From the NCBI RefSeq assembly GCF_000020525.1, contig NC_011026.1, forward strand, positions 124,001 through 188,000: DNA of 64,000 bases, in the 5' to 3' direction. The notes under the pieces are model-generated. The model did not search any database and was not told the DNA's origin. It saw only the letters and a program-made list of their open reading frames with translations. The DNA is from Chloroherpeton thalassium ATCC 35110. GTDB lineage: Bacteria; Bacteroidota; Chlorobiia; Chlorobiales; Chloroherpetonaceae. Each line of letters starts with the position of its first letter. Positions within the stretch are counted from its first letter, which is position 1. The position numbers were made by a program, and so were the translations under genes. Of the stretch, positions 1-64,000 are shown piece by piece.

Positions 1-1125
1 AGCGATGAAGTAACCACAATTGTGGATAAAACCGAGCAATTTCCTGGCGTTTCAACGCGCACCAGCGAAAGCGGCTTGCTCACCTGGCACTTTACCGCCG
101 AAAATGTCCGCGACTTTGCATTTGGCACTTCCGACCGCTACGTGTGGGACGCGATTCCTACAAACATTTCGGGCAAAAAAATCATGGTGCACTCGTTCTA
201 TCGTTGGGGGACTTCCGCATGGAAACGCGCGGCGGAATTTGCTCGCTATTCGGTGGAGTATCTTTCCAGCCGACTTGTGCCGTATCCCTATCCAAATCTA
301 TCGGTGGTGGAAGGCATTATCGGCGGCGGCATGGAATACCCAATGATTACGCTGATTGGCGGACGGCGAACCGATTTCACGCTTTTTAGCGTCGTTTTTC
401 ATGAAATCGCGCACAACTGGTTTCCCATGCTGGTTGGCAGCAACGAAACACAATTTGCTTGGATGGACGAAGGCCTGGTAACTTACTACACCAACGAAGG
501 CAAAGAGACTTTTTTTACCAACGACATGGTTTGGGAATTCGAAGCGGATCAATACGAAATTTTTTCCGAAACGGATACCGAAATTGAGCCGATGCGCCAC
601 GCCGACTTGTTTCCAATTTCAGGCATTGCGCGCCGCGTTGGTTGCTACAATAAACCCGCACTGGCACTTCGCGCCCTTCAAGGCGTGTTTGGATATCAAT
701 TGTTTAACAACGCCATGCGATTATATATCGATCGTTGGACAAACAAGCACCCGCAGCCATTTGATTTTTTCAATACGTTTGAGCAAGTAACGGGAAAAAA
801 TCTCGATTGGTTTTGGACCAGCTTTTTCTACGAGACTTGGCCGCTCGATCAAGCCATTTCAGAAGTGAAAATCGAAAACGGCCAAACCACCGTTTTCATT
901 GAGGATTTGGGACTGTTACCGATGCCCGTGCTTGTTTGCGCCACGCTTCAGGATAGCTCCCTGCTTGAAAAAGAAATTCCCGTTGAACACTGGCTACAAG
1001 GCAACCGCACAGCCGAAATTACATTTGAGAGCAACAAAGTGAAAAAAGTAGACCTTGACCCACAGCATTTTTTCCCCGACATTAATAGGAAAAATAATTC
1101 ATGGTCGTTGGAAAGCGCGCCTTAA
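1..1125 (+). CDS. M1-family zinc metallopeptidase (aminopeptidase), 5' end outside window
   Basis: The reading frame is open from the first base, so the N-terminal part lies outside the window; about 374 residues remain. The zinc site HEIAH at about 400-414 is followed 18 residues later by a Glu in WMDEG, giving the M1/gluzincin pattern HEXXH-x18-E. A GGGMEYP segment before it corresponds to the GAMEN exopeptidase motif. Family knowledge: M1 enzymes remove N-terminal residues from peptides with one Zn ion. The rest after the catalytic core resembles the usual C-terminal region. The signal peptide, if any, cannot be seen. A 185-base gap separates it from cobT and I see no terminator in that gap. 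Confidence 0.88.
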   Translation, partial: SDEVTTIVDKTEQFPGVSTRTSESGLLTWHFTAENVRDFAFGTSDRYVWDAIPTNISGKKIMVHSFYRWGTSAWKRAAEFARYSVEYLSSRLVPYPYPNLSVVEGIIGGGMEYPMITLIGGRRTDFTLFSVVFHEIAHNWFPMLVGSNETQFAWMDEGLVTYYTNEGKETFFTNDMVWEFEADQYEIFSETDTEIEPMRHADLFPISGIARRVGCYNKPALALRALQGVFGYQLFNNAMRLYIDRWTNKHPQPFDFFNTFEQVTGKNLDWFWTSFFYETWPLDQAISEVKIENGQTTVFIEDLGLLPMPVLVCATLQDSSLLEKEIPVEHWLQGNRTAEITFESNKVKKVDLDPQHFFPDINRKNNSWSLESAP

Positions 1126-1310
1126 CCAAAAGGCGATTCAATTACCAGGAAAAAATTCAAGAAACGCGATCAAATAAAATTCATTGCAAAAAATGAGATA
1201 ACAGCCTTTTCTACAATCCAATTAACCGACGAAGCGGTATTTTTTCAACGAACAAAGTAAACGCACGTAGCAAGCATAACTGAGCTTGCAACCATAAAAA
1301 TGACTCTGCG

Positions 1311-2399
1311 ATGCAAAAAGAAGTTTTTTCCGATTTGCTCAAACAAGCCCAACACAAGCTTGACCGCAAAACCAAGCCCGTTGGTTCGCTTGGTAAACTT
1401 GAAACATTAGCCGCGCAACTTGCAGCCATTCAAGGTTCGCTCGAACCAAACATCGATAAAAAGCGAATGCTCATATTCGCAGCAAGTCATGGCATTGCAG
1501 CCGAAGGCGTCAGCGCGTATCCACCGGAAGTAACCGGACAAATGGTGCTCAATTTCCTCAACGGCGGAGCGGCGATTAATGTGCTTTCGCGCCACGGCAA
1601 AATGAATTTACATGTGATTGATGTTGGCGTGGATGTCGATTTATCGGACTCAGCAAAAGAGGCGTCGAACTTCTTTTCGCGCCGTGTAACAAATGGCACC
1701 AAAAGCTTCCTCCGTGAGCCTGCCATGACAGCAGAAGAATGCGAAGCTGCGCTGAAAGCTGGTTACGAGCAAGTTCAGCTCGCGCACGAGCAGCAAGTTC
1801 GTTTATTAGGCATTGGTGAAATGGGCATTGGAAACACGACTGCCGCTGCCGCGCTTTTTTCCGCGCTGCTAAATATTCATCCAGAGGAAATTGTAGGACC
1901 AGGAACCGGCCTGAATGAAGCAGGCGTTCGCCACAAAGCGTTGGTGATTCAAAAGGCTTTAGATTTGCATCGCGAAAAATCTGGCGCTGATCCGGTTGCT
2001 TGGCTTCAGCATGTCGGCGGACTTGAAATCGCTGCGATGACAGGCGTTATTTTGGAAGCTTACCGCTTGCAGATGCCCGTGGTCGTCGACGGGTTTATTG
2101 CCACATCTGCAGCGATGGTTGCCTTACAAATCGAGCCAGCGGCAAAACAAATTTGTTTCTTTGGCCATCGTTCCAATGAAAAAGCGCACCGTCTTGTACT
2201 CGAAAAACTCGATGCCAATCCGGTTTTAGATTTGGAAATGCGATTGGGCGAAGGCACCGGCGCGGCGCTGGCCATGCACCTTTTGGATGCCGCTGCAAAA
2301 ATCATGTGCGAAATGGCTACCTTCGACACCGCAGGCGTTTCCGATTCCGAGCAAGATGCGAACAAACAAGCTCGCTCGGCTTCCGAAAAAAACGATTAA
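1311..2399 (+). CDS. cobT: Nicotinate-nucleotide:dimethylbenzimidazole phosphoribosyltransferase CobT
   Basis: 362 residues, the usual family length. It makes alpha-ribazole phosphate, the activated lower ligand of cobalamin, from a lower-ligand base and nicotinate mononucleotide. The N-terminal KPVGSLGKL (residues 22-30) and the late RLGEGTGAALAM (311-322) are family signatures; Glu314 in the second matches the catalytic glutamate. It starts at ATG and is followed after 9 bases by cobS and then cobC, so the three are probably one unit for nucleotide-loop assembly. The C-terminal 30 residues are polar and look like a tail. No cobalamin riboswitch is recognisable upstream. Confidence 0.95.
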   Translation: MQKEVFSDLLKQAQHKLDRKTKPVGSLGKLETLAAQLAAIQGSLEPNIDKKRMLIFAASHGIAAEGVSAYPPEVTGQMVLNFLNGGAAINVLSRHGKMNLHVIDVGVDVDLSDSAKEASNFFSRRVTNGTKSFLREPAMTAEECEAALKAGYEQVQLAHEQQVRLLGIGEMGIGNTTAAAALFSALLNIHPEEIVGPGTGLNEAGVRHKALVIQKALDLHREKSGADPVAWLQHVGGLEIAAMTGVILEAYRLQMPVVVDGFIATSAAMVALQIEPAAKQICFFGHRSNEKAHRLVLEKLDANPVLDLEMRLGEGTGAALAMHLLDAAAKIMCEMATFDTAGVSDSEQDANKQARSASEKND

Positions 2400-2408
2400 C
2401 CCGCTACT

Positions 2409-3206
2409 GTGAAAACCCAATTCAATGTTTTTTTGTCCGCTGTTATGTTTCTCACCCGTCTGCCGGTTGGCAGATGGGTGCACTACAATGCTGAGCATCT
2501 GGCCCAATCCTCTATTTACTTTCCATTGGTGGGCGCACTGGTGGGCGCGATTGCGGTAGGCGCGCTGAGCCTCAGCTTACTGCTTATTCCAGTTCTTCCG
2601 GCTGTTCTAATTTCCATGATCGCCACCATTTTAGCAACAGGCGCTTTGCACGAAGACGGTTTCGCCGATTGCGCCGATGGATTCGGCGGCGGATTCGAGA
2701 CTGAGCGGGTGCTGGAAATCATGAAAGACAGTCGGTTGGGAACTTACGGCGCCATTGCATTGTGGATCAGCTTAAGCTTAAAAGCCGCGTTGCTCTACGA
2801 AATTACTTCTCGAGACGCACTTTTGTGCGCTGGCGCATTAATTAGCGGGCACACGCTTGGAAGATTCTCGAGTTTAGTGTTAATTTACCGCTATCCGTAT
2901 GTGAGAAAAACTGCTTCAAAATCTAAATCGGTCATGAACGGTCTTTCTTCGCCACGGTTAGCAATAGCTATGATATACACACTCATAATAACTGCCACAT
3001 CGCTTTTAGAGCAAGCGCTTTTGCCACTTGGCTTTGCAGCTCTTGCAACAGGGTTTGCCGGGCGCTACTTCAACCGCCGAATCGGAGGCATTACTGGCGA
3101 CACGCTCGGTGCAGCCAGCCAATTCGTTGAACTTTCCGTTTATTTAGGCATCTTAATTCAATCAAATTTTCTTACCACTATTTCTCTTCTATGGAAGTCT
3201 TTTTAG
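2409..3206 (+). CDS. cobS: Adenosylcobinamide-GDP ribazoletransferase CobS (cobalamin synthase)
   Basis: 265 residues starting at GTG, 9 bases after cobT. Integral membrane enzyme that joins adenosylcobinamide-GDP to alpha-ribazole (phosphate), the final joining step of cobalamin synthesis. The signature HEDGFADCADGFGGGF (residues 81-96) carries the acidic metal-binding residues, followed by the family-typical MKDSRLGTYGAIAL. Several hydrophobic segments flank it. The 3' end overlaps the start of the phosphatase gene by 16 bases, which indicates translational coupling. Identification is from clear family motifs. Confidence 0.94.
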   Translation: MKTQFNVFLSAVMFLTRLPVGRWVHYNAEHLAQSSIYFPLVGALVGAIAVGALSLSLLLIPVLPAVLISMIATILATGALHEDGFADCADGFGGGFETERVLEIMKDSRLGTYGAIALWISLSLKAALLYEITSRDALLCAGALISGHTLGRFSSLVLIYRYPYVRKTASKSKSVMNGLSSPRLAIAMIYTLIITATSLLEQALLPLGFAALATGFAGRYFNRRIGGITGDTLGAASQFVELSVYLGILIQSNFLTTISLLWKSF

Positions 3207-3781
3207 TTCGTCATCTCGAAATTCCATCTTATGAAAAGGGCGTCTGCGTCGGCCAATCCGACGTTGCATTAACCGAAACGGGTTTGGCAAACATTCAGCC
3301 ACTTGCCGAAACACTCGCCGACCTTGAGCCCGAAGTGATTATCACGAGCGATCTTCAACGCTGCAAAAAACTCGCTGAAGCCATCGGCAGCTGCTTGAAT
3401 TTGCAGATTGAAGTCAATCCAGAATGGCGTGAAATCAATTTCGGCGAATGGGAAAATCGTGAATGGGAAGAACTTAGGGAAAATGATCCCGAAAATGTCA
3501 AAAAATGGATTGACGATTACGTGCATGTCACGCCACCGGAAGGGGAATCGTTTTTCCAACTTTTTGAGCGTGTGGGCAATCAACTTATGGATCTAACTCG
3601 ACGCGAAAAAAAGCGCATCATAATTGTAACGCACTCGGGCGCCATTCGCTCGGCGCTTTGCTTCGCACTTGGCATTCCGCTCGATCGCTCATTCTCTTTG
3701 GAAATCAGCTACGGCGCGATTGCTGGCTTGCATTATTTAAACGACCGATGGTCGCTGTTTCGATTAACTAACCAACTATAA
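3191..3781 (+). CDS. cobC: Histidine phosphatase, probable alpha-ribazole-5'-phosphate phosphatase CobC
   Basis: 196 residues, histidine phosphatase (phosphoglycerate mutase-like) fold. The phosphate-accepting His8 lies in VRHLEI, a variant of RHGE; Glu82 in REINFGEWE and His148 in VTHSGAIRS complete the active site. The start overlaps cobS by 16 bases and the gene ends the cobT-cobS set, so removal of the 5' phosphate from alpha-ribazole phosphate is the likely job. That specificity comes from context; the family is broad. Confidence 0.85.
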   Translation: MEVFLVRHLEIPSYEKGVCVGQSDVALTETGLANIQPLAETLADLEPEVIITSDLQRCKKLAEAIGSCLNLQIEVNPEWREINFGEWENREWEELRENDPENVKKWIDDYVHVTPPEGESFFQLFERVGNQLMDLTRREKKRIIIVTHSGAIRSALCFALGIPLDRSFSLEISYGAIAGLHYLNDRWSLFRLTNQL

Positions 3782-3798
3782 TTCCCCCAACTACTTAT

Positions 3799-4830
3799 AT
3801 GGAAACTTTTTATCATAACGGCGTAGAAAAGAGCGTGACAATTAAAGAAGCTCAATTATTTCAACGCTCTATGAGTTTATTCTTAGGAAGCCGACTTGCA
3901 AAGATCACCATCATTCTTGCTTTTGTAACCCTCTTTCTTGATGGCGTGAATATTTCCAGCCGCTATAAATCTAACCGACTATTTGGCATCACCACTTTTA
4001 CACAACGCTGGGATAAAACCTTTCAGGTTGCCGAAGGCGGCACGCTGGTTTTAAATAGCGAAATGGGAAACATTCGTATCGAATCCTGGCCGGAAAAGAA
4101 AATCGAAATCCAAGCCGACGCGCAAGGCTCGGGTGGCGCAATTGAAAGCTACGCGATCGATTTTTCTCAGCCCACCAGCCATCGCGTTGTAGTTGATGCC
4201 AAGCATAAAACGTTTTTTAGCTACCGGCCTCATCTGGACTTGGTTTATCACATCAAAGTGCCGGAAAACTTTAACTTGGAACTTGTTAACGGCGAGGGAA
4301 AAGTCACTGTGAATGGCTTGAAAGGTTCAGTTCATGTACACTCGAGCAATGGCGATATTGAACTCATTAATTTTGAAGGCATTGGCAAGCTGGAAACAGA
4401 AAAAGGCACGGTGCTCGGGCAAAATGTAAAAGGCACACTTTCAGCTTCGTCCATTGATGGCGAAATCGAGTTTGAAGTTTTTCAGGGCTCACTCACCGCC
4501 AAAACCGATGCTGGAAAACTCACACTCATGAGCGTGGATGGCAACATTCATGCAACCACCCGCGAAGGGAATATTCAAGCAGAGTTGGAAGGCGAAAACA
4601 CTGGGGCGTATTTCTTTTCCGAAGAAGGTGTTGTGGAACTTCAGCTGCCATCCGACATCAAAGCCAACATAGAAGCCAGCTCTGAACATGGAACAGCTTC
4701 TTTCCTACCTGCTGGCAAACTGAAAGCCAAAAAGCAAAATTCGTTTCGCAAGCTATCCGGCGCGGTGAATGGTGGCGGAAAAACAATTATCGCAAAAAGC
4801 AAAGAGGGCAATGTGGTAGTCGCCATGTAG
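3799..4830 (+). CDS. DUF4097-like beta-repeat envelope protein with one N-terminal membrane segment
   Basis: 343 residues. One hydrophobic stretch at about residues 33-53 would act as an uncleaved anchor or signal. The rest is a series of short beta-strand repeats of the type GNIRIESWPEKKIEI and GDIELINFEG, with many Gly/Ser/Asn turns, as in DUF4097/DUF4098 proteins that form an extended beta-helix-like fold in the envelope. No catalytic motif is visible. It lies 17 bases after cobC on the same strand but has no evident link to cobalamin. A hairpin terminator follows. Molecular function unknown. Confidence 0.6.
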   Translation: METFYHNGVEKSVTIKEAQLFQRSMSLFLGSRLAKITIILAFVTLFLDGVNISSRYKSNRLFGITTFTQRWDKTFQVAEGGTLVLNSEMGNIRIESWPEKKIEIQADAQGSGGAIESYAIDFSQPTSHRVVVDAKHKTFFSYRPHLDLVYHIKVPENFNLELVNGEGKVTVNGLKGSVHVHSSNGDIELINFEGIGKLETEKGTVLGQNVKGTLSASSIDGEIEFEVFQGSLTAKTDAGKLTLMSVDGNIHATTREGNIQAELEGENTGAYFFSEEGVVELQLPSDIKANIEASSEHGTASFLPAGKLKAKKQNSFRKLSGAVNGGGKTIIAKSKEGNVVVAM

Positions 4831-4872
4831 CTTTGCCATTAGAATTTTTGCCTTGTGGCTTGGGTTATCTCG

Positions 4873-4910
4873 AAGGCGCTGATTCCAAAAGGATCAGCGC
4901 CTTTCTCTAT
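4873..4910 (+). terminator. Rho-independent terminator after the DUF4097-like gene
   Basis: Stem AAGGCGCTGATTCC (4873-4886) pairs with GGATCAGCGCCTT (4891-4903) with one bulged base and an AAAA loop, followed by a T-rich stretch. It lies about 40 bases after the stop codon and between convergent genes. Confidence 0.8.
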
Positions 4911-4985
4911 TTATGCTGATTAGCGAATTCATTTCCAGCTGCTCACACATCATGTTTTCGCAACCAAAAAGCAGCGCGCATCAAT

Positions 4986-5936
4986 TCATTCGGTTTCTTT
5001 CGCTGAAGATGACGCCCAAAATAAAACGCCGTTTTGCAAAACTTCTTGCGCCTGCTCCGATTTGCGAAGCGCTGCAAAAACGCTTTCCGGGTCGGTTATT
5101 TTTGGCTCGGCATTCAACGCTTCTTCCAATTCTTGGTGCATTACTGGATGGCGGCTAATCACATTCAAAATACTTTGGACGATATTTTCATCAGCATTCA
5201 AATCCAGTGTGCCTTTTGCAGGATGCACGATTTCCGCAATCCCTGCAAAAATGGCCTGCGCACGCATGAGTCCGTCATATTCAGGCAATTTCACCCACGA
5301 CTCTGCGGCTGGCCTGGTGGGTAAAACCAAATGAACCGCGTCCGGCGAAAGGTCGCGCAAAATATCGGCCAGCTTTCTAAGTTCCTCTTCACTATCGTTT
5401 ACCTCTTTGAGCAGCATCACTTCCACCCAAAGCTTTCCATGATATTCGTCGCGAAAAGCTTTTAAACCATCCACATGCTTGGCAAAAGTCAAATCGGGAT
5501 GAGGCCGATGAATCGTGCGAAATAGCGTTTCGCTGCCTGCGGAAAGCGTCGGCAAAACCGTATCAGCTGGCTGTAAATCAGCACGAACTTCAGGCAAGCT
5601 TAAAAGCGAACCGTTTGTAATCACGGCAACAGGAATTTCAGTAAATGACTTAACTTCGCGAATCATGCGGCCAATTCCGGCGTGCAGGGTTGGTTCACCA
5701 GAACCGACAAAGGAAATCCAATCGATTTCCGAAGGCTTGTGCTGACAAACCGCTTCACGAATTTCCGATACAATTTCTTGCGTAGAAACAAATTCTTTTC
5801 GCTCATTTGCCAAAGGACGGGTTCTCCCCAATTGGCAGTAAACACAGTTCCAATTGCAAGTTTTGGATGGAATGGGATCAACACCTAACGATTTTCCCAA
5901 ACGGCGCGAAGAAATCGGCCCGAATACGTACTTCAT
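4986..5936 (-). CDS. Radical SAM protein of the COG0731 type
   Basis: 316 residues. The N-terminus carries the radical SAM [4Fe-4S] motif C-x3-C-x2-C (Cys27, Cys31, Cys34; CNWNCVYC) and the opening FGPISSRRLGKSLGVD typical of the COG0731 group. A GSGEPTLH segment follows, as expected for the SAM-binding GGE-like motif. Bacterial members of this group, named after the archaeal wyosine enzyme, are mostly uncharacterised, so the reaction is unknown. The C-terminal third contains a winged-helix-like HPVMHQELEEAL region. Convergent with the gene before it; no functional neighbour. Confidence 0.8.
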   Translation of the reverse strand: MKYVFGPISSRRLGKSLGVDPIPSKTCNWNCVYCQLGRTRPLANERKEFVSTQEIVSEIREAVCQHKPSEIDWISFVGSGEPTLHAGIGRMIREVKSFTEIPVAVITNGSLLSLPEVRADLQPADTVLPTLSAGSETLFRTIHRPHPDLTFAKHVDGLKAFRDEYHGKLWVEVMLLKEVNDSEEELRKLADILRDLSPDAVHLVLPTRPAAESWVKLPEYDGLMRAQAIFAGIAEIVHPAKGTLDLNADENIVQSILNVISRHPVMHQELEEALNAEPKITDPESVFAALRKSEQAQEVLQNGVLFWASSSAKETE

Positions 5937-6018
5937 GTTTTTAACTTCTATTTTGATTATGCGTTGCTCGCCTTTCTCTCTTGGCTGAACGATTTAGAAA
6001 TGCGCTGCTTTAAAAAAC

Positions 6019-6057
6019 AAGCAAGTGGCAGAAAATGCGCTCTGTTTCCTGCCACTT
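6019..6057 (-). terminator. Probable terminator of the TonB receptor gene
   Basis: Inverted repeat AAGTGGCAG (6023-6031) and CTGCCACTT (6049-6057) with a 17-base loop. Read on the minus strand it is followed by a T-rich run (TTGCTTGTTTTTT), about 100 bases after the receptor stop codon. Confidence 0.5.
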
Positions 6058-6155
6058 TAACGAATTCCTGAAAAGATGGATTCTATCCCGCAAAAATCGA
6101 TAGGCTCAAAATTGCAGCCAGCGCTTTTCTCTGGTTGAGCAACACGCGCGTTTTT

Positions 6156-8453
6156 CTAAAACTCTACTTTTATTCCGCCGGCGGGAAGAAAGCTCCACTG
6201 ATAAACGGTGTCGACTCGCTTCTTTTTTTCATCCCACTGCAATTGATCAATGTTCTTACGATTGTAAAGATTTTCAAAATCGATGAAGGCAACCAAGTTC
6301 CATCCATCAAATTCGTAGCGCTTATCGATGCGAATATCGAGCCGATGATAAGCCGCAAAACGATAAGCATTCACCTTAGAAAAATCTAACTGCAATTGAT
6401 TGAGCGCCGTTGAGGCTTCCAAATCCACTGGCGTATAAGGCTTTCCACTTGTGTAGCGCCATTTTCCGCTCAATTCCAACGTATTTGAAAATTTGTAGCC
6501 CAGCATGATGGTGAACATGTGGCGATAATCAAAGCTGCTGGGGCGCTCAACGCCATCCAGCGCCTTAAAACGAATTTGCGAATAGGCGTAATTCACCAGC
6601 CCATAGAGCGTTTGGGTGAGCTTTTTTTGAACAAAAAACTCGATGCCGCGCGCGTAGCCGGTGCTTGCGCTTTCCAACGCTTCCATGCCCAAAAGCCCGT
6701 ATTCTGTGCCAACCGTCGCATAAGAAACTTGCGGATTTGCAACGCTGGCTGGATAATCGTCATAGTTTTTGTTGAAAACTTCCACCGTGACTTTCACATC
6801 TTCCATTGGATAATACTCAACCCCCGCAATGGCATGAGTGGCCTTAATGTATTTCAAATTCTTATTGGCCTCATCACCGATGAGCCAAATCAATGGAACT
6901 GCTTGGCGATACAAGCCATACGCAAAGTTCAATTTTAAATTTTGTTGCAAATCGATGCTCAGCGAGGCTCGCGGCGAAATAGCATGAGGATCGTTGAGAT
7001 AATTAAAATAATCGTAGCGCAGGCCGCCCGTCAGGCTAAACCGGCGATAAAACGTTTTGGTGTATTGCGTATAAAAGCCCAGTTTAAAAGCTTCCGTCAG
7101 TTTATCAATGTGAAGCGTCTCGTGCTGCACGCTGAAATAGTCGATCCAGCTGTTTTGAAAAATATCGTTGTTGGTTCTGAGATAACACAGCTGCAAGCCC
7201 AGTTCAAACAAATCCGCCGGAGAAAATCGGTGCGAAAGATCGCTACGAAGCAGCACTTCGCTATCGAGAGAATTGTTTGAAAACTCCGAAGTTCCGGCAG
7301 AATCCACATCGATGCCATAATGATAATTATTCTGAGAAAGTGAAGTTTGCACGTACGTTTGCTTTCCGGCAAGCCATTTGTGAGAAAGACCGATCACAGA
7401 TTGCCAGGCATCGTACTCGATATGATCATTCGAAGGATCATCTTCATCCTCTGCCCCTTTAAATTCAATACGATCGATGCCGCCCAAACCGATCACCGCC
7501 AGCTTATGCGTCGGACTCAATTCGTATGTCGCTTTTAAATTGAAGTTCGTGTAATTCGGCACGGCGGTTAAGCCTGTGGAACTCAAAAGCAAATCCAAAT
7601 AGCTTTTTCGCGCAGAAACGATGTAAGAACTTTTCCCTTTCTGAATTGGGCCTTCAACAATGAAACCTGCACCAGCCAGGCCAAGATCGAACTTTCCAGT
7701 CAATTTATTTTTGTCGCCATCGCGATATTGAATATCCATGATGGAGGAAAGCCGGTCGCCATATTTGACAGGAAATCCCCCCGCGCTGAAGGTAACCTCT
7801 TGCAAAAAGTCGACATTAATCATTCCAATTGGGCCGCCCGAAGCGCCTTGCGTGCCAAAATGGTTGATGTTCGGCACTTCAATGCCATCAATCATGATGA
7901 AGTTTTCAATGGGACTTCCGCCGCGAACAATCAAATCGTTGCGGCTGTCTGCCGCCGTAGCAACCCCAGGCAACGCTTGCACCATGCGACTGACATCTTC
8001 GGCAGAACCTGGCGAGCGGCGAATTTCTTCCTGCGAAAGTTCATTCGAACTCACTTTCACATCTTCCGCTTTGTTAAAAAGCTGCGTGGCCGTTACCACA
8101 ATTTCGCCCGCTTGATACGCATCGATTTGCATTTCAACCACCAGCTTTACACTCTGCGCTGATCCCACCGCAATATCTGATTTCACAATGGGCTGATAAT
8201 CAACCGCCGTTGCCTTCAAGCGATAAGTGCCTGACTGAAGCCCTTCAATGAAAAATTGACCGTTCATATCAGCGATAGCCCCAAGCGTTGTGCCAAGTAC
8301 TTCAATGCGCGCACCGATAATTGGCTGCTGCGTATCGCGGTCGATCACGGACCCTTCGATGATGCCCGCATCCTGCGCATGAACGGCTGGCGAAGCCAAT
8401 ACTGATAGCAAAAGAAAAATGGTAAAAAATGACTGCACGTAAAGCTTTTTCAT
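6156..8453 (-). CDS. TonB-dependent outer-membrane receptor with N-terminal carboxypeptidase-like regulatory domain
   Basis: 765 residues. A signal peptide (residues 1 to about 26, ending ASPAVHAQ) precedes a CarboxypepD_reg-like beta-sandwich (about 30-110; EGSVIDRDTQQPIIGARIEV), a plug domain (about 135-245; RSPGSAEDVSRMVQALPGV and IVRGGSPIENFIMIDG) and a long beta-barrel ending in Phe, the usual outer-membrane insertion signal. It would import a ligand through the outer membrane with energy from TonB-ExbBD. The substrate cannot be read from sequence, and no SusD or siderophore gene is beside it. Divergent from cmk. The N-terminal domain is typical of Bacteroidota/Chlorobiota receptors. Confidence 0.9.
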   Translation of the reverse strand: MKKLYVQSFFTIFLLLSVLASPAVHAQDAGIIEGSVIDRDTQQPIIGARIEVLGTTLGAIADMNGQFFIEGLQSGTYRLKATAVDYQPIVKSDIAVGSAQSVKLVVEMQIDAYQAGEIVVTATQLFNKAEDVKVSSNELSQEEIRRSPGSAEDVSRMVQALPGVATAADSRNDLIVRGGSPIENFIMIDGIEVPNINHFGTQGASGGPIGMINVDFLQEVTFSAGGFPVKYGDRLSSIMDIQYRDGDKNKLTGKFDLGLAGAGFIVEGPIQKGKSSYIVSARKSYLDLLLSSTGLTAVPNYTNFNLKATYELSPTHKLAVIGLGGIDRIEFKGAEDEDDPSNDHIEYDAWQSVIGLSHKWLAGKQTYVQTSLSQNNYHYGIDVDSAGTSEFSNNSLDSEVLLRSDLSHRFSPADLFELGLQLCYLRTNNDIFQNSWIDYFSVQHETLHIDKLTEAFKLGFYTQYTKTFYRRFSLTGGLRYDYFNYLNDPHAISPRASLSIDLQQNLKLNFAYGLYRQAVPLIWLIGDEANKNLKYIKATHAIAGVEYYPMEDVKVTVEVFNKNYDDYPASVANPQVSYATVGTEYGLLGMEALESASTGYARGIEFFVQKKLTQTLYGLVNYAYSQIRFKALDGVERPSSFDYRHMFTIMLGYKFSNTLELSGKWRYTSGKPYTPVDLEASTALNQLQLDFSKVNAYRFAAYHRLDIRIDKRYEFDGWNLVAFIDFENLYNRKNIDQLQWDEKKKRVDTVYQWSFLPAGGIKVEF

Positions 8454-8558
8454 AGATTGTAGAGCAATAAGATTGTGATTGCGATGTTTGTTGCTTTTTG
8501 TGTGCTTTTCTTCATGAAAAACGGGCTGGAATTCGGCGGATGTACCTCTCTTTATCTC

Positions 8559-8646
8559 TTGACAAGAACGAGAAAAAAAGTGAGAAATTTTTGGTTTTTG
8601 AGCTGTTTTTTGTTAAAATTGCGGGCTTTAATACAAATTTAACTTA
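8559..8646 (+). promoter_or_regulatory. Possible promoter region of the cmk-ispH-rpsA run
   Basis: A TTGACA hexamer lies at 8559-8564 in the divergent gap between the TonB receptor and cmk. The region up to the cmk start is AT-rich, but I see no good -10 hexamer at the standard 17-base spacing. Only the -35-like element is directly visible. Confidence 0.25.
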
Positions 8647-9354
8647 ATGCCTGAAGCTACACTGACGAAGAAAATCATAATTGCGATAGATGGCCCCGCC
8701 GCTTCGGGTAAGAGCACGACAGCCAAGCAGTTAGCCCAAAAACTCAGTTACACGTACATTGATACCGGTGCCATGTACCGGGCCGTAACACTCAAAGTGC
8801 TTCGCGATGCGTTTTTCGAAAAAATATTTTCTGATGAACTGTTTTTGAAAAAGTTGCTTTCGGAAACTGAGGTAATTCTGAAGGGCGAAAAAGTTTTTCT
8901 TGATGGCGAGGAAGTCACCAAAGACATCAGGACAAACGAAGTGTCAAGCAAGGTTAGCAAAGTGAGTTCGCTGCCGCTGGTGCGAGAAAAGCTGGTTGAA
9001 TATCAGCGCAATATGGGCAAGGCTCGCGGTGTGGTCATGGATGGCAGAGACATTGGGACGATTGTTTTTCCCGATGCAGAATTAAAAGTATTTATGATCG
9101 CCGACGCGAAAGAACGCGCCAAACGGCGATATGCGGAGTTGAAAGCGAAAAGCCCTTCCGGCGATCCAGGCGTCACACTGGAAACGCTCGAGCAGGAAAT
9201 TTTACAACGCGACGAGGACGATCGCACCCGTGCTATTGCGCCGCTTCGCAAACCCGACGACGCCCGCGAATTAGATACCTCAAAAATGACCATAGAAGAA
9301 CAAGTGGCCGCAATTTATGAACTGGCAACGGACGTGATTTCTCAGTTGAAATGA
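8647..9354 (+). CDS. cmk: Cytidylate kinase Cmk
   Basis: 235 residues, typical length. The P-loop GPAASGKST is at residues 16-24, followed by the CMP-kinase segment YIDTGAMYRAVTL and the NMP-binding MDGRDIGTIVFPDAELKVF. It phosphorylates CMP and dCMP with ATP in the cytoplasm for nucleotide supply. It is followed after 68 bases by ispH and then rpsA. A cmk-rpsA linkage is widespread in bacteria, and insertion of ispH is a known arrangement. Start chosen at ATG 8647. Confidence 0.95.
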   Translation: MPEATLTKKIIIAIDGPAASGKSTTAKQLAQKLSYTYIDTGAMYRAVTLKVLRDAFFEKIFSDELFLKKLLSETEVILKGEKVFLDGEEVTKDIRTNEVSSKVSKVSSLPLVREKLVEYQRNMGKARGVVMDGRDIGTIVFPDAELKVFMIADAKERAKRRYAELKAKSPSGDPGVTLETLEQEILQRDEDDRTRAIAPLRKPDDARELDTSKMTIEEQVAAIYELATDVISQLK

Positions 9355-9422
9355 ACACGCCCACCAACAGTTACTCTGTGTTTGAACGAAAATATGTTTA
9401 ACCCAAACCGAGTTCTTACGCG

Positions 9423-10370
9423 ATGAAAGTCAATGTTGATATGAATTCTGGTTTTTGCTTTGGCGTCCAATTTGCCATTGATCGAGTTGAGGATGAAATG
9501 AAAGCCTCTGGTCCGCTTTACTCGCTGGGTGATATTGTCCACAATGCGGTTGAAGTTGAGCGCCTTGAAAAATTGGGCTTAAAGACCATTACCATAGAGG
9601 AATTTAAAACGCTTAAAAATACGCGGGTTTTTATTCGCGCACATGGCGAGCCACCTTCGACCTATAAGCTGGCGCTTGAAAATAACATAGAGCTCATCGA
9701 TGCCACCTGCCCGGTGGTAATGAAACTTCAGCAACGCATCAAAGAATTTTACGATAGAGGCTATCAAGTTTTGATTTATGGCAGAGAAGGTCACCCTGAA
9801 GTGATCGGGCTATGCGGCCAGTGCAACAACGAAGCGATCGTTTTGAAACACGCTGACCTTTCCGATCGAGGTGAAACTGAAAAAATCGATTTTTCTCGAA
9901 AAACCGTGCTCTTTTCTCAAACCACAAAAGACACAACCGGTTTTTATGAATTGAAAGCCAACTTGGAAAATGTATTTCGCGAGCATCATGCTGCACAGAA
10001 TTTTGATAGTGCTGCAACGGAATCAATTGTGCCGGATTTCCAAGCGAAAGATACCATTTGCCGACAAGTTTCAAATCGCGACCAAAAGTTGGCCGCCTTT
10101 TCCAAAGAAAATGAATGCGTGATTTTTGTGGCTGGCAGGAAAAGCTCGAACGGCAAAGTGCTTTTCGAGGTCTGCAAAGATGCCAATTCAAATACGCATT
10201 TTATAGAAAATCAATCCGAATTGGAGCGAGCGTGGTTTTTGCGTCCCGACGATTCGCTTGTGGAAAGTGTTGGGGTTTGCGGCGCCACATCCACGCCGAT
10301 GTGGGTGATGCAGCAAGTGGCTGAACACATTCGCGCCACATTCGCTGCGGAAAGATTTGTTCAATCGTAA
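9423..10370 (+). CDS. ispH: 4-hydroxy-3-methylbut-2-enyl diphosphate reductase IspH (LytB)
   Basis: 315 residues. The three Fe-S cysteines are at positions 12 (GFCFGV), 96 (DATCPVV) and 286 (VCGATSTP), and the active-site segments RAHGEPP and GREGHPEVIG are present. It performs the last step of the MEP isoprenoid pathway, reducing HMBPP to IPP and DMAPP, using a [4Fe-4S] cluster. It lies between cmk and rpsA, same strand, with short gaps. The middle (about residues 170-215) is somewhat longer than in many homologues, as in other Chlorobiota-like proteins. Confidence 0.94.
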   Translation: MKVNVDMNSGFCFGVQFAIDRVEDEMKASGPLYSLGDIVHNAVEVERLEKLGLKTITIEEFKTLKNTRVFIRAHGEPPSTYKLALENNIELIDATCPVVMKLQQRIKEFYDRGYQVLIYGREGHPEVIGLCGQCNNEAIVLKHADLSDRGETEKIDFSRKTVLFSQTTKDTTGFYELKANLENVFREHHAAQNFDSAATESIVPDFQAKDTICRQVSNRDQKLAAFSKENECVIFVAGRKSSNGKVLFEVCKDANSNTHFIENQSELERAWFLRPDDSLVESVGVCGATSTPMWVMQQVAEHIRATFAAERFVQS

Positions 10371-10452
10371 TTCACTTTATTAACCTAAAACCCGTTCACT
10401 GGACTCTCGCGGTGAAACGGAAATATCTAATGAGAGGAAGGAAATAAACTGC

Positions 10453-12303
10453 ATGGCAGCATCACAAACAACTCAAACCGTAGAAGAAAAAGTCGAACCT
10501 AAGGTGAAGAAGTCCAAACCTGTGAAGTTTTTCGCAGATTATGGCGAGGCTGAGCTGAAGGAAATGGAAGCGCTTTATTCAAGCACGCTCAACGAACTTA
10601 ATGAGGAAGAAATTGTTAAAGGACGCGTTGTCTCAATTTCTGAAAAAGATGTCACGATTGATGTCGGCTTGAAGTCAGAAGGCATTGTTCAGTTAATTGA
10701 ATTTCAAAACCCAGAAGAGCTGAAAGAAGGCGACGACGTCGAAGTTTTCCTCGAAAGCATCGAGGATAAAATGGGTCAGCTCATTCTCTCCAAGCGCAAA
10801 GCTGATGTGATGCGTATTTGGGAGAAAATTTATGATTCGCTTGAAAAAGGTACGATCATTTCTGGCAAGATTATTGCTCGTGTTAAAGGTGGCATGACCG
10901 TTTCACTTTCAGGCGTAGAGGCATTCTTGCCTGGTTCTCAGATTGATGTGAAACCAGTTCGCGACTTTGACGCACTCGTTGGCCAAACCATGGACTTCAG
11001 AGTTGTTAAAATCAACCCTCTCACACAGAACATTGTGGTTAGCCACAAAGTTATTCTTGAAGAAGAGTACGAAGCCCGCCGCAAAGAAATGCTTGCCAAC
11101 ATCAAAGTTGGTATGGTTCTCGAAGGCACCGTTAAGAATATCACCGACTTCGGTATTTTCGTTGATCTTGGTGGTCTCGACGGTTTGGTGCACATCACCG
11201 ACATTACTTGGGGCAGAATTAGCCATCCTTCCGAAGCCGTTAATTTGGATGATCCGATTAAGGTGGTTGTTATCGGCTATGATGCGGACAAACAGCGCGT
11301 CTCGCTCGGCATGAAACAGCTTACCCCGCATCCTTGGGAAAACATCGAGGAGAAATATCCTGCCGGCACTCGCGTCACCGGAAAAGTGGTTTCTATTACC
11401 GATTACGGCGCATTTGTTGAGATTGAAAAAGGCATCGAAGGGTTGGTTCATATTTCTGAAATGAGCTGGACACAGCACATCAAACATCCGAACCAGTTTG
11501 TCACCATGGGGCAGGAAGTCGAATGTGTTATTCTCAACATCGACAAAGAGCACACCAAGCTTTCTCTTTCCATGAAACAAACCGAGGAAGATCCATGGAT
11601 TGTGCTCGCTGAGAAATATCCGGTCGACTCCGAACATAAAGGGATCGTTCGCAACATCACCGACTTTGGCGTGTTCGTTGAGTTGGAAAGTGGCGTGGAT
11701 GGTCTGGTTCATATTTCCGACCTTTCTTGGACAAAGAAAATTCGCCATCCAAGCGAAATCGTCAAGAAAAATCAAGAGCTTGATGTGAAGGTTCTCAAGT
11801 TTGACGTGAAAGCCCGCAGAATTGCGTTAGGCCACAAACAAATTGAGCCCGATCCATGGAGCGACTTTGAGAACGATTACGCTGTTGGCACAGAAACCAA
11901 AGGCAAGATTGCTCAGATTATTGAAAAAGGCGTCATTGTTGAATTGCCATCCGGCGTAGATGGATTTGTTCCGGCATCGCACTTGCTACAAGGCGGCGTT
12001 CGCGACATCAACGCGTCATTCAAAGTGGGCGATGAACTTCCTTTGAAAGTCATCGAGTTTGATCGCGAAAATAAACGAATCATTCTTTCGGCACTTGAAT
12101 ATTTCAAAGGCAAGAGCAAGGAAGAAATTGAGGAGTACATGAAGCAACATCCAAAAGAAAAACAGGAAATTCAAGAAGCAACCGCTGAACTTGATGCTCC
12201 ATCTGGAAGTGGCGATAAAAAAGCGAAGGAAACAGAACCCGCAAAAGCGGCAAGTTCTGCATCGGAATCGGCACCTGCCAAATCCAATGATGAGAAGAAG
12301 TAA
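10453..12303 (+). CDS. rpsA: 30S ribosomal protein S1 with six S1 domains
   Basis: 616 residues. Six S1 RNA-binding repeats are visible, starting near residues 58 (VKGRVVSI), 135 (ISGKIIAR), 220 (LEGTVKNI), 308 (VTGKVVSI), 395 (HKGIVRNI) and 480 (TKGKIAQI). Domains 3-5 have the best DFGxFVxL...GLVHISD pattern. A lysine/glutamate/alanine-rich tail of about 60 residues ends the protein. It binds mRNA on the small subunit and helps initiation on weakly structured leaders. A purine-rich GAGAGGAAGG sits upstream of the ATG. Downstream is a strong bidirectional terminator. Confidence 0.95.
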
Positions 12304-12338
12304 TTCGAAACACTCATTTTCACATCACGCTATTTATG

Positions 12339-12372
12339 AGGGGCAATCAAAATTGATTGCCCCTATTTTTTT
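12339..12372. terminator. Strong rho-independent terminator between rpsA and era
   Basis: Perfect 12-base-pair stem AGGGGCAATCAA (12339-12350) and TTGATTGCCCCT (12353-12364) with a two-base AA spacer between the arms, then a T run on the plus strand. It lies between two convergent genes and may serve both. Confidence 0.9.
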
Positions 12373-12408
12373 ACCCGGAAGCTTTTCTGAACGCACCGAA
12401 AACAATAA

Positions 12409-13383
12409 TTATTTATAACCAAAGTCTCGAAGCGAACTTTCTTTTTCCCGCCAGCCTTCTTTGACTTTCACGAAAAGCTCCAAAAATACCGGGCGACCCA
12501 AAAAAGCTTCAATATCTTTCCGAGCGGCTTGCCCCACGCGTTTTATCGCTTTCCCATCTTTTCCAATCAAAATCGATTTTTGCGATAGCCGATCCACCAC
12601 AATGGCACAACGCAGCACATCTTTTCGCGCCGGATTTTTCTCGTAATTTTCCTGAAATTCTTCCACATCCACTTCAGTCGAATAAGGAATTTCCTGACTG
12701 AAAAATTGGAATATCTTTTCGCGAATGATCTCGCTCACAAAAAATCGCTCTGGCGCTGTGCTTAAAATATCCGGCGGATAAAGCGGCGGACTGGCCGGCA
12801 AATACGGAACAACCGCTTTGAGAAACTCCCGAATATTGTAGCCTTTCAGCGCGGAAAGCGGGACAATTTCCCGAAACGGATATTCCGACGAAAACTTTGC
12901 AATGAGTTCAAGAGACGCGTCTTTCGTAATTAAGTCCACCTTGTTTAACACCAAAATCACAGGCTTTTTTGTATTTGCAATGCGCTGAAAGGCCAAATCA
13001 GCTTTTAGCTCCGCTTTTCCCTTTTGATACTTTTCCACGTCGAGCAGCAAAACCAGCACATCGGAATCTTCAACGGATTTATCAGCCAAATCGAGCATCG
13101 CTTCGTGCAGCTTATATTTTGGCTTCATGATGCCGGGCGTGTCTAAAAGCACAATCTGGCAAGATTTGTCTGTAAAAATTCCAAGCACGCGCTTTCTGGT
13201 GGTCTGCGGTTTCGGCGTTACAATAGAGATTTTTTCGCCGAGCAGCACATTCAAAAGAGTTGATTTACCGGCATTTGGCTCGCCTAAAATGGTTGCAAAA
13301 CCGGCCTTAAATCCTTTGTTTTGCGGATCGTTTTGTTTTGCAAGTTCTGCTTGCTGGGTTTCTTCTTCATTCATTTTGGTCAA
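12409..13383 (-). CDS. era: GTPase Era
   Basis: 324 residues. A GTPase domain with P-loop GEPNAGKST (34-42), the DTPGIMKPKYKLHEAM switch II segment and NKVD specificity motif is followed by a C-terminal KH domain (LIGKDGKAIKRVGQAARKDIEAFLG). Era binds 16S rRNA near its 3' end and helps 30S maturation. The first 23 or so residues are polar and not part of the core, so translation may begin at Met1 or Met4. Convergent with rpsA and divergent from rodA. Confidence 0.95.
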   Translation of the reverse strand: MTKMNEEETQQAELAKQNDPQNKGFKAGFATILGEPNAGKSTLLNVLLGEKISIVTPKPQTTRKRVLGIFTDKSCQIVLLDTPGIMKPKYKLHEAMLDLADKSVEDSDVLVLLLDVEKYQKGKAELKADLAFQRIANTKKPVILVLNKVDLITKDASLELIAKFSSEYPFREIVPLSALKGYNIREFLKAVVPYLPASPPLYPPDILSTAPERFFVSEIIREKIFQFFSQEIPYSTEVDVEEFQENYEKNPARKDVLRCAIVVDRLSQKSILIGKDGKAIKRVGQAARKDIEAFLGRPVFLELFVKVKEGWREKESSLRDFGYK

Positions 13384-13455
13384 ACTTGAACATTGTTTTG
13401 CTATAAACAGCCTGTATATTTATTCCTTTTATGAAAATAACACGTCCGATTTAGA

Positions 13456-14688
13456 ATGCGCGAAATAAAGTTATTTGCACAAATAGATCTCACCTTGCTT
13501 CTGTCCATGCTCGGGCTGATTGTTTTTGGCTTGATGGCCATTTATAGTGCCAGCCACGGCGTTGGCGTCATGGGAAATTATTACAAGCAACTGGTTTGGT
13601 TCGGCCTCAGCTTTTTCCTTCTGATTATTATTTTCTACATGCCGCCGCGCATTTTTCAAGACTACGCCTACTGGATTTATGGCCTTTCCATCACGGGACT
13701 TGTGCTTGTATTGCTGCTTGGCAGAAAAGTCGGTGGCGCCACCAGTTGGATCGACATTGGCTTTGCGCGCATTCAGCCGTCCGAGTTTACGAAATACTCT
13801 ACCATCCTGGCACTGGCGCGTTTTCTTTCGGAGCGAACAACAAATATAAAAACCCTTCGACATTTTACCACCGCAATCGGCATTGCGGTTTTTCCCGTCA
13901 TTTTAGTTTTGCTTCAACCCGACACAGGAACAGCGCTCACCTATTTAACATTCATTGTTCCGATGATTGTTATCGCCGGATTTGATTTTTACATCATCGT
14001 GCTAATGGCCATTCCGTTTGTGTTTGCATTGGTTGGATTTATCAACCTCTACGCGCTGGTGGTTCTGGGTTTTGTGATGATGGGATTTCTCATTTTAATG
14101 AGAAAAGAAGCCATATTTCTTTCAATTGGAGCGCTCGCCATCGGGGTTATGTTTGGTGTTTTTTCGAGCTTTTATGGAAAAAGCATTTTGCAGCCGCATC
14201 AGTTAAAGCGCATTGAAACCTTTCTCGATCCCATGTCCGATCCGAAAGGCGCAGGCTACAACGCTCTTCAAGCAAAAGTGGCAATCGGCTCGGGCGGACT
14301 TTGGGGAAAAGGTTTTTTAGAAGGAACGCAAACGCAGCTTCGCTTTATTCCGGCGCAATGGACGGATTTTATTTTCTGCGTTATCGGTGAAGAATTTGGG
14401 TTTATTGGCTCGACAGTGCTTTTAACGACGTTTTTGATTTTCATCACGCGCTTGGTCATGTTGATTCACATCATCAAAAACGAGTTTGCAGCTCTGGTGA
14501 TTTCAGGGATTGTTTCCGTATTTTTTGGCCACATTTTAGTCAACATTGGAATGACAATTGGGCTGATGCCGATTGTGGGCGTTCCCTTGCCATTTCTTTC
14601 ATATGGCGGGTCATCGCTTTTGGCAAACATGGTTGCGGTTGCCATTGTTCTAAATTTTTACCGAAACCGCAGAGATTTGGCTTTATAG
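13456..14688 (+). CDS. rodA: Rod-shape peptidoglycan polymerase RodA (SEDS family)
   Basis: 410 residues with about ten membrane segments. SEDS signatures are seen: the opening [17 protein letters not shown], the central [22 protein letters not shown] loop, and the C-terminal [22 protein letters not shown] proteins polymerise lipid II glycan strands with a class B PBP partner. RodA rather than FtsW is chosen from length and the [22 protein letters not shown] form; no mre or PBP gene is adjacent here to confirm. Divergent from era; the next gene follows after 7 bases. Confidence 0.85.
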
Positions 14689-14695
14689 TAGCAGT

Positions 14696-15592
14696 ATGAA
14701 AACATCTTTTGGGGCGTATGCCGCCATGCTTGGGCAAACGGTGCTGGCCGGCCTGAGCTTTGCCTTTGCACGAGACGCTTCCGTTGAATTTGAGCCATTT
14801 GTTTTGCTTTTGCTTCGAACCCTTGGCTCAGCACTTTTCTTCGGATTGATTTTCTACCTGCGCGGCGGGTTCAACCATAGCCCAAAACCTTCGGGCTCAG
14901 CGTGGCTGAAAGTCGGCCTGCTAGCGTTCATCGGTGTAGCGCTCAATCAATTTCTTTTTTTGTTAGGGCTCAAATATACAACGCCGGCAAATAGCGCCGT
15001 GCTCTACACTTTAACACCGCTCATTGTACTTTTTATTTCGGTCTACTTTTTCAAAACGGAGCAGCTGAATGCTCATAAAATTTCCGGCGCAGTGATTGCC
15101 ATTGTGGGCGCACTTCTGGTGTTATTTGCGCAAGGCTACAGCTTTGAATCCGATTTGATGTTTGGCAATTTTATCACGCTGGGCGCGGTTTTGAGCTGGG
15201 CGGCATATCTTTCTTTTGGCAAGCGAATTTTGCCAAAGTACGATTCGCTTCAAATCACAGCCACCATTATGATGCTTGCCGCTGTGATTTATTTTCCAAT
15301 TGGCATTTGGTTTTTACCCGATTTTGATTGGCACGAAATTTCCATGCAAGCCTGGATTGGATTCATTTACATTACTTTTTTCAGTTCAGCGCTGGCTTAT
15401 TTGCTTCTCACGGTCGCTCTAAACAAAATAGATTCCTCGCAGGCGTCCGTTTTCATCAATGCCCAACCCTTTGTTGCGGTTTTGTTTAGCGTGCTGGCTT
15501 ACGGCGAAGTGCTCACGCCGAGCTTAATTTTCGGCGGACTTTTATCCATGCTCGGCATTTTGCTAATGCAGCGAACCGCTCTAAAAAGCTAA
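14696..15592 (+). CDS. EamA/DMT-family membrane transporter
   Basis: 298 residues with about ten hydrophobic segments arranged as two EamA repeats (about 5-140 and 150-295). Typical features are the TTPANSAVLYTLTPLIVLFIS loop and the second-half SSALAYLLLTVALNKI with INAQPFVAVLFS. The drug/metabolite transporter superfamily exports small metabolites or amino acids; the substrate is not predictable. It starts 7 bases after rodA, so it may be co-transcribed, but a functional link is not evident. Confidence 0.85.
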   Translation: MKTSFGAYAAMLGQTVLAGLSFAFARDASVEFEPFVLLLLRTLGSALFFGLIFYLRGGFNHSPKPSGSAWLKVGLLAFIGVALNQFLFLLGLKYTTPANSAVLYTLTPLIVLFISVYFFKTEQLNAHKISGAVIAIVGALLVLFAQGYSFESDLMFGNFITLGAVLSWAAYLSFGKRILPKYDSLQITATIMMLAAVIYFPIGIWFLPDFDWHEISMQAWIGFIYITFFSSALAYLLLTVALNKIDSSQASVFINAQPFVAVLFSVLAYGEVLTPSLIFGGLLSMLGILLMQRTALKS

Positions 15593-15638
15593 GTAACCCT
15601 GTTCAAGACAAAACCAATGAATCTTGTAAAGCGGTTAC

Positions 15639-15971
15639 TTAAACATTTTCCAAAGCACCTTTTTCTTGCCGTTGAATCATTTCATGCGGTTCGGGAATTC
15701 GTTCTATGGTTTCCAAACGGCCTCTAACCTGGAAGAACCTAACGCCGCCCAGAACCGCAACTACAAATGATAAAAAAATTAACACGGCGCCCAGAATAAC
15801 GAAGTGAAGAATATCGTGATAGAATTTAATCAGCGTGCCACCGGTGAAAAGAATGCCCACCGCGGTTCGAATGTAAGCAAGCAAGGTGCGTTCGTTGGCA
15901 AGCACGGTTCTATCGCGTGCCAGCAGGTCGCGGAGAATTAAATCGTCAGGATGAAATTTTGAGTAAGCCAT
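15639..15971 (-). CDS. DUF202 (YidH-like) small membrane protein
   Basis: About 110 residues from the start MAYSKFHPDDLIL; an upstream in-frame ATG at 16016 would add 15 residues encoded in an AT-rich palindromic stretch and is less likely. The core RDLLARDRTVLANERTLLAYIRTAVG followed by two membrane helices is the DUF202 signature. Function is unknown in general. It is downstream of the chaperone and molybdoenzyme genes on the same strand, so it could be the last gene of that unit, but DUF202 genes occur in many contexts. Confidence 0.75.
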   Translation of the reverse strand: MAYSKFHPDDLILRDLLARDRTVLANERTLLAYIRTAVGILFTGGTLIKFYHDILHFVILGAVLIFLSFVVAVLGGVRFFQVRGRLETIERIPEPHEMIQRQEKGALENV

Positions 15972-16056
15972 AGTTGTCCAATTTCGTCTCTTTTTGTTGA
16001 TATAAATATTTATCAAAAGAATAAGATTTTGAATTTGCTGTGCTTCAAAAGCTGTT

Positions 16057-17076
16057 TTACTGCGTTGCTGTCGCCTTCAACATGGCATCCACCACGCGGC
16101 GACTGTTTTCCAAACGCTTAATCCAATGTTCAGTAAATGGCTTTAGCTCGCCGGGAGCAGCTTCATAGTTTTGTTTCCATTGCAAAAGACAGGCGTCCAA
16201 ACTTTGCAAAACTTCGGGCAATTTTTCGTATTCAATCGCCGTTTCCAGCAGTTTTTTGAAGGTCGTTTCGCGCTGGTTGAAAAAGCCCGGCAAGCGCGAG
16301 GCCTGCGTAACCCGCGCCATTGTTTTGTGGCTGAGCATCACGCCAGATTGCATCGGACGCATTAAAATCCCCGTGATTTTTTTCAAATCGGTTTCCTCTT
16401 GCTCCAAAAAAGCCTCCGGTTCAAACGCTTCCGTGGCCTCTCCGGAATGATGCCGAATGGCTTGCGGCTTATCGGAATGCGCCGCCAAAAGTCGCCAATG
16501 CTCCAACACGAGTTCAAACGCCACCTCCGTTAGGAAGCTGAAAAAGCAAAACCCGTGTTCGCGCACCGAAACGACAAGCGGATAAATCCAATGCAACAGA
16601 TGCTCCGAAAGAAAATCCCGCTGCGCATGGCGCATAGCTTTTGCCTCTCGCAATTTTCTTGCCTTGAGCGCCGTTGCCTCACGGTTTATCAAAAACCCGA
16701 GAAAACGAAGCTGAAGGCCGAAATGGTCGGGACTTTCCTGCAAAAGCAGTTCGTCCTCAAATCGGTAGCGCCCGTAAAAATCCTGAACCGCGCCGGAAAC
16801 GCTTCCGCCTAACCGTGCGTCTTCACTGAGAAAAAAGCTTTCGTAAGGGAAAACCTGCCTGCAAAAAAGCTCATAATGGTCAGCACCCGCCAAATCGAGT
16901 AAAGCGGCTTCGTCCGGTGCGCCCCTATATGCACGGCGCAAGCTTTCCATAACATACGGGAGCGCCTGCGCGTGGCTAAGCAATTTTCTATCAAACGGGC
17001 CTAAAAAAAATCCGGCCAAAAGATGGTAGCCCTTGCTATAAGTCTCAAGCTGCTGGGGAGATGTATCGTTTTTCAT
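16057..17076 (-). CDS. TorD/DmsD-like molybdoenzyme assembly chaperone with C-terminal extension
   Basis: 339 residues. The first 210 or so residues are all-helical with the TorD-family pattern (YELFCRQVFPYESFFLSED and later the HLLHWIYPLVVSV segment). Family members bind the immature catalytic subunit of a molybdoenzyme, aiding cofactor insertion and, for exported enzymes, Tat proofreading. The family is usually near 200 residues, so the last 120 residues are an extension without a motif I recognise. It lies just downstream of the molybdoenzyme gene, which has no Tat signal, so a cofactor-insertion role is the better inference. Confidence 0.75.
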   Translation of the reverse strand: MKNDTSPQQLETYSKGYHLLAGFFLGPFDRKLLSHAQALPYVMESLRRAYRGAPDEAALLDLAGADHYELFCRQVFPYESFFLSEDARLGGSVSGAVQDFYGRYRFEDELLLQESPDHFGLQLRFLGFLINREATALKARKLREAKAMRHAQRDFLSEHLLHWIYPLVVSVREHGFCFFSFLTEVAFELVLEHWRLLAAHSDKPQAIRHHSGEATEAFEPEAFLEQEETDLKKITGILMRPMQSGVMLSHKTMARVTQASRLPGFFNQRETTFKKLLETAIEYEKLPEVLQSLDACLLQWKQNYEAAPGELKPFTEHWIKRLENSRRVVDAMLKATATQ

Positions 17077-17163
17077 AGTCCTAACGCCATTTCTTGTTTA
17101 TCGATCAAAATTTTTGAACATGTTTGACTTTGGCTCGGCTTGGCAATGACAAAAAAGCATCTT

Positions 17164-17250
17164 GTCATTCTGAGGATTCTTAGCCGAAGAATCCAACGTT
17201 ACCTGACGAATGGATGCTTCACAGACTCGTTCCGAGTCGTTCAGCATGAC
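17164..17250. repeat. Dispersed intergenic repeat, family A, copy 1
   Basis: Starts GTCATTCTGAGG and ends TTCAGCATGAC, with internal AGCCGAAGAATCCAAC and ATGGATGCTTCAC. The same frame of words recurs at 28630-28707, 35680-35756 and (inverted) 36074-36143. The ends are complementary, so the transcript can fold into a long imperfect hairpin. It fills the gap between the molybdoenzyme and the chaperone genes. Confidence 0.85.
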
Positions 17251-17355
17251 ATGTTCCCGTTTGTCATTCACAAATTTATCCTTTCCCGAATCCGAAAATG
17301 ACAGGCTGCTAATGACAAAATTTTTCCAAGTGACCTGAGCGAAGCCGAAGGCCAC

Positions 17356-20300
17356 TTATACTGAGCGTTGAGCGGAGCCGAAACGCATATAGGCTGACCC
17401 TGCCGAGCTTTCAGCGCTTTTTACCTCACGGCCAAACGGGTTTTCGGGCAATTTATACGCCTCTTTCACGGGCTTGAGCGGACGCTTCAGCCAATGTGGG
17501 CGGCGTGTGCCGTCCGGGCTGTAATCCACCGCCGAGCGAGTGAGCGCCACCCATTCACGATAGACCTGCATGGATTTTTCCGTGTCGACAAAAACATCGC
17601 CGTAGTTGTCGTCGGGAGCAGCTTTGCTTACATTCATGGCTTTTTGCAGCCAGCAATGCGCTCCGCTAATCGGGTCGGGATGTACCGCATGTGTTAGGTT
17701 TTGATGCACACCGACATCCTTCCACCAAACGCGGCTCGTATCCGGGTCAAAGCTTTCCCAACTTTGCGCCCCGTGAATGATTTTCAAATTGAACCGATGT
17801 CCCGATTCGTCAAGCTCGGCAAGCGACGACATGCCCTTGCTCACGCCGATTTGTTTGTCCAAACGCCAACGCCCCAAGTGGTGACTACACGCAACCACGC
17901 CCGGCTTGATGCCCTCCGTCACCCAAACTTTATCAACGAAATAGCCGATTTCGGTCTCAACCCGAATCAAATCGCCGCTTGTGACCTGAAGCCGATTCGC
18001 GTCTTGCGGGTTCATCCAAACCGGATTGCGATGGCTGATTTCATAAAGCCACTTCGCGTTCGCGCTCCGCGTGTGAATCAGCGTCGGCAGTCGGAACGTC
18101 GGGAGCAGAATCATTTCCCCCTTGCTTCGGTTGATGAAATCCTGATGCACATGGCTTTTGAGCTGCCAAGGCACGGTATATTCCAGTTCCTTCCAGCCCC
18201 AATTGTAGAGCGTCGGGCTGAAAAATTCCAGCTTTTTGCTCGGCGTATCAAAGCCTTTATAGCGTTCGCCGTCCACTTCCGCACCCGGAGCATCGCCATC
18301 GATAGGCGCGGCATACGGCGTATAAGTTTCATGCACGACTTCAAAACAGCCGTATTTTCGCATGTATGCTAACGGCGTTAGGTTTTCCTTCGCAGCCGCT
18401 TCGGGAAGTCCCGGTACGCTGTTTTCGAAAATCCATTGCCAATATTCGTCTTGCGTAATCAGTTCGCCTTCTCGATAGGGACTTTCAAACCATTGGCGCA
18501 CACCTAACGAACCGTCGGGGTCCATTTTGCCGGAAAGTTCAACCCAAAATTCGTTTTCCTCCCAAACCTCGCCCGGATTGGCTTCGTAGGTAAAGCGAAC
18601 TTTTTTCCCCGCCCGCTCCATCGCCACGCGGCGCACTGGCTGCCGGAAGCCTATCCATTTTCCGGCGTGAGTTTCTTGGCTCATCAAATCGTGACGCTCC
18701 GGCCCGTGTCCCATCGGCAGCACATAGTCGGCAAACCATGCGGATTCGTTCCAAGTCGGCGTTAGGGCGACATGGCATTTGATTTTCTGCTCGTCCTTGA
18801 GCGCCTTCATCCAAACGAAGCCGTCGGGATTAATCCACATCGGGTTATAAACGCGCGTGAAATAGACATCCATTTCGCCGCGACCTTCCAAAAGAAAATG
18901 GGGCAAAAGGAAGCTCATTTCGTAAAAAGCGAACGGCCATTCGTGAGGCAAATGCAGCTCGTTCCAAGCCGTAATCGGCGGCGGCGTTTTGAAAGGCTTC
19001 GGCACAAATTTATTCCACGAGTTGCCCGAAGTCCCGCCCTTGGTGCCGACACTGCCCGTTAGGACATTCAGGAAAAAGAGCGTCCGGGCGACTTGCCACC
19101 CGCCGCGATTGCCCATCGTGGCCGAACGCCATGTGTGCGTGGCCAGCTTGCCGTCGCAATTTGCAATGTATTCGGCGCTTTCTATTAACCGTTCGATAGG
19201 CACTTCCGATTCTTCAGCCGCTCGCTCAAAGGTAAAATCCCGATAAAGCACTTTGAGCAGGCGGTCAAAGAACTCGAAATTTTTCCGATGCTCCGGGTCT
19301 TGAAGCTCTGCCCTGAGCGATTCCAATTCACCGTCATTTGATAGGTCGCCCTCCGTGCCGTGCGTCGCAAAATGCGCCAAGGTGTCCTCCCAATTGACCC
19401 ATTTCCGCATAAACTCTTTATCGTAACGGTCGTTTTGGATGAGATAATTGGCAAAAGCAAGTAAAACGGTCGGTTCGCTGCCCGGCCAAGTCGGAAGCCA
19501 AACGTCACTTTTGCTTGCGGTGTTGCTAAGACGCGGGTCGAGCGTAATAATTTTCGCGCCTTTCGTTTGCCCTTCGATAATGCGTTGCGCGTGTGGATTG
19601 AAATAATGCCCTGATTCCAAATGGGCAGAAAGGAGCAAAATCACGCGAGCGTTGGAAAAATCGGCGCTTGGCCTATCAAATCCGCTCCAAAAAGCGTAGC
19701 CCGCTCGCGCCGCCGCCGAACAAATATTCGTGTGGCTGTTGTGGCCGTCGACGCCCCAGCTTTGAATGCAACGATTTACATAGTGGTCTTCGCCCGGTCG
19801 CCCGACATGATACACGATGCCGTCCTTGCGAATCTTACGGCTTTCGCGCATTTTTTCGCCTATCTCCGTTAGGGCTTCCTCCCAAGAAATCCGTTTCCAT
19901 TTGCCCTCGCCGCGCTCGCCGACGCGCTTGAGCGGATATAAAATTCGCTCCGGGTCATAAATTTGATTGTGCGTCGCCGGGCCTTTGGCGCAATTTCTTC
20001 CGCGACTGCCCGGATGCACTGGATTTCCTTCGAACTTTTGAATTTCAAATGTCGTCTTATCCACATAGGCCGTAAGTCCGCAGGCACTTTCGCAATTGAA
20101 ACAGATGGTAGGCACAAGCGTGTAGCGACGGGCGACCTTTTGCGGCCAGGCCTTTGCGTCCCATTGTACCCAATCGTCCCATTTGTCAGGCGGCGGGTAG
20201 CTGCTGATGCGCCCGTCCGGTTGCCTAACTTCAATCATATTTTCCGGCGCCGTGTCGGTTACGCCGAACTTCGGCAGCGACTCACCGGCCACATTTGTCG

Positions 20301-20388
20301 TTTCTTTCGGAGCATCTTCTTTGGGGTCGTTGTAAAGATTCCCCACACCTAACACATTGGAAAGAAATTTTGATAAACTTGATGGCAT
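17356..20388 (-). CDS. soeA: Cytoplasmic molybdopterin oxidoreductase catalytic subunit, SoeA/polysulfide-reductase-like
   Basis: 1010 residues, DMSO-reductase superfamily. An N-terminal [4Fe-4S] site is formed by Cys96, Cys99, Cys103 and Cys133, and Cys223 in SHTNICSAA is placed to bind molybdenum. No twin-arginine signal is present, so the enzyme should stay in the cytoplasm, as known for sulfite dehydrogenase SoeABC and unlike exported PsrA/PhsA. Beside it are a fused Fe-S/NrfD membrane partner and a TorD-like chaperone. With the sHdr genes upstream, which release sulfite in the cytoplasm, oxidation of sulfite to sulfate is the likely job. Polysulfide or tetrathionate chemistry cannot be excluded. 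The start has AGGAG 7 bases upstream. The last residues, MRFGSAQRSV, are encoded by a dispersed-repeat-like sequence. Confidence 0.8.
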   Translation of the reverse strand: MPSSLSKFLSNVLGVGNLYNDPKEDAPKETTNVAGESLPKFGVTDTAPENMIEVRQPDGRISSYPPPDKWDDWVQWDAKAWPQKVARRYTLVPTICFNCESACGLTAYVDKTTFEIQKFEGNPVHPGSRGRNCAKGPATHNQIYDPERILYPLKRVGERGEGKWKRISWEEALTEIGEKMRESRKIRKDGIVYHVGRPGEDHYVNRCIQSWGVDGHNSHTNICSAAARAGYAFWSGFDRPSADFSNARVILLLSAHLESGHYFNPHAQRIIEGQTKGAKIITLDPRLSNTASKSDVWLPTWPGSEPTVLLAFANYLIQNDRYDKEFMRKWVNWEDTLAHFATHGTEGDLSNDGELESLRAELQDPEHRKNFEFFDRLLKVLYRDFTFERAAEESEVPIERLIESAEYIANCDGKLATHTWRSATMGNRGGWQVARTLFFLNVLTGSVGTKGGTSGNSWNKFVPKPFKTPPPITAWNELHLPHEWPFAFYEMSFLLPHFLLEGRGEMDVYFTRVYNPMWINPDGFVWMKALKDEQKIKCHVALTPTWNESAWFADYVLPMGHGPERHDLMSQETHAGKWIGFRQPVRRVAMERAGKKVRFTYEANPGEVWEENEFWVELSGKMDPDGSLGVRQWFESPYREGELITQDEYWQWIFENSVPGLPEAAAKENLTPLAYMRKYGCFEVVHETYTPYAAPIDGDAPGAEVDGERYKGFDTPSKKLEFFSPTLYNWGWKELEYTVPWQLKSHVHQDFINRSKGEMILLPTFRLPTLIHTRSANAKWLYEISHRNPVWMNPQDANRLQVTSGDLIRVETEIGYFVDKVWVTEGIKPGVVACSHHLGRWRLDKQIGVSKGMSSLAELDESGHRFNLKIIHGAQSWESFDPDTSRVWWKDVGVHQNLTHAVHPDPISGAHCWLQKAMNVSKAAPDDNYGDVFVDTEKSMQVYREWVALTRSAVDYSPDGTRRPHWLKRPLKPVKEAYKLPENPFGREVKSAESSAGSAYMRFGSAQRSV

Positions 20389-20414
20389 TTCTAAACTCCT
20401 ATCGGTTCATAAGT

Positions 20415-22058
20415 TTAACTGTTCGCAACTTTTTGAGGGGCTGTCACAAAGGCGTATTCATAAAAATAAAGGCCGACGAGCATGGCCACACCGCCTAACG
20501 CCATGCCGATGCCGACATTCGTTAGCACAAGCAAAAACGCCGCAAGGTGTCCGACGGCAATCGCGCCGCCCCAAAAATAGCTTTTAAATTCGCCGTGAAT
20601 CATCTTATGCGCGGCGGCGGCTGCCGTTTCGCTTGCATGAGGCATCGCAATTTCCCCAAAGAAAATGACGAGCAAATCAAGCGTTAGGAAAATCAAAAAT
20701 CCGTTTTTTGCAAGGCTAAAGACTTCCGGCGCAAGCGGCGCAAAAAGGTTCAAAATGAGAAGCGTTCCTGCTCCCGCCATCACCGCCTGAACGATCAAGT
20801 GCAAGGGCAACAGCGGACTTTGCCACAGGTCGCGCCCTTCTGCCTGACCGAAAAGAAATGCCGTATAAACGGTTACCCCTAACGAAAATGGAATCATCGC
20901 AACGAGCGCGGCGGTTCGCAGTTCCGGCGAAATCTCGCCGATGACGCCCATAAGCGAAAGCATTTCGGAACCCCACCAAACGGCAGAAAGGGTGCTGAAA
21001 AGTCCCAAATAAACCGCTCCCCTTGCAAGCCAACTTTTGGTTTGCGGTCGGAACATAACGCGCAAAAATCGGTCGGGCTTTTCCAAATCAACTACAAGAA
21101 ATACTGAAGTTAAAGCTGAGAAAATAAGCGATGTGAAAAATCCGACGGCGGCCAGCGTCCCGCCGATTTTTGCAAGGCCGAACGCATGAACGACCGCAAG
21201 GAATAAAATTAGTCCGGCGGCAACGCCTTTGGTGACGAGATAAGCAGGCACCGGCCAATGCCATTGCAAGGCGTGTCGAATATCGTAAGCGACCTGCGCC
21301 ATTTGTGAGGCTTCGCGCTCGCCGGTTTGCACCGTTCCGCCGTTAGGATGCCCTTGTGCCGCAAGTCGGCGAATCGCCGTACCGGAAGTGGATTTTCTTT
21401 TTGTGCCGTTCGTTGAGGCCGATTTCTTCGCATGACCGTTCCGATATGCGGCAGGCGTTTCCGCCCAAAGAAACTCTTTCGAGAGATGCTCCGCAGCCGT
21501 CGGCGTTAGGTTCAGGTCATGTCCTTCGATGTAAAAAAGTTTCGGCGCGGTGCCTTGTTCCGGCTTTCGAACGGTGACGCTATTTTTAGAAAGCACCTTT
21601 TGAATTTCGCTGTTCGGATCGTCAAGGTCGCCGCAAACGATGGCATGTTGCGGGCAAACGACCACGCAGGCCGGCTCGAGGCCGTTTTCCAAACGATGCG
21701 CACAAAAATGACATTTCGAGGCCGTCCCTGAGTCGGGGTCGACATGAATGGCGTTGTACGGGCAAGCCTGCGTGCAAGCTTTGCAGCCGATACAGACGTT
21801 TTTATCGAACTCCACGATGCCATCCTCACGCTGATACATGGCCGTGACCGGACAAATCCTAACACATGGCGGGTTGGCGCAATGATTGCAACGGGTTACT
21901 TGAAAATATCGCTTGGTATTCGGATAAGCGCCCTGCTCCGTGTATTTCACCCAAGTTCTCGATACGCCGAGCGGGACGCTATTCTCACTTTTGCAAGCCG
22001 TAGAGCAGGCATGGCAGCCGATGCACTTTCGGTTATCTATCACAAAACTATAATTCAT
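20415..22058 (-). CDS. soeBC: Fused Fe-S electron-transfer and NrfD-like membrane subunit (SoeB-SoeC fusion)
   Basis: 547 residues. Residues 1 to about 190 carry four ferredoxin-type cysteine groups, beginning Cys12, 15, 18, 22 (CIGCHACSTAC), then CNHCANPPCVRICP, CIGCKACTQACP and CHFCAHR...CVVVCP, as in DmsB/PsrB/SoeB. A polar linker (about 205-265, rich in Lys, Ser, Thr, Gly) leads to a C-terminal domain of about eight membrane helices with the NrfD/PsrC segment DLEKPDRFLRVMFRPQTKSWLARGA. Electrons from the molybdoenzyme would pass through the clusters to quinone. In most organisms the two parts are separate genes. It lies 26 bases upstream of the catalytic-subunit gene. Confidence 0.85.
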   Translation of the reverse strand: MNYSFVIDNRKCIGCHACSTACKSENSVPLGVSRTWVKYTEQGAYPNTKRYFQVTRCNHCANPPCVRICPVTAMYQREDGIVEFDKNVCIGCKACTQACPYNAIHVDPDSGTASKCHFCAHRLENGLEPACVVVCPQHAIVCGDLDDPNSEIQKVLSKNSVTVRKPEQGTAPKLFYIEGHDLNLTPTAAEHLSKEFLWAETPAAYRNGHAKKSASTNGTKRKSTSGTAIRRLAAQGHPNGGTVQTGEREASQMAQVAYDIRHALQWHWPVPAYLVTKGVAAGLILFLAVVHAFGLAKIGGTLAAVGFFTSLIFSALTSVFLVVDLEKPDRFLRVMFRPQTKSWLARGAVYLGLFSTLSAVWWGSEMLSLMGVIGEISPELRTAALVAMIPFSLGVTVYTAFLFGQAEGRDLWQSPLLPLHLIVQAVMAGAGTLLILNLFAPLAPEVFSLAKNGFLIFLTLDLLVIFFGEIAMPHASETAAAAAHKMIHGEFKSYFWGGAIAVGHLAAFLLVLTNVGIGMALGGVAMLVGLYFYEYAFVTAPQKVANS

Positions 22059-22186
22059 GGCTGTTCCTATCGGTCTCTTTGTTGTTTTTGTTGTAATGTT
22101 GTTTTGACCCTATCGGTCTGAGCAAAGACGACGATTTTAATTATTACCTCCGTCTTTGCTCCCGCTGACAAATTTTTTCTTGTCGG

Positions 22187-22243
22187 ATTGAGCGGAGACG
22201 AAATCCTGCTTCTTGAAAGTCCGCCCTTCGTCTCCGCTTGGGC
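22187..22243. repeat. Dispersed intergenic repeat, family B
   Basis: Contains TTGAGCGGAGACGAAATCC and, facing it, CCTTCGTCTCCGCTTGGGCTGACACGG. The two cores TGAGCGGAGACGAA and TTCGTCTCCGCT are inverted copies of one word and recur in most gaps of this gene cluster. The copy sits between the Fe-S/NrfD gene and the radical SAM gene. Confidence 0.8.
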
Positions 22244-22314
22244 TGACACGGTAAATTTGTCATTCAACGGCTTATCTTTTTCCATTTCGGAAAAGTCATG
22301 CCTAAAGCCTTTTG

Positions 22315-23424
22315 TCAGGAAGCTTTCCGCGCTTCCGCCGTAAAGCGTTCCATGCCGATGCGCCGATGAATTTCCGGCAAAAGTGCCGCGCCTTTTTCCC
22401 AATCAACCAAGCGGTTGATGAAGTAAAAGAGGTACATCGTCGTCAGCCAGTTGGTGAAATCCGCTTCGGTTGTCAGATGTTTTTTCATGTTTAAAATGAT
22501 CCATGAAAAATGCTGCCAAACGTCGAGGCAGGAGTCGCACGAGCGCGTGGTGGCGGTGCAGCAACGGCGCGTGGTCAGAAAATCGGCGTTGTAGGCGCGA
22601 AAATGCGGACTGTAAGGATTTCCGTTTGTTAGGCGTTCGGCATTCACCGGGTTGTTCGTTGAAATGCTCGTGCAAACGCTGTAGCCCCATTCTTGCTCAA
22701 ACAATTTGCCGGTTGAAACCACCTCGCCGATGTAGTTCGAGAGCAAAATATGCTCCGGGAAACGCTCAATCATGCGGGCAATCTCTTCCCTTGCAAATTG
22801 AAAGCCTTGACGATGGTCATAGCTGCCACCCATATTTGTCAGGTCACTATAAAACGTATAAAGCACCCGATTGCCGTTTCGGACGCATTCCTCCGTAACT
22901 TGCTGAATTTCATGCGCATTTCCCGGCGTGACGGTGTAGTACCAAAACGCCCGCGAATCATTGCGATAATTTTTCAGCGCGACGGGAAAAATATCGCGTT
23001 TCCCGCTGCCACGCATTTTCCTATCGGTTGCATGATTGCCCCAAACGGATACGCCTATCGGCATTTGCTCAAACCCTTCGTAAGGAATTTTGCGAAAACC
23101 GTTTGTGGAAACATTCATTTTGAAATTATCATAAACCTTTTTCAAGCGGCCTAATTCCAAGCTCGGCTCACCGCCGACGACCGTCACGAAATTCGTGCCG
23201 CGCTCTTTTTCCGATTCAATGAGCCTATCAAAATCGCCGTCCGTTGCGTTGCTTCCCAAACGGTTTATTTGCTGCGAAAAATAATAGCAGCCCTTGCAGT
23301 GAATGTTGCATTCATGCGTTAGGTCAAGGGAAATCGAGCGAATCGCACCGGCCTTACGCACTTCATCGTAGAGCGTTTTCAAAAACGGCTCGGTTAAATA
23401 TTCTTTTAAGCTTCCTCGTTGCAT
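22315..23424 (-). CDS. Radical SAM protein of unknown function in the lipoate-assembly block
   Basis: 369 residues from the start MQRGSLKEYL at 23424, chosen because AAAGGAGG lies 6 bases upstream; a start at 23526 would overlap the ligase gene by 121 bases. The cluster-binding motif C-x3-C-x2-C is at Cys39, 43, 46 (CNIHCKGCYYF) and the GGEP motif at 84-87. A cysteine group near the C-terminus (Cys288, 289, 296, 299) could hold an auxiliary cluster or bind substrate. It overlaps the upstream lipoate-ligase-like gene by 19 bases, so it is probably translated with it. I do not recognise its family; it is not LipA and differs from both LipS-type proteins nearby. Confidence 0.75.
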   Translation of the reverse strand: MQRGSLKEYLTEPFLKTLYDEVRKAGAIRSISLDLTHECNIHCKGCYYFSQQINRLGSNATDGDFDRLIESEKERGTNFVTVVGGEPSLELGRLKKVYDNFKMNVSTNGFRKIPYEGFEQMPIGVSVWGNHATDRKMRGSGKRDIFPVALKNYRNDSRAFWYYTVTPGNAHEIQQVTEECVRNGNRVLYTFYSDLTNMGGSYDHRQGFQFAREEIARMIERFPEHILLSNYIGEVVSTGKLFEQEWGYSVCTSISTNNPVNAERLTNGNPYSPHFRAYNADFLTTRRCCTATTRSCDSCLDVWQHFSWIILNMKKHLTTEADFTNWLTTMYLFYFINRLVDWEKGAALLPEIHRRIGMERFTAEARKAS

Positions 23425-24434
23425 AAGACCTCCTTTTCTTGCAAAAGCAGTTCGGACTGCCAATTTTTCAAGGGTTTGCCTATCAAAAATTGATGCAGCT
23501 TTCGATGAAATCTCTTTTTCGGACATTCGATAACGGCGTCCGAAATAATGCCGTCCGTCACCTTCATGGCGACTGAAAACGACATGCCGTCTATCTCAAG
23601 CGTTTCGTGATGGATAAACGCCCGCGCCGAAATTTTCAGCGGACGATATTTTTTTTCCGGTTCGTGAAGGGCTAAAAATTCATCGGAAGCAAGCGTTTGG
23701 CAAAAGGCTTCGGCTTTCGCTTGCTCCTCACTTGTTAGGCTTCCGATTGCGATAGGTCGCCCTAAAGATTGACTATAAGCGTTCGTTAGTTTTTCGCAAA
23801 GCTCGGACGGCGAAGCATCAATTCCGAGTTGCTTTAACGTCGTTAGGCGCTCAGATAGCGCGTTTTCGGCAAGCCGGCGAAATCCGTGTGACGGTGCGAA
23901 CCAAACCGTTGTCATGGCCGACATATCAAAATCCAGAAGAATGTTGCCGACGACGACAGCGGCCTCGCCAAGCTGCCCGCCACCCGTTCCCGCAATGCGT
24001 TTGCCGGAAACTTCAATTTCGTTGGCGCCTTGAAGCGAGGCATCTAAGCCCATATTTTTCAGAACTTCAATCGGTGGCGAAAGCAGCTTGGCATAAATTT
24101 TTTCAAACCGAGCGGGAAGACGGCTTTGATGAAACACGCACTGATAAAAAATTTGATTTTCATCCAAATAGGTTGTGCCGCCGCCGAGTTTTCGCCTAAC
24201 AATCGAAATCTGTTTTGCCTTGCAAATTTCCAAATCCAAAATTTGCTCTAAGGCTTGATGATAGCCGATGCACAAATAAGGCGTGGCAGGCTGCGTTAGG
24301 ATAATCGTATCCGGCGTGTCCTGCGTCATGGCGGCGGCGACCGCATGATAAACGGCCTGCGTCATCACGGCGTCGGTTTTACCGAGCGAAATCACGCGAA
24401 TCGGGGCGTTTTGCTTTGTGTCTTGCATCATCAT
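23406..24434 (-). CDS. Lipoate-protein ligase/octanoyltransferase-like protein, second copy
   Basis: 342 residues, BPL/LplA/LipB fold. The lipoyl-AMP binding motif RRKLGGG is at residues 80-86, and NEIEVSGKRIAG at about 138-149 supplies the catalytic Lys145. A C-terminal domain (about 265-342) resembles an LplB-like accessory domain. It could attach lipoate or octanoate to a lipoate-binding protein, or move it between proteins. A more canonical sLpl(AB)-type ligase lies three genes upstream, so the two may differ in donor or acceptor. AAAGGAGA precedes the ATG at 24434. Confidence 0.75.
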   Translation of the reverse strand: MMMQDTKQNAPIRVISLGKTDAVMTQAVYHAVAAAMTQDTPDTIILTQPATPYLCIGYHQALEQILDLEICKAKQISIVRRKLGGGTTYLDENQIFYQCVFHQSRLPARFEKIYAKLLSPPIEVLKNMGLDASLQGANEIEVSGKRIAGTGGGQLGEAAVVVGNILLDFDMSAMTTVWFAPSHGFRRLAENALSERLTTLKQLGIDASPSELCEKLTNAYSQSLGRPIAIGSLTSEEQAKAEAFCQTLASDEFLALHEPEKKYRPLKISARAFIHHETLEIDGMSFSVAMKVTDGIISDAVIECPKKRFHRKLHQFLIGKPLKNWQSELLLQEKEVLCNEEA

Positions 24435-24448
24435 TGTGTCTCCTTTTG

Positions 24449-25561
24449 TTAGGCAACTTTCATCGGCTGCAATTCTTCCAACTTCAATTGCTTGTGAATG
24501 TCCGCTTTGTCGGCAGCTTTCGGCATAAAGGGATAATCCCGGAAGGCTTCGCCCGGGCGATACGAACCGTAAGGCCGATTGCAGGCCATAACGCCGTGCC
24601 TATCGGGACATCCGTCCGTCATAAAAGCAATGCCTTCGTCAATCGTCCTATCGATTAATTCGTCCGAAACATCCAATTTTGAAATCATGCCGTGATCGTC
24701 AAACTCAATCTCGGACTCCGTTAGGCCGTGATTTTCAATCAGATGCTTAACAAGCTGCACCCGGCGATGTCGCCAAATCGGTTGCGCCTGCACATGTTGC
24801 ATCACGGTCCCCGGCTCGGGGTTGAATGAGAAAAGGAAAACGGCTATTTCGTCCCTCACGGCGTCCGAAATGAGGCGGACAAGGTCTCGGTCGGTTTCGC
24901 CCAAGCCGACGATGACATGGCAATTCACATGTCGCGCACCGTAGAGCCGGCGGGCAAGGCGGATCATGCTCCAATAGCGCTCCCAGTTATGCGGGCCGCG
25001 AGCCTTTCTGCCGCGAGCCTGTTCAAAAATTTCGGGCGTGGCCGCGTCAAGGCCAAAGCCGACCATGTCCGCACCGGCGGCTTTGAGTTCGCGCAAGACG
25101 CCTTCGCTCATGGTGGTGGCATTGACGAGGCCGGAAATCGGGACGACCGGCGCGACTTTGCGAATTTGGCGAACAATGGCGAGCATGTCCGCATTGTTGC
25201 TCCGATGATGCACCTGCGACACACAAACGCGCCCAACGCCTAACCGTGCCTCAACTTCGGCGATTTTTTGTGCAATCAGTTCGGTCGGATAAATCGGCCA
25301 CGAGACGCGGATAAACGTATTTTCATCGGCAAGCCCCGGACGCTCACGCGCAAGGCCGCAATAGCTGCAATTCGCGGCGCAGCCTTCGTCATACACCTGC
25401 AATAAATTGATGCAATTGCAGCGGCATCCTTGAATCGTGCCGGGCTTCAGCCCCAATTCAACCGCCGCCGCCATGCTGATTCTAACAACATCGGGACTTG
25501 TTAGGGAAACTTCGGAAGTTCTTTTTTCGGTTTGCTTTATCTGCTCCATTTCAAAACTCAC
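24449..25561 (-). CDS. Radical SAM lipoyl-synthase component, LipS1/LipS2 type (first of pair)
   Basis: 370 residues. The radical SAM cluster is bound by Cys61, Cys65, Cys68 (CAANCSYCGL); an extra cysteine group Cys46, Cys48, Cys50 (CRCNC) just before it can hold the auxiliary cluster that is sacrificed as sulfur donor. Classical LipA has a different auxiliary motif and a C-terminal RSSY, both absent. With the neighbouring radical SAM gene it matches the two-protein LipS1/LipS2 lipoyl synthase described with sLpl(AB) ligases in sHdr organisms. I cannot say from sequence alone which is LipS1. Start GTG 25561; ATG 25549 is an alternative. Confidence 0.75.
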   Translation of the reverse strand: MSFEMEQIKQTEKRTSEVSLTSPDVVRISMAAAVELGLKPGTIQGCRCNCINLLQVYDEGCAANCSYCGLARERPGLADENTFIRVSWPIYPTELIAQKIAEVEARLGVGRVCVSQVHHRSNNADMLAIVRQIRKVAPVVPISGLVNATTMSEGVLRELKAAGADMVGFGLDAATPEIFEQARGRKARGPHNWERYWSMIRLARRLYGARHVNCHVIVGLGETDRDLVRLISDAVRDEIAVFLFSFNPEPGTVMQHVQAQPIWRHRRVQLVKHLIENHGLTESEIEFDDHGMISKLDVSDELIDRTIDEGIAFMTDGCPDRHGVMACNRPYGSYRPGEAFRDYPFMPKAADKADIHKQLKLEELQPMKVA

Positions 25562-25652
25562 TTTCTCACGGTTTTTGACTTTTTCCTACACGAGTCAATC
25601 GTCTGTTTCGTCTGTCTCGAATTTCATTTTCGCTGCCAATTTTATGTCGCAC

Positions 25653-25766
25653 TTCGTCTCCGCTCAGTGCGACACGGATTTTAAACTTGTCTTTTTGTCT
25701 GTCGGCCTGACACGGATTTTAAACTTGTCTTTTTGTCTGTCGGCCTGAGCGGAGACGAAGGCCGGC
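25653..25766. repeat. Family B repeat with an internal exact 38-base tandem duplication
   Basis: Opens with CTTCGTCTCCGCTCA and closes with CCTGAGCGGAGACGAAGGCC, an inverted pair. Between them a 38-base unit beginning GACACGGATTTTAAAC is present twice without a mismatch (25671-25708 and 25709-25746). The duplication lies in the gap between the two LipS-type genes. Confidence 0.85.
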
Positions 25767-25780
25767 CTTTCAAAAAACCC

Positions 25781-26746
25781 TTACCAATTCACGCCGCAGC
25801 AGGCGTTGATAAATCGGGCTTGAAGCCCTTTGCTTTCGGCATATTTTACCATGCCTTCCGTCGGATAAGCGATGGAGTTGAGACCCATGTCGATGGCCGA
25901 ACGGTCTATTTGTTTTTTTACTTCGCCTATCGGTCGGGCGCAGCCGAGGCCGATCAGCGTTTCCGGTAGCATTGTTCGGGCTGCGAAGAAAATTTCCTCA
26001 ATGTCCTGAATCGTTGGGGGCGCGATTTCGGCCATTTCGGTTCCGGCGACAGCCATTAAAACCACCAAAACGAGCATCTTCGGCGGGTGACGGCGCACCA
26101 TTTCCAGCGCGTTCAACTCGCCTTTGAGCTTCCCGAAATAATGCCCGATAACGACATGCGGCACACAGGGAAGTTCATATTTTTCAAGCCTTGCAAGTAC
26201 GGCTTCATAATCTTCCGGCTCTTTTTCAAGTCCGTAGACTTCACGAATCGTTTGCCGGTCGCCTATCACATCGAACATCACGCCGTCGATATTTGCCTCA
26301 CGAAGTGCGGAGCATGTTTCGTCGTCGATAAGTCCGGGATGGACACGAACGGTTAGGCCGAGTTCTTTTTTGACTCGCGCCAAATCGGGAATGAACTTCA
26401 AAAGCGGCACGCTGCCCGCGCGGTCGCTGCCGCCCGAAATCAACACGCCTTTTGCGCCGTCCTCCGAAAGCTTTCGGCACATCTCGAACAGCGAGCCTTG
26501 GAATTTTTTCAAATTCAGCATTCCGCGCAAAAGCACCTTACCGCAATGCTTGCAGTTAAGGGCGCAATCCGTTCCCGTTAGGCTAACGGCGACGAACTCG
26601 CGCGAGTTATGCTTGGTATATTCCGACGTTTGATATTGCTTCAGGCCGGGCGTATGAAAGACAATTTCATTCGGAAAATTTGCCTTGCGCAATTCAAATG
26701 CCGCCTCGGCGCGTTCGTCTGTTCGAAGCATCGTTTCATCCTGCAT
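25781..26746 (-). CDS. Radical SAM lipoyl-synthase component, LipS1/LipS2 type (second of pair)
   Basis: 321 residues. The radical SAM motif C-x3-C-x2-C is at Cys61, Cys65, Cys68 (CALNCKHCGK), with LISGGSDRAG as the SAM-binding glycine segment. Two adjacent cysteines, Cys317 and Cys318 (NACCGVNW), at the very end may bind an auxiliary cluster. Position between the sLpl(AB)-type ligase and another LipS-like gene points to sulfur insertion at C6 or C8 of a protein-bound octanoyl group. TAGGAGG lies 6 bases upstream of the ATG, inside the end of the ligase gene, which it overlaps by 11 bases; the two are translationally coupled. Confidence 0.75.
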   Translation of the reverse strand: MQDETMLRTDERAEAAFELRKANFPNEIVFHTPGLKQYQTSEYTKHNSREFVAVSLTGTDCALNCKHCGKVLLRGMLNLKKFQGSLFEMCRKLSEDGAKGVLISGGSDRAGSVPLLKFIPDLARVKKELGLTVRVHPGLIDDETCSALREANIDGVMFDVIGDRQTIREVYGLEKEPEDYEAVLARLEKYELPCVPHVVIGHYFGKLKGELNALEMVRRHPPKMLVLVVLMAVAGTEMAEIAPPTIQDIEEIFFAARTMLPETLIGLGCARPIGEVKKQIDRSAIDMGLNSIAYPTEGMVKYAESKGLQARFINACCGVNW

Positions 26747-27884
26747 AGCCGCCTCCTAAGCCCAATTCCGTTTTCGGCGTGACGAAGCAACCGTAAGGCT
26801 CGGTTTTTTCCGACTCGTTTTTTTGTAAGGCGTTTTCGATGGCAGCGTCAATCGCTTGGAAAACTTGGTGAATCGGCAAGTGGCTTAGCTCGGTTTCGCG
26901 CTCGCGATAAAGCGCATAAAGCGTTTCTTGAACGGCGTCAGATTTGGCGGAATGCCAGCGAAAACGGGCTTCCAAATCGGCAATCGCATTTTCCGACGCA
27001 ATGAAATCGCCGCCGAGATGCAAGGCCTTCAAGGTTTTTCCGGCCAGCGTGACGGCCACATCCAAAAGGCCGCCCGGCGTTTTCAGCTTGGCTTTTCCGG
27101 CGCTGTCGGGAACATCGCTGTTTTGGAAAATCCAATCGCGTGTGGCATATTTTCCCTTTTCTAAAACGTTAGCTTCCAGAAATTCTTCAGCCGAAAAGCA
27201 ATCTTCACGCAGCCGTGTTTCGAACGTTTTTTCGTAGCCTTCCCCGACCAACCGCCGTAGTTCGTCAATTGAAACCGGCGCTCGGGCTTCTTTCCTAACG
27301 GTTGTGATTCGCTCGGCAACCGTACCGATTTCCTTGTCGGTAATTTTTTCAAACGGCGTTTTCAGCACTTCGAGCATCAGCGCCACATCAAGGTCAAACA
27401 GGATCGAGGCGTGAAAAAGTAGGCCGCCCGTCGCGGTGCGATGCAGGCCGAGTCCCGCAATTTTTTTGCCGTTAACTTCGATGTCGTTTTTGCGCTTGAA
27501 CGCGGCATCGATGCCTAACTGTTCGAAAGTAGACAAAATGCCTGACGAAAATCTTGCCATCATTTCCTTCACGCGGGCGTAAGCGGGCTGATTTTTGGCG
27601 GAAAGCGTCAGCGCCACACCAAGCTGCCCCTCGCCCATGATGATTGCGCCGCCGCCCGTCGGCCTGCGATTGACCGCGATGCCGAGCTTTGCGCAATTCG
27701 GTAAATTTACCTCATTTTCAACCGTTTGAAATCGCCCGACCAGCGCCGAGTGCGAAGCGTAAGTATATATTCTAAGAGTCGGTTCGGACGTGCCCGCACC
27801 GACGCGCCTTGCCAGCGTTTCGTCGGCGGCAAGTCCGAAACCTGCGCTTGCGTCGTCGTCTTGAATCAGTCTCCATGTATCCAT
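26736..27884 (-). CDS. sLpl(AB): Lipoate:protein ligase sLpl(AB) type (LplA-LplB fusion)
   Basis: 382 residues. The LplA part carries RRPTGGGA (73-80) and NDIEVNGKKIAG (133-144) with the catalytic Lys at 140. The C-terminal part from about residue 245, with LKTPGGLLDVAVTLAGKTLKALHLGGDF-like sequence, is an LplB-type accessory domain fused on the same chain. This fused form is known as the ligase that lipoylates LbpA proteins in sHdr bacteria. It lies directly after lbpA2 (11-base gap) and before a LipS-type gene. Expected reaction: ATP-dependent attachment of lipoate or octanoate to LbpA in the cytoplasm. Confidence 0.82.
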   Translation of the reverse strand: MDTWRLIQDDDASAGFGLAADETLARRVGAGTSEPTLRIYTYASHSALVGRFQTVENEVNLPNCAKLGIAVNRRPTGGGAIIMGEGQLGVALTLSAKNQPAYARVKEMMARFSSGILSTFEQLGIDAAFKRKNDIEVNGKKIAGLGLHRTATGGLLFHASILFDLDVALMLEVLKTPFEKITDKEIGTVAERITTVRKEARAPVSIDELRRLVGEGYEKTFETRLREDCFSAEEFLEANVLEKGKYATRDWIFQNSDVPDSAGKAKLKTPGGLLDVAVTLAGKTLKALHLGGDFIASENAIADLEARFRWHSAKSDAVQETLYALYRERETELSHLPIHQVFQAIDAAIENALQKNESEKTEPYGCFVTPKTELGLGGGYAG

Positions 27885-27895
27885 TTTGAAACTCC

Positions 27896-28345
27896 TTATC
27901 GGTCAAAAATGCTTTCCGTCTCGCGCTTCATCATCTCGCCTTTCGCCCAGCTTGTGATGCGATTGCCGCTGACGAGCAATTTCGACTCGTCGTGCCAGTT
28001 GTCAGGATTGATTAAAACGAACCAACCGCGACCGTAAGGTTCGGCGTTGACGATGGACGGTTCTTCCAAAACATTGGTGTTGCGTTGAATAATCGTGCCG
28101 GAAACGGGCGAAAGAATTTCCCCAGTCATTTTTGCGGCCTCCAGTGAGCCGAGCGATTCATGGCGGCGAACACGGCTGCCCGCGCTATGAAACGACATGT
28201 AGACCAACTCGCCGGCGGAGTCCAATCCTAACGCATCGATGCCGATGACGACATTGCCGGTGGTCGGATCGGGCTTTGCCCAAAAATGATACCGGCTGTC
28301 GTAGAACCGGTCTTCCGGGAATTTGAGTTTTTCGTTTCGGCTCAT
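27896..28345 (-). CDS. lbpA2: Lipoate-binding protein LbpA, GcvH-like (second copy)
   Basis: 149 residues, GcvH-like beta-barrel. The lipoylation hairpin GSLEAAKMTGEILSPVSGTI (about 66-85) has Lys72 as the modified residue. In the glycine cleavage H protein the same hairpin reads GSVES-K; no gcvP or gcvT is present here, and sLpl(AB) is next door, so it is assigned to the sulfur system. It differs clearly from the other copy at 39509-39970: it has no NNCMLPEDL start and no C-terminal cysteine pair. AAAGGAG precedes the ATG. Confidence 0.82.
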   Translation of the reverse strand: MSRNEKLKFPEDRFYDSRYHFWAKPDPTTGNVVIGIDALGLDSAGELVYMSFHSAGSRVRRHESLGSLEAAKMTGEILSPVSGTIIQRNTNVLEEPSIVNAEPYGRGWFVLINPDNWHDESKLLVSGNRITSWAKGEMMKRETESIFDR

Positions 28346-28473
28346 GTTGTAGCTCCTTTATTGTTTTGCTTTTCGCGTCCCCTAACGCTTTTTATAAAAC
28401 CTTTCGGTTGAATAGAGTGAATCGAACCGTGTTTGCTTGCGGTGCAATTTTCATGTCTTCGGTCGTGTGAGAA

Positions 28474-28551
28474 GAGGGCAGACAAGTAGGTCTGCCCCTA
28501 CCTCAGATGTTATTTGTTTTGTAGGGGCGAAAAATTTTTCGCCCTTACGCT
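28474..28551. repeat. Dispersed intergenic repeat, family C, copy 1
   Basis: A hairpin GGGCAGACAAGTAGGTCTGCCC is followed after about 28 bases by the perfect palindrome GGGCGAAAAATTTTTCGCCC at 28525-28544 with GTAGG and CTTACG flanks. The same two-part arrangement recurs at 33385-33500. It lies in the 684-base gap between the second lbpA and the EMO-type gene, which holds only repeats and no credible gene. Confidence 0.88.
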
Positions 28552-28629
28552 GTTATGCCTGCCAACCCTGGCAAAAAATTTTGCCATCGGTCGTGGAAAC
28601 AAAGACCGCCGCCGATGACAAAAAAAAAT

Positions 28630-28707
28630 GTCATTCTGAGGCTTCTTAGCCGAAGAATCCAACTTGACCGACGCATGGATGCTTCACCTAAGAAGGTTCA
28701 GCATGAC
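28630..28707. repeat. Dispersed intergenic repeat, family A, copy 2
   Basis: Begins GTCATTCTGAGG, contains TTCTTAGCCGAAGAATCCAAC and GCATGGATGCTTCACC, and ends TTCAGCATGAC. It is close to copy 1 at 17164-17250 in the same orientation. Confidence 0.85.
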
Positions 28708-28801
28708 AACGCACCGATTGTCATTCAACCGTTTATCTGTTCTCACATAACATTACCGGCTACCGATGACAACTTTTAACTGGAACTGAAAGGCCTCAGG
28801 C

Positions 28802-28835
28802 TTGCCCGGATTTCGTCTCCGCTCAATGCGACACG
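28802..28835. repeat. Dispersed intergenic repeat, family B (short copy)
   Basis: Contains GGATTTCGTCTCCGCTCAATGCGACACGG, a single-arm copy of the family B word. It lies in the same repeat-only gap upstream of the EMO-type gene's 3' end. Confidence 0.7.
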
Positions 28836-29029
28836 GGAACGTTGTCATTCAACTGTTATCTGCTCCCGCTTCGGAAAAACTACCGGCTCGGCATGACACA
28901 CAAAAAATCGGTTGTCGGTTCATCCTATTCAGCTTCAAAATGCTTTTTATAAAAACCTCTCACCTTTTTTCCCTTTCAAAACAAAAGTTCCAAAGGGCGA
29001 GAGGAAACGAGGACAACGGACAATTTTTG

Positions 29030-31069
29030 TTAGGCTTCAACCGCTTCTTTTTTCGCCGCTTCGGCTTTGGATTGCTCCATTGCGTCATAGATGAAATCTA
29101 TGACATCGACGACCTTCAGCTTGCCTTCGTTGCCGGAGGTTTTGACCGCGTCGGTGAACATGGTCTTGTCCTTCGGGCAAGCGACGGCGAAATAAGCAAC
29201 GCCCAGTTCGGCTGCTTCCATCACACGATTTTCGCTCGGGCGTTGGGTCATGTCTTCATGCTCCTTCATCCAGATGCGTCCGCCGCCTGCTCCGCAGCAG
29301 AACGAATTTTCATGGTTGCGCGGCATTTCCACCAGTTCCACACCGCAGCGCGAGATGAGTTCGCGCGGCGCGTCGTAGATGCCGTTGTAGCGACCGAGAT
29401 AGCACGGATCGTGATAGGTTGTTTTTACCCCTAACGGTTTCTTTAACTTGATTTTTCCCGACTCCACAAGTTCCAGGAGCAGCGTGGTGTAGTGCTTCAC
29501 CTTGAACTTGCCGCCGAATTGCGGATACTCGTTTTTCAGCGCGTTGTAGGTGTGCGGGTCGGTGGTGATGATTTCCTCAAAGTTCGCTTTTTCAAGCGCC
29601 TTGATGTTTTGTTCGGCGAGCATGGCAAAAAGGCCTTCTTCACCGGCGCGGCGCACATCGTTTCCGGCGGATTTTTCGTCCTTGCCCAAGATGCCGAAGT
29701 CTACGCCGGCGGCCTGCAAAACGGTGGCCACTTTGCGCGTCGTGTCTTCGCAGTTTTGGTTAAACGAGGCGAAGTCGCCGACAAACCAGAGATATTTGAC
29801 CGGCTCTTTGGTCGCGTCTTTGATTTTGAAATCGAGCGGTTTTGTCCATTTGGTGCGCTTGCGAGCCGAGTCGCCGAAGGAGTTGCCTTGTTCGTCCAAG
29901 CCGCGCAGGGCGTCGGCCAGTTCGGCGGGCATTTTGGCGTCAAAGACAAGGTTGCGGCGCATTTCCACGATGTCCAGCATCGGTTCGTTGCCGACCGGGC
30001 AAACGCGCACACAGGCGTAGCAAGTGGTGCAATTCCAAATCGCATCCTCCGAAATCGCGTAATCGCTTAGTTTCGGGTCTTCCCAGCCGTTTGTGAGTTG
30101 TTTGGCGTTTTGATTGATGAAATAACGCTTGTTGATTTCCAACGCCGACGGGCTGAGCGGCGTGCCGCTGTTGTGCGCCGGGCAAACCTCGTGGCAGCGC
30201 GTGCACATGATGCAGGCGTAAGAATCCAAGACTTGCGGCCAAGCCAAGTCGCGCAGTTTCGCGGCGCCCGGCGCTTTGGCATCAAGCGGAGCATCCAACC
30301 GGCCGCGCGGCGTTTTGCGAGCGAGCGCAAGATTGACGGGAGCAATCATCAAGTGGATGTGCTTGCTTTGCGTGAAATACGGCAGGAACACGACGATAAG
30401 TCCCATCGCCAGCCACCAAGTGACATGGATGCCGACTTCAAGCCCGCCCCAACCGTGAAAAATCGGCGCAATAAGGCTGGCGGTCGGCAGAAACGGATCG
30501 CCGTGGCCGTGTTCGGCAAGATGAAAAACCGTGCCGAGCCAGCGCGAACCGACATGAATCAAGATGAAAATACCGACTATCAAGGAGTCACGACGAACGC
30601 CGCCTTCGGCAACCGCCGGGAGCAGCTTGACATTTTTATTAAACTCAAAAACTTTCGGTTTCATAACGAACCGGCGAATCAAGAAGAAAATCATGCCGGT
30701 TAAAACGAAAATGCTAAAGATGTCTGCAAAAAGGTTAAAACCGCGAGCAATCGGATTTTCACTGCCGATGGTCGTCCAACCCGGCACGAAGGCTTCCAAC
30801 ACGTCATTGACGTTCACGAGCAAATAAAAGCTGAATCCGAAGAAAATAAAGGCGTGGAACAAGCTTGCCAGCGGGCGAGCTTTGAAGATCGGCTTTTGCA
30901 TCCCGACATCAATCAGGGCGCCGATGAATCTGCCTGCCAAATTGTCGCTGCGGTCGGCAGAGCCGCTTTTTTGCATCAGTTTCACTATCCGGCTGAACCC
31001 CTGAAAGGCAATCCCTCCGCACACAAGCACCAGCAAAACAAACGCAATCTGTTCAGCGGGGTAAAGCAT
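29030..31069 (-). CDS. EMO-type membrane Fe-S oxidoreductase (ETF:quinone link; DUF224/CCG family)
   Basis: 679 residues. The N-terminal 240 residues have about five membrane helices with histidines (e.g. His72, His172, His216) as in nitrate-reductase-gamma/HdrE-like cytochrome b domains. Two [4Fe-4S] sites follow: Cys286, 289, 292, 296 and Cys347, 350, 353, 357. The C-terminal half is a CCG-type domain (HDPCYLGRYNG, then SFCCGAGGGR). This architecture matches the ETF:methylmenaquinone oxidoreductase EMO known from beta-oxidation. It follows etfA directly, so it should pass electrons from EtfAB to menaquinone. AAGGAG precedes the ATG. Confidence 0.82.
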   Translation of the reverse strand: MLYPAEQIAFVLLVLVCGGIAFQGFSRIVKLMQKSGSADRSDNLAGRFIGALIDVGMQKPIFKARPLASLFHAFIFFGFSFYLLVNVNDVLEAFVPGWTTIGSENPIARGFNLFADIFSIFVLTGMIFFLIRRFVMKPKVFEFNKNVKLLPAVAEGGVRRDSLIVGIFILIHVGSRWLGTVFHLAEHGHGDPFLPTASLIAPIFHGWGGLEVGIHVTWWLAMGLIVVFLPYFTQSKHIHLMIAPVNLALARKTPRGRLDAPLDAKAPGAAKLRDLAWPQVLDSYACIMCTRCHEVCPAHNSGTPLSPSALEINKRYFINQNAKQLTNGWEDPKLSDYAISEDAIWNCTTCYACVRVCPVGNEPMLDIVEMRRNLVFDAKMPAELADALRGLDEQGNSFGDSARKRTKWTKPLDFKIKDATKEPVKYLWFVGDFASFNQNCEDTTRKVATVLQAAGVDFGILGKDEKSAGNDVRRAGEEGLFAMLAEQNIKALEKANFEEIITTDPHTYNALKNEYPQFGGKFKVKHYTTLLLELVESGKIKLKKPLGVKTTYHDPCYLGRYNGIYDAPRELISRCGVELVEMPRNHENSFCCGAGGGRIWMKEHEDMTQRPSENRVMEAAELGVAYFAVACPKDKTMFTDAVKTSGNEGKLKVVDVIDFIYDAMEQSKAEAAKKEAVEA

Positions 31070-31088
31070 CGTTATTCTCCTTATTATA

Positions 31089-31135
31089 TATCAACAAAAA
31101 GAGAAGGTGGGAGAACGCTGCTCTTTTTGTTGATA
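31089..31135. repeat. Perfect 15-base inverted repeat between etfA and the EMO-type gene
   Basis: TATCAACAAAAAGAG (31089-31103) and CTCTTTTTGTTGATA (31121-31135) are exact reverse complements separated by 17 bases. In the mRNA this hairpin would sit a few bases before the ribosome site of the EMO-type gene. The word CTCTTTTTGTTGATATA also occurs near 15988, upstream of the DUF202 gene, so it may be a dispersed element and not a terminator. Confidence 0.7.
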
Positions 31136-31157
31136 AATTTTGGTTAGGTTTGTTGAG

Positions 31158-32102
31158 TTATTCCAATTCTTCGAGCATTTCCTCACAAACCTCAAAGAGG
31201 TCGGCGTTGATGCCATAGTGAGCCACATCGAAGATCGGCGCGTTTTTATCGGTGTTAATCGCAATGATGGTCGAGGCGCTCTTCATGCCTTCGAGGTGTT
31301 CCGGTGCGCCCGAAATGCCGAGTGCGATATAAACTTTCGGCTTGACCTTCAAACCGGATTTTCCGACCTGACGGGTTTTCGGCAGCCAGCCGGCGTCGAC
31401 CACGGCGCGGGAGCAGGCCACATCGGCTTTGAGGGCTTCGGCAAGATTTTCGGCCAGTTCGATATCGTCCTTGCTGCCAATGCCGCGACCGACTGCCACC
31501 AAAATTTCGCTTTGCGTGATGTCGACATCGCTGCCCTGCGGTTCAATCAACTTTTTGAAACGCACTTTTCCGTTGCCTGCGGAAACCGCGAGGTCTTCCA
31601 CTGCGGGCGAACCGGAAGTTTGACCAGCTTCGGCGGGGAACGAACCGGCAAGCACCAACGCGACGGCTGCTCCCGACACGTTCGTGACCACATTCATTTT
31701 GCCGCCGTATTGCTGGCTGACGAAAGAAAATCCGTCGCCCTCGTTTGAAATACCGCAGCAGTAGCCGACGACGGGCAAACCGAGCGCGGTCGCAACCGGC
31801 GCGGCGATGTCCATGCCCATCGAGGTTGAGCCGACTAGCGTCAAGGACGGGGATTTTGCTTCAACCGCCGCTTTGACCGCAGCCGCGTAAGATTCGGGAT
31901 TGTATTCGGTTTCCGTACCGACGGCGATGACCGCATCGGCGGCGCCCAATTCGGAAGCTTTATTTTTCATGTCGCCGAAAACGAGCGCAAGGCATTTGCC
32001 GCCCGTAGCGCCGGCGAGTTCTTTGGCTTTTCCAAGCATCTCAAATGTGATGTCCTGAAAGTCTCCTTTGAGATGTTCCGTTACAACGAGTATATCTCCC
32101 AT
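31158..32102 (-). CDS. etfA: Electron transfer flavoprotein alpha subunit
   Basis: 314 residues, usual length. The FAD-binding C-terminal domain shows the ETF-alpha signature (GWLPKTRQVGKSG, KVKPKVYIALGISG, then IIAINTDKNAPIFDVAHYG). It forms a heterodimer with EtfB encoded just upstream, carrying electrons from an Fe-S partner to a quinone-linked oxidoreductase. Context with sHdr genes upstream and the EMO-type membrane protein downstream suggests sHdr as electron source and menaquinone as acceptor. The central PAEAGQTSGSP linker is compatible with a non-bifurcating ETF, but this cannot be decided by eye. Confidence 0.92.
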   Translation of the reverse strand: MGDILVVTEHLKGDFQDITFEMLGKAKELAGATGGKCLALVFGDMKNKASELGAADAVIAVGTETEYNPESYAAAVKAAVEAKSPSLTLVGSTSMGMDIAAPVATALGLPVVGYCCGISNEGDGFSFVSQQYGGKMNVVTNVSGAAVALVLAGSFPAEAGQTSGSPAVEDLAVSAGNGKVRFKKLIEPQGSDVDITQSEILVAVGRGIGSKDDIELAENLAEALKADVACSRAVVDAGWLPKTRQVGKSGLKVKPKVYIALGISGAPEHLEGMKSASTIIAINTDKNAPIFDVAHYGINADLFEVCEEMLEELE

Positions 32103-32175
32103 GATTGCCTAATAATTTTTTGTTATCGCAAATTTTTGTCGGCCTAAATTGTGCCGATGTTTTCAGGATTGTCGT

Positions 32176-32303
32176 GTTTCGTCTCCGCTCAACACGACAC
32201 GGATTTTAGGTTTCCCTTTTTAACACGACACGGATTTTAATCCTGCCTTTTTCCTTATCAGCTTTGTCTTTTTCCTTGTCGGCCTGAGCGGAGACGAAGG
32301 TCG
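32176..32303. repeat. Family B repeat block between etfB and etfA
   Basis: Begins GTTTCGTCTCCGCTCAACACGACACGG and ends CCTGAGCGGAGACGAAGG, with ACACGACACGGATTTTA occurring twice and CTTTTTCCTTRTC words repeated between. It fills most of the 254-base gap between the two ETF subunit genes, which in most genomes are almost contiguous. Confidence 0.82.
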
Positions 32304-32356
32304 GCTTTCAAAAGTCTCATTTCATCCTCACTCAGTCCGGTCAAAGGCCTTACTTT

Positions 32357-33103
32357 TTAAATGACACCTTTTTCTTTGAGAATCTCCAGCAAGTCGCCTG
32401 CCGAATCCAACATGGTTGCACTGCCGGATTTTTCCGGTGGCGCCATGCTTGCGATTTCCGAGCCTGCGCCTGCTCCCAAATCGCCGGTCGAACCGGTGGC
32501 GAGGCTCATGGAATCTTGCACCTGACGCACTTTGCTGACCGGAGCATAGCGCGGGGTTTGGCGAGCGGCTTGAATGCCAAGCACGCCGGGCAAATCCATC
32601 TCAAATTCGGCAACCATGCCACCGGCATATTCCTTATTGACCAAAACGGAACTGCCCTGAACCTTAACGCCTGCTACGGCGCTGATGCACGGCAAGCCGA
32701 GATAAGTGGCAAGCACGGGGCCGAGCTGGCCGTCGCGGTCATCCACAGATTGGACGCCGGCCAAAATCAAATCGCAACCTTCGGTTTTGGCCGCGTTGGC
32801 AAAGGCTTGGGCGAGCTGGTGCGTGTCATGCGGGGTGTCGCCGGTGAGTTTGATGGCCTTGTCCGCGCCTTTGGCAAGGGCGGTGTAAAGCATCTTGTCG
32901 GTCTCGTCGCCATCGATAGCCATCACCACCACTTCCGTTGCCGCGCCTTCTTCCTTCAAAAGCAAAGCTTCCTCAAGCGCATGGTCGTCATACTCGTTGA
33001 GCTTAAACTTGATGTCATCGGTGTCAAGAGCTTTGCCGGAGCCATCGACCTCAAGGTCTTCCACCAAATCCGGCACTTGTTTTAACGGAACAATGATTTT
33101 CAT
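32357..33103 (-). CDS. etfB: Electron transfer flavoprotein beta subunit
   Basis: 248 residues from the start MKIIVPLKQVPD at 33103, chosen because AAAGAGGTAGAG lies directly upstream; an upstream TTG/ATG start would add 15 polar residues. The ETF-beta core is clear: KFKLNEYDDHALEEALLLKEE, then DLILAGVQSVDDRDGQLGP and the AMP-loop region. The last 40 residues form an extension ending in a short helix, GDLLEILKEKGVI, as in ETF-beta of Fe-S-coupled systems. Partner of EtfA. Confidence 0.92.
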   Translation of the reverse strand: MKIIVPLKQVPDLVEDLEVDGSGKALDTDDIKFKLNEYDDHALEEALLLKEEGAATEVVVMAIDGDETDKMLYTALAKGADKAIKLTGDTPHDTHQLAQAFANAAKTEGCDLILAGVQSVDDRDGQLGPVLATYLGLPCISAVAGVKVQGSSVLVNKEYAGGMVAEFEMDLPGVLGIQAARQTPRYAPVSKVRQVQDSMSLATGSTGDLGAGAGSEIASMAPPEKSGSATMLDSAGDLLEILKEKGVI

Positions 33104-33195
33104 CTCTACCTCTTTGCTGTTTTTGTTTTGTTGTTTTGTTGAAAACATGGGGTTTTCAACAGGTTAATGTTTGTTGTTTTTGTTTCGTCCGCGCT

Positions 33196-33316
33196 GCTTT
33201 TTTCTTTGTCGGCCAACTTTTTCTTTTTGTCAGCCAACTTTTTCTTTGTCGGCCTGAGCGGAGACGAAGGCCTGTATTTCAAAGAGTCGTGTTTCGTCTC
33301 CGCCGGGCATGACACG
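33196..33316. repeat. Family B repeat block upstream of etfB
   Basis: Three tandem copies of a CTTTTTCTTTGTCGGCC-like unit (33199-33250) run into CCTGAGCGGAGACGAAGGCC, followed by the inverted arm GTTTCGTCTCCGC and GACACGGATTTTAGG. It lies in the 475-base gap between etfB and the sHdrB3-type gene, which contains only this block and a family C repeat. Confidence 0.8.
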
Positions 33317-33384
33317 GATTTTAGGTTTCCCTTTTTTCCAGTCGGCCTTAGAACCCTTTTATGGCGATCTCGTCTATGCCGTCA

Positions 33385-33500
33385 CGAGGGCAGACACGTA
33401 GGTCTGTTCCTACATCAAGGTTTTATTTGATTTGTAGGGGCGAAAAATTTTTCGCCCTTACGGTGTTTGCCGTTAGGGGCGAACCTACGTGTTCGCCCTT
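33385..33500. repeat. Dispersed intergenic repeat, family C, copy 2
   Basis: GAGGGCAGACACGTAGGTCTG, then the perfect palindrome GGGCGAAAAATTTTTCGCCC at 33438-33457, then GGGGCGAACCTACGTGTTCGCCC. It matches copy 1 (28474-28551) in its first two parts and adds a third hairpin. Confidence 0.88.
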
Positions 33501-33578
33501 TTTTTATCCTACCCATTCAACACGACATGAGAATCTTCGCCATCCATAGAGCCGGACGAAGGCCGATGCACAAGCGCG

Positions 33579-34865
33579 TTAATCTTCGCCCATGCAGTAA
33601 TCCAAGATTTCAATGATGTCGCGGACGATGAGTTTGCCGTCGTTGCCTGTGGCTTTGACCGAGTCTTCAAAACGAGAGACTTCATACGGGCAGCACACGA
33701 TTAGCACTTCCGCGCCGACTTCCACCGCCTCGCGGACGCGGTTGTCGGACAGGCGTTCGCTCAAATGCTCGTCGACCGTGCCGCCGAGCCATTGGCCGCC
33801 GCCGCCGCCGCCGCAGCAATAGCTGCCTTGCTTGTTGCGATACATTTCCACAAACTCCGCTCCCGGAATCGCGTTGATGAGATTGCGCGGCGCATCGTAT
33901 TCGCCGTTATGTCTGCCGAGATAGCAGGGATCATGGAAGGTGACTTTTTTCGCAAATTCGCGTTTGAGGAGCGGCTTTATTTCTTCCAATTTTTCGGAAA
34001 GAAATTGGGTGTAATGCTCCGCTTTGAGTTCGTTGCCCGTGATGGCCGGATAATGCTTTTTGAAGGCATTCAGCGCGTGCGGGTCGGTGACGACGAGCCG
34101 GTTGTGCGGATATTTTTGGAACAAGGCATCGTTGTGGCGCACAAGTTCATCGAAGAGGCCGGATTCACCGACGAGTCGCTGCGAGTCGCCGTCCGTCTTT
34201 TCTTCTTTGCCCAAAATTCCGAAATCCGTGCCGAGCTTGTTAAAGACGCGCACCATCGCTTTGGCCGCATCGTTGCCGCGACCGTGATAGGCGTAATAGT
34301 CGCTGACATGCCACAGCACATCGACCGGTTTCGAGCCGTCTTCTTTGGAGAGGTCGCGCACCTTTTCGTTCAACTTTTTCATCCATTTGATGCGATTGCG
34401 AGCCGATTCGCCCATCGGATTGCCGTATTCGGCCACGCTGCGGAGCATCTCCTGAAGCTCGTCCGGCGTTTTGCCGTCAAGCACGGCTTTTTCACGCGCC
34501 GACGGCATGATTTCCAACATGTTGACTTCCTTAGGGCAAACGCGCAGGCAATTCATGCAGGTCGTGCACATCCAAAGGTCTTTGTCCTCAATCAGGTTCA
34601 GGCCGGCTTGCACCTTGCGGAAAATCTTGCGCGGGGCATAGCTGCCGACATTATCCACCGGACAAACGCCGACGCATTTGGCGCACTGATAGCAATAGCC
34701 CAGCGATTCGCCGCCCGTCAGCGCGGTAATTTCTTCGAGATACTGCGTATCGTAGTCGGTAATTTCACGCGGCACATACATCCGATTCCATTCGCCGGAA
34801 ATATCCACCCCATCGATGATGGCGCTTTCGAGCTGCGTGGTTTGTTGATATTTATGCTCAGACAT
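33579..34865 (-). CDS. shdrB3: sHdrB3-type Fe-S protein (HdrC-HdrB/HdrD-like fusion with CCG domain)
   Basis: 428 residues. Two ferredoxin-like sites, CYQCAKCVGVCP near residue 58 and CTTCMNCLRVCP near 100, precede a CCG domain with HDPCYLGRHNG, YCCGGGGGGQW and a late VCCPYE. It is a soluble relative of the EMO-type protein's C-terminal half. In type II sHdr loci such a gene stands between the conserved unknown gene and etfAB. Inferred role: taking electrons from the sHdr core to EtfAB. It overlaps no gene but ends one base before the upstream gene's stop region, so coupling is likely. Confidence 0.8.
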   Translation of the reverse strand: MSEHKYQQTTQLESAIIDGVDISGEWNRMYVPREITDYDTQYLEEITALTGGESLGYCYQCAKCVGVCPVDNVGSYAPRKIFRKVQAGLNLIEDKDLWMCTTCMNCLRVCPKEVNMLEIMPSAREKAVLDGKTPDELQEMLRSVAEYGNPMGESARNRIKWMKKLNEKVRDLSKEDGSKPVDVLWHVSDYYAYHGRGNDAAKAMVRVFNKLGTDFGILGKEEKTDGDSQRLVGESGLFDELVRHNDALFQKYPHNRLVVTDPHALNAFKKHYPAITGNELKAEHYTQFLSEKLEEIKPLLKREFAKKVTFHDPCYLGRHNGEYDAPRNLINAIPGAEFVEMYRNKQGSYCCGGGGGGQWLGGTVDEHLSERLSDNRVREAVEVGAEVLIVCCPYEVSRFEDSVKATGNDGKLIVRDIIEILDYCMGED

Positions 34866-35621
34866 TTAGTTCGTCTCCTTTCCTTGAACCCCCAAAACCC
34901 GTTCGGCGAGTTCGGAAAGTTCAGGTAAAATTCGGTTGTATTCCTGCGATAATTTCACTTTGAAAACCAGATTCATATAGACGGCATAGACACAGGCCAG
35001 AAAGACATCCGTGCCGTAAAGTCCTTTGCCGAAGCGGGCGTAACCGCTTGTGTGTCCGTCGCGGGTGAGTTCGGCGACGGCTTGCCCGACTTTCAAATAG
35101 CTTTCTCCGTAGGTTGCGCCCGCAAGCTCGGCCTTGTCGCTAAGCACGAGCGGCAACGCACCTTTTCCGTTTTTCGGACTCCATATCCAAGTTGTCCATA
35201 GCCAATATTTATCAGGCATGGTGAAATGCAGGAGTTCACCGGCAAGGTTTAGCGCCCGCATTTCATTAATACCCTTAACAGCGTCGAGAAACCAATCATG
35301 GCGTTCGGCCACCGGCTTGTTGCCGTAAAGCAGGGTCTTGATTTCCGCTTTAAGCGGCTCAAAGCCGTTTGCCTGAACAAAGAACAAGGACTTCTTCCGA
35401 ACGGAGAAGACGGAAAGAAGAACACGGCGTAAATCGGTCTCGGTCATTCGATCAATCGCAGATTCGGCGAAGGTTTGCTCGAAAAGCCTGCCTTTTTCCT
35501 CAAGGCGCACGCCAAGCGTTTTCAACTTTTCCGAACTCGCCAGCCGATTTACCTGCTTCAAAAGTTCATGGGAAGCTTCGGAGTCAATCAGCGTTTCTAT
35601 GGATATGTTGTCGTATAGCAT
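34866..35621 (-). CDS. sHdr-associated conserved protein of unknown function
   Basis: 251 residues, soluble, rich in Leu, Glu and Lys, with a Trp-rich centre (DKYWLWTTWIWSPKNGKGALPLVL at about 135-158, quoted here only as position: the WLWTTWIW cluster is the striking part). No cysteine motif, signal peptide or membrane segment. A gene of this kind stands after sHdrA in described sHdr clusters and is called hyp. It abuts the sHdrB3-type gene without a gap. Function unknown; the strict link to sHdr suggests a structural or assembly role. Confidence 0.65.
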   Translation of the reverse strand: MLYDNISIETLIDSEASHELLKQVNRLASSEKLKTLGVRLEEKGRLFEQTFAESAIDRMTETDLRRVLLSVFSVRKKSLFFVQANGFEPLKAEIKTLLYGNKPVAERHDWFLDAVKGINEMRALNLAGELLHFTMPDKYWLWTTWIWSPKNGKGALPLVLSDKAELAGATYGESYLKVGQAVAELTRDGHTSGYARFGKGLYGTDVFLACVYAVYMNLVFKVKLSQEYNRILPELSELAERVLGVQGKETN

Positions 35622-35679
35622 TGTTTAAATTTTCTTGAGTCCTGTTTCGTCATGGTCGTATTTCGTCTCCGCTACCGAT

Positions 35680-35756
35680 GTCATTCCGAGCTTCCCAGCG
35701 AAGAATCCATCCTTACCGGACACATGGATGCTTCGCCGAAGCCGGCTCAGCATGAC
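35680..35756. repeat. Dispersed intergenic repeat, family A, copy 3
   Basis: Begins GTCATTCCGAGCTTCCC, contains AGCGAAGAATCCATCC and ACATGGATGCTTCGCC, and ends CTCAGCATGAC. It stands in inverted orientation to copy 4 at 36074-36143, 320 bases away in the same gap. Confidence 0.85.
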
Positions 35757-35764
35757 ACGGATTT

Positions 35765-36047
35765 TTTTCCATGTCACTCTGCCTTTTTCCATGTCAGCCT
35801 GCTTTGTCAGCCTGCCATTTTTCTTTGTCAGCCTGAGCGGAGACGAAGGCCTGCTTTTTCAAGAAGCCGTGTTTCGTCTCCGCTCAACACGACACGGATT
35901 TTCATCCTCATTTTCTTGTCAGCCTGTCTTTTTCCATGTCAGCCTGCTTTGTCAGCCTGCCATGTTTCTTGTCAGCCTGAGCGGAGACGAAGGCCTGCTT
36001 TTTCAAGAAGCCGTGTTTCTTGTCAGCCTGAGCGGAGACGAAGGCCT
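35765..36047. repeat. Family B repeats in a partly duplicated tandem block
   Basis: The word CAGCCTGAGCGGAGACGAAGGCCTG occurs three times (near 35829, 35975 and 36023), with GTTTCGTCTCCGCTCAACACGACACGG in between and several TTTGTCAGCCTGC units. A stretch of about 60 bases around TCCATGTCAGCCTGCTTTGTCAGCCTGCCA is present twice. The 546-base gap between shdrA and the unknown gene holds nothing else; apparent reading frames here are translations of the repeats. Confidence 0.85.
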
Positions 36048-36073
36048 GCCTTTTTAAGCGTGACCAAAAGGTT

Positions 36074-36143
36074 GTCATGCTGAACGAAGTGAAGCATCCA
36101 TCCTGCGGGCATGTGGATTCTTCGCTGGGAAGCTCAGAATGAC
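36074..36143. repeat. Dispersed intergenic repeat, family A, copy 4 (inverted)
   Basis: Begins GTCATGCTGAACGAAGTGAAGC and ends AGCTCAGAATGAC; it is the reverse complement arrangement of copies 1-3 and ends 24 bases before the stop codon of shdrA. Confidence 0.85.
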
Positions 36144-36167
36144 ATAATTCTTTTTGTCACCAACAAA

Positions 36168-37229
36168 TTATGCCACCGCCATTTCCGATTTGCGGATGAA
36201 GGCGCAGGCTCGGGACGCGGCGGCGCCGGCCATCGAGACGCTGTCTTCCAAATCGGCGGGGCCGCCTGCCGCTCCGGCAATGAAGACGCCGGGAACGGTG
36301 GTTTCAACCGTGTTGAGTGCACCGCCGGTCGTGGCGATGTAGCCGTGCGATTCCAACGGCAGGTTGAAAAGCTTCGACATGTCCTTTGTGCCTTCGCTCG
36401 GCTCCATGCCGACGGAAAGGATTACCATATCCATCGGGATTTCCATCGGGCGTCCCATCGTGGTGTCTTCGCCTTTGACGACGACGCTTTCACCGCGCTT
36501 GTTGATTTCGGTGACGATGCCGCGAATGTAGTTGACCTTATTTTCCTCTTGCGCCTTCCAGTAAAGTTCGTCCTCCCAAAATCCGTAGGCACGCAAATCG
36601 ATGTAGAAGATGAAAAGCTTTGCATCGGGTACGAAATGACGAATTTCACTGGCCTGTTTGCTTGCAATGCCGCAGCAAACTTTTGAACACCATTTGTTGC
36701 CGATTTGGCGGTCGCGGCTGCCGACGCATTGAATAAACGCCACACGCTTCGGCGCTTCGCCCGTTGAGGGTCTGACGAACTTGCCGGCCTTGAGCATTTT
36801 TTCGGCGTCGGTCAAGGTGATGACATCGTCAAATTCGTAGTAGCCGTACATTTGCGTTTCGCGTCCCGGATCGAAGTGTTGGAAACCGGTGGAAACAATC
36901 ACGCTGCTCACGTCCAGCGTTTCCGCGCCCGAGCCATTTTGCAAGGTGACCTTAAAATTCGGGGCTTCGCCTTCAACGGCGGTAACGGTTGCGCCGGTGC
37001 GAATATCGACGGCTTCGTTGTTTGAAATGCGGCCAATCATCTCGTTCATGGCCTCTTCGGTGTTGCGCATATCGGGCGTTAGCGCGGCATAGCTTTCCAA
37101 AATCGGTCTGCCGCCGAGAACGCTTTCTTTTTCAACCAAAACGGCTTTATATCCTAAATCGGCAACGCCGCGAGCGGCTTCAAGTCCGGCAGGGCCGCCG
37201 CCGATAACTAAAACGGGTAAATTAGGCAT
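36168..37229 (-). CDS. shdrA: sHdrA, FAD- and Fe-S-binding subunit of the sulfur-oxidising heterodisulfide-reductase-like complex
   Basis: 353 residues, much shorter than methanogen HdrA. An N-terminal Rossmann motif GGGPAG (10-15) with VLVEKESVLGGRP binds FAD. A cluster site with Cys168, Cys181, Cys185 and Cys186 (IQCVGSRD then WCSKVCCG) matches the unusual HdrA cluster. No ferredoxin-like C-terminal inserts are seen, as is known for sHdrA. It should form the core with sHdrB1 and sHdrC1. It overlaps shdrB1 by 8 bases, indicating coupled translation. Confidence 0.87.
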   Translation of the reverse strand: MPNLPVLVIGGGPAGLEAARGVADLGYKAVLVEKESVLGGRPILESYAALTPDMRNTEEAMNEMIGRISNNEAVDIRTGATVTAVEGEAPNFKVTLQNGSGAETLDVSSVIVSTGFQHFDPGRETQMYGYYEFDDVITLTDAEKMLKAGKFVRPSTGEAPKRVAFIQCVGSRDRQIGNKWCSKVCCGIASKQASEIRHFVPDAKLFIFYIDLRAYGFWEDELYWKAQEENKVNYIRGIVTEINKRGESVVVKGEDTTMGRPMEIPMDMVILSVGMEPSEGTKDMSKLFNLPLESHGYIATTGGALNTVETTVPGVFIAGAAGGPADLEDSVSMAGAAASRACAFIRKSEMAVA

Positions 37230-38430
37230 CTGCTTCCTCCCAAGTCATAAATTGAGTTTCTCCTGATTTAATCTTTTCGGCTTGCTCCTCGAATTCAGCC
37301 CAAGCCTTTTCGTGGTCAATCCCCATTTTTTCCAGCAGGGGTTTGTTATCAACGCCGTGCCAATGCAATTGGCAGACCTTGTACGGATGAGCGCCCATCG
37401 CAAGCGCCGCAAATTGCACGTCCGACATGACCGGAATGCCGACCTTGCGGTTGTGTGCGCGTGTGGCGAATTGGCTCTTATCGAGCGTCGTTAGGCAGCC
37501 GGTGTCGTGAGCAAGCACCAAATCCGGGTTGGCTTCTTCCTTCATGCGCTCGATTTTGCGAATCGCGGCGAAGGAGCGCGAAAAGTCGCGGTTGACCAAG
37601 ATGTGGCTGAAGCCGAATCCGCAGCAATCGTGCCAGTTGGAATAATCGGCCACCTTTGCGCCGAGCGCCTGAGCGATGCCGGTGACGACCGACGTGCGCT
37701 GACCGTTATAAATATCATCGTTGTAAATCGCGTCCTCCGGGATGAGCTTGTGATAATGGCAAGCCGGATGGACGCTGACCGTGACATTGCTCAAGTCCAA
37801 AACCTTGCGCTCGGCGATTCGGTCGCGCATGACATGCAGCCATTCGGAGTAATGGACGATTTCCTCAGGAAATGCAAAGGGCATGTTCAAACGGTCCATA
37901 ATCCGGCGAACTTGCTCGCGCAGCTTCGGGAAATGGATGATTTGATCGCGTGTTTCCTTGTAGTGGCCGTAGCTCGTGCCGCAATGGATAAACGGGAAGT
38001 ACCCGTCTACATGGGCTTGCGAGAAGTTGCGAACCGCAATGGAGGCTTGCGCCGGCGGATTTGAGGTCGAAGACGCATAGTAGTTCCACGCGGTGCAGGA
38101 CGTTTGGTCTTTCGGGTCGAAATAATCAAATCCGAATTGGCGATGAAGCCAGAAAATAGAGGTCGGATAGCCCGGAATGTGGCCGCACTGTCCGCAAGAT
38201 TTATGGTGCCAAGTATGCTCCAACGGAATTTTTTTCTTGCGCCCGAACTTGGTTTCCACCTCGACATAAGGCTCGGGAACGCGAATCACTTCGAGTTCGC
38301 CTTTGGCTTCGAGTTCAAAAAGCTGTTCGCGGTAATCTTCCTTCTCGGGATTTCCTTGTCGCTTGAAGATTCGCTCGGCAACTTTCGGGGGCGTGATAAC
38401 CGTCGGTGCGCCGTTCGATGCGTGTGACAT
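37222..38430 (-). CDS. shdrB1: sHdrB1, noncubane Fe-S cluster subunit
   Basis: 402 residues. Cysteine groups of the CCG type are seen: CGQCGHIPGYP, DQTSCTAWNYYAS, SVHPACHYHK, WHDCCGFGF and HDTGCLTTL. In HdrB they hold two noncubane [4Fe-4S] clusters that act on disulfides; in sHdr the proposed substrate is a persulfide or trisulfide on lipoylated LbpA. It is longer than classical HdrB (about 300) by an N-terminal region of 85 residues rich in charged residues. It stands between shdrC1 and shdrA. Confidence 0.86.
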   Translation of the reverse strand: MSHASNGAPTVITPPKVAERIFKRQGNPEKEDYREQLFELEAKGELEVIRVPEPYVEVETKFGRKKKIPLEHTWHHKSCGQCGHIPGYPTSIFWLHRQFGFDYFDPKDQTSCTAWNYYASSTSNPPAQASIAVRNFSQAHVDGYFPFIHCGTSYGHYKETRDQIIHFPKLREQVRRIMDRLNMPFAFPEEIVHYSEWLHVMRDRIAERKVLDLSNVTVSVHPACHYHKLIPEDAIYNDDIYNGQRTSVVTGIAQALGAKVADYSNWHDCCGFGFSHILVNRDFSRSFAAIRKIERMKEEANPDLVLAHDTGCLTTLDKSQFATRAHNRKVGIPVMSDVQFAALAMGAHPYKVCQLHWHGVDNKPLLEKMGIDHEKAWAEFEEQAEKIKSGETQFMTWEEADA

Positions 38431-38471
38431 AATTTTCTCTCTTATAAGTTTAGAAATTTCTTTATCTATGC

Positions 38472-39209
38472 TTAGTGTTCGGCTTCTTCTTCGCCTTCAA
38501 GGATGTTTTCAAAATCATCGATATCCAGATCTTTTTCATCCATCAAGGATTCCATGACTTCTTCCAAAATCATGTAGATGCCTTCGTCGATGTTTTCGAT
38601 CATTTCAAGATTACCGGTGAGTTTGAAAATCATGTAGAGTTGCAAGCGCGTTTTGTCGCTCACATCCCAAGCCAGCTCGGTGGTGTGAAGCGTATCCGGC
38701 GGGATGGCTCTGCGCCAAACGTCCAGATTTTCGGAAACGCGCTTGACATCCGGCCCCCAATCGGGGAAGAAGTCCGGCTGAAGCATATCGGGCGCGACCT
38801 GCGTGCCGGTGGACATCACTTTATAAATAATTCGGCTGTAAGCCTTCAGCGCCTCTTTGGCCGAGTCCAAACCGTTGTTGACGGCGACCTCGCGCATGAT
38901 GGTGATAATGCCGCCCGGGCTATTGTGGCGTGGGCAGCGCGTGCAAGAAAAGCATTGCGAACAAGACCACATGACATCGTTCAAAAGCTCGTAGAACGAG
39001 TCGATATCTTCGCGTGCCATAATTTGCGCAAACACTCGGGGGCTGAAATCATAGAATCGCGCCGATGGGCAAGACGCCGTGCAAATGCCGCATTCGTAGC
39101 AGCCGTATAGCACGTGATGCCAGCGAAAGTCGGCCTTGACCTCGTTAAAAAGCCTCAGCTTTTCTGCGGGCGCGACATCGGCGTATTTTGCATCTCTGTA
39201 AATAGACAT
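38472..39209 (-). CDS. shdrC1: sHdrC1, ferredoxin-like electron-transfer subunit
   Basis: 245 residues. The first [4Fe-4S] site is regular (Cys37, 40, 43, 47; CYECGICTASCP). The second has Cys83, 86, 89 and 92 (CSQCFSCTRCP), with two instead of the usual three residues before the last cysteine. The C-terminal third is acidic and ends EGEEEAEH. It should link the sHdrB1 clusters to sHdrA flavin. First of the shdrC1-B1-A set, 41 bases upstream of shdrB1. Confidence 0.86.
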   Translation of the reverse strand: MSIYRDAKYADVAPAEKLRLFNEVKADFRWHHVLYGCYECGICTASCPSARFYDFSPRVFAQIMAREDIDSFYELLNDVMWSCSQCFSCTRCPRHNSPGGIITIMREVAVNNGLDSAKEALKAYSRIIYKVMSTGTQVAPDMLQPDFFPDWGPDVKRVSENLDVWRRAIPPDTLHTTELAWDVSDKTRLQLYMIFKLTGNLEMIENIDEGIYMILEEVMESLMDEKDLDIDDFENILEGEEEAEH

Positions 39210-39220
39210 AACCCGTCTCC

Positions 39221-39505
39221 TTAAGTTTCTGTGTCCGAAAGTCGGACAAATTCTGCTTTTAGTTCTTCCGGCTTCGGCAATCCGACGAATCGTTTTTCTT
39301 CTTTGCCATTTTTGAAGAAAATCATTGTCGGAATGGTTTTGACGTGCAATTTTTGCGCAAAGCTCAGCCCTTCTTTATTTTCAAGCTTAACTGTTTTAAG
39401 CTTCATGTCTCTGAATTCTTCGGAAAGTCGCCAAGCCATTTCCACGGCTGCGGGGCATCTCGGGCAAGCCGGATGGGTAAAAACGCACAAAACCAATTCC
39501 GCCAT
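39221..39505 (-). CDS. Thioredoxin-like protein with CPRC active site
   Basis: 94 residues, thioredoxin fold. The active site is Cys14-Pro-Arg-Cys17 after the strand LVLCVFTHPA; the cis-proline loop KTIPTMIFFKNG is present. A third cysteine lies at position 7. CPRC is not the CGPC of housekeeping thioredoxin. It sits between lbpA and shdrC1 (4 and 11 bases), so a role in reducing or transferring sulfur on LbpA or the sulfurtransferase is inferred from context only. Confidence 0.75.
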   Translation of the reverse strand: MAELVLCVFTHPACPRCPAAVEMAWRLSEEFRDMKLKTVKLENKEGLSFAQKLHVKTIPTMIFFKNGKEEKRFVGLPKPEELKAEFVRLSDTET

Positions 39506-39508
39506 CGC

Positions 39509-39970
39509 TTATCCGTCGAAGCCTTCGCAATGAATGCACTCGTTAAAATCCTTTTCCTTCATGTAAGCTTTGAAGCCGTCCGCCGCATCCGCGCCGCTTT
39601 GTAACTCCGATTTATCGGCCTCGAAGTCGGTCGGTTTGAGACGAACGATCCAGCCTTGTTTATAAGGGCTTTTGTTCAAGATGGTCGCATCGCTATCGAT
39701 GGCGGGGTTGGTGGCGATAATTTCGCCGCTGCACGGTGTTTTCACCGGCCCGACCCATTTGCCGCTTTCGACGGTGGCGACGCTTTTTCCTTTCTCGACC
39801 GTTTTGCCGACTTTTTTGGGTTTGCAGTGGATAATTGAACCGGCCATGCTTTGGGCTATGTCTGTCATACCGAGGTCAATGGTGCCATCATCATTCACCT
39901 TGATCCAGACATTATTCCCAACATGGTAGAGCAAATCTTCGGGCAACATGCAATTATTGATTTCAGGCAT
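39509..39970 (-). CDS. lbpA1: Lipoate-binding protein LbpA, sHdr type (first copy)
   Basis: 153 residues, GcvH-like. The lipoylation hairpin VATVESGKWVGPVKTPCSGEI carries Lys71. The start NNCMLPEDLLYHVGNNVW and the C-terminal Cys pair in NECIHCEG set it apart from glycine-cleavage H protein and agree with sHdr-linked LbpA. Known role: the dihydrolipoyl group carries sulfane sulfur to the sHdr complex. It precedes the thioredoxin-like gene by 4 bases. About 190 bases upstream lies the DsrE-like gene. Confidence 0.87.
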   Translation of the reverse strand: MPEINNCMLPEDLLYHVGNNVWIKVNDDGTIDLGMTDIAQSMAGSIIHCKPKKVGKTVEKGKSVATVESGKWVGPVKTPCSGEIIATNPAIDSDATILNKSPYKQGWIVRLKPTDFEADKSELQSGADAADGFKAYMKEKDFNECIHCEGFDG

Positions 39971-40162
39971 CTTTTATTCTCCAAAATCTAATGATTGAAA
40001 ATTTTGAAATTCGATTTCGAAACTTATAAGCTCAAAATTTGTGACAGAACGAACCGCCTCGTTATTCTCAGATTGAATCTTTTGCGATAAAACTCATTGC
40101 ATCAGATTGGGGAGGCTACTTTTCCGAAACGGCAAGGGAGCGATTTTGCAAGCGCAAAACGA

Positions 40163-40537
40163 TTAATAAATCAGCGTCAGGTCGCTGTCCATCGCCATTT
40201 CGGTCATAAACGAAGCGCCGATTAGTCCGTCGCATTCTTCAATCAAGTCGGATTCCTTCATATCGTGAAGTTGCATGGCGGCGGCGCAGACGTGCATTTT
40301 GACGCCGGCTTCTTTGGCTTCGCGGATAAAATCGATGATTTTCTTTCCGCCTTCTTTGGCCGCGATATTGTCGGTCTGACCTTTTTTCATCAGCAAGACG
40401 CCATCGATTTGAAAAATCATGGTCACCTCGTGATCCATAGAAGCAGAAATGGAAGCCATGTAGAACGGCGTTCCGCAGCGTTGCGGGGTTTGGGTCCCGG
40501 AGGTCACAAAAATGACGACACTTCCTTCATCAACCAT
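40163..40537 (-). CDS. DsrE-family sulfurtransferase-like protein (DsrE3-like)
   Basis: 124 residues from the start MVDEGSVVIFVTSG at 40537, chosen for AAAGGAGA 8 bases upstream. The fold and the segment KMHVCAAAMQLHDM with Cys84 match DsrE-type proteins that hold a persulfide on that cysteine; Cys21 is a second candidate. With TusA and rhodanese such proteins feed sulfane sulfur to LbpA in sHdr organisms; neither TusA nor rhodanese is present in this window. First gene of the minus-strand series and likely the start of its transcription. Confidence 0.78.
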   Translation of the reverse strand: MVDEGSVVIFVTSGTQTPQRCGTPFYMASISASMDHEVTMIFQIDGVLLMKKGQTDNIAAKEGGKKIIDFIREAKEAGVKMHVCAAAMQLHDMKESDLIEECDGLIGASFMTEMAMDSDLTLIY

Positions 40538-40589
40538 AATGTTATTCTCCTTTGTTGTTTTGTTGTTGTTTTGAATGTAGTCGTGAAAA

Positions 40590-40605
40590 GTCACGATTTT
40601 ATCAC
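40590..40605 (-). promoter_or_regulatory. Candidate operator: 11-base-spaced direct repeat, proximal copy
   Basis: GTCACGATTTTATCAC, 53 bases before the DsrE-like start codon. On the minus strand it reads GTGAT-AAAATC-GTGAC, two GTGA half-sites 11 bases apart (one helical turn), the layout used by OmpR/PhoB-type regulators. A near-identical 16-mer lies at 40729-40744. This is a pattern seen by eye with no known regulator attached. Confidence 0.35.
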
Positions 40606-40728
40606 AGTTGCAAGCATTTTTATTAGCTTTTCAAGTCTATTTTAAAAAACACTTTACTGCGATTTTTTAACTAAAACTAACGGCAACGTTTGGGTAAATT
40701 TTGAACAAAGGAAATCTAACGGGGAAAT

Positions 40729-40744
40729 GTCACGATTCTGTCAC
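40729..40744 (-). promoter_or_regulatory. Candidate operator: 11-base-spaced direct repeat, distal copy
   Basis: GTCACGATTCTGTCAC matches the proximal copy in 14 of 16 positions. Both lie in the 373-base divergent region between the DsrE-like gene and dnaX, which otherwise shows only AT-rich sequence. It is closer to neither gene, so it could serve either promoter. Confidence 0.35.
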
Positions 40745-40910
40745 GCAAGCGGTTTTTTCGGGAGCATTTTTTGCACTTCCATCATGGAATGCGACTTCAT
40801 TTTTCCGGCGCGGAAAAACGATTTTATTCTTTTGCGCGGCGCAGCCGTTCAGTTTTGCAATTTTATATAATTATATTGAGCCGCTTTTATGAAATTTTGA
40901 ACACAACCGT

Positions 40911-42122
40911 ATGAGCTATCTTGTCATTGCGCGAAAATATCGCCCACAAAAATTTTCCGATATTACCGCGCAAGAACACGTTACCCGAACGCTAAGAAAT
41001 GCCATCCGCACCGGACGCATTGCGCATGGCTATATTTTTTCTGGATCGCGCGGCGTTGGCAAAACAACCGCTGCAAGAATTTTAGCCAAAGGCCTGAATT
41101 GTGAAAAGATTTTAAAGGACGAGGCTTACCGAGAAACCGTCAGCGAGCCGTGTGGCGAATGCGAAAGTTGCCGCGATTTCGACGCCGGCTCAAGCTTGAA
41201 TATTTCCGAATTCGACGCCGCTTCCAATAACAGCGTTGATGATATTCGCGCGCTTCGCGAAAATGTCCGCTATGCGCCGCAAAAAGGCCGATACAAAGTC
41301 TACATCATCGATGAATTCCACATGCTTTCAAACGCGGCTTTCAATGCGTTTTTAAAAACACTTGAAGAACCGCCATCTCACGCCGTTTTCATTTTTGCGA
41401 CCACCGAGCTCAACAAAGTGCCGCCAACGATTGCGTCGCGTTGCCAAAAGTTCAACTTCAAACGCATTTCCGTTTTGGACATTCAAGAGCGATTGGCTGA
41501 AATTTGCGCCGCAGAAGCGATCAACATCGATGTCGATTCGCTCACGCTGATTGCACGCAAAGCCGACGGCGCGATGCGCGACGCGCAAAGCTTGCTCGAT
41601 CAAGTCATTTCGTTTTTCCTTTCCACGGAAAATGAAAAAATCGAGTACACCAATGTTGCCGCACTTTTGGGAGACATCGACGATGAGCATTTTTTTGCCG
41701 TCACCGATAGCATCAAAGAGAAAAATCACGCGAAGGTTTTGGAGCTTTCCCGCTACATTTTTGATAACGGATTCGATACGCTGGACTTTTTGGCTCGTTT
41801 GGTCGAGCATTTTCGCAATTTCTTACTGGTTAAAAATCTGCGCTCCAGCAAATTGATTGAACGCACAGAAGCGGCCAAAAAGCGCTATGAAGCTGAAGCC
41901 GATACGTTCTCTGCGGAAGAACTCATGCGATTCATCGACGTTGTCAATCAAGCCGAAAAAGATATTCGTTTTTTCCGCGAGCCGCAGCTTCGTTTCGAGC
42001 TGGCATTGCTCAAACTGCTGCACGCCGACGTATCGAGTGGCGATACCGAAGCGCGCCTTTCAGAATTTGACCAGCGCCTGAAGGCCATCGAAACCGAAAT
42101 AAAAAAAAAGACTTCCAGATAA
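40911..42122 (+). CDS. dnaX: DNA polymerase III subunit gamma (short product of dnaX)
   Basis: 403 residues in the zero frame. Walker A GSRGVGKTT (45-53), the zinc-binding cysteines around CEK...EPCGECESC, the Walker B-like VYIIDEFHML and the sensor segment FIFATTELNKVPPTIASRCQ define the clamp-loader ATPase. It loads the beta clamp. The zero frame stops at TAA 42120-42122, three codons after an A AAA AAG slippery site. Reading -1 there continues to 42742, giving the tau form. Confidence 0.93.
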   Translation: MSYLVIARKYRPQKFSDITAQEHVTRTLRNAIRTGRIAHGYIFSGSRGVGKTTAARILAKGLNCEKILKDEAYRETVSEPCGECESCRDFDAGSSLNISEFDAASNNSVDDIRALRENVRYAPQKGRYKVYIIDEFHMLSNAAFNAFLKTLEEPPSHAVFIFATTELNKVPPTIASRCQKFNFKRISVLDIQERLAEICAAEAINIDVDSLTLIARKADGAMRDAQSLLDQVISFFLSTENEKIEYTNVAALLGDIDDEHFFAVTDSIKEKNHAKVLELSRYIFDNGFDTLDFLARLVEHFRNFLLVKNLRSSKLIERTEAAKKRYEAEADTFSAEELMRFIDVVNQAEKDIRFFREPQLRFELALLKLLHADVSSGDTEARLSEFDQRLKAIETEIKKKTSR

Positions 42123-42742
42123 TTGACGACGAGCCACCGGCGCACGATACACAGCTGCCGGTGGCCGGGCAAACCAACATCACCGCCCTAACACGCATTC
42201 CGAGTTCATCGGAAGTGCTTTCGATCGATTTTCAAGCCTGGAAGGAAAAATTCAACAAGTTCATAGAAGAATCAACTTATCAGCCAAAGCTTCTCGGCAA
42301 AAAGCGATCACAGGAAAATAACCCTGACGCCTCCAAAGAAACACAGCCGGAACGCTTTGCAGAAGAGCACAAACCCATTTTGCCAATTGAAGAAATTAGC
42401 CGCAGATGGGAAAATTTCTTGCTGAGCTTGGAAGAAAAAGGAAATGGGCTACTTGCTTCAAATTTGAAAGTCTGTGAGATCAAAGCGCTGAAAGGACGAG
42501 AGTTGACATTGCTTTGCAGCAAGGAATTTGCATTTGAGATGCTCTCTGGCGAACTGGCGCGCTTGTCGGAAGCCATGCAAAACTTTTTCCAAACGCCAAT
42601 CTACGCCAACCTCACCATCGATAAAGAACTGGTAAAAGCAACGACGGAAAAAAGTCCGTACGAGCTATTCCAAGAATTGGCCAAAAAGAATAAGCTGATC
42701 AAATATCTCGTCGACGAGTTTGGCGCGGAGCTCATCTATTAA
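42101..42742 (+). CDS. dnaX: Tau-specific C-terminal part of dnaX, reached by -1 frameshift
   Basis: This frame is open from the A run at 42101 through 42742 (about 213 residues) and lies in the -1 frame of the gamma reading frame. It has no good start signal of its own; a GTG at 42161 has no ribosome site. A polar, Pro/Ser/Thr/Gln-rich linker is followed by a domain (about 42400-42742) with NFLLSLEEKGNGLLASNL and YELFQELAKKNKLIKYLVDEFGAEL, as in tau C-termini that bind the polymerase and helicase. It is treated as one product with the upstream frame. Confidence 0.85.
   Translation, partial: KKKDFQIIDDEPPAHDTQLPVAGQTNITALTRIPSSSEVLSIDFQAWKEKFNKFIEESTYQPKLLGKKRSQENNPDASKETQPERFAEEHKPILPIEEISRRWENFLLSLEEKGNGLLASNLKVCEIKALKGRELTLLCSKEFAFEMLSGELARLSEAMQNFFQTPIYANLTIDKELVKATTEKSPYELFQELAKKNKLIKYLVDEFGAELIY
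42104..42164 (+). promoter_or_regulatory. Programmed -1 frameshift site of dnaX
   Basis: The heptamer A AAA AAG (42104-42110), in the right phase, is the same as in Escherichia coli dnaX. It is the end of a run of nine A. A perfect 8-base-pair hairpin, CCACCGGC (42134-42141) and GCCGGTGG (42157-42164), follows. The 23-base spacer is longer than usual for ribosomal frameshift stimulators, so transcriptional slippage on the A9 run, as known in Thermus, is an alternative. Confidence 0.8.
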
Positions 42743-43030
42743 AAGATCAACTCGCTGCTTATCCAATCCGCTTGTTTTCGGCCATTGGCAGCGCGATCCT
42801 GTTTCCGGTCCTTTGAACCGGCTTCACATTTTGCATCTTGTCGTTTTTGGTTTTTCTCCCCGAAAATGCCCCACTCACGATTGGCGAAAAAGTCCAATAA
42901 TACCTGAATTTAGTGACTCAAATCTGCTGATACCAGAAATCAAAACCCTTTTTTCTCCAGCATTTTAGTAATAGTAATTTCATATTTTATTGACTCATTA
43001 GACCACTTTTCACTTTTGTAGTGAAATTCT

Positions 43031-44035
43031 TTGCATGCAAATCGGCTATTTACATTGGCACACACACGAAATCACGGTTTAATTCATGGCTATTTGCTCG
43101 ATGGAAAAGGCGGCGCGCTTGAAATGGATTGGCCAGCTATTCAGGCATGGTCAGAGGAAAAAGGCGTGCGCTGGCTTCATTTTGATTATAGCGATAGCCA
43201 TATTGAAAAATGGCTGACCGCTGAATCGGGTTTGAAACCGTTGATTTCCGAAGCGCTACTTGCCGAAGACCCCCGCCCAAGAGCCACGCTCATCGATGAC
43301 GGCCTGCTTATTGCCTTGCGAGGCATTAATCACAATCCAGGCGCCGAGCCGGAAGACATGGTCTCGATTCGACTTTGGCTCACCTCCTCCCAAATTATCT
43401 CCACTGGCAAACGGGATTTGCGTTCTGTGAAGGACATGGTTGCAGATTTTTCTGCTAAAAAAGGCGTCAAAAATGCTGGCGAGTTCATTGTTGATTTATC
43501 AGACTACGTGATTTGGCGCATGACTGAAACGCTGGAAAATCTCGATGATGAAATCTCAGCGACTGAGCTGGAAGTGCTAAGCTTTGGTGGCGGCGAGCTT
43601 CGCGGAAAACTGACCGAAATTCGATTGCAGGCCGTTGCGCTCAAACGCTATCTTGCGCCCGAACGCGACGCTCTCAATAGAATTCAAATCGAAAAAGTGA
43701 CCTGGCTTTCCGATCATCACCGTTTGCAACTCAAGGAAATCACCGACCGGCTTATCCGCCACATCGAAGATTTGGATGAAATTCGCGAGCGAGCCGCCAT
43801 TGCCCATGATGAATTGGGCAATAAACTTTCCGAGCAACTGAACCGGCGCATGTATATGCTCGCGATCGTCACCATCGTTTTTCTACCATTAGGCTTTTTA
43901 ACTGGCCTTCTGGGCGTGAATATCGCTGGAATTCCTGGCGCTCAGAATCCAAACGCATTCAATATTTTTTTGGGACTCATTTTTGCCGTCATATTCGTCC
44001 AACTAATATTATTCAAGTTTAAAAAATGGTTTTAG
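43031..44035 (+). CDS. ZntB/CorA-family divalent metal transporter
   Basis: 334 residues from a TTG codon; no ATG is available in this frame between the preceding stop at 43022 and the conserved start region (LIHGYLLDGKGGALEMDW), so the start is uncertain. A large cytoplasmic domain is followed by two membrane helices near the C-terminus. The loop after the first helix reads GVNIAGIPG, the GxN form of ZntB instead of the GMN of CorA. It likely moves Zn or another divalent cation. No metal regulator is adjacent. Confidence 0.8.
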   Translation: MHANRLFTLAHTRNHGLIHGYLLDGKGGALEMDWPAIQAWSEEKGVRWLHFDYSDSHIEKWLTAESGLKPLISEALLAEDPRPRATLIDDGLLIALRGINHNPGAEPEDMVSIRLWLTSSQIISTGKRDLRSVKDMVADFSAKKGVKNAGEFIVDLSDYVIWRMTETLENLDDEISATELEVLSFGGGELRGKLTEIRLQAVALKRYLAPERDALNRIQIEKVTWLSDHHRLQLKEITDRLIRHIEDLDEIRERAAIAHDELGNKLSEQLNRRMYMLAIVTIVFLPLGFLTGLLGVNIAGIPGAQNPNAFNIFLGLIFAVIFVQLILFKFKKWF

Positions 44036-44108
44036 CCAACTGAGCTGAAAAGGATTCTCTTCACAACGCTGAAACGCCAGCGCGAACGCCTTCTTTAAAA
44101 TCAATGCT

Positions 44109-47100
44109 ATGTGCAAGACAGATACGCTAAACGCAGCCATTCTCAATTCATTAGATTCTGAAATTGTTGCCATTCATGCAGATGGCCGAATTATCGCAGC
44201 AAATGACGCGTGGCTTGACTTCGCCAAGGAAATTTTTCCCAACGAAGCATTTGCAAATGGCGGCGTTGGCAAAAATTATGTTCAACTGTGCGAGGAAGTC
44301 GTGCAGATCAATCCGCAGGCAAAGAGCGCGTTAGTCGGGCTAAAAAGCGTTCTTTCCGGCCAGTGTGCTCATTTTGAGTTGGAATATCCTTTTAAAATCG
44401 GTGAAAAGCTCAGTTGGGTATGGATGAAAGCAACACCGCTCAAACAAGAAGGCGGCGGCGCGGTGATTACACAAACCAATGTAACCATGCCGAAATGCTC
44501 TCAGGCCAAGCATCTGCAACACGACATCACGGAAAAAGTCTTACACGTGTTTCCCGATCTAATCTACGTGCATGATCTACAAGAGCGCCGAAATGTGTAT
44601 GTCAATCGCGAGCTTTTCTCGGTTTTAGGTTACCAGCCGGAGGACGTGCAAGAGCCGGGCTTTATCACCAGCATTATTCATCCTGAGGATTACGCGAAAG
44701 TGTATCAGAAAAATATGCGTTTTTCTGAAGAGCATGATCGCGAGTTTTTTGAGATAGAATATCGAATCCGCCACGCCAATGGCGAGTGGCGCTTTTTGCG
44801 TAGCCGCGAAATGATTTTTGCGCGCGATGACAATGGCTTTCCTAAGCAAATTTTGGGAATTGCTCAGGATGTCACGAAGGAAAAACAGTCCGAATTTGCG
44901 CTTCAAGAAAGTGAAGAACGCTTTCACCTGCTGCTCGAAAGCGCTGAAGACATGATCTTCGTGCATGATAAAACCGGCAAAATTTTGTACTACAACGGCA
45001 GCAGCAAATATGGCATCTGCGCCAAAGATTTGGTTGGCAAACACCCGACTGATTTTCTTCCCGCCAAAAAAGCCGCCGATATTTTAGAAAGAATTCATTT
45101 GGTTTTTGAATCTGGCCAAAGCTGCCAGTTTGAAGTTGCAGGCTACTTCGGCGGTGTTGATTATGTGGTTTCCGAACATGCGTTTCCGCTTCAAGATTCG
45201 AATGGCCACATACACTCGGTGGCGCGAATCTGCCGAAACATCGCGCATCAAAAGGCCATGCAAAAAGCACTACAAGAAAGCGAAGCGCAATATCGCACGC
45301 TGGTGGAAAACTCGCTCATTGGACTTTTGATCGTTCAGCAAGATCGTGTCCTTTATGCCAATCCGGTTTTGGTTGAAAAGTTAGGCTTTCCCGCCAACGC
45401 ACTGATTGGCGAAAGCATCGATAACTTCGTTTTGCATATTCATCCAGAGGATAGAGAACTGGTAAAACGGCACTATCGCCAGTTCATGCAAGGCAAGCAA
45501 ACGCATCAAACCTACGAATGCAAAGTTTTGGCCAAAGATGGCTCGCTTCTTTGGACGGTTATCTGCGCGAAAGAAATTCATTTCAAAGGCGAGCCGGCCT
45601 TGCAAGTTGCCGTTTTAGATATTTCGGATAGAAAGAAAATTGAGCGAGCGCTTCAGGAATCCGAGAAAAAATACCGCTTGTTGGTGGAAAATTCACTGCA
45701 AGGCATTCTCATTCTCCAGCACGATCAGCTGCTTTTTGTCAATAAAGCGGTTTCCGACATTACGGGATATTCGATGGCAGAAATGAAGCAGCTTCCATTT
45801 TCAACTGTTACCGGAATTATTGAGAAAAGAGATCGCGACGCCGTTTTGGAAAATTATAGCCATCGCAAAACCGATCAGCCAGCGCCAGAACAATATGAAA
45901 TATGGATTCGCACCAAACAAGACAAGCGCGTTTGCGTGATTATCAACGCCAAAGTGCTTCAATATCAAAATGAACCGGCAGTTTATGTGACGCTCACCAA
46001 CATCACCGAAAAAAAGCAGATCATGAAAGCGCTGCAAGAATCGGAAAGAAAATATCGGATGCTGGTGGAACATTCCTTGCAAGGCATTTTCGTTGTAAGA
46101 AACCATCGGATTTGTTTTGCCAATCAAGCGGCTACGGAAATTTTAGAATACTCGTTGGACGAGCTCATGGCGTTCTCGCGCGAGGAACTCCTGAATCTGG
46201 TTCATCCAGATCATCGCGAAAGACTTGTAGAATATCAAGCATCCATTCTTCGGAGAAACCCGCGCTGGAAAAACACGGAGGCCAAAATATTAACAAAATC
46301 TGGACGCTATGCGTGGCTTCTTTTGAGCGGCAAACAAATGGATTTTGATGGCCAAGATGAAATGCTCATTGCAACTATCGACATTTCGCAACAAAAACAG
46401 GCCGAAAGTGAATTGCGAAAAAGCGAAGCGTTTTTGGAACACGTGATTGAAAGCATTCAAGACGGCATTTTTGTATTGGATAAACACTTGACGGTGCGCC
46501 ACTCCAACAGCGTGATGCGAAAATGGAACAACCATTCAGGCGAATTGATCGGGAAAAAATGCCATGAAGGCTATCGCGAAAACGCCAGCTCATGCGCTGA
46601 TTGCCCAACGCTGCGCGCTCTCTCAAGCGGCAAAACCGAGCATGGAACTGTTCCCGGGCTGCCCCATTCTGAAATTGAATGGTTAGAACTTTATAGCTAC
46701 CCGCTTTTTGATAAGGAAACCAACGAAATTCAAGGCGTTGTCGAATTTGCCCGCGACATTACCGAGCGAAAACGCGCTGAAAATGAGTTGCTCGAAAGTG
46801 AGGAAAAGTATAATCGGCTGTTTCAAAATTCTCAAGATGGCATTTTGCTTCACGATGCAGACGGGCGAATTATTGATGCCAACAGCAAAGCCCTGCAAAG
46901 CTTTGGATATAGCCTCGAAGAGCTCCTTTGCAAAGCGGTCTGTGAACTGCATCCGCCAAACATGCAGAACAAATGTCGCGAGGCATTTCTGGCGCTTTCT
47001 GAAAAGGCCACCGTCACCTTCGAAATAGAATTTCTGACCAAAAATGGCTCGACTTTTCTTGCGGAAGTCACCTCCAGCCAATTTGATTTTCATCAGAAAA

Positions 47101-48587
47101 AGCTTGTTCAAGGCATCGTTCGCGACATTACCGAACGAAAACGCGCCGAGCTTGCCCTTAAACAAAGCGAAGCCAAATATCGCCGTTTGTTTGAAGATGC
47201 GGCTCTGGGCATTTTTCAATCTACGCTTGCGGGAAAAGTGCTGAGCGCCAATATCTCTTTTGCCAACATGTTCGGCTTCAAATCTGAACACGACGCCATT
47301 ATCAGTGTGAAGGACGCCGCACAAGAACTTTATGCAGATCCACATAAGCGAGCAGCGGTGATCCAAAAAGCCCTTTCCGGCGCTCAGCCAGTCATCGAAG
47401 AATGTCAATTTCGGCGTAAAGATGGAAGCTGCTTTACAGGAATTTTATTTTTGCGCGCCGTCAAAGACGAACTTGGCCAGCTCACGCATTTAGAAGGGTT
47501 TATCGAAGACATCACCGAGCGAAAAACCGCTGAGAAAGCGTTGCAAAAAAGCCAAGCCATGTATAAGCTTCTGGCCGACAATGCCGATGACGTGATTTGG
47601 ACGACGGACAATCACCTGAACTTCACTTATGTCAGCCCATCGGTCAAACTCATGTATGGCTACGAACCGGATGAGTTCTTGGAATTTTCAGTCCAAGCAA
47701 TTCTGCCTTCGCCTGTTTTCGAGGACGCATTAACAGCACAACTATTGCAAGACGAGTTCGATCCGTCTATTGTGGAAAAATGCGTGTCGCTTCGCAACGA
47801 ATATGAACAGCAGCGAAAAGACGGCTCGCGATTCTGGGCGGAAGTCATTATGCGTCGGCTGCATAATGAAAATGGGGAAGCGCTTTCGGGATTTATCGGC
47901 ATCACGCGCGACATCACGCATCGCAAGCAGGCTGAGGAAAAATTGAAAGCGTCTTTAAAAGAAAAGGAGTTGCTCTTGCGCGAGCTCTACCATCGCACCA
48001 AAAACAACATGCAGGTGATTTCATCGCTGCTGGCTTTGCAAACTCGACATTTTCAAGATCCTGACATCAAAGCTGTTTTTCAAGATACAGAAAACCGAAT
48101 TCGCACCATGGCTTTGGTTCACCAGAAACTTTACCAATCCGAAAGTTTAACCAACATCGACTTGCAAGAATACATCGAAGACTTGGTAGCCCTTTTAGCC
48201 GCCAGCTATGAAGTCTCGGCCAATCGGATTTTGGTTAGTTTGAATACGGAAAAAGTCATTGTCGCGATTGATTTTGCCATTCCTTGCGGGCTGGTGCTCA
48301 ACGAGCTGATTTCTAACGCATTCAAACATGCGTTTCCTGGCGAGCGACAGGGAAGAATCAGAATTGGCTTGCGCAAAAAAGATGAGGGAACCACCGAGCT
48401 CTACGTTTCGGACAACGGGATTGGCCTTCCTAAAATGCTCGATATCCGAAAAACAAAATCGTTAGGATTGAAAACTATCTTTACAATTGTTGAACAGCAA
48501 CTGCATGGCTTGGTTGACTTTTCCACCCAAAGTGGGGTTACCTGCCGCTGCATTTTCAGCAATACGCTTTACAAATCAAGTTTATAA
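44109..48587 (+). CDS. Multi-PAS sensor histidine kinase (HisKA_2 type)
   Basis: 1492 residues, no membrane segment or signal peptide. About ten PAS domains with PAC ends run from residue 1 to 1265; repeated borders such as QESEKKYRLLVENSLQGI and DITERKRAELALKQSEAKYR mark them. One contains a cysteine pair (ENASSCADCPTLRAL near 825). The kinase part has the HisKA_2 box with the acceptor His in LRELYHRTKNNMQVISSLLALQ and an HATPase domain with NELISNAFKHAFPG and DNGIGLP. A lone receiver gene follows after 4 bases. Ligands cannot be inferred. Confidence 0.9.
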   Translation: MCKTDTLNAAILNSLDSEIVAIHADGRIIAANDAWLDFAKEIFPNEAFANGGVGKNYVQLCEEVVQINPQAKSALVGLKSVLSGQCAHFELEYPFKIGEKLSWVWMKATPLKQEGGGAVITQTNVTMPKCSQAKHLQHDITEKVLHVFPDLIYVHDLQERRNVYVNRELFSVLGYQPEDVQEPGFITSIIHPEDYAKVYQKNMRFSEEHDREFFEIEYRIRHANGEWRFLRSREMIFARDDNGFPKQILGIAQDVTKEKQSEFALQESEERFHLLLESAEDMIFVHDKTGKILYYNGSSKYGICAKDLVGKHPTDFLPAKKAADILERIHLVFESGQSCQFEVAGYFGGVDYVVSEHAFPLQDSNGHIHSVARICRNIAHQKAMQKALQESEAQYRTLVENSLIGLLIVQQDRVLYANPVLVEKLGFPANALIGESIDNFVLHIHPEDRELVKRHYRQFMQGKQTHQTYECKVLAKDGSLLWTVICAKEIHFKGEPALQVAVLDISDRKKIERALQESEKKYRLLVENSLQGILILQHDQLLFVNKAVSDITGYSMAEMKQLPFSTVTGIIEKRDRDAVLENYSHRKTDQPAPEQYEIWIRTKQDKRVCVIINAKVLQYQNEPAVYVTLTNITEKKQIMKALQESERKYRMLVEHSLQGIFVVRNHRICFANQAATEILEYSLDELMAFSREELLNLVHPDHRERLVEYQASILRRNPRWKNTEAKILTKSGRYAWLLLSGKQMDFDGQDEMLIATIDISQQKQAESELRKSEAFLEHVIESIQDGIFVLDKHLTVRHSNSVMRKWNNHSGELIGKKCHEGYRENASSCADCPTLRALSSGKTEHGTVPGLPHSEIEWLELYSYPLFDKETNEIQGVVEFARDITERKRAENELLESEEKYNRLFQNSQDGILLHDADGRIIDANSKALQSFGYSLEELLCKAVCELHPPNMQNKCREAFLALSEKATVTFEIEFLTKNGSTFLAEVTSSQFDFHQKKLVQGIVRDITERKRAELALKQSEAKYRRLFEDAALGIFQSTLAGKVLSANISFANMFGFKSEHDAIISVKDAAQELYADPHKRAAVIQKALSGAQPVIEECQFRRKDGSCFTGILFLRAVKDELGQLTHLEGFIEDITERKTAEKALQKSQAMYKLLADNADDVIWTTDNHLNFTYVSPSVKLMYGYEPDEFLEFSVQAILPSPVFEDALTAQLLQDEFDPSIVEKCVSLRNEYEQQRKDGSRFWAEVIMRRLHNENGEALSGFIGITRDITHRKQAEEKLKASLKEKELLLRELYHRTKNNMQVISSLLALQTRHFQDPDIKAVFQDTENRIRTMALVHQKLYQSESLTNIDLQEYIEDLVALLAASYEVSANRILVSLNTEKVIVAIDFAIPCGLVLNELISNAFKHAFPGERQGRIRIGLRKKDEGTTELYVSDNGIGLPKMLDIRKTKSLGLKTIFTIVEQQLHGLVDFSTQSGVTCRCIFSNTLYKSSL

Positions 48588-48591
48588 AATT

Positions 48592-48963
48592 ATGAATGAA
48601 GAAACCAAAATTCTAATTGTGGAAGACGAAGCAATCACGAGCATGCTTTTAGAAGTAGAACTCAGCAATTTGGGTTATGCTTGCACTTGCGTTTCTACGG
48701 GTGAAGAGGCCATTGATCGTGTTAGGATGATGAATTTTTCGTTAGTTTTGATGGACATTCGCCTTGCCGGCGGAATGAACGGCATTGAAACCGCCGCTCA
48801 AATTCGCCAACAGGCTCAAACATTGCCGATTATTTTCGCAACCGGCTATTCTGATAAGAAAATGATTGAAGACGCAAATCATGTTAATCCGGTTTGCTAT
48901 TTGGTTAAGCCCTTGAAACTCAAAGAGCTGCTTGCTGTCATTCAATCGCTTTTGAAGCCTTAA
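48592..48963 (+). CDS. Single-domain response regulator (CheY-like receiver)
   Basis: 123 residues from ATG 48592; an upstream in-frame codon would overlap the kinase by 100 bases and is rejected. The receiver has the acidic pair in IVEDEA, the phospho-acceptor Asp in VLMDIRLAGGMNG, Thr in FATGYSD and Lys in YLVKPLK. No output domain is attached. It is the obvious partner of the multi-PAS kinase just upstream. Confidence 0.9.
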   Translation: MNEETKILIVEDEAITSMLLEVELSNLGYACTCVSTGEEAIDRVRMMNFSLVLMDIRLAGGMNGIETAAQIRQQAQTLPIIFATGYSDKKMIEDANHVNPVCYLVKPLKLKELLAVIQSLLKP

Positions 48964-49040
48964 ACGAGAACCTCGTTCAAACCCCACCTTTTTCTGCTTG
49001 AAAAATAGCGGACAAGCAGAACTTCAATAGACATGAAAAT

Positions 49041-50165
49041 TTACAGTTTCAACGCGATGGCCGGATGAATACTATACAGCGCAATTTCGTTTTCTTTGCC
49101 TTTCAACAAAATATGCCCGATGTATTCGATGTCATATTGACCTTTGAGATATGGCTGCAAGAGCTTAAGCACATCGCCGGAAATCAAAAAATCGCGGCGA
49201 TAGACCGAACATTCTGAATGAATTCGCGATGCCGTATTTACCGTGTCGCCATGAAAGACGATCTCTGTTTTCAGTTCCCCCACTTCGCCCGCAATGACTT
49301 TTCCGGCATGAAGCCCGGCTTTAAATTCTGGCACAAATCCATATTCAGCTTCGTAATGCGCCTCTTTACTTTTCAAAACTGAACGAATTTCAAAAAAGCA
49401 TTTCAAGCAATGCGCGTCTTTCAACCCGATTTGCACTGGCCAGGTAATGACCACTTCATCGCCGACATATTGGTAAATTTCTCCAAGATTGTGCCAAATA
49501 GGCTCTGAAATATCGGTGAAAAGCTCGTTCAGAAATTGATGATATTGATAATGCCCAATTTTTTCTGCGATGGTGGTGGACGCGTAAAGATCTAAAAACA
49601 TGAATATACGCTCCTCTTCATGTGGAATATGATAGCGCCCAGAGATGTAGTTCCAGAAAACACCTTCGCCAAAACGATTGACAATTAAGCGCAGCGCATT
49701 GATCAAAAACGCCACAATCAGGCAAAGCAATAATATCACCAAAAACTCACCCTTCACAAAAGCCACCACTGACGCGTGACGAAGCAAATGCCATGGAAGC
49801 GTGCTGAGCGAAATGGAATAATACGCAACGGAGAAAAGAACAACCGCCAACGCGGCAAAAAAGAGATATAGCACGGTTCGAGCCAGCAGGTTTAGTCCAA
49901 AACTCAGCCGGCCAATCATTTTGGGAATGATAAATAGCTCTGGAATGGTCACCGCTGTTCCCACCAAAATGGCGATCAGCGTCACACGAAAGTAGCTGAA
50001 AAAATCACACGGATAAATCGTTTTGCCGAATGCGTGCCCAACGGCAATGATCACAGTTAAGTATGTATAACCAGCAAGGATAAATCCGGTTATGATTTGT
50101 AGAAGGGTTTTCATGTTTCGAACCGATCTACTGGAAATGTTCATGGGCGTAAATGGTAGTGTCAA
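49041..50165 (-). CDS. Membrane-bound class III adenylate/guanylate cyclase
   Basis: Up to 374 residues; the true start may be Met18 at 50114 (MKTLLQIITGF), which opens the first helix. Four membrane segments fill the first 175 residues. The cyclase domain shows the metal-binding Asp in MFLDLYASTTIAE and the second in YVGDEVVITWP, and the GDTVNTASRI segment. It would make cAMP (or cGMP) when its membrane part is stimulated. Convergent with the receiver gene; with the kinase and receiver it forms a signalling group. Confidence 0.85.
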   Translation of the reverse strand: MTLPFTPMNISSRSVRNMKTLLQIITGFILAGYTYLTVIIAVGHAFGKTIYPCDFFSYFRVTLIAILVGTAVTIPELFIIPKMIGRLSFGLNLLARTVLYLFFAALAVVLFSVAYYSISLSTLPWHLLRHASVVAFVKGEFLVILLLCLIVAFLINALRLIVNRFGEGVFWNYISGRYHIPHEEERIFMFLDLYASTTIAEKIGHYQYHQFLNELFTDISEPIWHNLGEIYQYVGDEVVITWPVQIGLKDAHCLKCFFEIRSVLKSKEAHYEAEYGFVPEFKAGLHAGKVIAGEVGELKTEIVFHGDTVNTASRIHSECSVYRRDFLISGDVLKLLQPYLKGQYDIEYIGHILLKGKENEIALYSIHPAIALKL

Positions 50166-50352
50166 TAATGCGGCGTTGTTTGGATTATGATTTTACTTCA
50201 CTCTGATGAAGCATAAGATAAAATCAAGTTACATAACATCGACGCATTGAAAAGAACAATAGCAAATATTTTGCATCTAAGGGAGCGAGGTAGAACTCAC
50301 TCCCTTACAAATGGAAGGCTCTGATGTGTTGCCATTTGGATCAATCGGTTGG

Positions 50353-52407
50353 CTAATCGGGGATGCCTAATGAATCAAGAATAAATGCGTATTCGAGCGC
50401 AAGCTCTTTCAAGTAGTCGTAACGACCCGATGCGCCGCTATGACCAGCGCCCATATTTATTTTGAGGAATAAACGATTGTTTCCTTTTTTCATGGCGCGC
50501 ATTTTCGCGACCCATTTGGCCGGCTCCCAGTAAGACACGCGCGGATCGTGCAAGCCGCCGGTGACTAACATGTTGGGATACTCAACTTCTTGAACATTGT
50601 CGTAAGGAGAGTACGAGCGAATGTACTCAAAATAGTCTTTTTCTTCAGGGCTGCCCCATTCATCATATTCACTGATCGTCAATGGCAAACTTGGATCGAG
50701 CATGGTGTTCAAGACATCTACAAAGGGAACATTTGCCACCACAGCCGTAAATAGCTCAGGGCGCATATTTATGACCGCGCCCATCAACAAGCCGCCCGCA
50801 CTGCCACCAGAAATAACCAGCTTTTTAGGAGAAGCATATTTTTCAGCGACCAAGTGCTCCGTACACGCGATAAAATCTGTAAATGAGTTTTTCTTTTTCA
50901 AAAACTTGCCGTCCTCATACCACCGGCGTCCCATTTCTTCGCCACCGCGAATATGCGCAATCGCAAAAATAAATCCTCTATCAAGCAAACTCAATCGCAT
51001 TGAGCGAAACTCAGGTTCAATATTTATTCCATAAGAACCATATCCATATAAAAAGATCGGATTGCTGCCATCTTTTTTTAACCCTTTTTTATACACCAGA
51101 GAAATCGGGATTTCTGCGCCGTCTTCGGCTTTCGCAAAAATGCGTTCCGACTCATAATTTGCTGGCTCATAGCCGCCAAGCACTTCATATCGTTTTTTTA
51201 ATTCCCATTTTTTTGTGTTCATATCGTAGTCATAAACCGTTTCTGGCGTGACCAGCGACGTGTAGTGGAATCGTAAAACGGAAGTGTTAAAGTCAGGGTT
51301 TAATGCCGGCCAAAACGTATAAACAGGCTCAGGAAATTGCACAGCATGCTGCGTTTTGCTATCCAAATGAATGATGCAAAGCTGCTGCAATCCATCACGG
51401 CGTTCGAATACAACCAAATGTTCTCGAAAAGCAGCAATGTGATCGATTTTCACGTGATCGTTTGCGGCAATGCACTCGGTCCAATTTGCACTTTCAGGAT
51501 TAGACACAGGCGCAGTCATCAACCGAAAATTGATTGCATTTTTGTTCGTGAGGATAAAAAAGCGATCGTCGTGATGCTCTACGCTATACTCATGATTCTT
51601 TTCTCTGCTTTGAACCAGCTGAAAACGCGCTTCTGGACAATCAGCACGCAGGAAGCGAACCTCAGTTTGTGTTTTTATTGAAGTATGCAAAAAAATAAAC
51701 GCCCCACTTTTTGAACGGCTCAAGTTGATCTCAAACCCCTGTTCTTTTTCATGATACACTTCAACATCATGACTTACGGGCTGACCCAGCACGTGACGTA
51801 GCACTTTATATGGGCGCTTTGTTTTATCGACAATGGTATAAAACAGCGTTTTATTGTCATTTGCCCAAACTGCAGTAGAGACGTTTTCAATTTGCTCATG
51901 AAAAAGTCGACCTGTCTGCAAGTCTTTTATGTATAAGATATAGGTCTCCGACCCGTTTTTATCCGTAGAAAAAGCCAGATACTGATGGTTCGGACTCACG
52001 ATAATAACGCCAGTAGAAAAAAATGAATGGCCTTCAGCGAGCTTATTTTTATCCAAAAGGATTTCTTCTTTTGCCTCTGCGCTACCTTGTTTTCTGCAAA
52101 AAATTGAGTACTGCTTTCCCTTCTCTGTTCTTGAGTAATAATAAAAATCATCTTTTTTATCAGGAACGGAAAGGTCTGTCTCCTTAATTCTCGCCAGCAT
52201 TTCCTCATATAATTTTTTTTGCAAGCCTGTGGTGTGCTTCAACGAATCAGCAGTGTAGCGATTTTCTGCCTCAAGATATGCGATTACTTCAGGGTTCGTC
52301 TTCTCCCGAAGCCAAAAGTAATCGTCTTGAAGCGTGATGCCATGCAACTTTTTAAATATGGGCTTTTTTTTAGCAACGGGTGAAATAGCTGATTTTTTAG
52401 ACATCAA
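50353..52407 (-). CDS. ptrB: Oligopeptidase B / prolyl-oligopeptidase-family serine peptidase
   Basis: 684 residues. The N-terminal beta-propeller (about 10-420) opens with HGITLQDDYFWLRE, the S9A signature. The C-terminal alpha/beta-hydrolase has the nucleophile in SGGSAGGLLMG, the Asp in GGLHDPRVSYWEP and the His in MGAGHSGASGRYD. Oligopeptidase B cleaves short peptides after Arg or Lys in the cytoplasm. No signal peptide is seen. The Glu residues that set basic specificity cannot be checked with certainty by eye. Confidence 0.9.
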   Translation of the reverse strand: MMSKKSAISPVAKKKPIFKKLHGITLQDDYFWLREKTNPEVIAYLEAENRYTADSLKHTTGLQKKLYEEMLARIKETDLSVPDKKDDFYYYSRTEKGKQYSIFCRKQGSAEAKEEILLDKNKLAEGHSFFSTGVIIVSPNHQYLAFSTDKNGSETYILYIKDLQTGRLFHEQIENVSTAVWANDNKTLFYTIVDKTKRPYKVLRHVLGQPVSHDVEVYHEKEQGFEINLSRSKSGAFIFLHTSIKTQTEVRFLRADCPEARFQLVQSREKNHEYSVEHHDDRFFILTNKNAINFRLMTAPVSNPESANWTECIAANDHVKIDHIAAFREHLVVFERRDGLQQLCIIHLDSKTQHAVQFPEPVYTFWPALNPDFNTSVLRFHYTSLVTPETVYDYDMNTKKWELKKRYEVLGGYEPANYESERIFAKAEDGAEIPISLVYKKGLKKDGSNPIFLYGYGSYGINIEPEFRSMRLSLLDRGFIFAIAHIRGGEEMGRRWYEDGKFLKKKNSFTDFIACTEHLVAEKYASPKKLVISGGSAGGLLMGAVINMRPELFTAVVANVPFVDVLNTMLDPSLPLTISEYDEWGSPEEKDYFEYIRSYSPYDNVQEVEYPNMLVTGGLHDPRVSYWEPAKWVAKMRAMKKGNNRLFLKINMGAGHSGASGRYDYLKELALEYAFILDSLGIPD

Positions 52408-52619
52408 TACCGGTTTCTAATGTTATCTTTTTATCTTACTCTTTTTCGCTAATTCCTAACGATTGTGCCTAAGCGAAAGATGGAAATCTTCATCAAAAAA
52501 AAGAGCATGTGTTTGATTTACGTTGTAACCGTGAGGGAAAAGCGGTTAGAAAATTGAATATTTCTGCTCAAATCAACACAGTTGAAAATGCTGAACGAAG
52601 TTTTTACAAGATAAATATT

Positions 52620-53075
52620 TTAGACTTCCTCACGAAATTTATCTAACAAGCTGTTTAAACATTCAGCATCTTTTTTATTCAGATAGCTGAACCCCTCAAT
52701 CACGCGATTCACTTTTACATCAAGCTTGTGCAAAAGTTCCAGCCCCAATGGGCTAATCAGAACGTCTATTTTCCGCTTATCCTGCTCGTTTTCGTCTCGC
52801 TTTACAAGGCCTTTTTGAGCCAATCGCTTTACCAAACGCGATGTATCAGATTGCTTATCCAGCATGCGATCCCTTAATAAATAAATGGTGCTCGGGTTCG
52901 GATACTGTCCTCGTAGAATTCTTAAAATATTGTACTGCTGCGTTGTAATTCCCTCTGATTTCAGAGCTTGCGAAAATTTTTCATGCAACCAATGATAAGT
53001 GTACATAATATTGACCGCCGCTTTATGATACGCCGAATCGAATTCCTTCTGTTGAATTTCTTCTTCTAATTTCAT
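52620..53075 (-). CDS. MarR-family transcriptional regulator
   Basis: 151 residues with the winged helix-turn-helix (QQYNILRILRGQYPNPSTIYLLRDRMLDKQSDTSRLVKRLAQKGLV region, about 50-95) and the wing KRDENEQDKRKIDVLISPLG. MarR dimers bind short palindromes and respond to small ligands or oxidants. It lies 114 bases downstream of the YceI gene on the same strand, past a hairpin, and in many bacteria a MarR gene is beside yceI. It probably controls that pair. Confidence 0.88.
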   Translation of the reverse strand: MKLEEEIQQKEFDSAYHKAAVNIMYTYHWLHEKFSQALKSEGITTQQYNILRILRGQYPNPSTIYLLRDRMLDKQSDTSRLVKRLAQKGLVKRDENEQDKRKIDVLISPLGLELLHKLDVKVNRVIEGFSYLNKKDAECLNSLLDKFREEV

Positions 53076-53128
53076 TTTTCAATTGTTTGATCATCCAAAA
53101 AGGCGGGGGAAAACCGTTAGCCAGAATC

Positions 53129-53167
53129 AAAAAGCCGACCCTTTCCGCTGGAAAAAGCCGGCTTTTT
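53129..53167. terminator. Rho-independent terminator between yceI and marR
   Basis: AAAAAGCCG (53129-53137) and CGGCTTTTT (53159-53167) form a stem with a 21-base loop that can itself pair in part. Read on the minus strand it ends in a T run directly after the stem and lies just past the YceI stop codon. Confidence 0.65.
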
Positions 53168-53189
53168 GCGAAACATAGCAAAATTAAAC

Positions 53190-53777
53190 TTAAGCTTCTT
53201 TATTCAATTCGATATTGCAGGTAATTGAAACCGTTTCGCCAATGATTGCGCCGCCCGTTTCCATCAGCTTATTCCATTCTAAACCATAATCAAACCGGTT
53301 GATTTCTCCCGTGATTTTGAATCCCGCTTTGATGCCGCCCATTGGACTATTTACGGTACCGTTATAGATCACCTCCAACGCCACTTCTTTGGTGACGCCT
53401 TTAATGGTTAAATCACCAACGAGTTTATACTTTTTGCCGCTCACTTTTTCAAACGACTTGCTCTCGAATGTGATATGCGGGTATTTGTCCGCATTGAAAA
53501 AATCAGCCGCTTTTAGATGCTCATCGCGTTTTTCATTGTCCGTGTCGATGCTGGCCACATCAATCGTAAAATTGATTTTGCTTCCCGAAAAATCCTCATT
53601 TTCCGAAACGACCTTTCCATCGTACGATTTAAACGCCCCTTCCACATCGGTAATCACCAAATGCGAGACCGAAAAACGAACGTTTGAGTGGGCTTTGTCA
53701 AAACTCCACACATCTGCGGCAAAAAGCGCCTTTGACGCCGTGAAAAGGAAAACCAGCGCGAAAACAACCTTTTTCAT
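53190..53777 (-). CDS. YceI-family periplasmic lipid/isoprenoid-binding protein
   Basis: 195 residues with a signal peptide (MKKVVFALVFLFTASKALFA then ADVW). The lipocalin-like barrel shows the family patterns WSFDKAHSNVRFSVSHLVITDVEGAF and DEHLKAADFFNADKYPHITFES. YceI proteins bind polyisoprenoid quinones or similar amphiphiles; the physiological role is not settled. Probably in one unit with the marR gene downstream. Confidence 0.88.
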   Translation of the reverse strand: MKKVVFALVFLFTASKALFAADVWSFDKAHSNVRFSVSHLVITDVEGAFKSYDGKVVSENEDFSGSKINFTIDVASIDTDNEKRDEHLKAADFFNADKYPHITFESKSFEKVSGKKYKLVGDLTIKGVTKEVALEVIYNGTVNSPMGGIKAGFKITGEINRFDYGLEWNKLMETGGAIIGETVSITCNIELNKEA

Positions 53778-54182
53778 ATTTCAAATTTAATTTAATGGTT
53801 AAGAAGGCTTTCAAAAAAATGTTCATGTGGCAGAATCTTTTGCAAAGAACGCTTTCCTCAAGTGCGTTACGAACAGAATAATTAAATGTTGTAACATCTA
53901 TTTTCTTAAAAAGATTTTTCTACTGGAAAGTTGATCCGCTTTATTTCTTTTTGGAAATTTTTTGAGCATAGATTTGCCGGTCGCTTCCCGCGGAAAATTA
54001 AAATCCTATCGCCACGCGATTTTCTCTCCTAACAAAAATGGCACGATAAAGAAAATTTTCGCATTGAAAGATGTTCGCCCCTGCCTATGGCAGAACATTC
54101 TGAAATCGACTATATTGTAGAAGTCCATTGCAAGGGCAAATTCTCCTGTAAAGCAAACCAACAGAGAAAGGATCACATCAAC
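53778..54182. other. Divergent intergenic region between yceI and the phosphofructokinase gene
   Basis: 405 bases, AT-rich at the left. A 12-base palindrome ATGTTGTAACAT lies at 53886-53897, about 110 bases upstream of yceI, and may be an operator for the MarR protein; no second copy is seen. The open frame at 54087-54182 upstream of the phosphofructokinase has no family resemblance and looks like leader. Confidence 0.35.
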
Positions 54183-55349
54183 ATGAAAATCGGTATCCTA
54201 ACAGGCGGCGGTGATGTTCCCGGCCTAAATCCGTGCATGAAAGCAGTTGTTTATCACGCTATTGATGATGGACATGAAATTGTCGGCATTCGGCGTGGAT
54301 GGGGCGGTTTGTTGAATTTTAACCCAGATGACCCAAAAAGCTACGACGAAAACATCATTCCGCTCGATAAGCAAAAAGTGCGCACCATTGATCGAACTGG
54401 CGGAACGTTTTTGCATTCAAGTCGCACGAATCCAAGCAAAGTCAGAGTGAAAGATGTACCTGATTTTCTGCGTGACCCAAAAACAAAGAACACTGACGAC
54501 GCCTCGTCCGATATTCTGGATTTCACTCCGCATGTTCTCAAAAACCTTGAAATACTTGGAATCGATACCTTAATCCCTATCGGTGGCGACGATACATTAA
54601 GCTACGGCGAGCGTCTACACCGTGAGGGCGTGTCGGTTGTTGCCATTCCAAAAACCATGGACAACGACGTTTTTGGAACAGACTACTGCATTGGCTTCAG
54701 CACTGCTGTAACCCGAAGCGTGCAATTTATCCATCAACTTCGCACCAGCACCGGTTCGCATGAACGCATTGCGGTTATCGAGCTGTTTGGCCGCAATTCC
54801 GGCGAAACCAGCCTGATCAGCTCCTATCTTTCTGGCGTTGATAGAGCCATTATTTCTGAAGTCCCATTTGATCCGGAAATTTTAGCCTCGCTTCTTCTAA
54901 AAGATTATAACGCCAATCCAAGCAGCTACGCGATGGTGACGATTAGCGAAGGCGCATCGATGGTTGGTGGAAAAATTATTGAGTATGGCGAAGCGGACGC
55001 TTATGGCCACCGCAAGTTGGGCGGCATCGGCATGATCACAGGTGAAGCCGTCAAAAAACTAACAGGAAAAGGTATTGTCTATCAGCAAGTTGGCTACTTA
55101 ATGCGCTCAGGCGCACCCGATGCACTCGACTTGATGATTGCCATTAACTTCGCCGGCATTGCCATGGGACTTTTGAAAGATAAGGTGAGCGGACGCATGG
55201 TAGCTCTTCGCGATGGCACATACACGCACATCCCAATTAGCACCATTGCAAGCGGCATCAAACGAGTCGACGTCGACGAGCTGTACGATCCAAAAGAATA
55301 TCGCCCGAAAGTCCGCAACGTGCTCGGCAAACCCATGTTTCTTTATTGA
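54183..55349 (+). CDS. 6-phosphofructokinase with PPi-type active-site residues
   Basis: 388 residues from [16 protein letters not shown] at 54183; GAGAAAGGA lies upstream and the previous in-frame start adds 32 unrelated residues. The active-site motifs read GGDDT (134-138) and PKTMDND (156-162). ATP enzymes usually have GGDGS and PGTIDND; Asp at the second position and Lys before TxDND are the residues known to favour pyrophosphate as donor. It would phosphorylate fructose 6-phosphate, reversibly if PPi-linked. Single gene between two terminators. Confidence 0.85.
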
Positions 55350-55450
55350 TAGCTTAAAGGCCATTTTACCTGGCGCTTGCTTGACGAAATCAGCATTTTT
55401 TGGCATCAAAATCATACATTTTCGTTGAGTTTTTTTCACTCAAAATTTGA

Positions 55451-55495
55451 AAGGCTACTGCCCGAAAGGGGAAAACAGTGGCCTTTTAAAATTTT
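55451..55495 (+). terminator. Rho-independent terminator after the phosphofructokinase gene
   Basis: AAGGCTACTG (55451-55460) pairs with CAGTGGCCTT (55477-55486) over ten positions with one G-T wobble, followed by TTAAAATTTTG. It lies about 100 bases after the stop codon. Confidence 0.7.
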
Positions 55496-55599
55496 GTAAA
55501 AAAAGCGTCGCGTAATTTTGTTCGTAAAAATTATCGTTGTAGCTTTGTAAGCGTAAATGTAAGTGTTATTAAAACTTTGTGTGTTGACAAGTTGCTGAA

Positions 55600-55962
55600 G
55601 CTTAGATGACAAATGCGGGTATGACTTGATTTTATAAGAACGCAAATCTACCGGAAGTACCCTCCTAATTCAAGATTCCTACGGTAAATTCCCTGCTAAT
55701 AAGTTCCTCAGCAGCGTTTTAGACCATCAGGGCTCTGACTAAGGAATGGTGTTATCCCGATTAGTTAGTTGCACGTCTAAAGATTAAACTAACTGCTTGC
55801 TCAACTAAAGTGGATACTGCTTGTAGGCAAACAAAAATCAACCGTTGATACCCCTTTCTGTTAGAACTTACTTTGTTTCCGATTTATTTTTATCGTGAGC
55901 AAGTATTGTTCAACTCAGAACAGGGCTGTTTCCAAAATGTTAATTCGTTTTTAATCAGAAAG
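55600..55962 (+). promoter_or_regulatory. Long structured leader of the RRM gene, or an unassigned small RNA
   Basis: No convincing reading frame occupies this stretch. Inverted repeats are present: AGTTAGTT (55763-55770) with AACTAACT (55787-55794), and CTGCT with AGCAG near 55692-55714. The sequence is less AT-rich than the gap before it. RRM proteins of this size in other bacteria are often cold-induced with long leaders. No tmRNA tag, RNase P core or tRNA arm could be found. Confidence 0.3.
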
Positions 55963-56229
55963 ATGCGAAAGACTATCTACGTGGCAAATTTGCCATTCGG
56001 CACTTCGGAAGATGAAGTGCGTGAATTATTTGAACAACATGGAACTGTTCATTCTGTTAAGTTTATTATGGATCGCGAGACTGGAAAATTTCGTGGATTT
56101 GGTTTTGTTGAGATGGATGAAGATGAAGCCATCCCTGCAATCGATGCCTTAAATGGCCTTAGCTTTGGCGGAAGAAATCTACAAGTCAACGAAGCGCGCG
56201 AACGTAAACCCAAAAGTAAGCGCTTTTAA
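55963..56229 (+). CDS. Small RNA-binding protein with one RRM domain
   Basis: 88 residues from ATG 55963 (MRKTIYVANLPFGTSEDEV); 30 in-frame residues before it are unrelated to the family. RNP2 (IYVANL) and RNP1 (KFRGFGFVEM) are intact, followed by a basic tail RERKPKSKRF. Such eukaryote-like single-RRM proteins are common in cyanobacteria, Bacteroidota and Chlorobiota and are linked to RNA metabolism at low temperature. It stands alone between a long leader and a terminator. Confidence 0.9.
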   Translation: MRKTIYVANLPFGTSEDEVRELFEQHGTVHSVKFIMDRETGKFRGFGFVEMDEDEAIPAIDALNGLSFGGRNLQVNEARERKPKSKRF

Positions 56230-56232
56230 ATA

Positions 56233-56265
56233 AAATGAAATATCAGATTTGATATTTCATTTTCA
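56233..56265 (+). terminator. Terminator after the RRM gene
   Basis: Perfect 13-base-pair stem AAATGAAATATCA (56233-56245) and TGATATTTCATTT (56250-56262) with a 4-base loop, directly after the stop codon. The stem is AT-rich, so it may work as a processing hairpin instead. Confidence 0.55.
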
Positions 56266-56335
56266 GTTCTCGGCATCTTTATTAAAAAAAACAGAGAGAA
56301 GTTTTTTGTCAAGCTTCTCTTAAGGTTTACTTTTT

Positions 56336-56363
56336 GGGCTAGTTTTACATTTAAAATTAGCCC
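56336..56363. terminator. Hairpin at the 3' end of the MMPL exporter gene
   Basis: GGGCTAGTTTTA and TAAAATTAGCCC pair with one mismatch around a 4-base loop. It lies 23 bases past the exporter stop codon on the minus strand; no clear T run follows, so its function as a terminator is uncertain. Confidence 0.4.
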
Positions 56364-56385
56364 TTGGCAAAGGGTGGTTTTTCAT

Positions 56386-59106
56386 TTACCGGTGTTTTCG
56401 CTGTTCAAACAGGCCAAGAATGCCCGGTAAAATAACTGTTGTTGTCAAGAAACAAGCGCCAACCCCAACCGACATGGCGTTGCCTAAACTGGCAAAACCC
56501 GGCCAAACAGAAAACATCAATGAGCCGAATGCAAGCATGGTTGTAAGGCTTGTCAGCAAAATTGCTTTGCCCGTGCCAGCATAAATGAGGCTAAGTTTGC
56601 CTTGTCCTTCCGATTGCCAACGATGCAACACATGCACGCCGTCGTCAATGCCAATGCCGACAATCATCGGCAATGCCATCACATTGATGACCGTTAGTTC
56701 CATTCCAAAAATGACCATCAGTCCAATCATCCAAATCATGCCAACCGTTAGAGGAATCATTGCAATTAACGCAAATAACGGATTTTGAAAATCAACCCAG
56801 AGTAGCAAAAAGACCACGAAAAGCGTTAGCAGCACGGCATTTTTTCCATCTTTTCCTATAACCTCAATGAGCGTCATAAAAACAATTGGCATCCCAGTTA
56901 CTTTTGTACTAACGGTTTGTAAGTCTTGTGTAAAGCAGTCAAGGTAGGACATGTCCGCCCATACACTCTGGTTAGGAAACACGGTTAAGAGAAATTTATC
57001 ACGAGAAGCATTTGCATACCTATCAAGTATAGATTCAGGCAAAGTGTTCAATTCAATCGGTGATATTGTGGCCATTTGCAAGGCGGTAGATTTGAAATAT
57101 GGTGCAAATTCCGCTTGATAGGCATCCAATGCGACGTGTGCATGCTCCGGCTTTTCTTTGATTAAGTGAACAAGACTTGCGAGAATGCTTTTCGCTTGTT
57201 TGTCATTCGGATTGCCAACGAGCGATGCACATTTCCGGTCAACTTTATCTTGACCGCCTAAATAGGCCAAATCCTGCATCTCCATGATATTCATTTCCAA
57301 TCGCTCAAGCTCTCCTATAAAGTCTTCAAATTCTTGATTTATTAATTCAGGTTTTGCCTGCGACGCGACGATTTCCGATTTAATTTTTTTGATAATTTCC
57401 GCACGCGCTCGCTGTTCATCCGGCGCAGGCAGATAAGCGGAAATGTCATCCGTCATGGCCACCGTGCTGCGTTTTTTGACCGCATCAGCCTGTTGCCTTA
57501 CCTCGTCAGGCGAATTTGCCAAAATCATAGCGAAATCCATGCTCAAATCAAATTTCTTTAGCACGGTATCTTGTAAGGCAACAGATGCCAGATGCTCCGG
57601 CTCCATGTTCATATAATTTTGGTCAAATGTGATCTTTTGCGCATAAAATCCAAGCGCGAAAGTTACCAGCACAACCGCCGTTAGGGTAAATCCGTATTTT
57701 CTTCCTAACCATCCAGAAAAATTGCCAAACTGCTTGAATGAAACATCTTGCCGCTTGATTTCCTTTTTTTTCTGCAAAAATGCTTTTTCAAGTCGGCGCT
57801 CCCGCAGAACCAACAGCGACGGCAAAAACATAAAAGTAGCAATCAAAATCATCAACAGCCCGAATGCTGTGACCAAGCCCATTTCCTTCATGCCACGCGA
57901 ACTGCTGATGATAAGCGTGAAAAATGCGGCAAAAGTTGTTAGGCCACCGGTGATGATGCCTTTTCCGCTTTTTAAAAAAGTCTCAACCATCGCATCTTCG
58001 ATGGTATGTCGAAGCGAACGAAATTCAGAAAGTGTTGAAATTAAATGAATGGAAAAATCGATACCCAACCCGAGCAAAATCACCGCCATCATGGAGGTGA
58101 AAATATTCAGTTCACCGACGAGCAAGGCCGCCATGCCCATCGCCCAAACGATGCCGATCATCAAATTCAGAATGGCGAGCGCAGGCGCAGACCACATTCT
58201 GAGCGCAAAGGCCAGCATGAAAAAAATCGCGACGAGTGCAATCACAGTTGTGTATCCAAGGCTCTCTTCGGAATAAACCATCTCGTCGTGCGAAAGCGGG
58301 AGCATGCCCGTTAGGCCGGCCTTAACGTCGGGATAACTTTTTTTTGCCTCGTCCAACGCTGCCTGCACTGCGCCCACGCCGCGCATGACCTTTTCCATAT
58401 CCACAGCGGTGAAAGTGGGAATCACATTTAAAATCAGCACTTTTTTATCGTAGGACATGAAATACGGGTCGCCTAACAAAATCCTATCAACGGCGTCGCT
58501 CACGTTTCCAGTTGCAAGGCATTCATTAGAAATCGCCTGTTGAAGTGACCTAACAAAAAAATCGATCCCGTCGAGAAACATCACCGCACGGTCTTCTTTT
58601 TCCCTGCCGGAAATCGCTTCCGATTTGCCCACATATTCCTTTTCCAAACTATTATTCAAATTTGTTAGGAACGGTTGCAAATTCGGATTTTTGAAAATAT
58701 CCTGCGTGTTTTTCAAATAGTCGGATTTGATAAGCATTAAGCCGTGATTTCGCACGAAATCTACTTCCTGTTTGTAATCCACCCGTTTTACGAAGGGTTT
58801 GCCATCGGCGGAGTCGATGAGTGTTTTTAATTTTGGGGCTAGAAAATCGGCGAAGGCCTTAATGCGAGCCTCCTCGCCCTGAACCAAAACCACGATGCTG
58901 GATGCAGCGGTAAATTCATTGACGATTTCGTTGTACTCGATGGTGCGCGGGTCTTTTTCCGGCAACAGGTCAGCCCAGCGCATTGTGGTTCGCAAATTGC
59001 TGGCAAAATAAGCGAAAAGTAAAGTTAAAATAAGCGTTGCACCGAGCCACAACCACGGATTTTTAGCGTGCATTTTTGCAAATTTGCGCAGCATTTTTTC
59101 TCGCAT
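56386..59106 (-). CDS. MMPL/RND-superfamily exporter (HAE3-like)
   Basis: 906 residues with two sets of about six membrane helices, each after a large periplasmic loop. GLGIDFSIHLISTLSEFRSL in the first half and GIGIDDGVHVLHRWQSEG in the second are the typical helix-4 motifs with the proton-relay Asp pair. Members export lipids such as hopanoids or other amphiphiles. It is the last gene of a series with a LolA-like protein and an outer-membrane barrel protein under a TetR gene, which suggests envelope-lipid traffic. The substrate is not known. Confidence 0.87.
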   Translation of the reverse strand: MREKMLRKFAKMHAKNPWLWLGATLILTLLFAYFASNLRTTMRWADLLPEKDPRTIEYNEIVNEFTAASSIVVLVQGEEARIKAFADFLAPKLKTLIDSADGKPFVKRVDYKQEVDFVRNHGLMLIKSDYLKNTQDIFKNPNLQPFLTNLNNSLEKEYVGKSEAISGREKEDRAVMFLDGIDFFVRSLQQAISNECLATGNVSDAVDRILLGDPYFMSYDKKVLILNVIPTFTAVDMEKVMRGVGAVQAALDEAKKSYPDVKAGLTGMLPLSHDEMVYSEESLGYTTVIALVAIFFMLAFALRMWSAPALAILNLMIGIVWAMGMAALLVGELNIFTSMMAVILLGLGIDFSIHLISTLSEFRSLRHTIEDAMVETFLKSGKGIITGGLTTFAAFFTLIISSSRGMKEMGLVTAFGLLMILIATFMFLPSLLVLRERRLEKAFLQKKKEIKRQDVSFKQFGNFSGWLGRKYGFTLTAVVLVTFALGFYAQKITFDQNYMNMEPEHLASVALQDTVLKKFDLSMDFAMILANSPDEVRQQADAVKKRSTVAMTDDISAYLPAPDEQRARAEIIKKIKSEIVASQAKPELINQEFEDFIGELERLEMNIMEMQDLAYLGGQDKVDRKCASLVGNPNDKQAKSILASLVHLIKEKPEHAHVALDAYQAEFAPYFKSTALQMATISPIELNTLPESILDRYANASRDKFLLTVFPNQSVWADMSYLDCFTQDLQTVSTKVTGMPIVFMTLIEVIGKDGKNAVLLTLFVVFLLLWVDFQNPLFALIAMIPLTVGMIWMIGLMVIFGMELTVINVMALPMIVGIGIDDGVHVLHRWQSEGQGKLSLIYAGTGKAILLTSLTTMLAFGSLMFSVWPGFASLGNAMSVGVGACFLTTTVILPGILGLFEQRKHR

Positions 59107-59188
59107 GAAAGTCTCCTTTCTTCAAAAAAATGAAGTTGAAATTTTTGCCCGGGAAAAAATTCGACCGGCAAGTGCCGCTCACCATGTT

Positions 59189-60418
59189 TCAATAAAACAG
59201 TCTTAACCTAACAAGTCCGCCGTCGCCAAAATTTTTGCCATAAGCCGTTCCCTCACGACCCGTGTAAATTTGTCCGATAACGGTTAGCATAAGGTTTTCA
59301 AACAAGCTGTAACGAACCGATGAAACAAAACCAGCACTTTTATCCGAAAGGCTCAAAATATTTGATAGGCTTGCCGTTAATAAATCGGTTAAAGGATAAC
59401 TCAGAAAAACATAAGCTTGATTTTTCGTAACCGTTAGGAGCTCGCCATTTAGGTAGCGAATCCAATCGGTAAGTGTGTAGGATTGCCAATTGGATTTTGC
59501 AAGGCTGTTGTGATAAAATTCTGCCATGAGATAAAAACCACCATCCCAAGTATAGTCCGTGCCGACCAAAATTTCCGTGAAATTTTCATCGCGCGCCATA
59601 AAATTATGGCCAAATTCGCCCCAAACGCCCAAGCCCAGCAGTTCTCCAGCGAAGTCAAAGCCAAGCATTTGGCGTTTTTGCGTTGAAAAATCAAAGACTT
59701 CGTAATCGCTAAGCGCCCAATATTTTTGCGCCGCAATGAGGCTGAAGTCCAAACGCGAAAGCGGAAAAGTCCAGCGCAAAAAAGCTGCCGAACGCCGTAA
59801 GAATTCTTCAAGCTGAACAATTGCCGTTAAGGAACTTCGCTCCGTTAGGCCAATGTCAGCACGAATGGCATTATGACCGGGTTGCTCATAAGTCGGGTCT
59901 GTTAGGTTTTTGACATTAAACAAGTTTGTCGGATTCCACGCATAGCCCGTCCCGAACGAAAGCTGCTGTTTGCCTATCGTTAAATCAAATTGCTCGAAAC
60001 GAATTTTTAGAAAGGCGTTATCTAAAAAAATGGAGTCTTGATAGGTATAAGCAAAACCAGATTGCAACGCAGCCGGAATTTGTTTGGTAAGATGAGACGG
60101 TAAATAGTCCAGAAAATTCCAATTTGTTTGGCCGTGATAGGTTAGAAAAATCACATTTCCGCCGAACGAAACTTGCTCATTAAGGACGGAACGAGTTTCC
60201 ACGCGAAGGCGATTTGAACTCATTTGCACCCATTTTTTATTTTGCCGAACGATCATCATTTGTGGCTCAAGATAGCCGAAAATGTTCAGTTCTTGGGCCT
60301 CTGCGCTCGGCAAATGAAAAGAGATTAAGCAAAGGATAAAAAATAAGGCAACTTCAGATTTTTGCTTTTCCTGACAAAAAAATCGCATAGCGCGCTCGGT
60401 TTTTTTTTCACGCTTCAT
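59189..60418 (-). CDS. Outer-membrane beta-barrel protein of unknown function
   Basis: 409 residues. A signal peptide (hydrophobic segment ending PSAEAQ; start either at 60418 or at the internal Met11) is followed by alternating amphipathic strands rich in Tyr, Trp and Phe, and the chain ends in Tyr (RLRLFY). That is the pattern of a porin-like barrel (DUF1302/alginate-export-like). It overlaps the LolA-like gene by 4 bases and precedes the MMPL exporter, so it may be the outer-membrane partner of that system. No specific family assignment. Confidence 0.7.
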   Translation of the reverse strand: MKREKKTERAMRFFCQEKQKSEVALFFILCLISFHLPSAEAQELNIFGYLEPQMMIVRQNKKWVQMSSNRLRVETRSVLNEQVSFGGNVIFLTYHGQTNWNFLDYLPSHLTKQIPAALQSGFAYTYQDSIFLDNAFLKIRFEQFDLTIGKQQLSFGTGYAWNPTNLFNVKNLTDPTYEQPGHNAIRADIGLTERSSLTAIVQLEEFLRRSAAFLRWTFPLSRLDFSLIAAQKYWALSDYEVFDFSTQKRQMLGFDFAGELLGLGVWGEFGHNFMARDENFTEILVGTDYTWDGGFYLMAEFYHNSLAKSNWQSYTLTDWIRYLNGELLTVTKNQAYVFLSYPLTDLLTASLSNILSLSDKSAGFVSSVRYSLFENLMLTVIGQIYTGREGTAYGKNFGDGGLVRLRLFY

Positions 60419-61175
60419 TGTCTCAAGCCCCGTTCGGTGAACATTTTTTCGTCCAATGAAACGCCATATTTGACTTCCAAAAGCTGCATTTCTGTTTGCG
60501 TGCCGTCCGCTAAATCTTTCATGATCATTTTCATGGCAGTCGGAACGCCTTGAATCGTTTCAATGTCGGAAAGCGTTAGGCGTTTCGCAGGTTGGATGCC
60601 GTCGTCCTCGAAATATTCCATTTGCAAGGGATGGAAGTGTTTTTTTGCCGACCAAATGCTCATTTTCTGATAGGCTGATGTACTCCCGCTTTTTCGAATC
60701 AATTCCAACTTGAAACAATCTTCATCGGCAATTTTTCCACTGCCTAACAATTTCACATCAAAGTCGGTCAAAAATGAATCGCCGCTGCCCATGTCTTCAT
60801 AAGAAAAGTCGCTGCCCTCCATTTTTTGCCGTTTGGCGTGTGTGGCCATTTTGCGCACGCGGTCGGTTCGCGGAAAATACATCCAAATGTCATCGGCGTT
60901 GTTGCGCATCAAAATGGCTTGCCCTTTAGCACGAGCCGGCGAGGTATAGCGAATCAGGGTTTTCTCGTTGTGGTCTTTTCCCCAGCTATCGTATTCAAAC
61001 GTGCGAAGCTGGCCGGAGGACGTCTCAATCACCATTTTCGATTTTGAAAAAACCGTTTCTTGATTCAGCAGGTCATTGATTTTTTTGATGATCTCCTCTG
61101 CAGTTTGAGCCGCTGCTATTTGTAAGTTCATCAAAAAAAAAGCACGATAAACAAAAAACTTGATAGGATTCTCAT
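60415..61175 (-). CDS. LolA-like outer-membrane lipoprotein-sorting protein; signal peptide interrupted by a 9-T frameshift
   Basis: The main frame (60415-61134) codes for about 239 residues of LolA/LppX-like fold (RYTSPARAKGQAILMRNNADDIWMYFPRTDRVRKM is a hallmark region, here about residues 62-96). It begins inside what looks like a signal peptide (LMNLQIAAAQ). Upstream, ATG 61175 with AAAGGAG 10 bases before it encodes MRILSSFLFIVLFF in another frame, ending in a run of nine T (61133-61141). One more T would join both into a complete signal peptide. The protein should carry lipid across the periplasm for the MMPL pump. Confidence 0.75.
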
Positions 61176-61218
61176 GAGCGTTGAACTCCTTTCGTTTTTT
61201 TTCAACCGTTAGTTTTAG

Positions 61219-61830
61219 CTAATTATTTTTGATTCCTCGCAAAAAATTATCCACGAGAAAATCGCCGACTTCCTCAAACTTGAACACAAACGGATTAATC
61301 GCCCATTGCAGATAAAGACCGTCCAAAACACCGATTAAAGTTGAGGCGGCAATATTAGAATCCACCGGCCTAAACGAACCCTCACGAATCCCTTCATCCA
61401 AAATGCTCGCAATCACCGCGCGAAATTCGCTATAAATGGCATCTAAATCGAGTATTTGGCTCACGTTTTCATTTTTGCTGCGAATGCCTTCCGCCCAAAA
61501 ATCCAGCATGATGTTCAGAAATTCCTCATTGCCGGTGGTAAAATCCACCAACGCGGTTTTGATAAACTTTCGAAGTCGCGCTTCCGGCGAGTCGCTGCTG
61601 TTGGCAATTTCGCGCAACGCGGTTCTCATCTCTTGAAAAAACAGCTCAAAGGCGTGGCTAAAAATCTCTTCCTTGCTGCGGAAATACTCATAAATCGTGC
61701 CTTTCCCAACGCCGGCGACTTCCGCAATCTCCGACATTTTCGCATTCACCACGCCCGATTGCGCAAAAACTTTCATGGCCGCGCTAATGATTTCTAACCG
61801 CTTGGCTTCTTTATCAACAAATTTTGGCAT
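61219..61830 (-). CDS. TetR/AcrR-family repressor of the export operon
   Basis: 203 residues from ATG 61830 (MPKFVDKEAKRLEIISAAMKVF); longer starts would include the operator and promoter described at 61854-61902. The helix-turn-helix is KMSEIAEVAGVGKGTIYEYFRSKEEIF (about 30-56). The C-terminal ligand domain ends with WAINPFVFKFEEVGDFLVDNFLRG. First gene of the minus-strand unit with the LolA-like, barrel and MMPL genes; it probably represses the whole unit and itself. Confidence 0.85.
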   Translation of the reverse strand: MPKFVDKEAKRLEIISAAMKVFAQSGVVNAKMSEIAEVAGVGKGTIYEYFRSKEEIFSHAFELFFQEMRTALREIANSSDSPEARLRKFIKTALVDFTTGNEEFLNIMLDFWAEGIRSKNENVSQILDLDAIYSEFRAVIASILDEGIREGSFRPVDSNIAASTLIGVLDGLYLQWAINPFVFKFEEVGDFLVDNFLRGIKNN

Positions 61831-61853
61831 TTGAAACTTTTTATCTTTTTTAT

Positions 61854-61902
61854 TGACCGACCAGTCAGTCATAAATATAATGCAAGAAAAAAGCGTTGTC
61901 AA
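61854..61902 (-). promoter_or_regulatory. Promoter and TetR operator of the export operon
   Basis: On the minus strand a perfect -35 TTGACA (61897-61902), a 17-base spacer and TATATT as -10 (61874-61879). Directly after it lies an imperfect 18-base palindrome, TGACTGACTGGTCGGTCA (61854-61871), 7 of 9 positions symmetric, of the form bound by TetR-family proteins. It is 24 bases before the tetR start codon, so a bound dimer would block the transcription start. Confidence 0.75.
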
Positions 61903-61953
61903 GTAGAAAACGCGTGTTTTTCTGAGAGATTGGGGACGCAACCATTTTTTAAC

Positions 61954-61981
61954 AAAAAAAATACCGGCCTTTAAGCCGGTA
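61954..61981 (-). terminator. Terminator of the CDGSH gene
   Basis: TACCGGC (61962-61968) and GCCGGTA (61975-61981) form a stem with a 6-base loop; on the minus strand it is followed by eight T and GTT. It stands about 27 bases after the stop codon. Confidence 0.8.
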
Positions 61982-62007
61982 CTTTTCATTTCGAAAATGG
62001 CGATTTC

Positions 62008-62214
62008 TTATGCGTTTTCCGCTTTGACTTCGGACTTGAAATCGACTTTTTTGTGCGAACCGTCGCAGTAAGGCGTGTTTTGGGTGTGACCGCAGCGGCA
62101 AAGGAAAACCATTTTTCCACTTTCGGCAAGAGGCGCGCCATTCATATCCAAAATTTGCGCGTCACCTTCAACTTTGATTGGACCGTTGCTGAAAACCGTG
62201 ATTTTAGCTGACAT
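62008..62214 (-). CDS. CDGSH iron-sulfur domain protein
   Basis: 68 residues, one CDGSH domain. The [2Fe-2S] ligands are Cys39, Cys41, Cys50 and His54 (CRCGHTQNTPYCDGSH). This three-Cys one-His cluster is redox-active and can be passed on; bacterial roles are mostly unknown. Single gene with its own terminator. GGAG lies before the ATG. Confidence 0.92.
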   Translation of the reverse strand: MSAKITVFSNGPIKVEGDAQILDMNGAPLAESGKMVFLCRCGHTQNTPYCDGSHKKVDFKSEVKAENA

Positions 62215-62418
62215 GATTTTTCTCCTGTGTAATGATGGTTTGCAAAATCTATCGGGACGAAAGGCTTAAAAAACAATGGTATAACACCGATTCGAACGCA
62301 AATAATTTCTTTTTTCTCACGCGTCTAAACAACCCCAGACATCGCGCAGCCTGTCTGGAATAACGCTGGAGCTTTTGTATCTTTGCGCTTTAAGATTTAA
62401 CCAGTCAATGCTTTTGAC

Positions 62419-63516
62419 ATGCAAAAAGATTTTTCAAACGATTTAGAATTTCGAGCATTTCTAAATCCTGCCGTTAGGAATATGTCTGCCTATCATATTT
62501 CTGGTGGACAAAACGCGGAAATCAAGCTAAACCAAAACGAAAATCCGTTAGACCTGCCCGATTGGCTGAAGGAAAAAATATTGGCGGACTTTGCCAAAGA
62601 GCAATGGAATCGCTATCCCGAAATTTTCCCAAACCAAGCCACACGGAAATATGCAGAGTTTTTAGACGTTCCCGCCGAATGCGTGCTGATGGGAAACGGT
62701 TCTAACGAGTTGCTTTACACGATTTTCATGGCGACCCTTACAAAAGGCGCGTCGGTGCTGATTCCGCAGCCGTCGTTTTCACTTTATGAAAAAATCGCTG
62801 ACATCTTAAACGCCGATGTCATTGCCGTGCCGATGACCAGCTCGTTTGAGTTTCAACCGGAACGCATCATTGCGGAAGCGAAGAACAGCCAGCCAAATCT
62901 CATCGTGCTTTCCACGCCGAACAATCCGACGAGCAAGTCGCTTTCTTATGAGCAAATCAAGCAAATTGTCACCGAAACCGATTCCATCGTTTTGGCTGAC
63001 GAGGCGTATATCGAATTTTCCAAGCAAAAATCCGCGCTGGATCTGATCTATGAACACAGCAACTTGCTCGTGCTTCGAACCATGTCGAAGGCGTTTTCGC
63101 TTGCGGGCGTGCGGGTCGGTTTTGCCATCAGCCATCCTGAACTGTTGAAGGAAATCTCAAAGCCGAAGATTCCATTTGCGTCGAATCGCTTGGCGGAGCT
63201 TTGCCTGATTCATGTGCTCGAAAATTATTCAGTTATTGACGAACGCGTAAAAATGCTGCTCGGCGAGCGCGAACGAATGGCGGGCATATTGGCAAAAATG
63301 AACGGCATCTTTTTGCACGAAAGCGACACGAACTTTTTCATCATTGAAGTTGAACAACCCGGCGAAGTATTTAATCGGTTGAAAGCCAAAGACATCATCG
63401 TGCGAAATGTTTCGAGCTACCCGATGATGGAAAAATGCCTGCGCATCAATGTGGGAACAAAAGCGGAAAACGACCGATTTTTGTCGGAATTGGAAAAAAT
63501 TATGAATGAAGGTTAA
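62419..63516 (+). CDS. hisC: Histidinol-phosphate aminotransferase HisC
   Basis: 365 residues, class I/II PLP aminotransferase. The N-terminal LNQNENPLDLPDWLKE, the central STPNNPTSKSL, the PLP-binding Lys in RTMSKAFSLAGVRVGF and the late RINVGTKAENDRFLSEL are the HisC set. It converts imidazole-acetol phosphate to histidinol phosphate in histidine synthesis. It is not in a his operon here. The next gene follows after 15 bases. Confidence 0.9.
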   Translation: MQKDFSNDLEFRAFLNPAVRNMSAYHISGGQNAEIKLNQNENPLDLPDWLKEKILADFAKEQWNRYPEIFPNQATRKYAEFLDVPAECVLMGNGSNELLYTIFMATLTKGASVLIPQPSFSLYEKIADILNADVIAVPMTSSFEFQPERIIAEAKNSQPNLIVLSTPNNPTSKSLSYEQIKQIVTETDSIVLADEAYIEFSKQKSALDLIYEHSNLLVLRTMSKAFSLAGVRVGFAISHPELLKEISKPKIPFASNRLAELCLIHVLENYSVIDERVKMLLGERERMAGILAKMNGIFLHESDTNFFIIEVEQPGEVFNRLKAKDIIVRNVSSYPMMEKCLRINVGTKAENDRFLSELEKIMNEG

Positions 63517-63531
63517 GGATTTAGTAGAAAA

Positions 63532-64000
63532 ATGTTGAGGAAATTACATGGTTCTGAAATGGGGCGCTTAGAGCCGGACGCGTTTCGCGAAAGCCAAAAA
63601 CATCCGATTTATGTGATGTTTCAAAATATCCGAAGCATGTGGAATGTGGGCTCCATTTTCAGAACATGCGACGCGGCGAGAATTCAGAAAGTTATTATTA
63701 CGGGCTACACCGCCACGCCGCCACGCCCGCAAATAGACAAGGTGGCGCTGGGCGCAACCGAAACAGTCGATTGGGAATATGTCGCTGACCCGCTTGAGGC
63801 GCTCGCGGATTTGAAAGATCAGGGCGTGAAAATCGCCGCGCTGGAAATCACCGAAAACGCCCGAAATTATGACGAACTGAGCGCGGAAGATTTTCCACTT
63901 TGCCTGGTGTTAGGAAATGAAGTCACGGGCATAGACGATGAGGTGCTTCAGGAATGCGATTTTGCGTTGGAAATTCCGCAATACGGCACGAAGCATTCCT
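63532..64000 (+). CDS. SpoU/TrmH-family RNA 2'-O-methyltransferase, 3' end outside window
   Basis: About 156 residues are visible from ATG 63532 (MLRKLHGSEMGRLEPDAF) and the frame is open to the window edge. The SPOUT-fold motifs are present: NIRSMWNVGSIFRTCDAA (motif 1), LVLGNEVTGIDDEVL (motif 2) and the start of motif 3, IPQYGTKHS. Such enzymes methylate the 2'-hydroxyl of tRNA or rRNA riboses with SAM bound in a trefoil knot. The target RNA cannot be told. Probably co-transcribed with hisC. Confidence 0.85.
   Translation, partial: MLRKLHGSEMGRLEPDAFRESQKHPIYVMFQNIRSMWNVGSIFRTCDAARIQKVIITGYTATPPRPQIDKVALGATETVDWEYVADPLEALADLKDQGVKIAALEITENARNYDELSAEDFPLCLVLGNEVTGIDDEVLQECDFALEIPQYGTKHS

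Follow-up and report, generated by a model that had tools for sequence, protein, structure and literature searches.

An orphan radical SAM protein tied to the lipoate-assembly genes of some type II sHdr clusters suggests an additional step in the maturation of the lipoate carrier

What does a third radical SAM protein do among genes for lipoate assembly? The lipoate set described for sHdr systems in the main texts of PMC10332631 and PMC6067878, sLpl(AB)-LipS1-LipS2, contains two radical SAM proteins, and the first-pass annotation of the locus examined here was right that this set, as presented there, does without a third. We call the additional protein rSAM3 and its ligase-fold neighbor Lpl2. 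The window, that is, the whole stretch of 64,000 nucleotides analyzed (Chloroherpeton thalassium ATCC 35110, NC_011026.1, positions 124,001 to 188,000), carries on its minus strand, in this order, genes for a DsrE-like protein, LbpA-1, sHdrC1, sHdrB1, sHdrA, sHdrH, sHdrB3, EtfB, EtfA and an HdrD-like protein, followed by LbpA-2, sLpl(AB), LipS1, LipS2, Lpl2, rSAM3, an NrfCD-like protein and a molybdopterin oxidoreductase with its chaperone (Table 1). Type II sHdr systems are defined in the main text of PMC11582611 by shdrC1B1AHB3 and etfAB in one syntenic cluster, and this combination was found in the window as HdrC-, HdrB-, HdrA- and fused HdrC/B-like matches together with Etf-like and sHdrH-like reading frames; the Etf, sHdrH and DsrE labels were given by inspection and gene order, not by profile match. 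The HdrD-like protein (679 aa) combines membrane segments with an HdrD/TfrB-like Fe-S part and is possibly an electron outlet from Etf to quinone; almost all relatives encode it after EtfAB, at 66-74% identity. Interspersed repeats between the genes of the sHdr/lip operon (22169-22255, 25646-25795, 28807-28836, 32171-32334, 33235-33336 and 35825-36078) share TGAGCGGAGACGAAGGCC and TTCGTCTCCGCTCA...ACACGG and occur in both orientations.

Table 1. Genes of the sHdr and lipoate-assembly region, in window coordinates
Feature	Position	Strand	Remarks
Molybdopterin oxidoreductase	17356..20388	-	inconstant in relatives
NrfCD-like Fe-S/membrane subunit	20415..22058	-	3' neighbor here, inconstant in relatives
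rSAM3, orphan radical SAM protein	22315..23424	-	369 aa, CxxxCxxC and five late conserved Cys
Lpl2, lipoate-ligase fold, Arg for catalytic Lys	23406..24434	-	Pfam LplA-B_cat
LipS2-type lipoyl synthase	24449..25561	-	NCBIfam LipS2 best match, 199.8 bits, under cut-off 270; CAANCSYC
LipS1-type lipoyl synthase	25781..26746	-	NCBIfam LipS1, 245.9 bits, over cut-off 230
sLpl(AB)-type lipoate:protein ligase	26736..27884	-	catalytic Lys kept (GKKIAG)
LbpA-2, GcvH-like lipoate-binding protein	27896..28345	-	Pfam GCV_H; lysine kept
Membrane Fe-S protein, HdrD/TfrB-like C-terminal part	29030..31069	-	
EtfA-like	31158..32102	-	ORF sequence by inspection, order conserved in relatives
EtfB-like	32357..33148	-	ORF sequence by inspection, order conserved in relatives
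sHdrB3-like, fused HdrC/HdrB type	33579..34865	-	HdrC/B-like match
sHdrH-like protein	34866..35621	-	by conserved position
sHdrA-like	36168..37229	-	HdrA-like match
sHdrB1-like	37222..38430	-	HdrB-like match
sHdrC1-like	38472..39209	-	HdrC-like match
LbpA-1, GcvH-like	39509..39970	-	

Translation of the rSAM3 gene agreed with the motifs that the first-pass annotation had read in it, namely CNIHCKGC (C39, C43 and C46), GGEP (residues 84-87) and, late in the protein, CC-x6-C-x2-C preceded by an arginine (C288/C289, C296 and C299), and the open reading frame coordinates confirmed its overlap of exactly 19 bases with the lipoate-ligase-like gene. A longer mechanical reading frame of 403 aa opens with the ATG at 23526; the start at 23424 was favored over it because the orthologues begin with the conserved segment L(K/R).YL.DPFL. 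Nine cysteines (C39, C43, C46, C180, C251, C288, C289, C296 and C299) were invariant in all 17 aligned orthologues. The first three were unchanged in all 20 aligned rows, distant relatives included, and C251, C288, C289, C296 and C299 were also present in two of the three distant relatives. rSAM3 therefore belongs to the radical SAM proteins, with its SAM-cluster motif intact and a further group of conserved cysteines.

The family search that had been proposed as a check found no clear homology to a known enzyme in Pfam, NCBIfam or the PDB sequences. In Pfam, Fer4_12 scored above its cut-off and Radical_SAM slightly below; no curated enzyme-family model of NCBIfam came near its cut-off, the best SPASM/Twitch maturase family reaching 34.4 bits of the 340 needed, over the core only; and the PDB sequence search returned weak matches confined to the radical SAM core. 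The NCBIfam models for LipS1 and LipS2 (NF053742, NF053743) did not match rSAM3 at E up to 0.001, and both LipS proteins are encoded by separate genes; by these models rSAM3 is neither of them. A structure model built from seven sequences (mean pLDDT 69.9, pTM 0.76) had a partial TIM-barrel fold and matched many radical SAM chains at Z 8-12, the best being BlsE (7vob; Z 12.1, rmsd 4.2, 231 residues), with SkfB (6efn; Z 11.5, rmsd 5.3, 217 residues) and anSME (4k36; Z 10.6, rmsd 4.3, 226 residues) among the others. These matches show the class of rSAM3, give no pointer to its reaction or substrate and leave room for families outside the list. The late cysteines C251, C288/C289, C296 and C299 may hold an auxiliary Fe-S cluster, a proposal that draws on their conservation because residues 247-299 were modeled at pLDDT below 50.

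Exact short peptide patterns, matched first against 84,980 species, can miss divergent copies and did so; they detected six relatives, all from Marinimicrobia or Calditrichota (59-69% identity). Profile searches found orthologues in 11 of 245 Marinimicrobia and 6 of 40 Calditrichota genomes, where the scores were bimodal (E 1e-179 or below for orthologues, above 1e-16 for everything else), and in one of 394 genomes of the window's own phylum, the C. thalassium genome itself; the next match in that phylum (E 1.5e-26) was a different radical SAM gene. In total, 18 orthologues from three phyla were obtained, at 55-68% identity, and this spread together with the nine invariant cysteines is far more than chance would produce. 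The scattered distribution that the first-pass annotation had named as speaking against its reading did not occur, since the orthologues are confined to Marinimicrobia, Calditrichota and that single genome. Distant matches (E 1e-10 to 1e-27) in G447, G239:C19, G117 and G042:C1 were rejected as other radical SAM genes, and no lip or sHdr neighbors were recognized beside them. The search of viral contigs and phages found no rSAM3 relatives. LipS1 was sought on plasmids and not found, so plasmids offer no sHdr control. The rSAM3 and LipS1 trees yielded no firm position for the copy of the window genome and no direction of transfer between phyla.

The rSAM3 gene is tied to the lip block. Among the 17 loci that could be read, the preceding gene was Lpl2 in 16 and LipS2 in one (genome G313), with gaps of -19 to +91 bases between Lpl2 and rSAM3. 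Furthermore, the presence of rSAM3 followed that of LipS1: in Marinimicrobia, 8 genomes had both, 3 rSAM3 only, 1 LipS1 only and 233 neither (Fisher p 5e-12), and in Calditrichota the corresponding counts were 5, 1, 1 and 33 (Fisher p 5e-5), these being non-independent events because related genomes inherit operons as blocks. In the rSAM3-only genomes the contigs break at or near the locus, and the contig of G310, which has LipS1 only, ends inside the lip block. Pairwise divergence of rSAM3 tracked that of LipS1, sLpl(AB), Lpl2 and LipS2 (r 0.81-0.89), and mean identities were similar (rSAM3 64%, LipS1 61%, LipS2 65%). Thus, the link to the lipoate-assembly block that the first-pass annotation had drawn was upheld by a lip gene always 5' of rSAM3 and by profile co-occurrence; the linkage is strong, and a link in function is very probable. 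Alternatively, rSAM3 could be a passenger, carried along with the operon but performing some unrelated function: the cluster appears to have moved between phyla, rSAM3 is so rare in the window's phylum, and one genome, G142, has lost it. Its retention by lip genes in three phyla at about 64% identity, with many gene ends overlapping or close, makes this explanation distinctly unlikely.

No recurrent partner was found on the 3' side of rSAM3, where DnaJ-like, PEMT, LbpA-1-like, NrfCD and other genes occurred. In two Calditrichota genomes, an LbpA-1-like gene lies immediately 3' of rSAM3 (L064 4569-5057, L065 10899-11387). The first-pass annotation had also considered a molybdoenzyme part as substrate, and rSAM3 might indeed serve the adjacent NrfCD/molybdopterin oxidoreductase, whose genes follow it at once or a few genes on in the window and in several Marinimicrobia. 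However, in the stretch read past rSAM3 no such Mo gene was recognized in L060, in L062 or in those Calditrichota loci whose 3' side is visible, and genomes G142 and G001 carry the molybdoenzyme without rSAM3. The molybdoenzyme role was thus not borne out, the 3' neighbor being NrfCD/Mo in some loci only and a different gene in Calditrichota and several Marinimicrobia, and the 5' neighbor always a lip gene, and we regard it as highly improbable.

Exceptional genomes bear on what rSAM3 depends on. The Marinimicrobia genome G142 (locus L067) keeps LbpA, sLpl(AB), LipS1, LipS2, Lpl2, NrfCD and the Mo gene, as well as the HdrD-like gene, and lacks rSAM3; between Lpl2 and NrfCD lies a 21-codon stub, MNTLKFYLQDPFLNRLYKKIK, equal to the start of rSAM3. 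Because this stub remains and the LipS1 of G142 nests in the tree among those of rSAM3 carriers, a secondary loss would be the reading, or else an assembly fault in one genome. The lip genes and Lpl2 being intact without rSAM3 argues that rSAM3 is accessory and not required for lipoylation; barring a deletion by assembly fault, neither lipoylation nor Lpl2 would appear to need it in G142. In G313, rSAM3 directly follows LipS2 with no Lys-to-Arg Lpl2 adjacent; the single other ligase homologue found there, encoded upstream of the hdr genes, has its lysine intact, no EtfAB or HdrD genes stand between sHdrB3 and LbpA, and no EtfAB was seen on the contig. Since rSAM3 stays with the lip genes there while the block has no EtfAB or HdrD, the lip genes are its constant partners. 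G313 and G142 together indicate that the two can part: rSAM3 can persist by LipS genes with no Lpl2 next to it, and Lpl2 can persist where rSAM3 is missing. G001, from the family of the window genome, has no rSAM3. It encodes a LipS2-LipS1 fusion of 684 aa (L094 9678-11729, minus strand; LipS2 at 9-320, LipS1 at 402-671), which adjoins a large ligase gene, a geranylgeranyl-reductase-like flavoprotein (a LipT candidate) and a DsrE-like gene.

These genomes also weigh on the idea that rSAM3 is the maturase of a type II sHdr redox subunit (EtfAB, sHdrB1, sHdrB3 or the HdrD-like Fe-S protein), introducing for example a cysteine-based crosslink or modifying the peptide in another way, and that its place in the lip block reflects a shared operon only. 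rSAM3 does lie within or beside type II sHdr genes wherever the contig extends that far, and the peptide-modifying SkfB and anSME stand beside BlsE among its best fold matches. Yet those matches reflect a common fold and give no clue to the substrate, the invariant neighbors are lip genes and never hdr or etf, rSAM3 of G313 sits with lip genes while EtfAB/HdrD are outside the block, and the HdrD-like, NrfCD and Mo genes of G142 persist without it. We consider a redox-subunit substrate unlikely.

Lpl2 gives a further clue to the substrate. It matched the LplA-B catalytic domain (PF21948) at 104.8 bits against a cut-off of 27, and alignment with the solved ligases 6jom, 1vqz, 8cri and 2ars showed that RRxxGGG is kept and that the catalytic lysine is replaced by arginine, as in all 17 Lpl2 copies. 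The lysine is kept in every sLpl(AB) seen, in the distal homologues of G313 and G310, in the G001 ligase and in the LipM-like protein of the window's own genome. The first-pass annotation had noticed neither this substitution nor that one lineage dispenses with rSAM3. Because LplA, according to the main text of PMC9307952, uses one lysine for adenylation as well as for transfer, the ligase activity of Lpl2 has probably been lost or changed, and its simplest role next to a radical SAM enzyme would be binding or docking. A role as non-ligase partner has a little less than an even chance. Two Calditrichota clusters have a second Lpl homologue with intact lysine upstream of DsrE/LbpA-1/sHdrC1 (L082 11898-13013, L068 2457-3566), possibly the ancestor state of Lpl2. 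The main texts on sHdr and lipoate assembly mention neither a lysine-less ligase nor, for sHdr lipoate assembly, a third radical SAM protein.

Outside the orthologues, the nearest relatives show about 30-33% identity across most of the length. They are encoded on plasmids of Alteromonas, Burkholderia and Tistrella, where a PaaA/PaaC-like protein and a hotdog protein of the MaoC or 4HBT type are encoded nearby; a more distant relative, from Methylomagnum, has a carrier protein, a TauD-like protein and an NRPS beside it. On Alteromonas plasmids, the PaaA-like/radical SAM/MaoC set looks mobile, near Tn3 transposases (L022 11108-13463, L026 9108-11463), and 11 records, including one labeled Enterobacter hormaechei, carry the identical radical SAM protein. 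The relatives' gene settings suggest acyl-type substrates, and because they adjoin acyl-type chemistry we lean, as a lead, toward the acyl arm of LbpA. The same settings beside acyl-thioester and carrier proteins, together with the ligase fold of Lpl2, would also suit an action of rSAM3 before attachment, on an unusual acyl precursor (a modified octanoate) or other small molecule that Lpl2 binds or delivers. No recurrent acyl-activating enzyme or carrier-protein neighbor of rSAM3 was recognized, however, and a 4HBT thioesterase gene occurred in one locus only, which leaves little likelihood for a pre-attachment step.

We therefore return to the lipoate carrier itself. rSAM3 would be a radical SAM maturase dedicated to the lipoate-carrier branch in some type II sHdr systems, acting on LbpA or, slightly more likely, on its lysine-bound acyl (octanoyl or lipoyl) arm; the first-pass annotation had likewise proposed LbpA or the lipoyl group as possible targets. 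Lpl2 would no longer ligate; it would recognize LbpA or the acyl arm and present it to rSAM3, in a step added to lipoylation and outside lipoylation proper. We give about an even chance to LbpA or its acyl arm being what rSAM3 acts on, and place the combined reading, a maturase with Lpl2 as docking protein, somewhat below that. The most specific form, in which Lpl2-docked rSAM3 converts LbpA-bound octanoate or lipoate to a new derivative, an altered lipoyl cofactor found in this subset of type II sHdr systems only, is speculative and rather doubtful. Taken together, the data suggest an extra, undescribed step in preparing the lipoate-carrying protein. Lipoate is regarded as a single, invariable cofactor; if the proposal is true, some sulfur oxidizers, including marine Marinimicrobia, add a step to lipoate-carrier maturation. 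rSAM3 also marks a family open to naming and searching.

Compared with known systems, the arrangement of type II sHdr and sLpl(AB)-LipS1-LipS2 genes is familiar, and the unnamed radical SAM family and the lysine-less Lpl2 are new. As in the type II clusters in the main text of PMC11582611, the window and those relatives with long enough contigs carry the same genes; rSAM3 and Lpl2, unmentioned in that text, are extra, and the G313 contig differs in showing no EtfAB. LbpA, sLpl(AB), LipS1 and LipS2 are all clustered here as in sLpl(AB)-LipS1/LipS2 assembly, whereas rSAM3 and Lpl2 are added and no lipT-like flavoprotein gene was recognized in the block (window 22315-28345; L006, L007, L011, L059, L061 and L063); the main text of PMC10332631 reports lipT in about half of LipS1/S2 bacteria. 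Lpl2 aligns with the solved ligases across the catalytic domain, RRxxGGG included, but has arginine where they have lysine. BlsE, SkfB and anSME share with rSAM3 the radical SAM fold and late conserved cysteines, but at 9-17% identity and with other cysteine spacing. The plasmid-borne radical SAM genes of Alteromonas, Burkholderia and Tistrella come closest, sharing the late cysteine group and an NGN...F..Y..D motif, but they lack C180 and have no lip or sHdr genes nearby.
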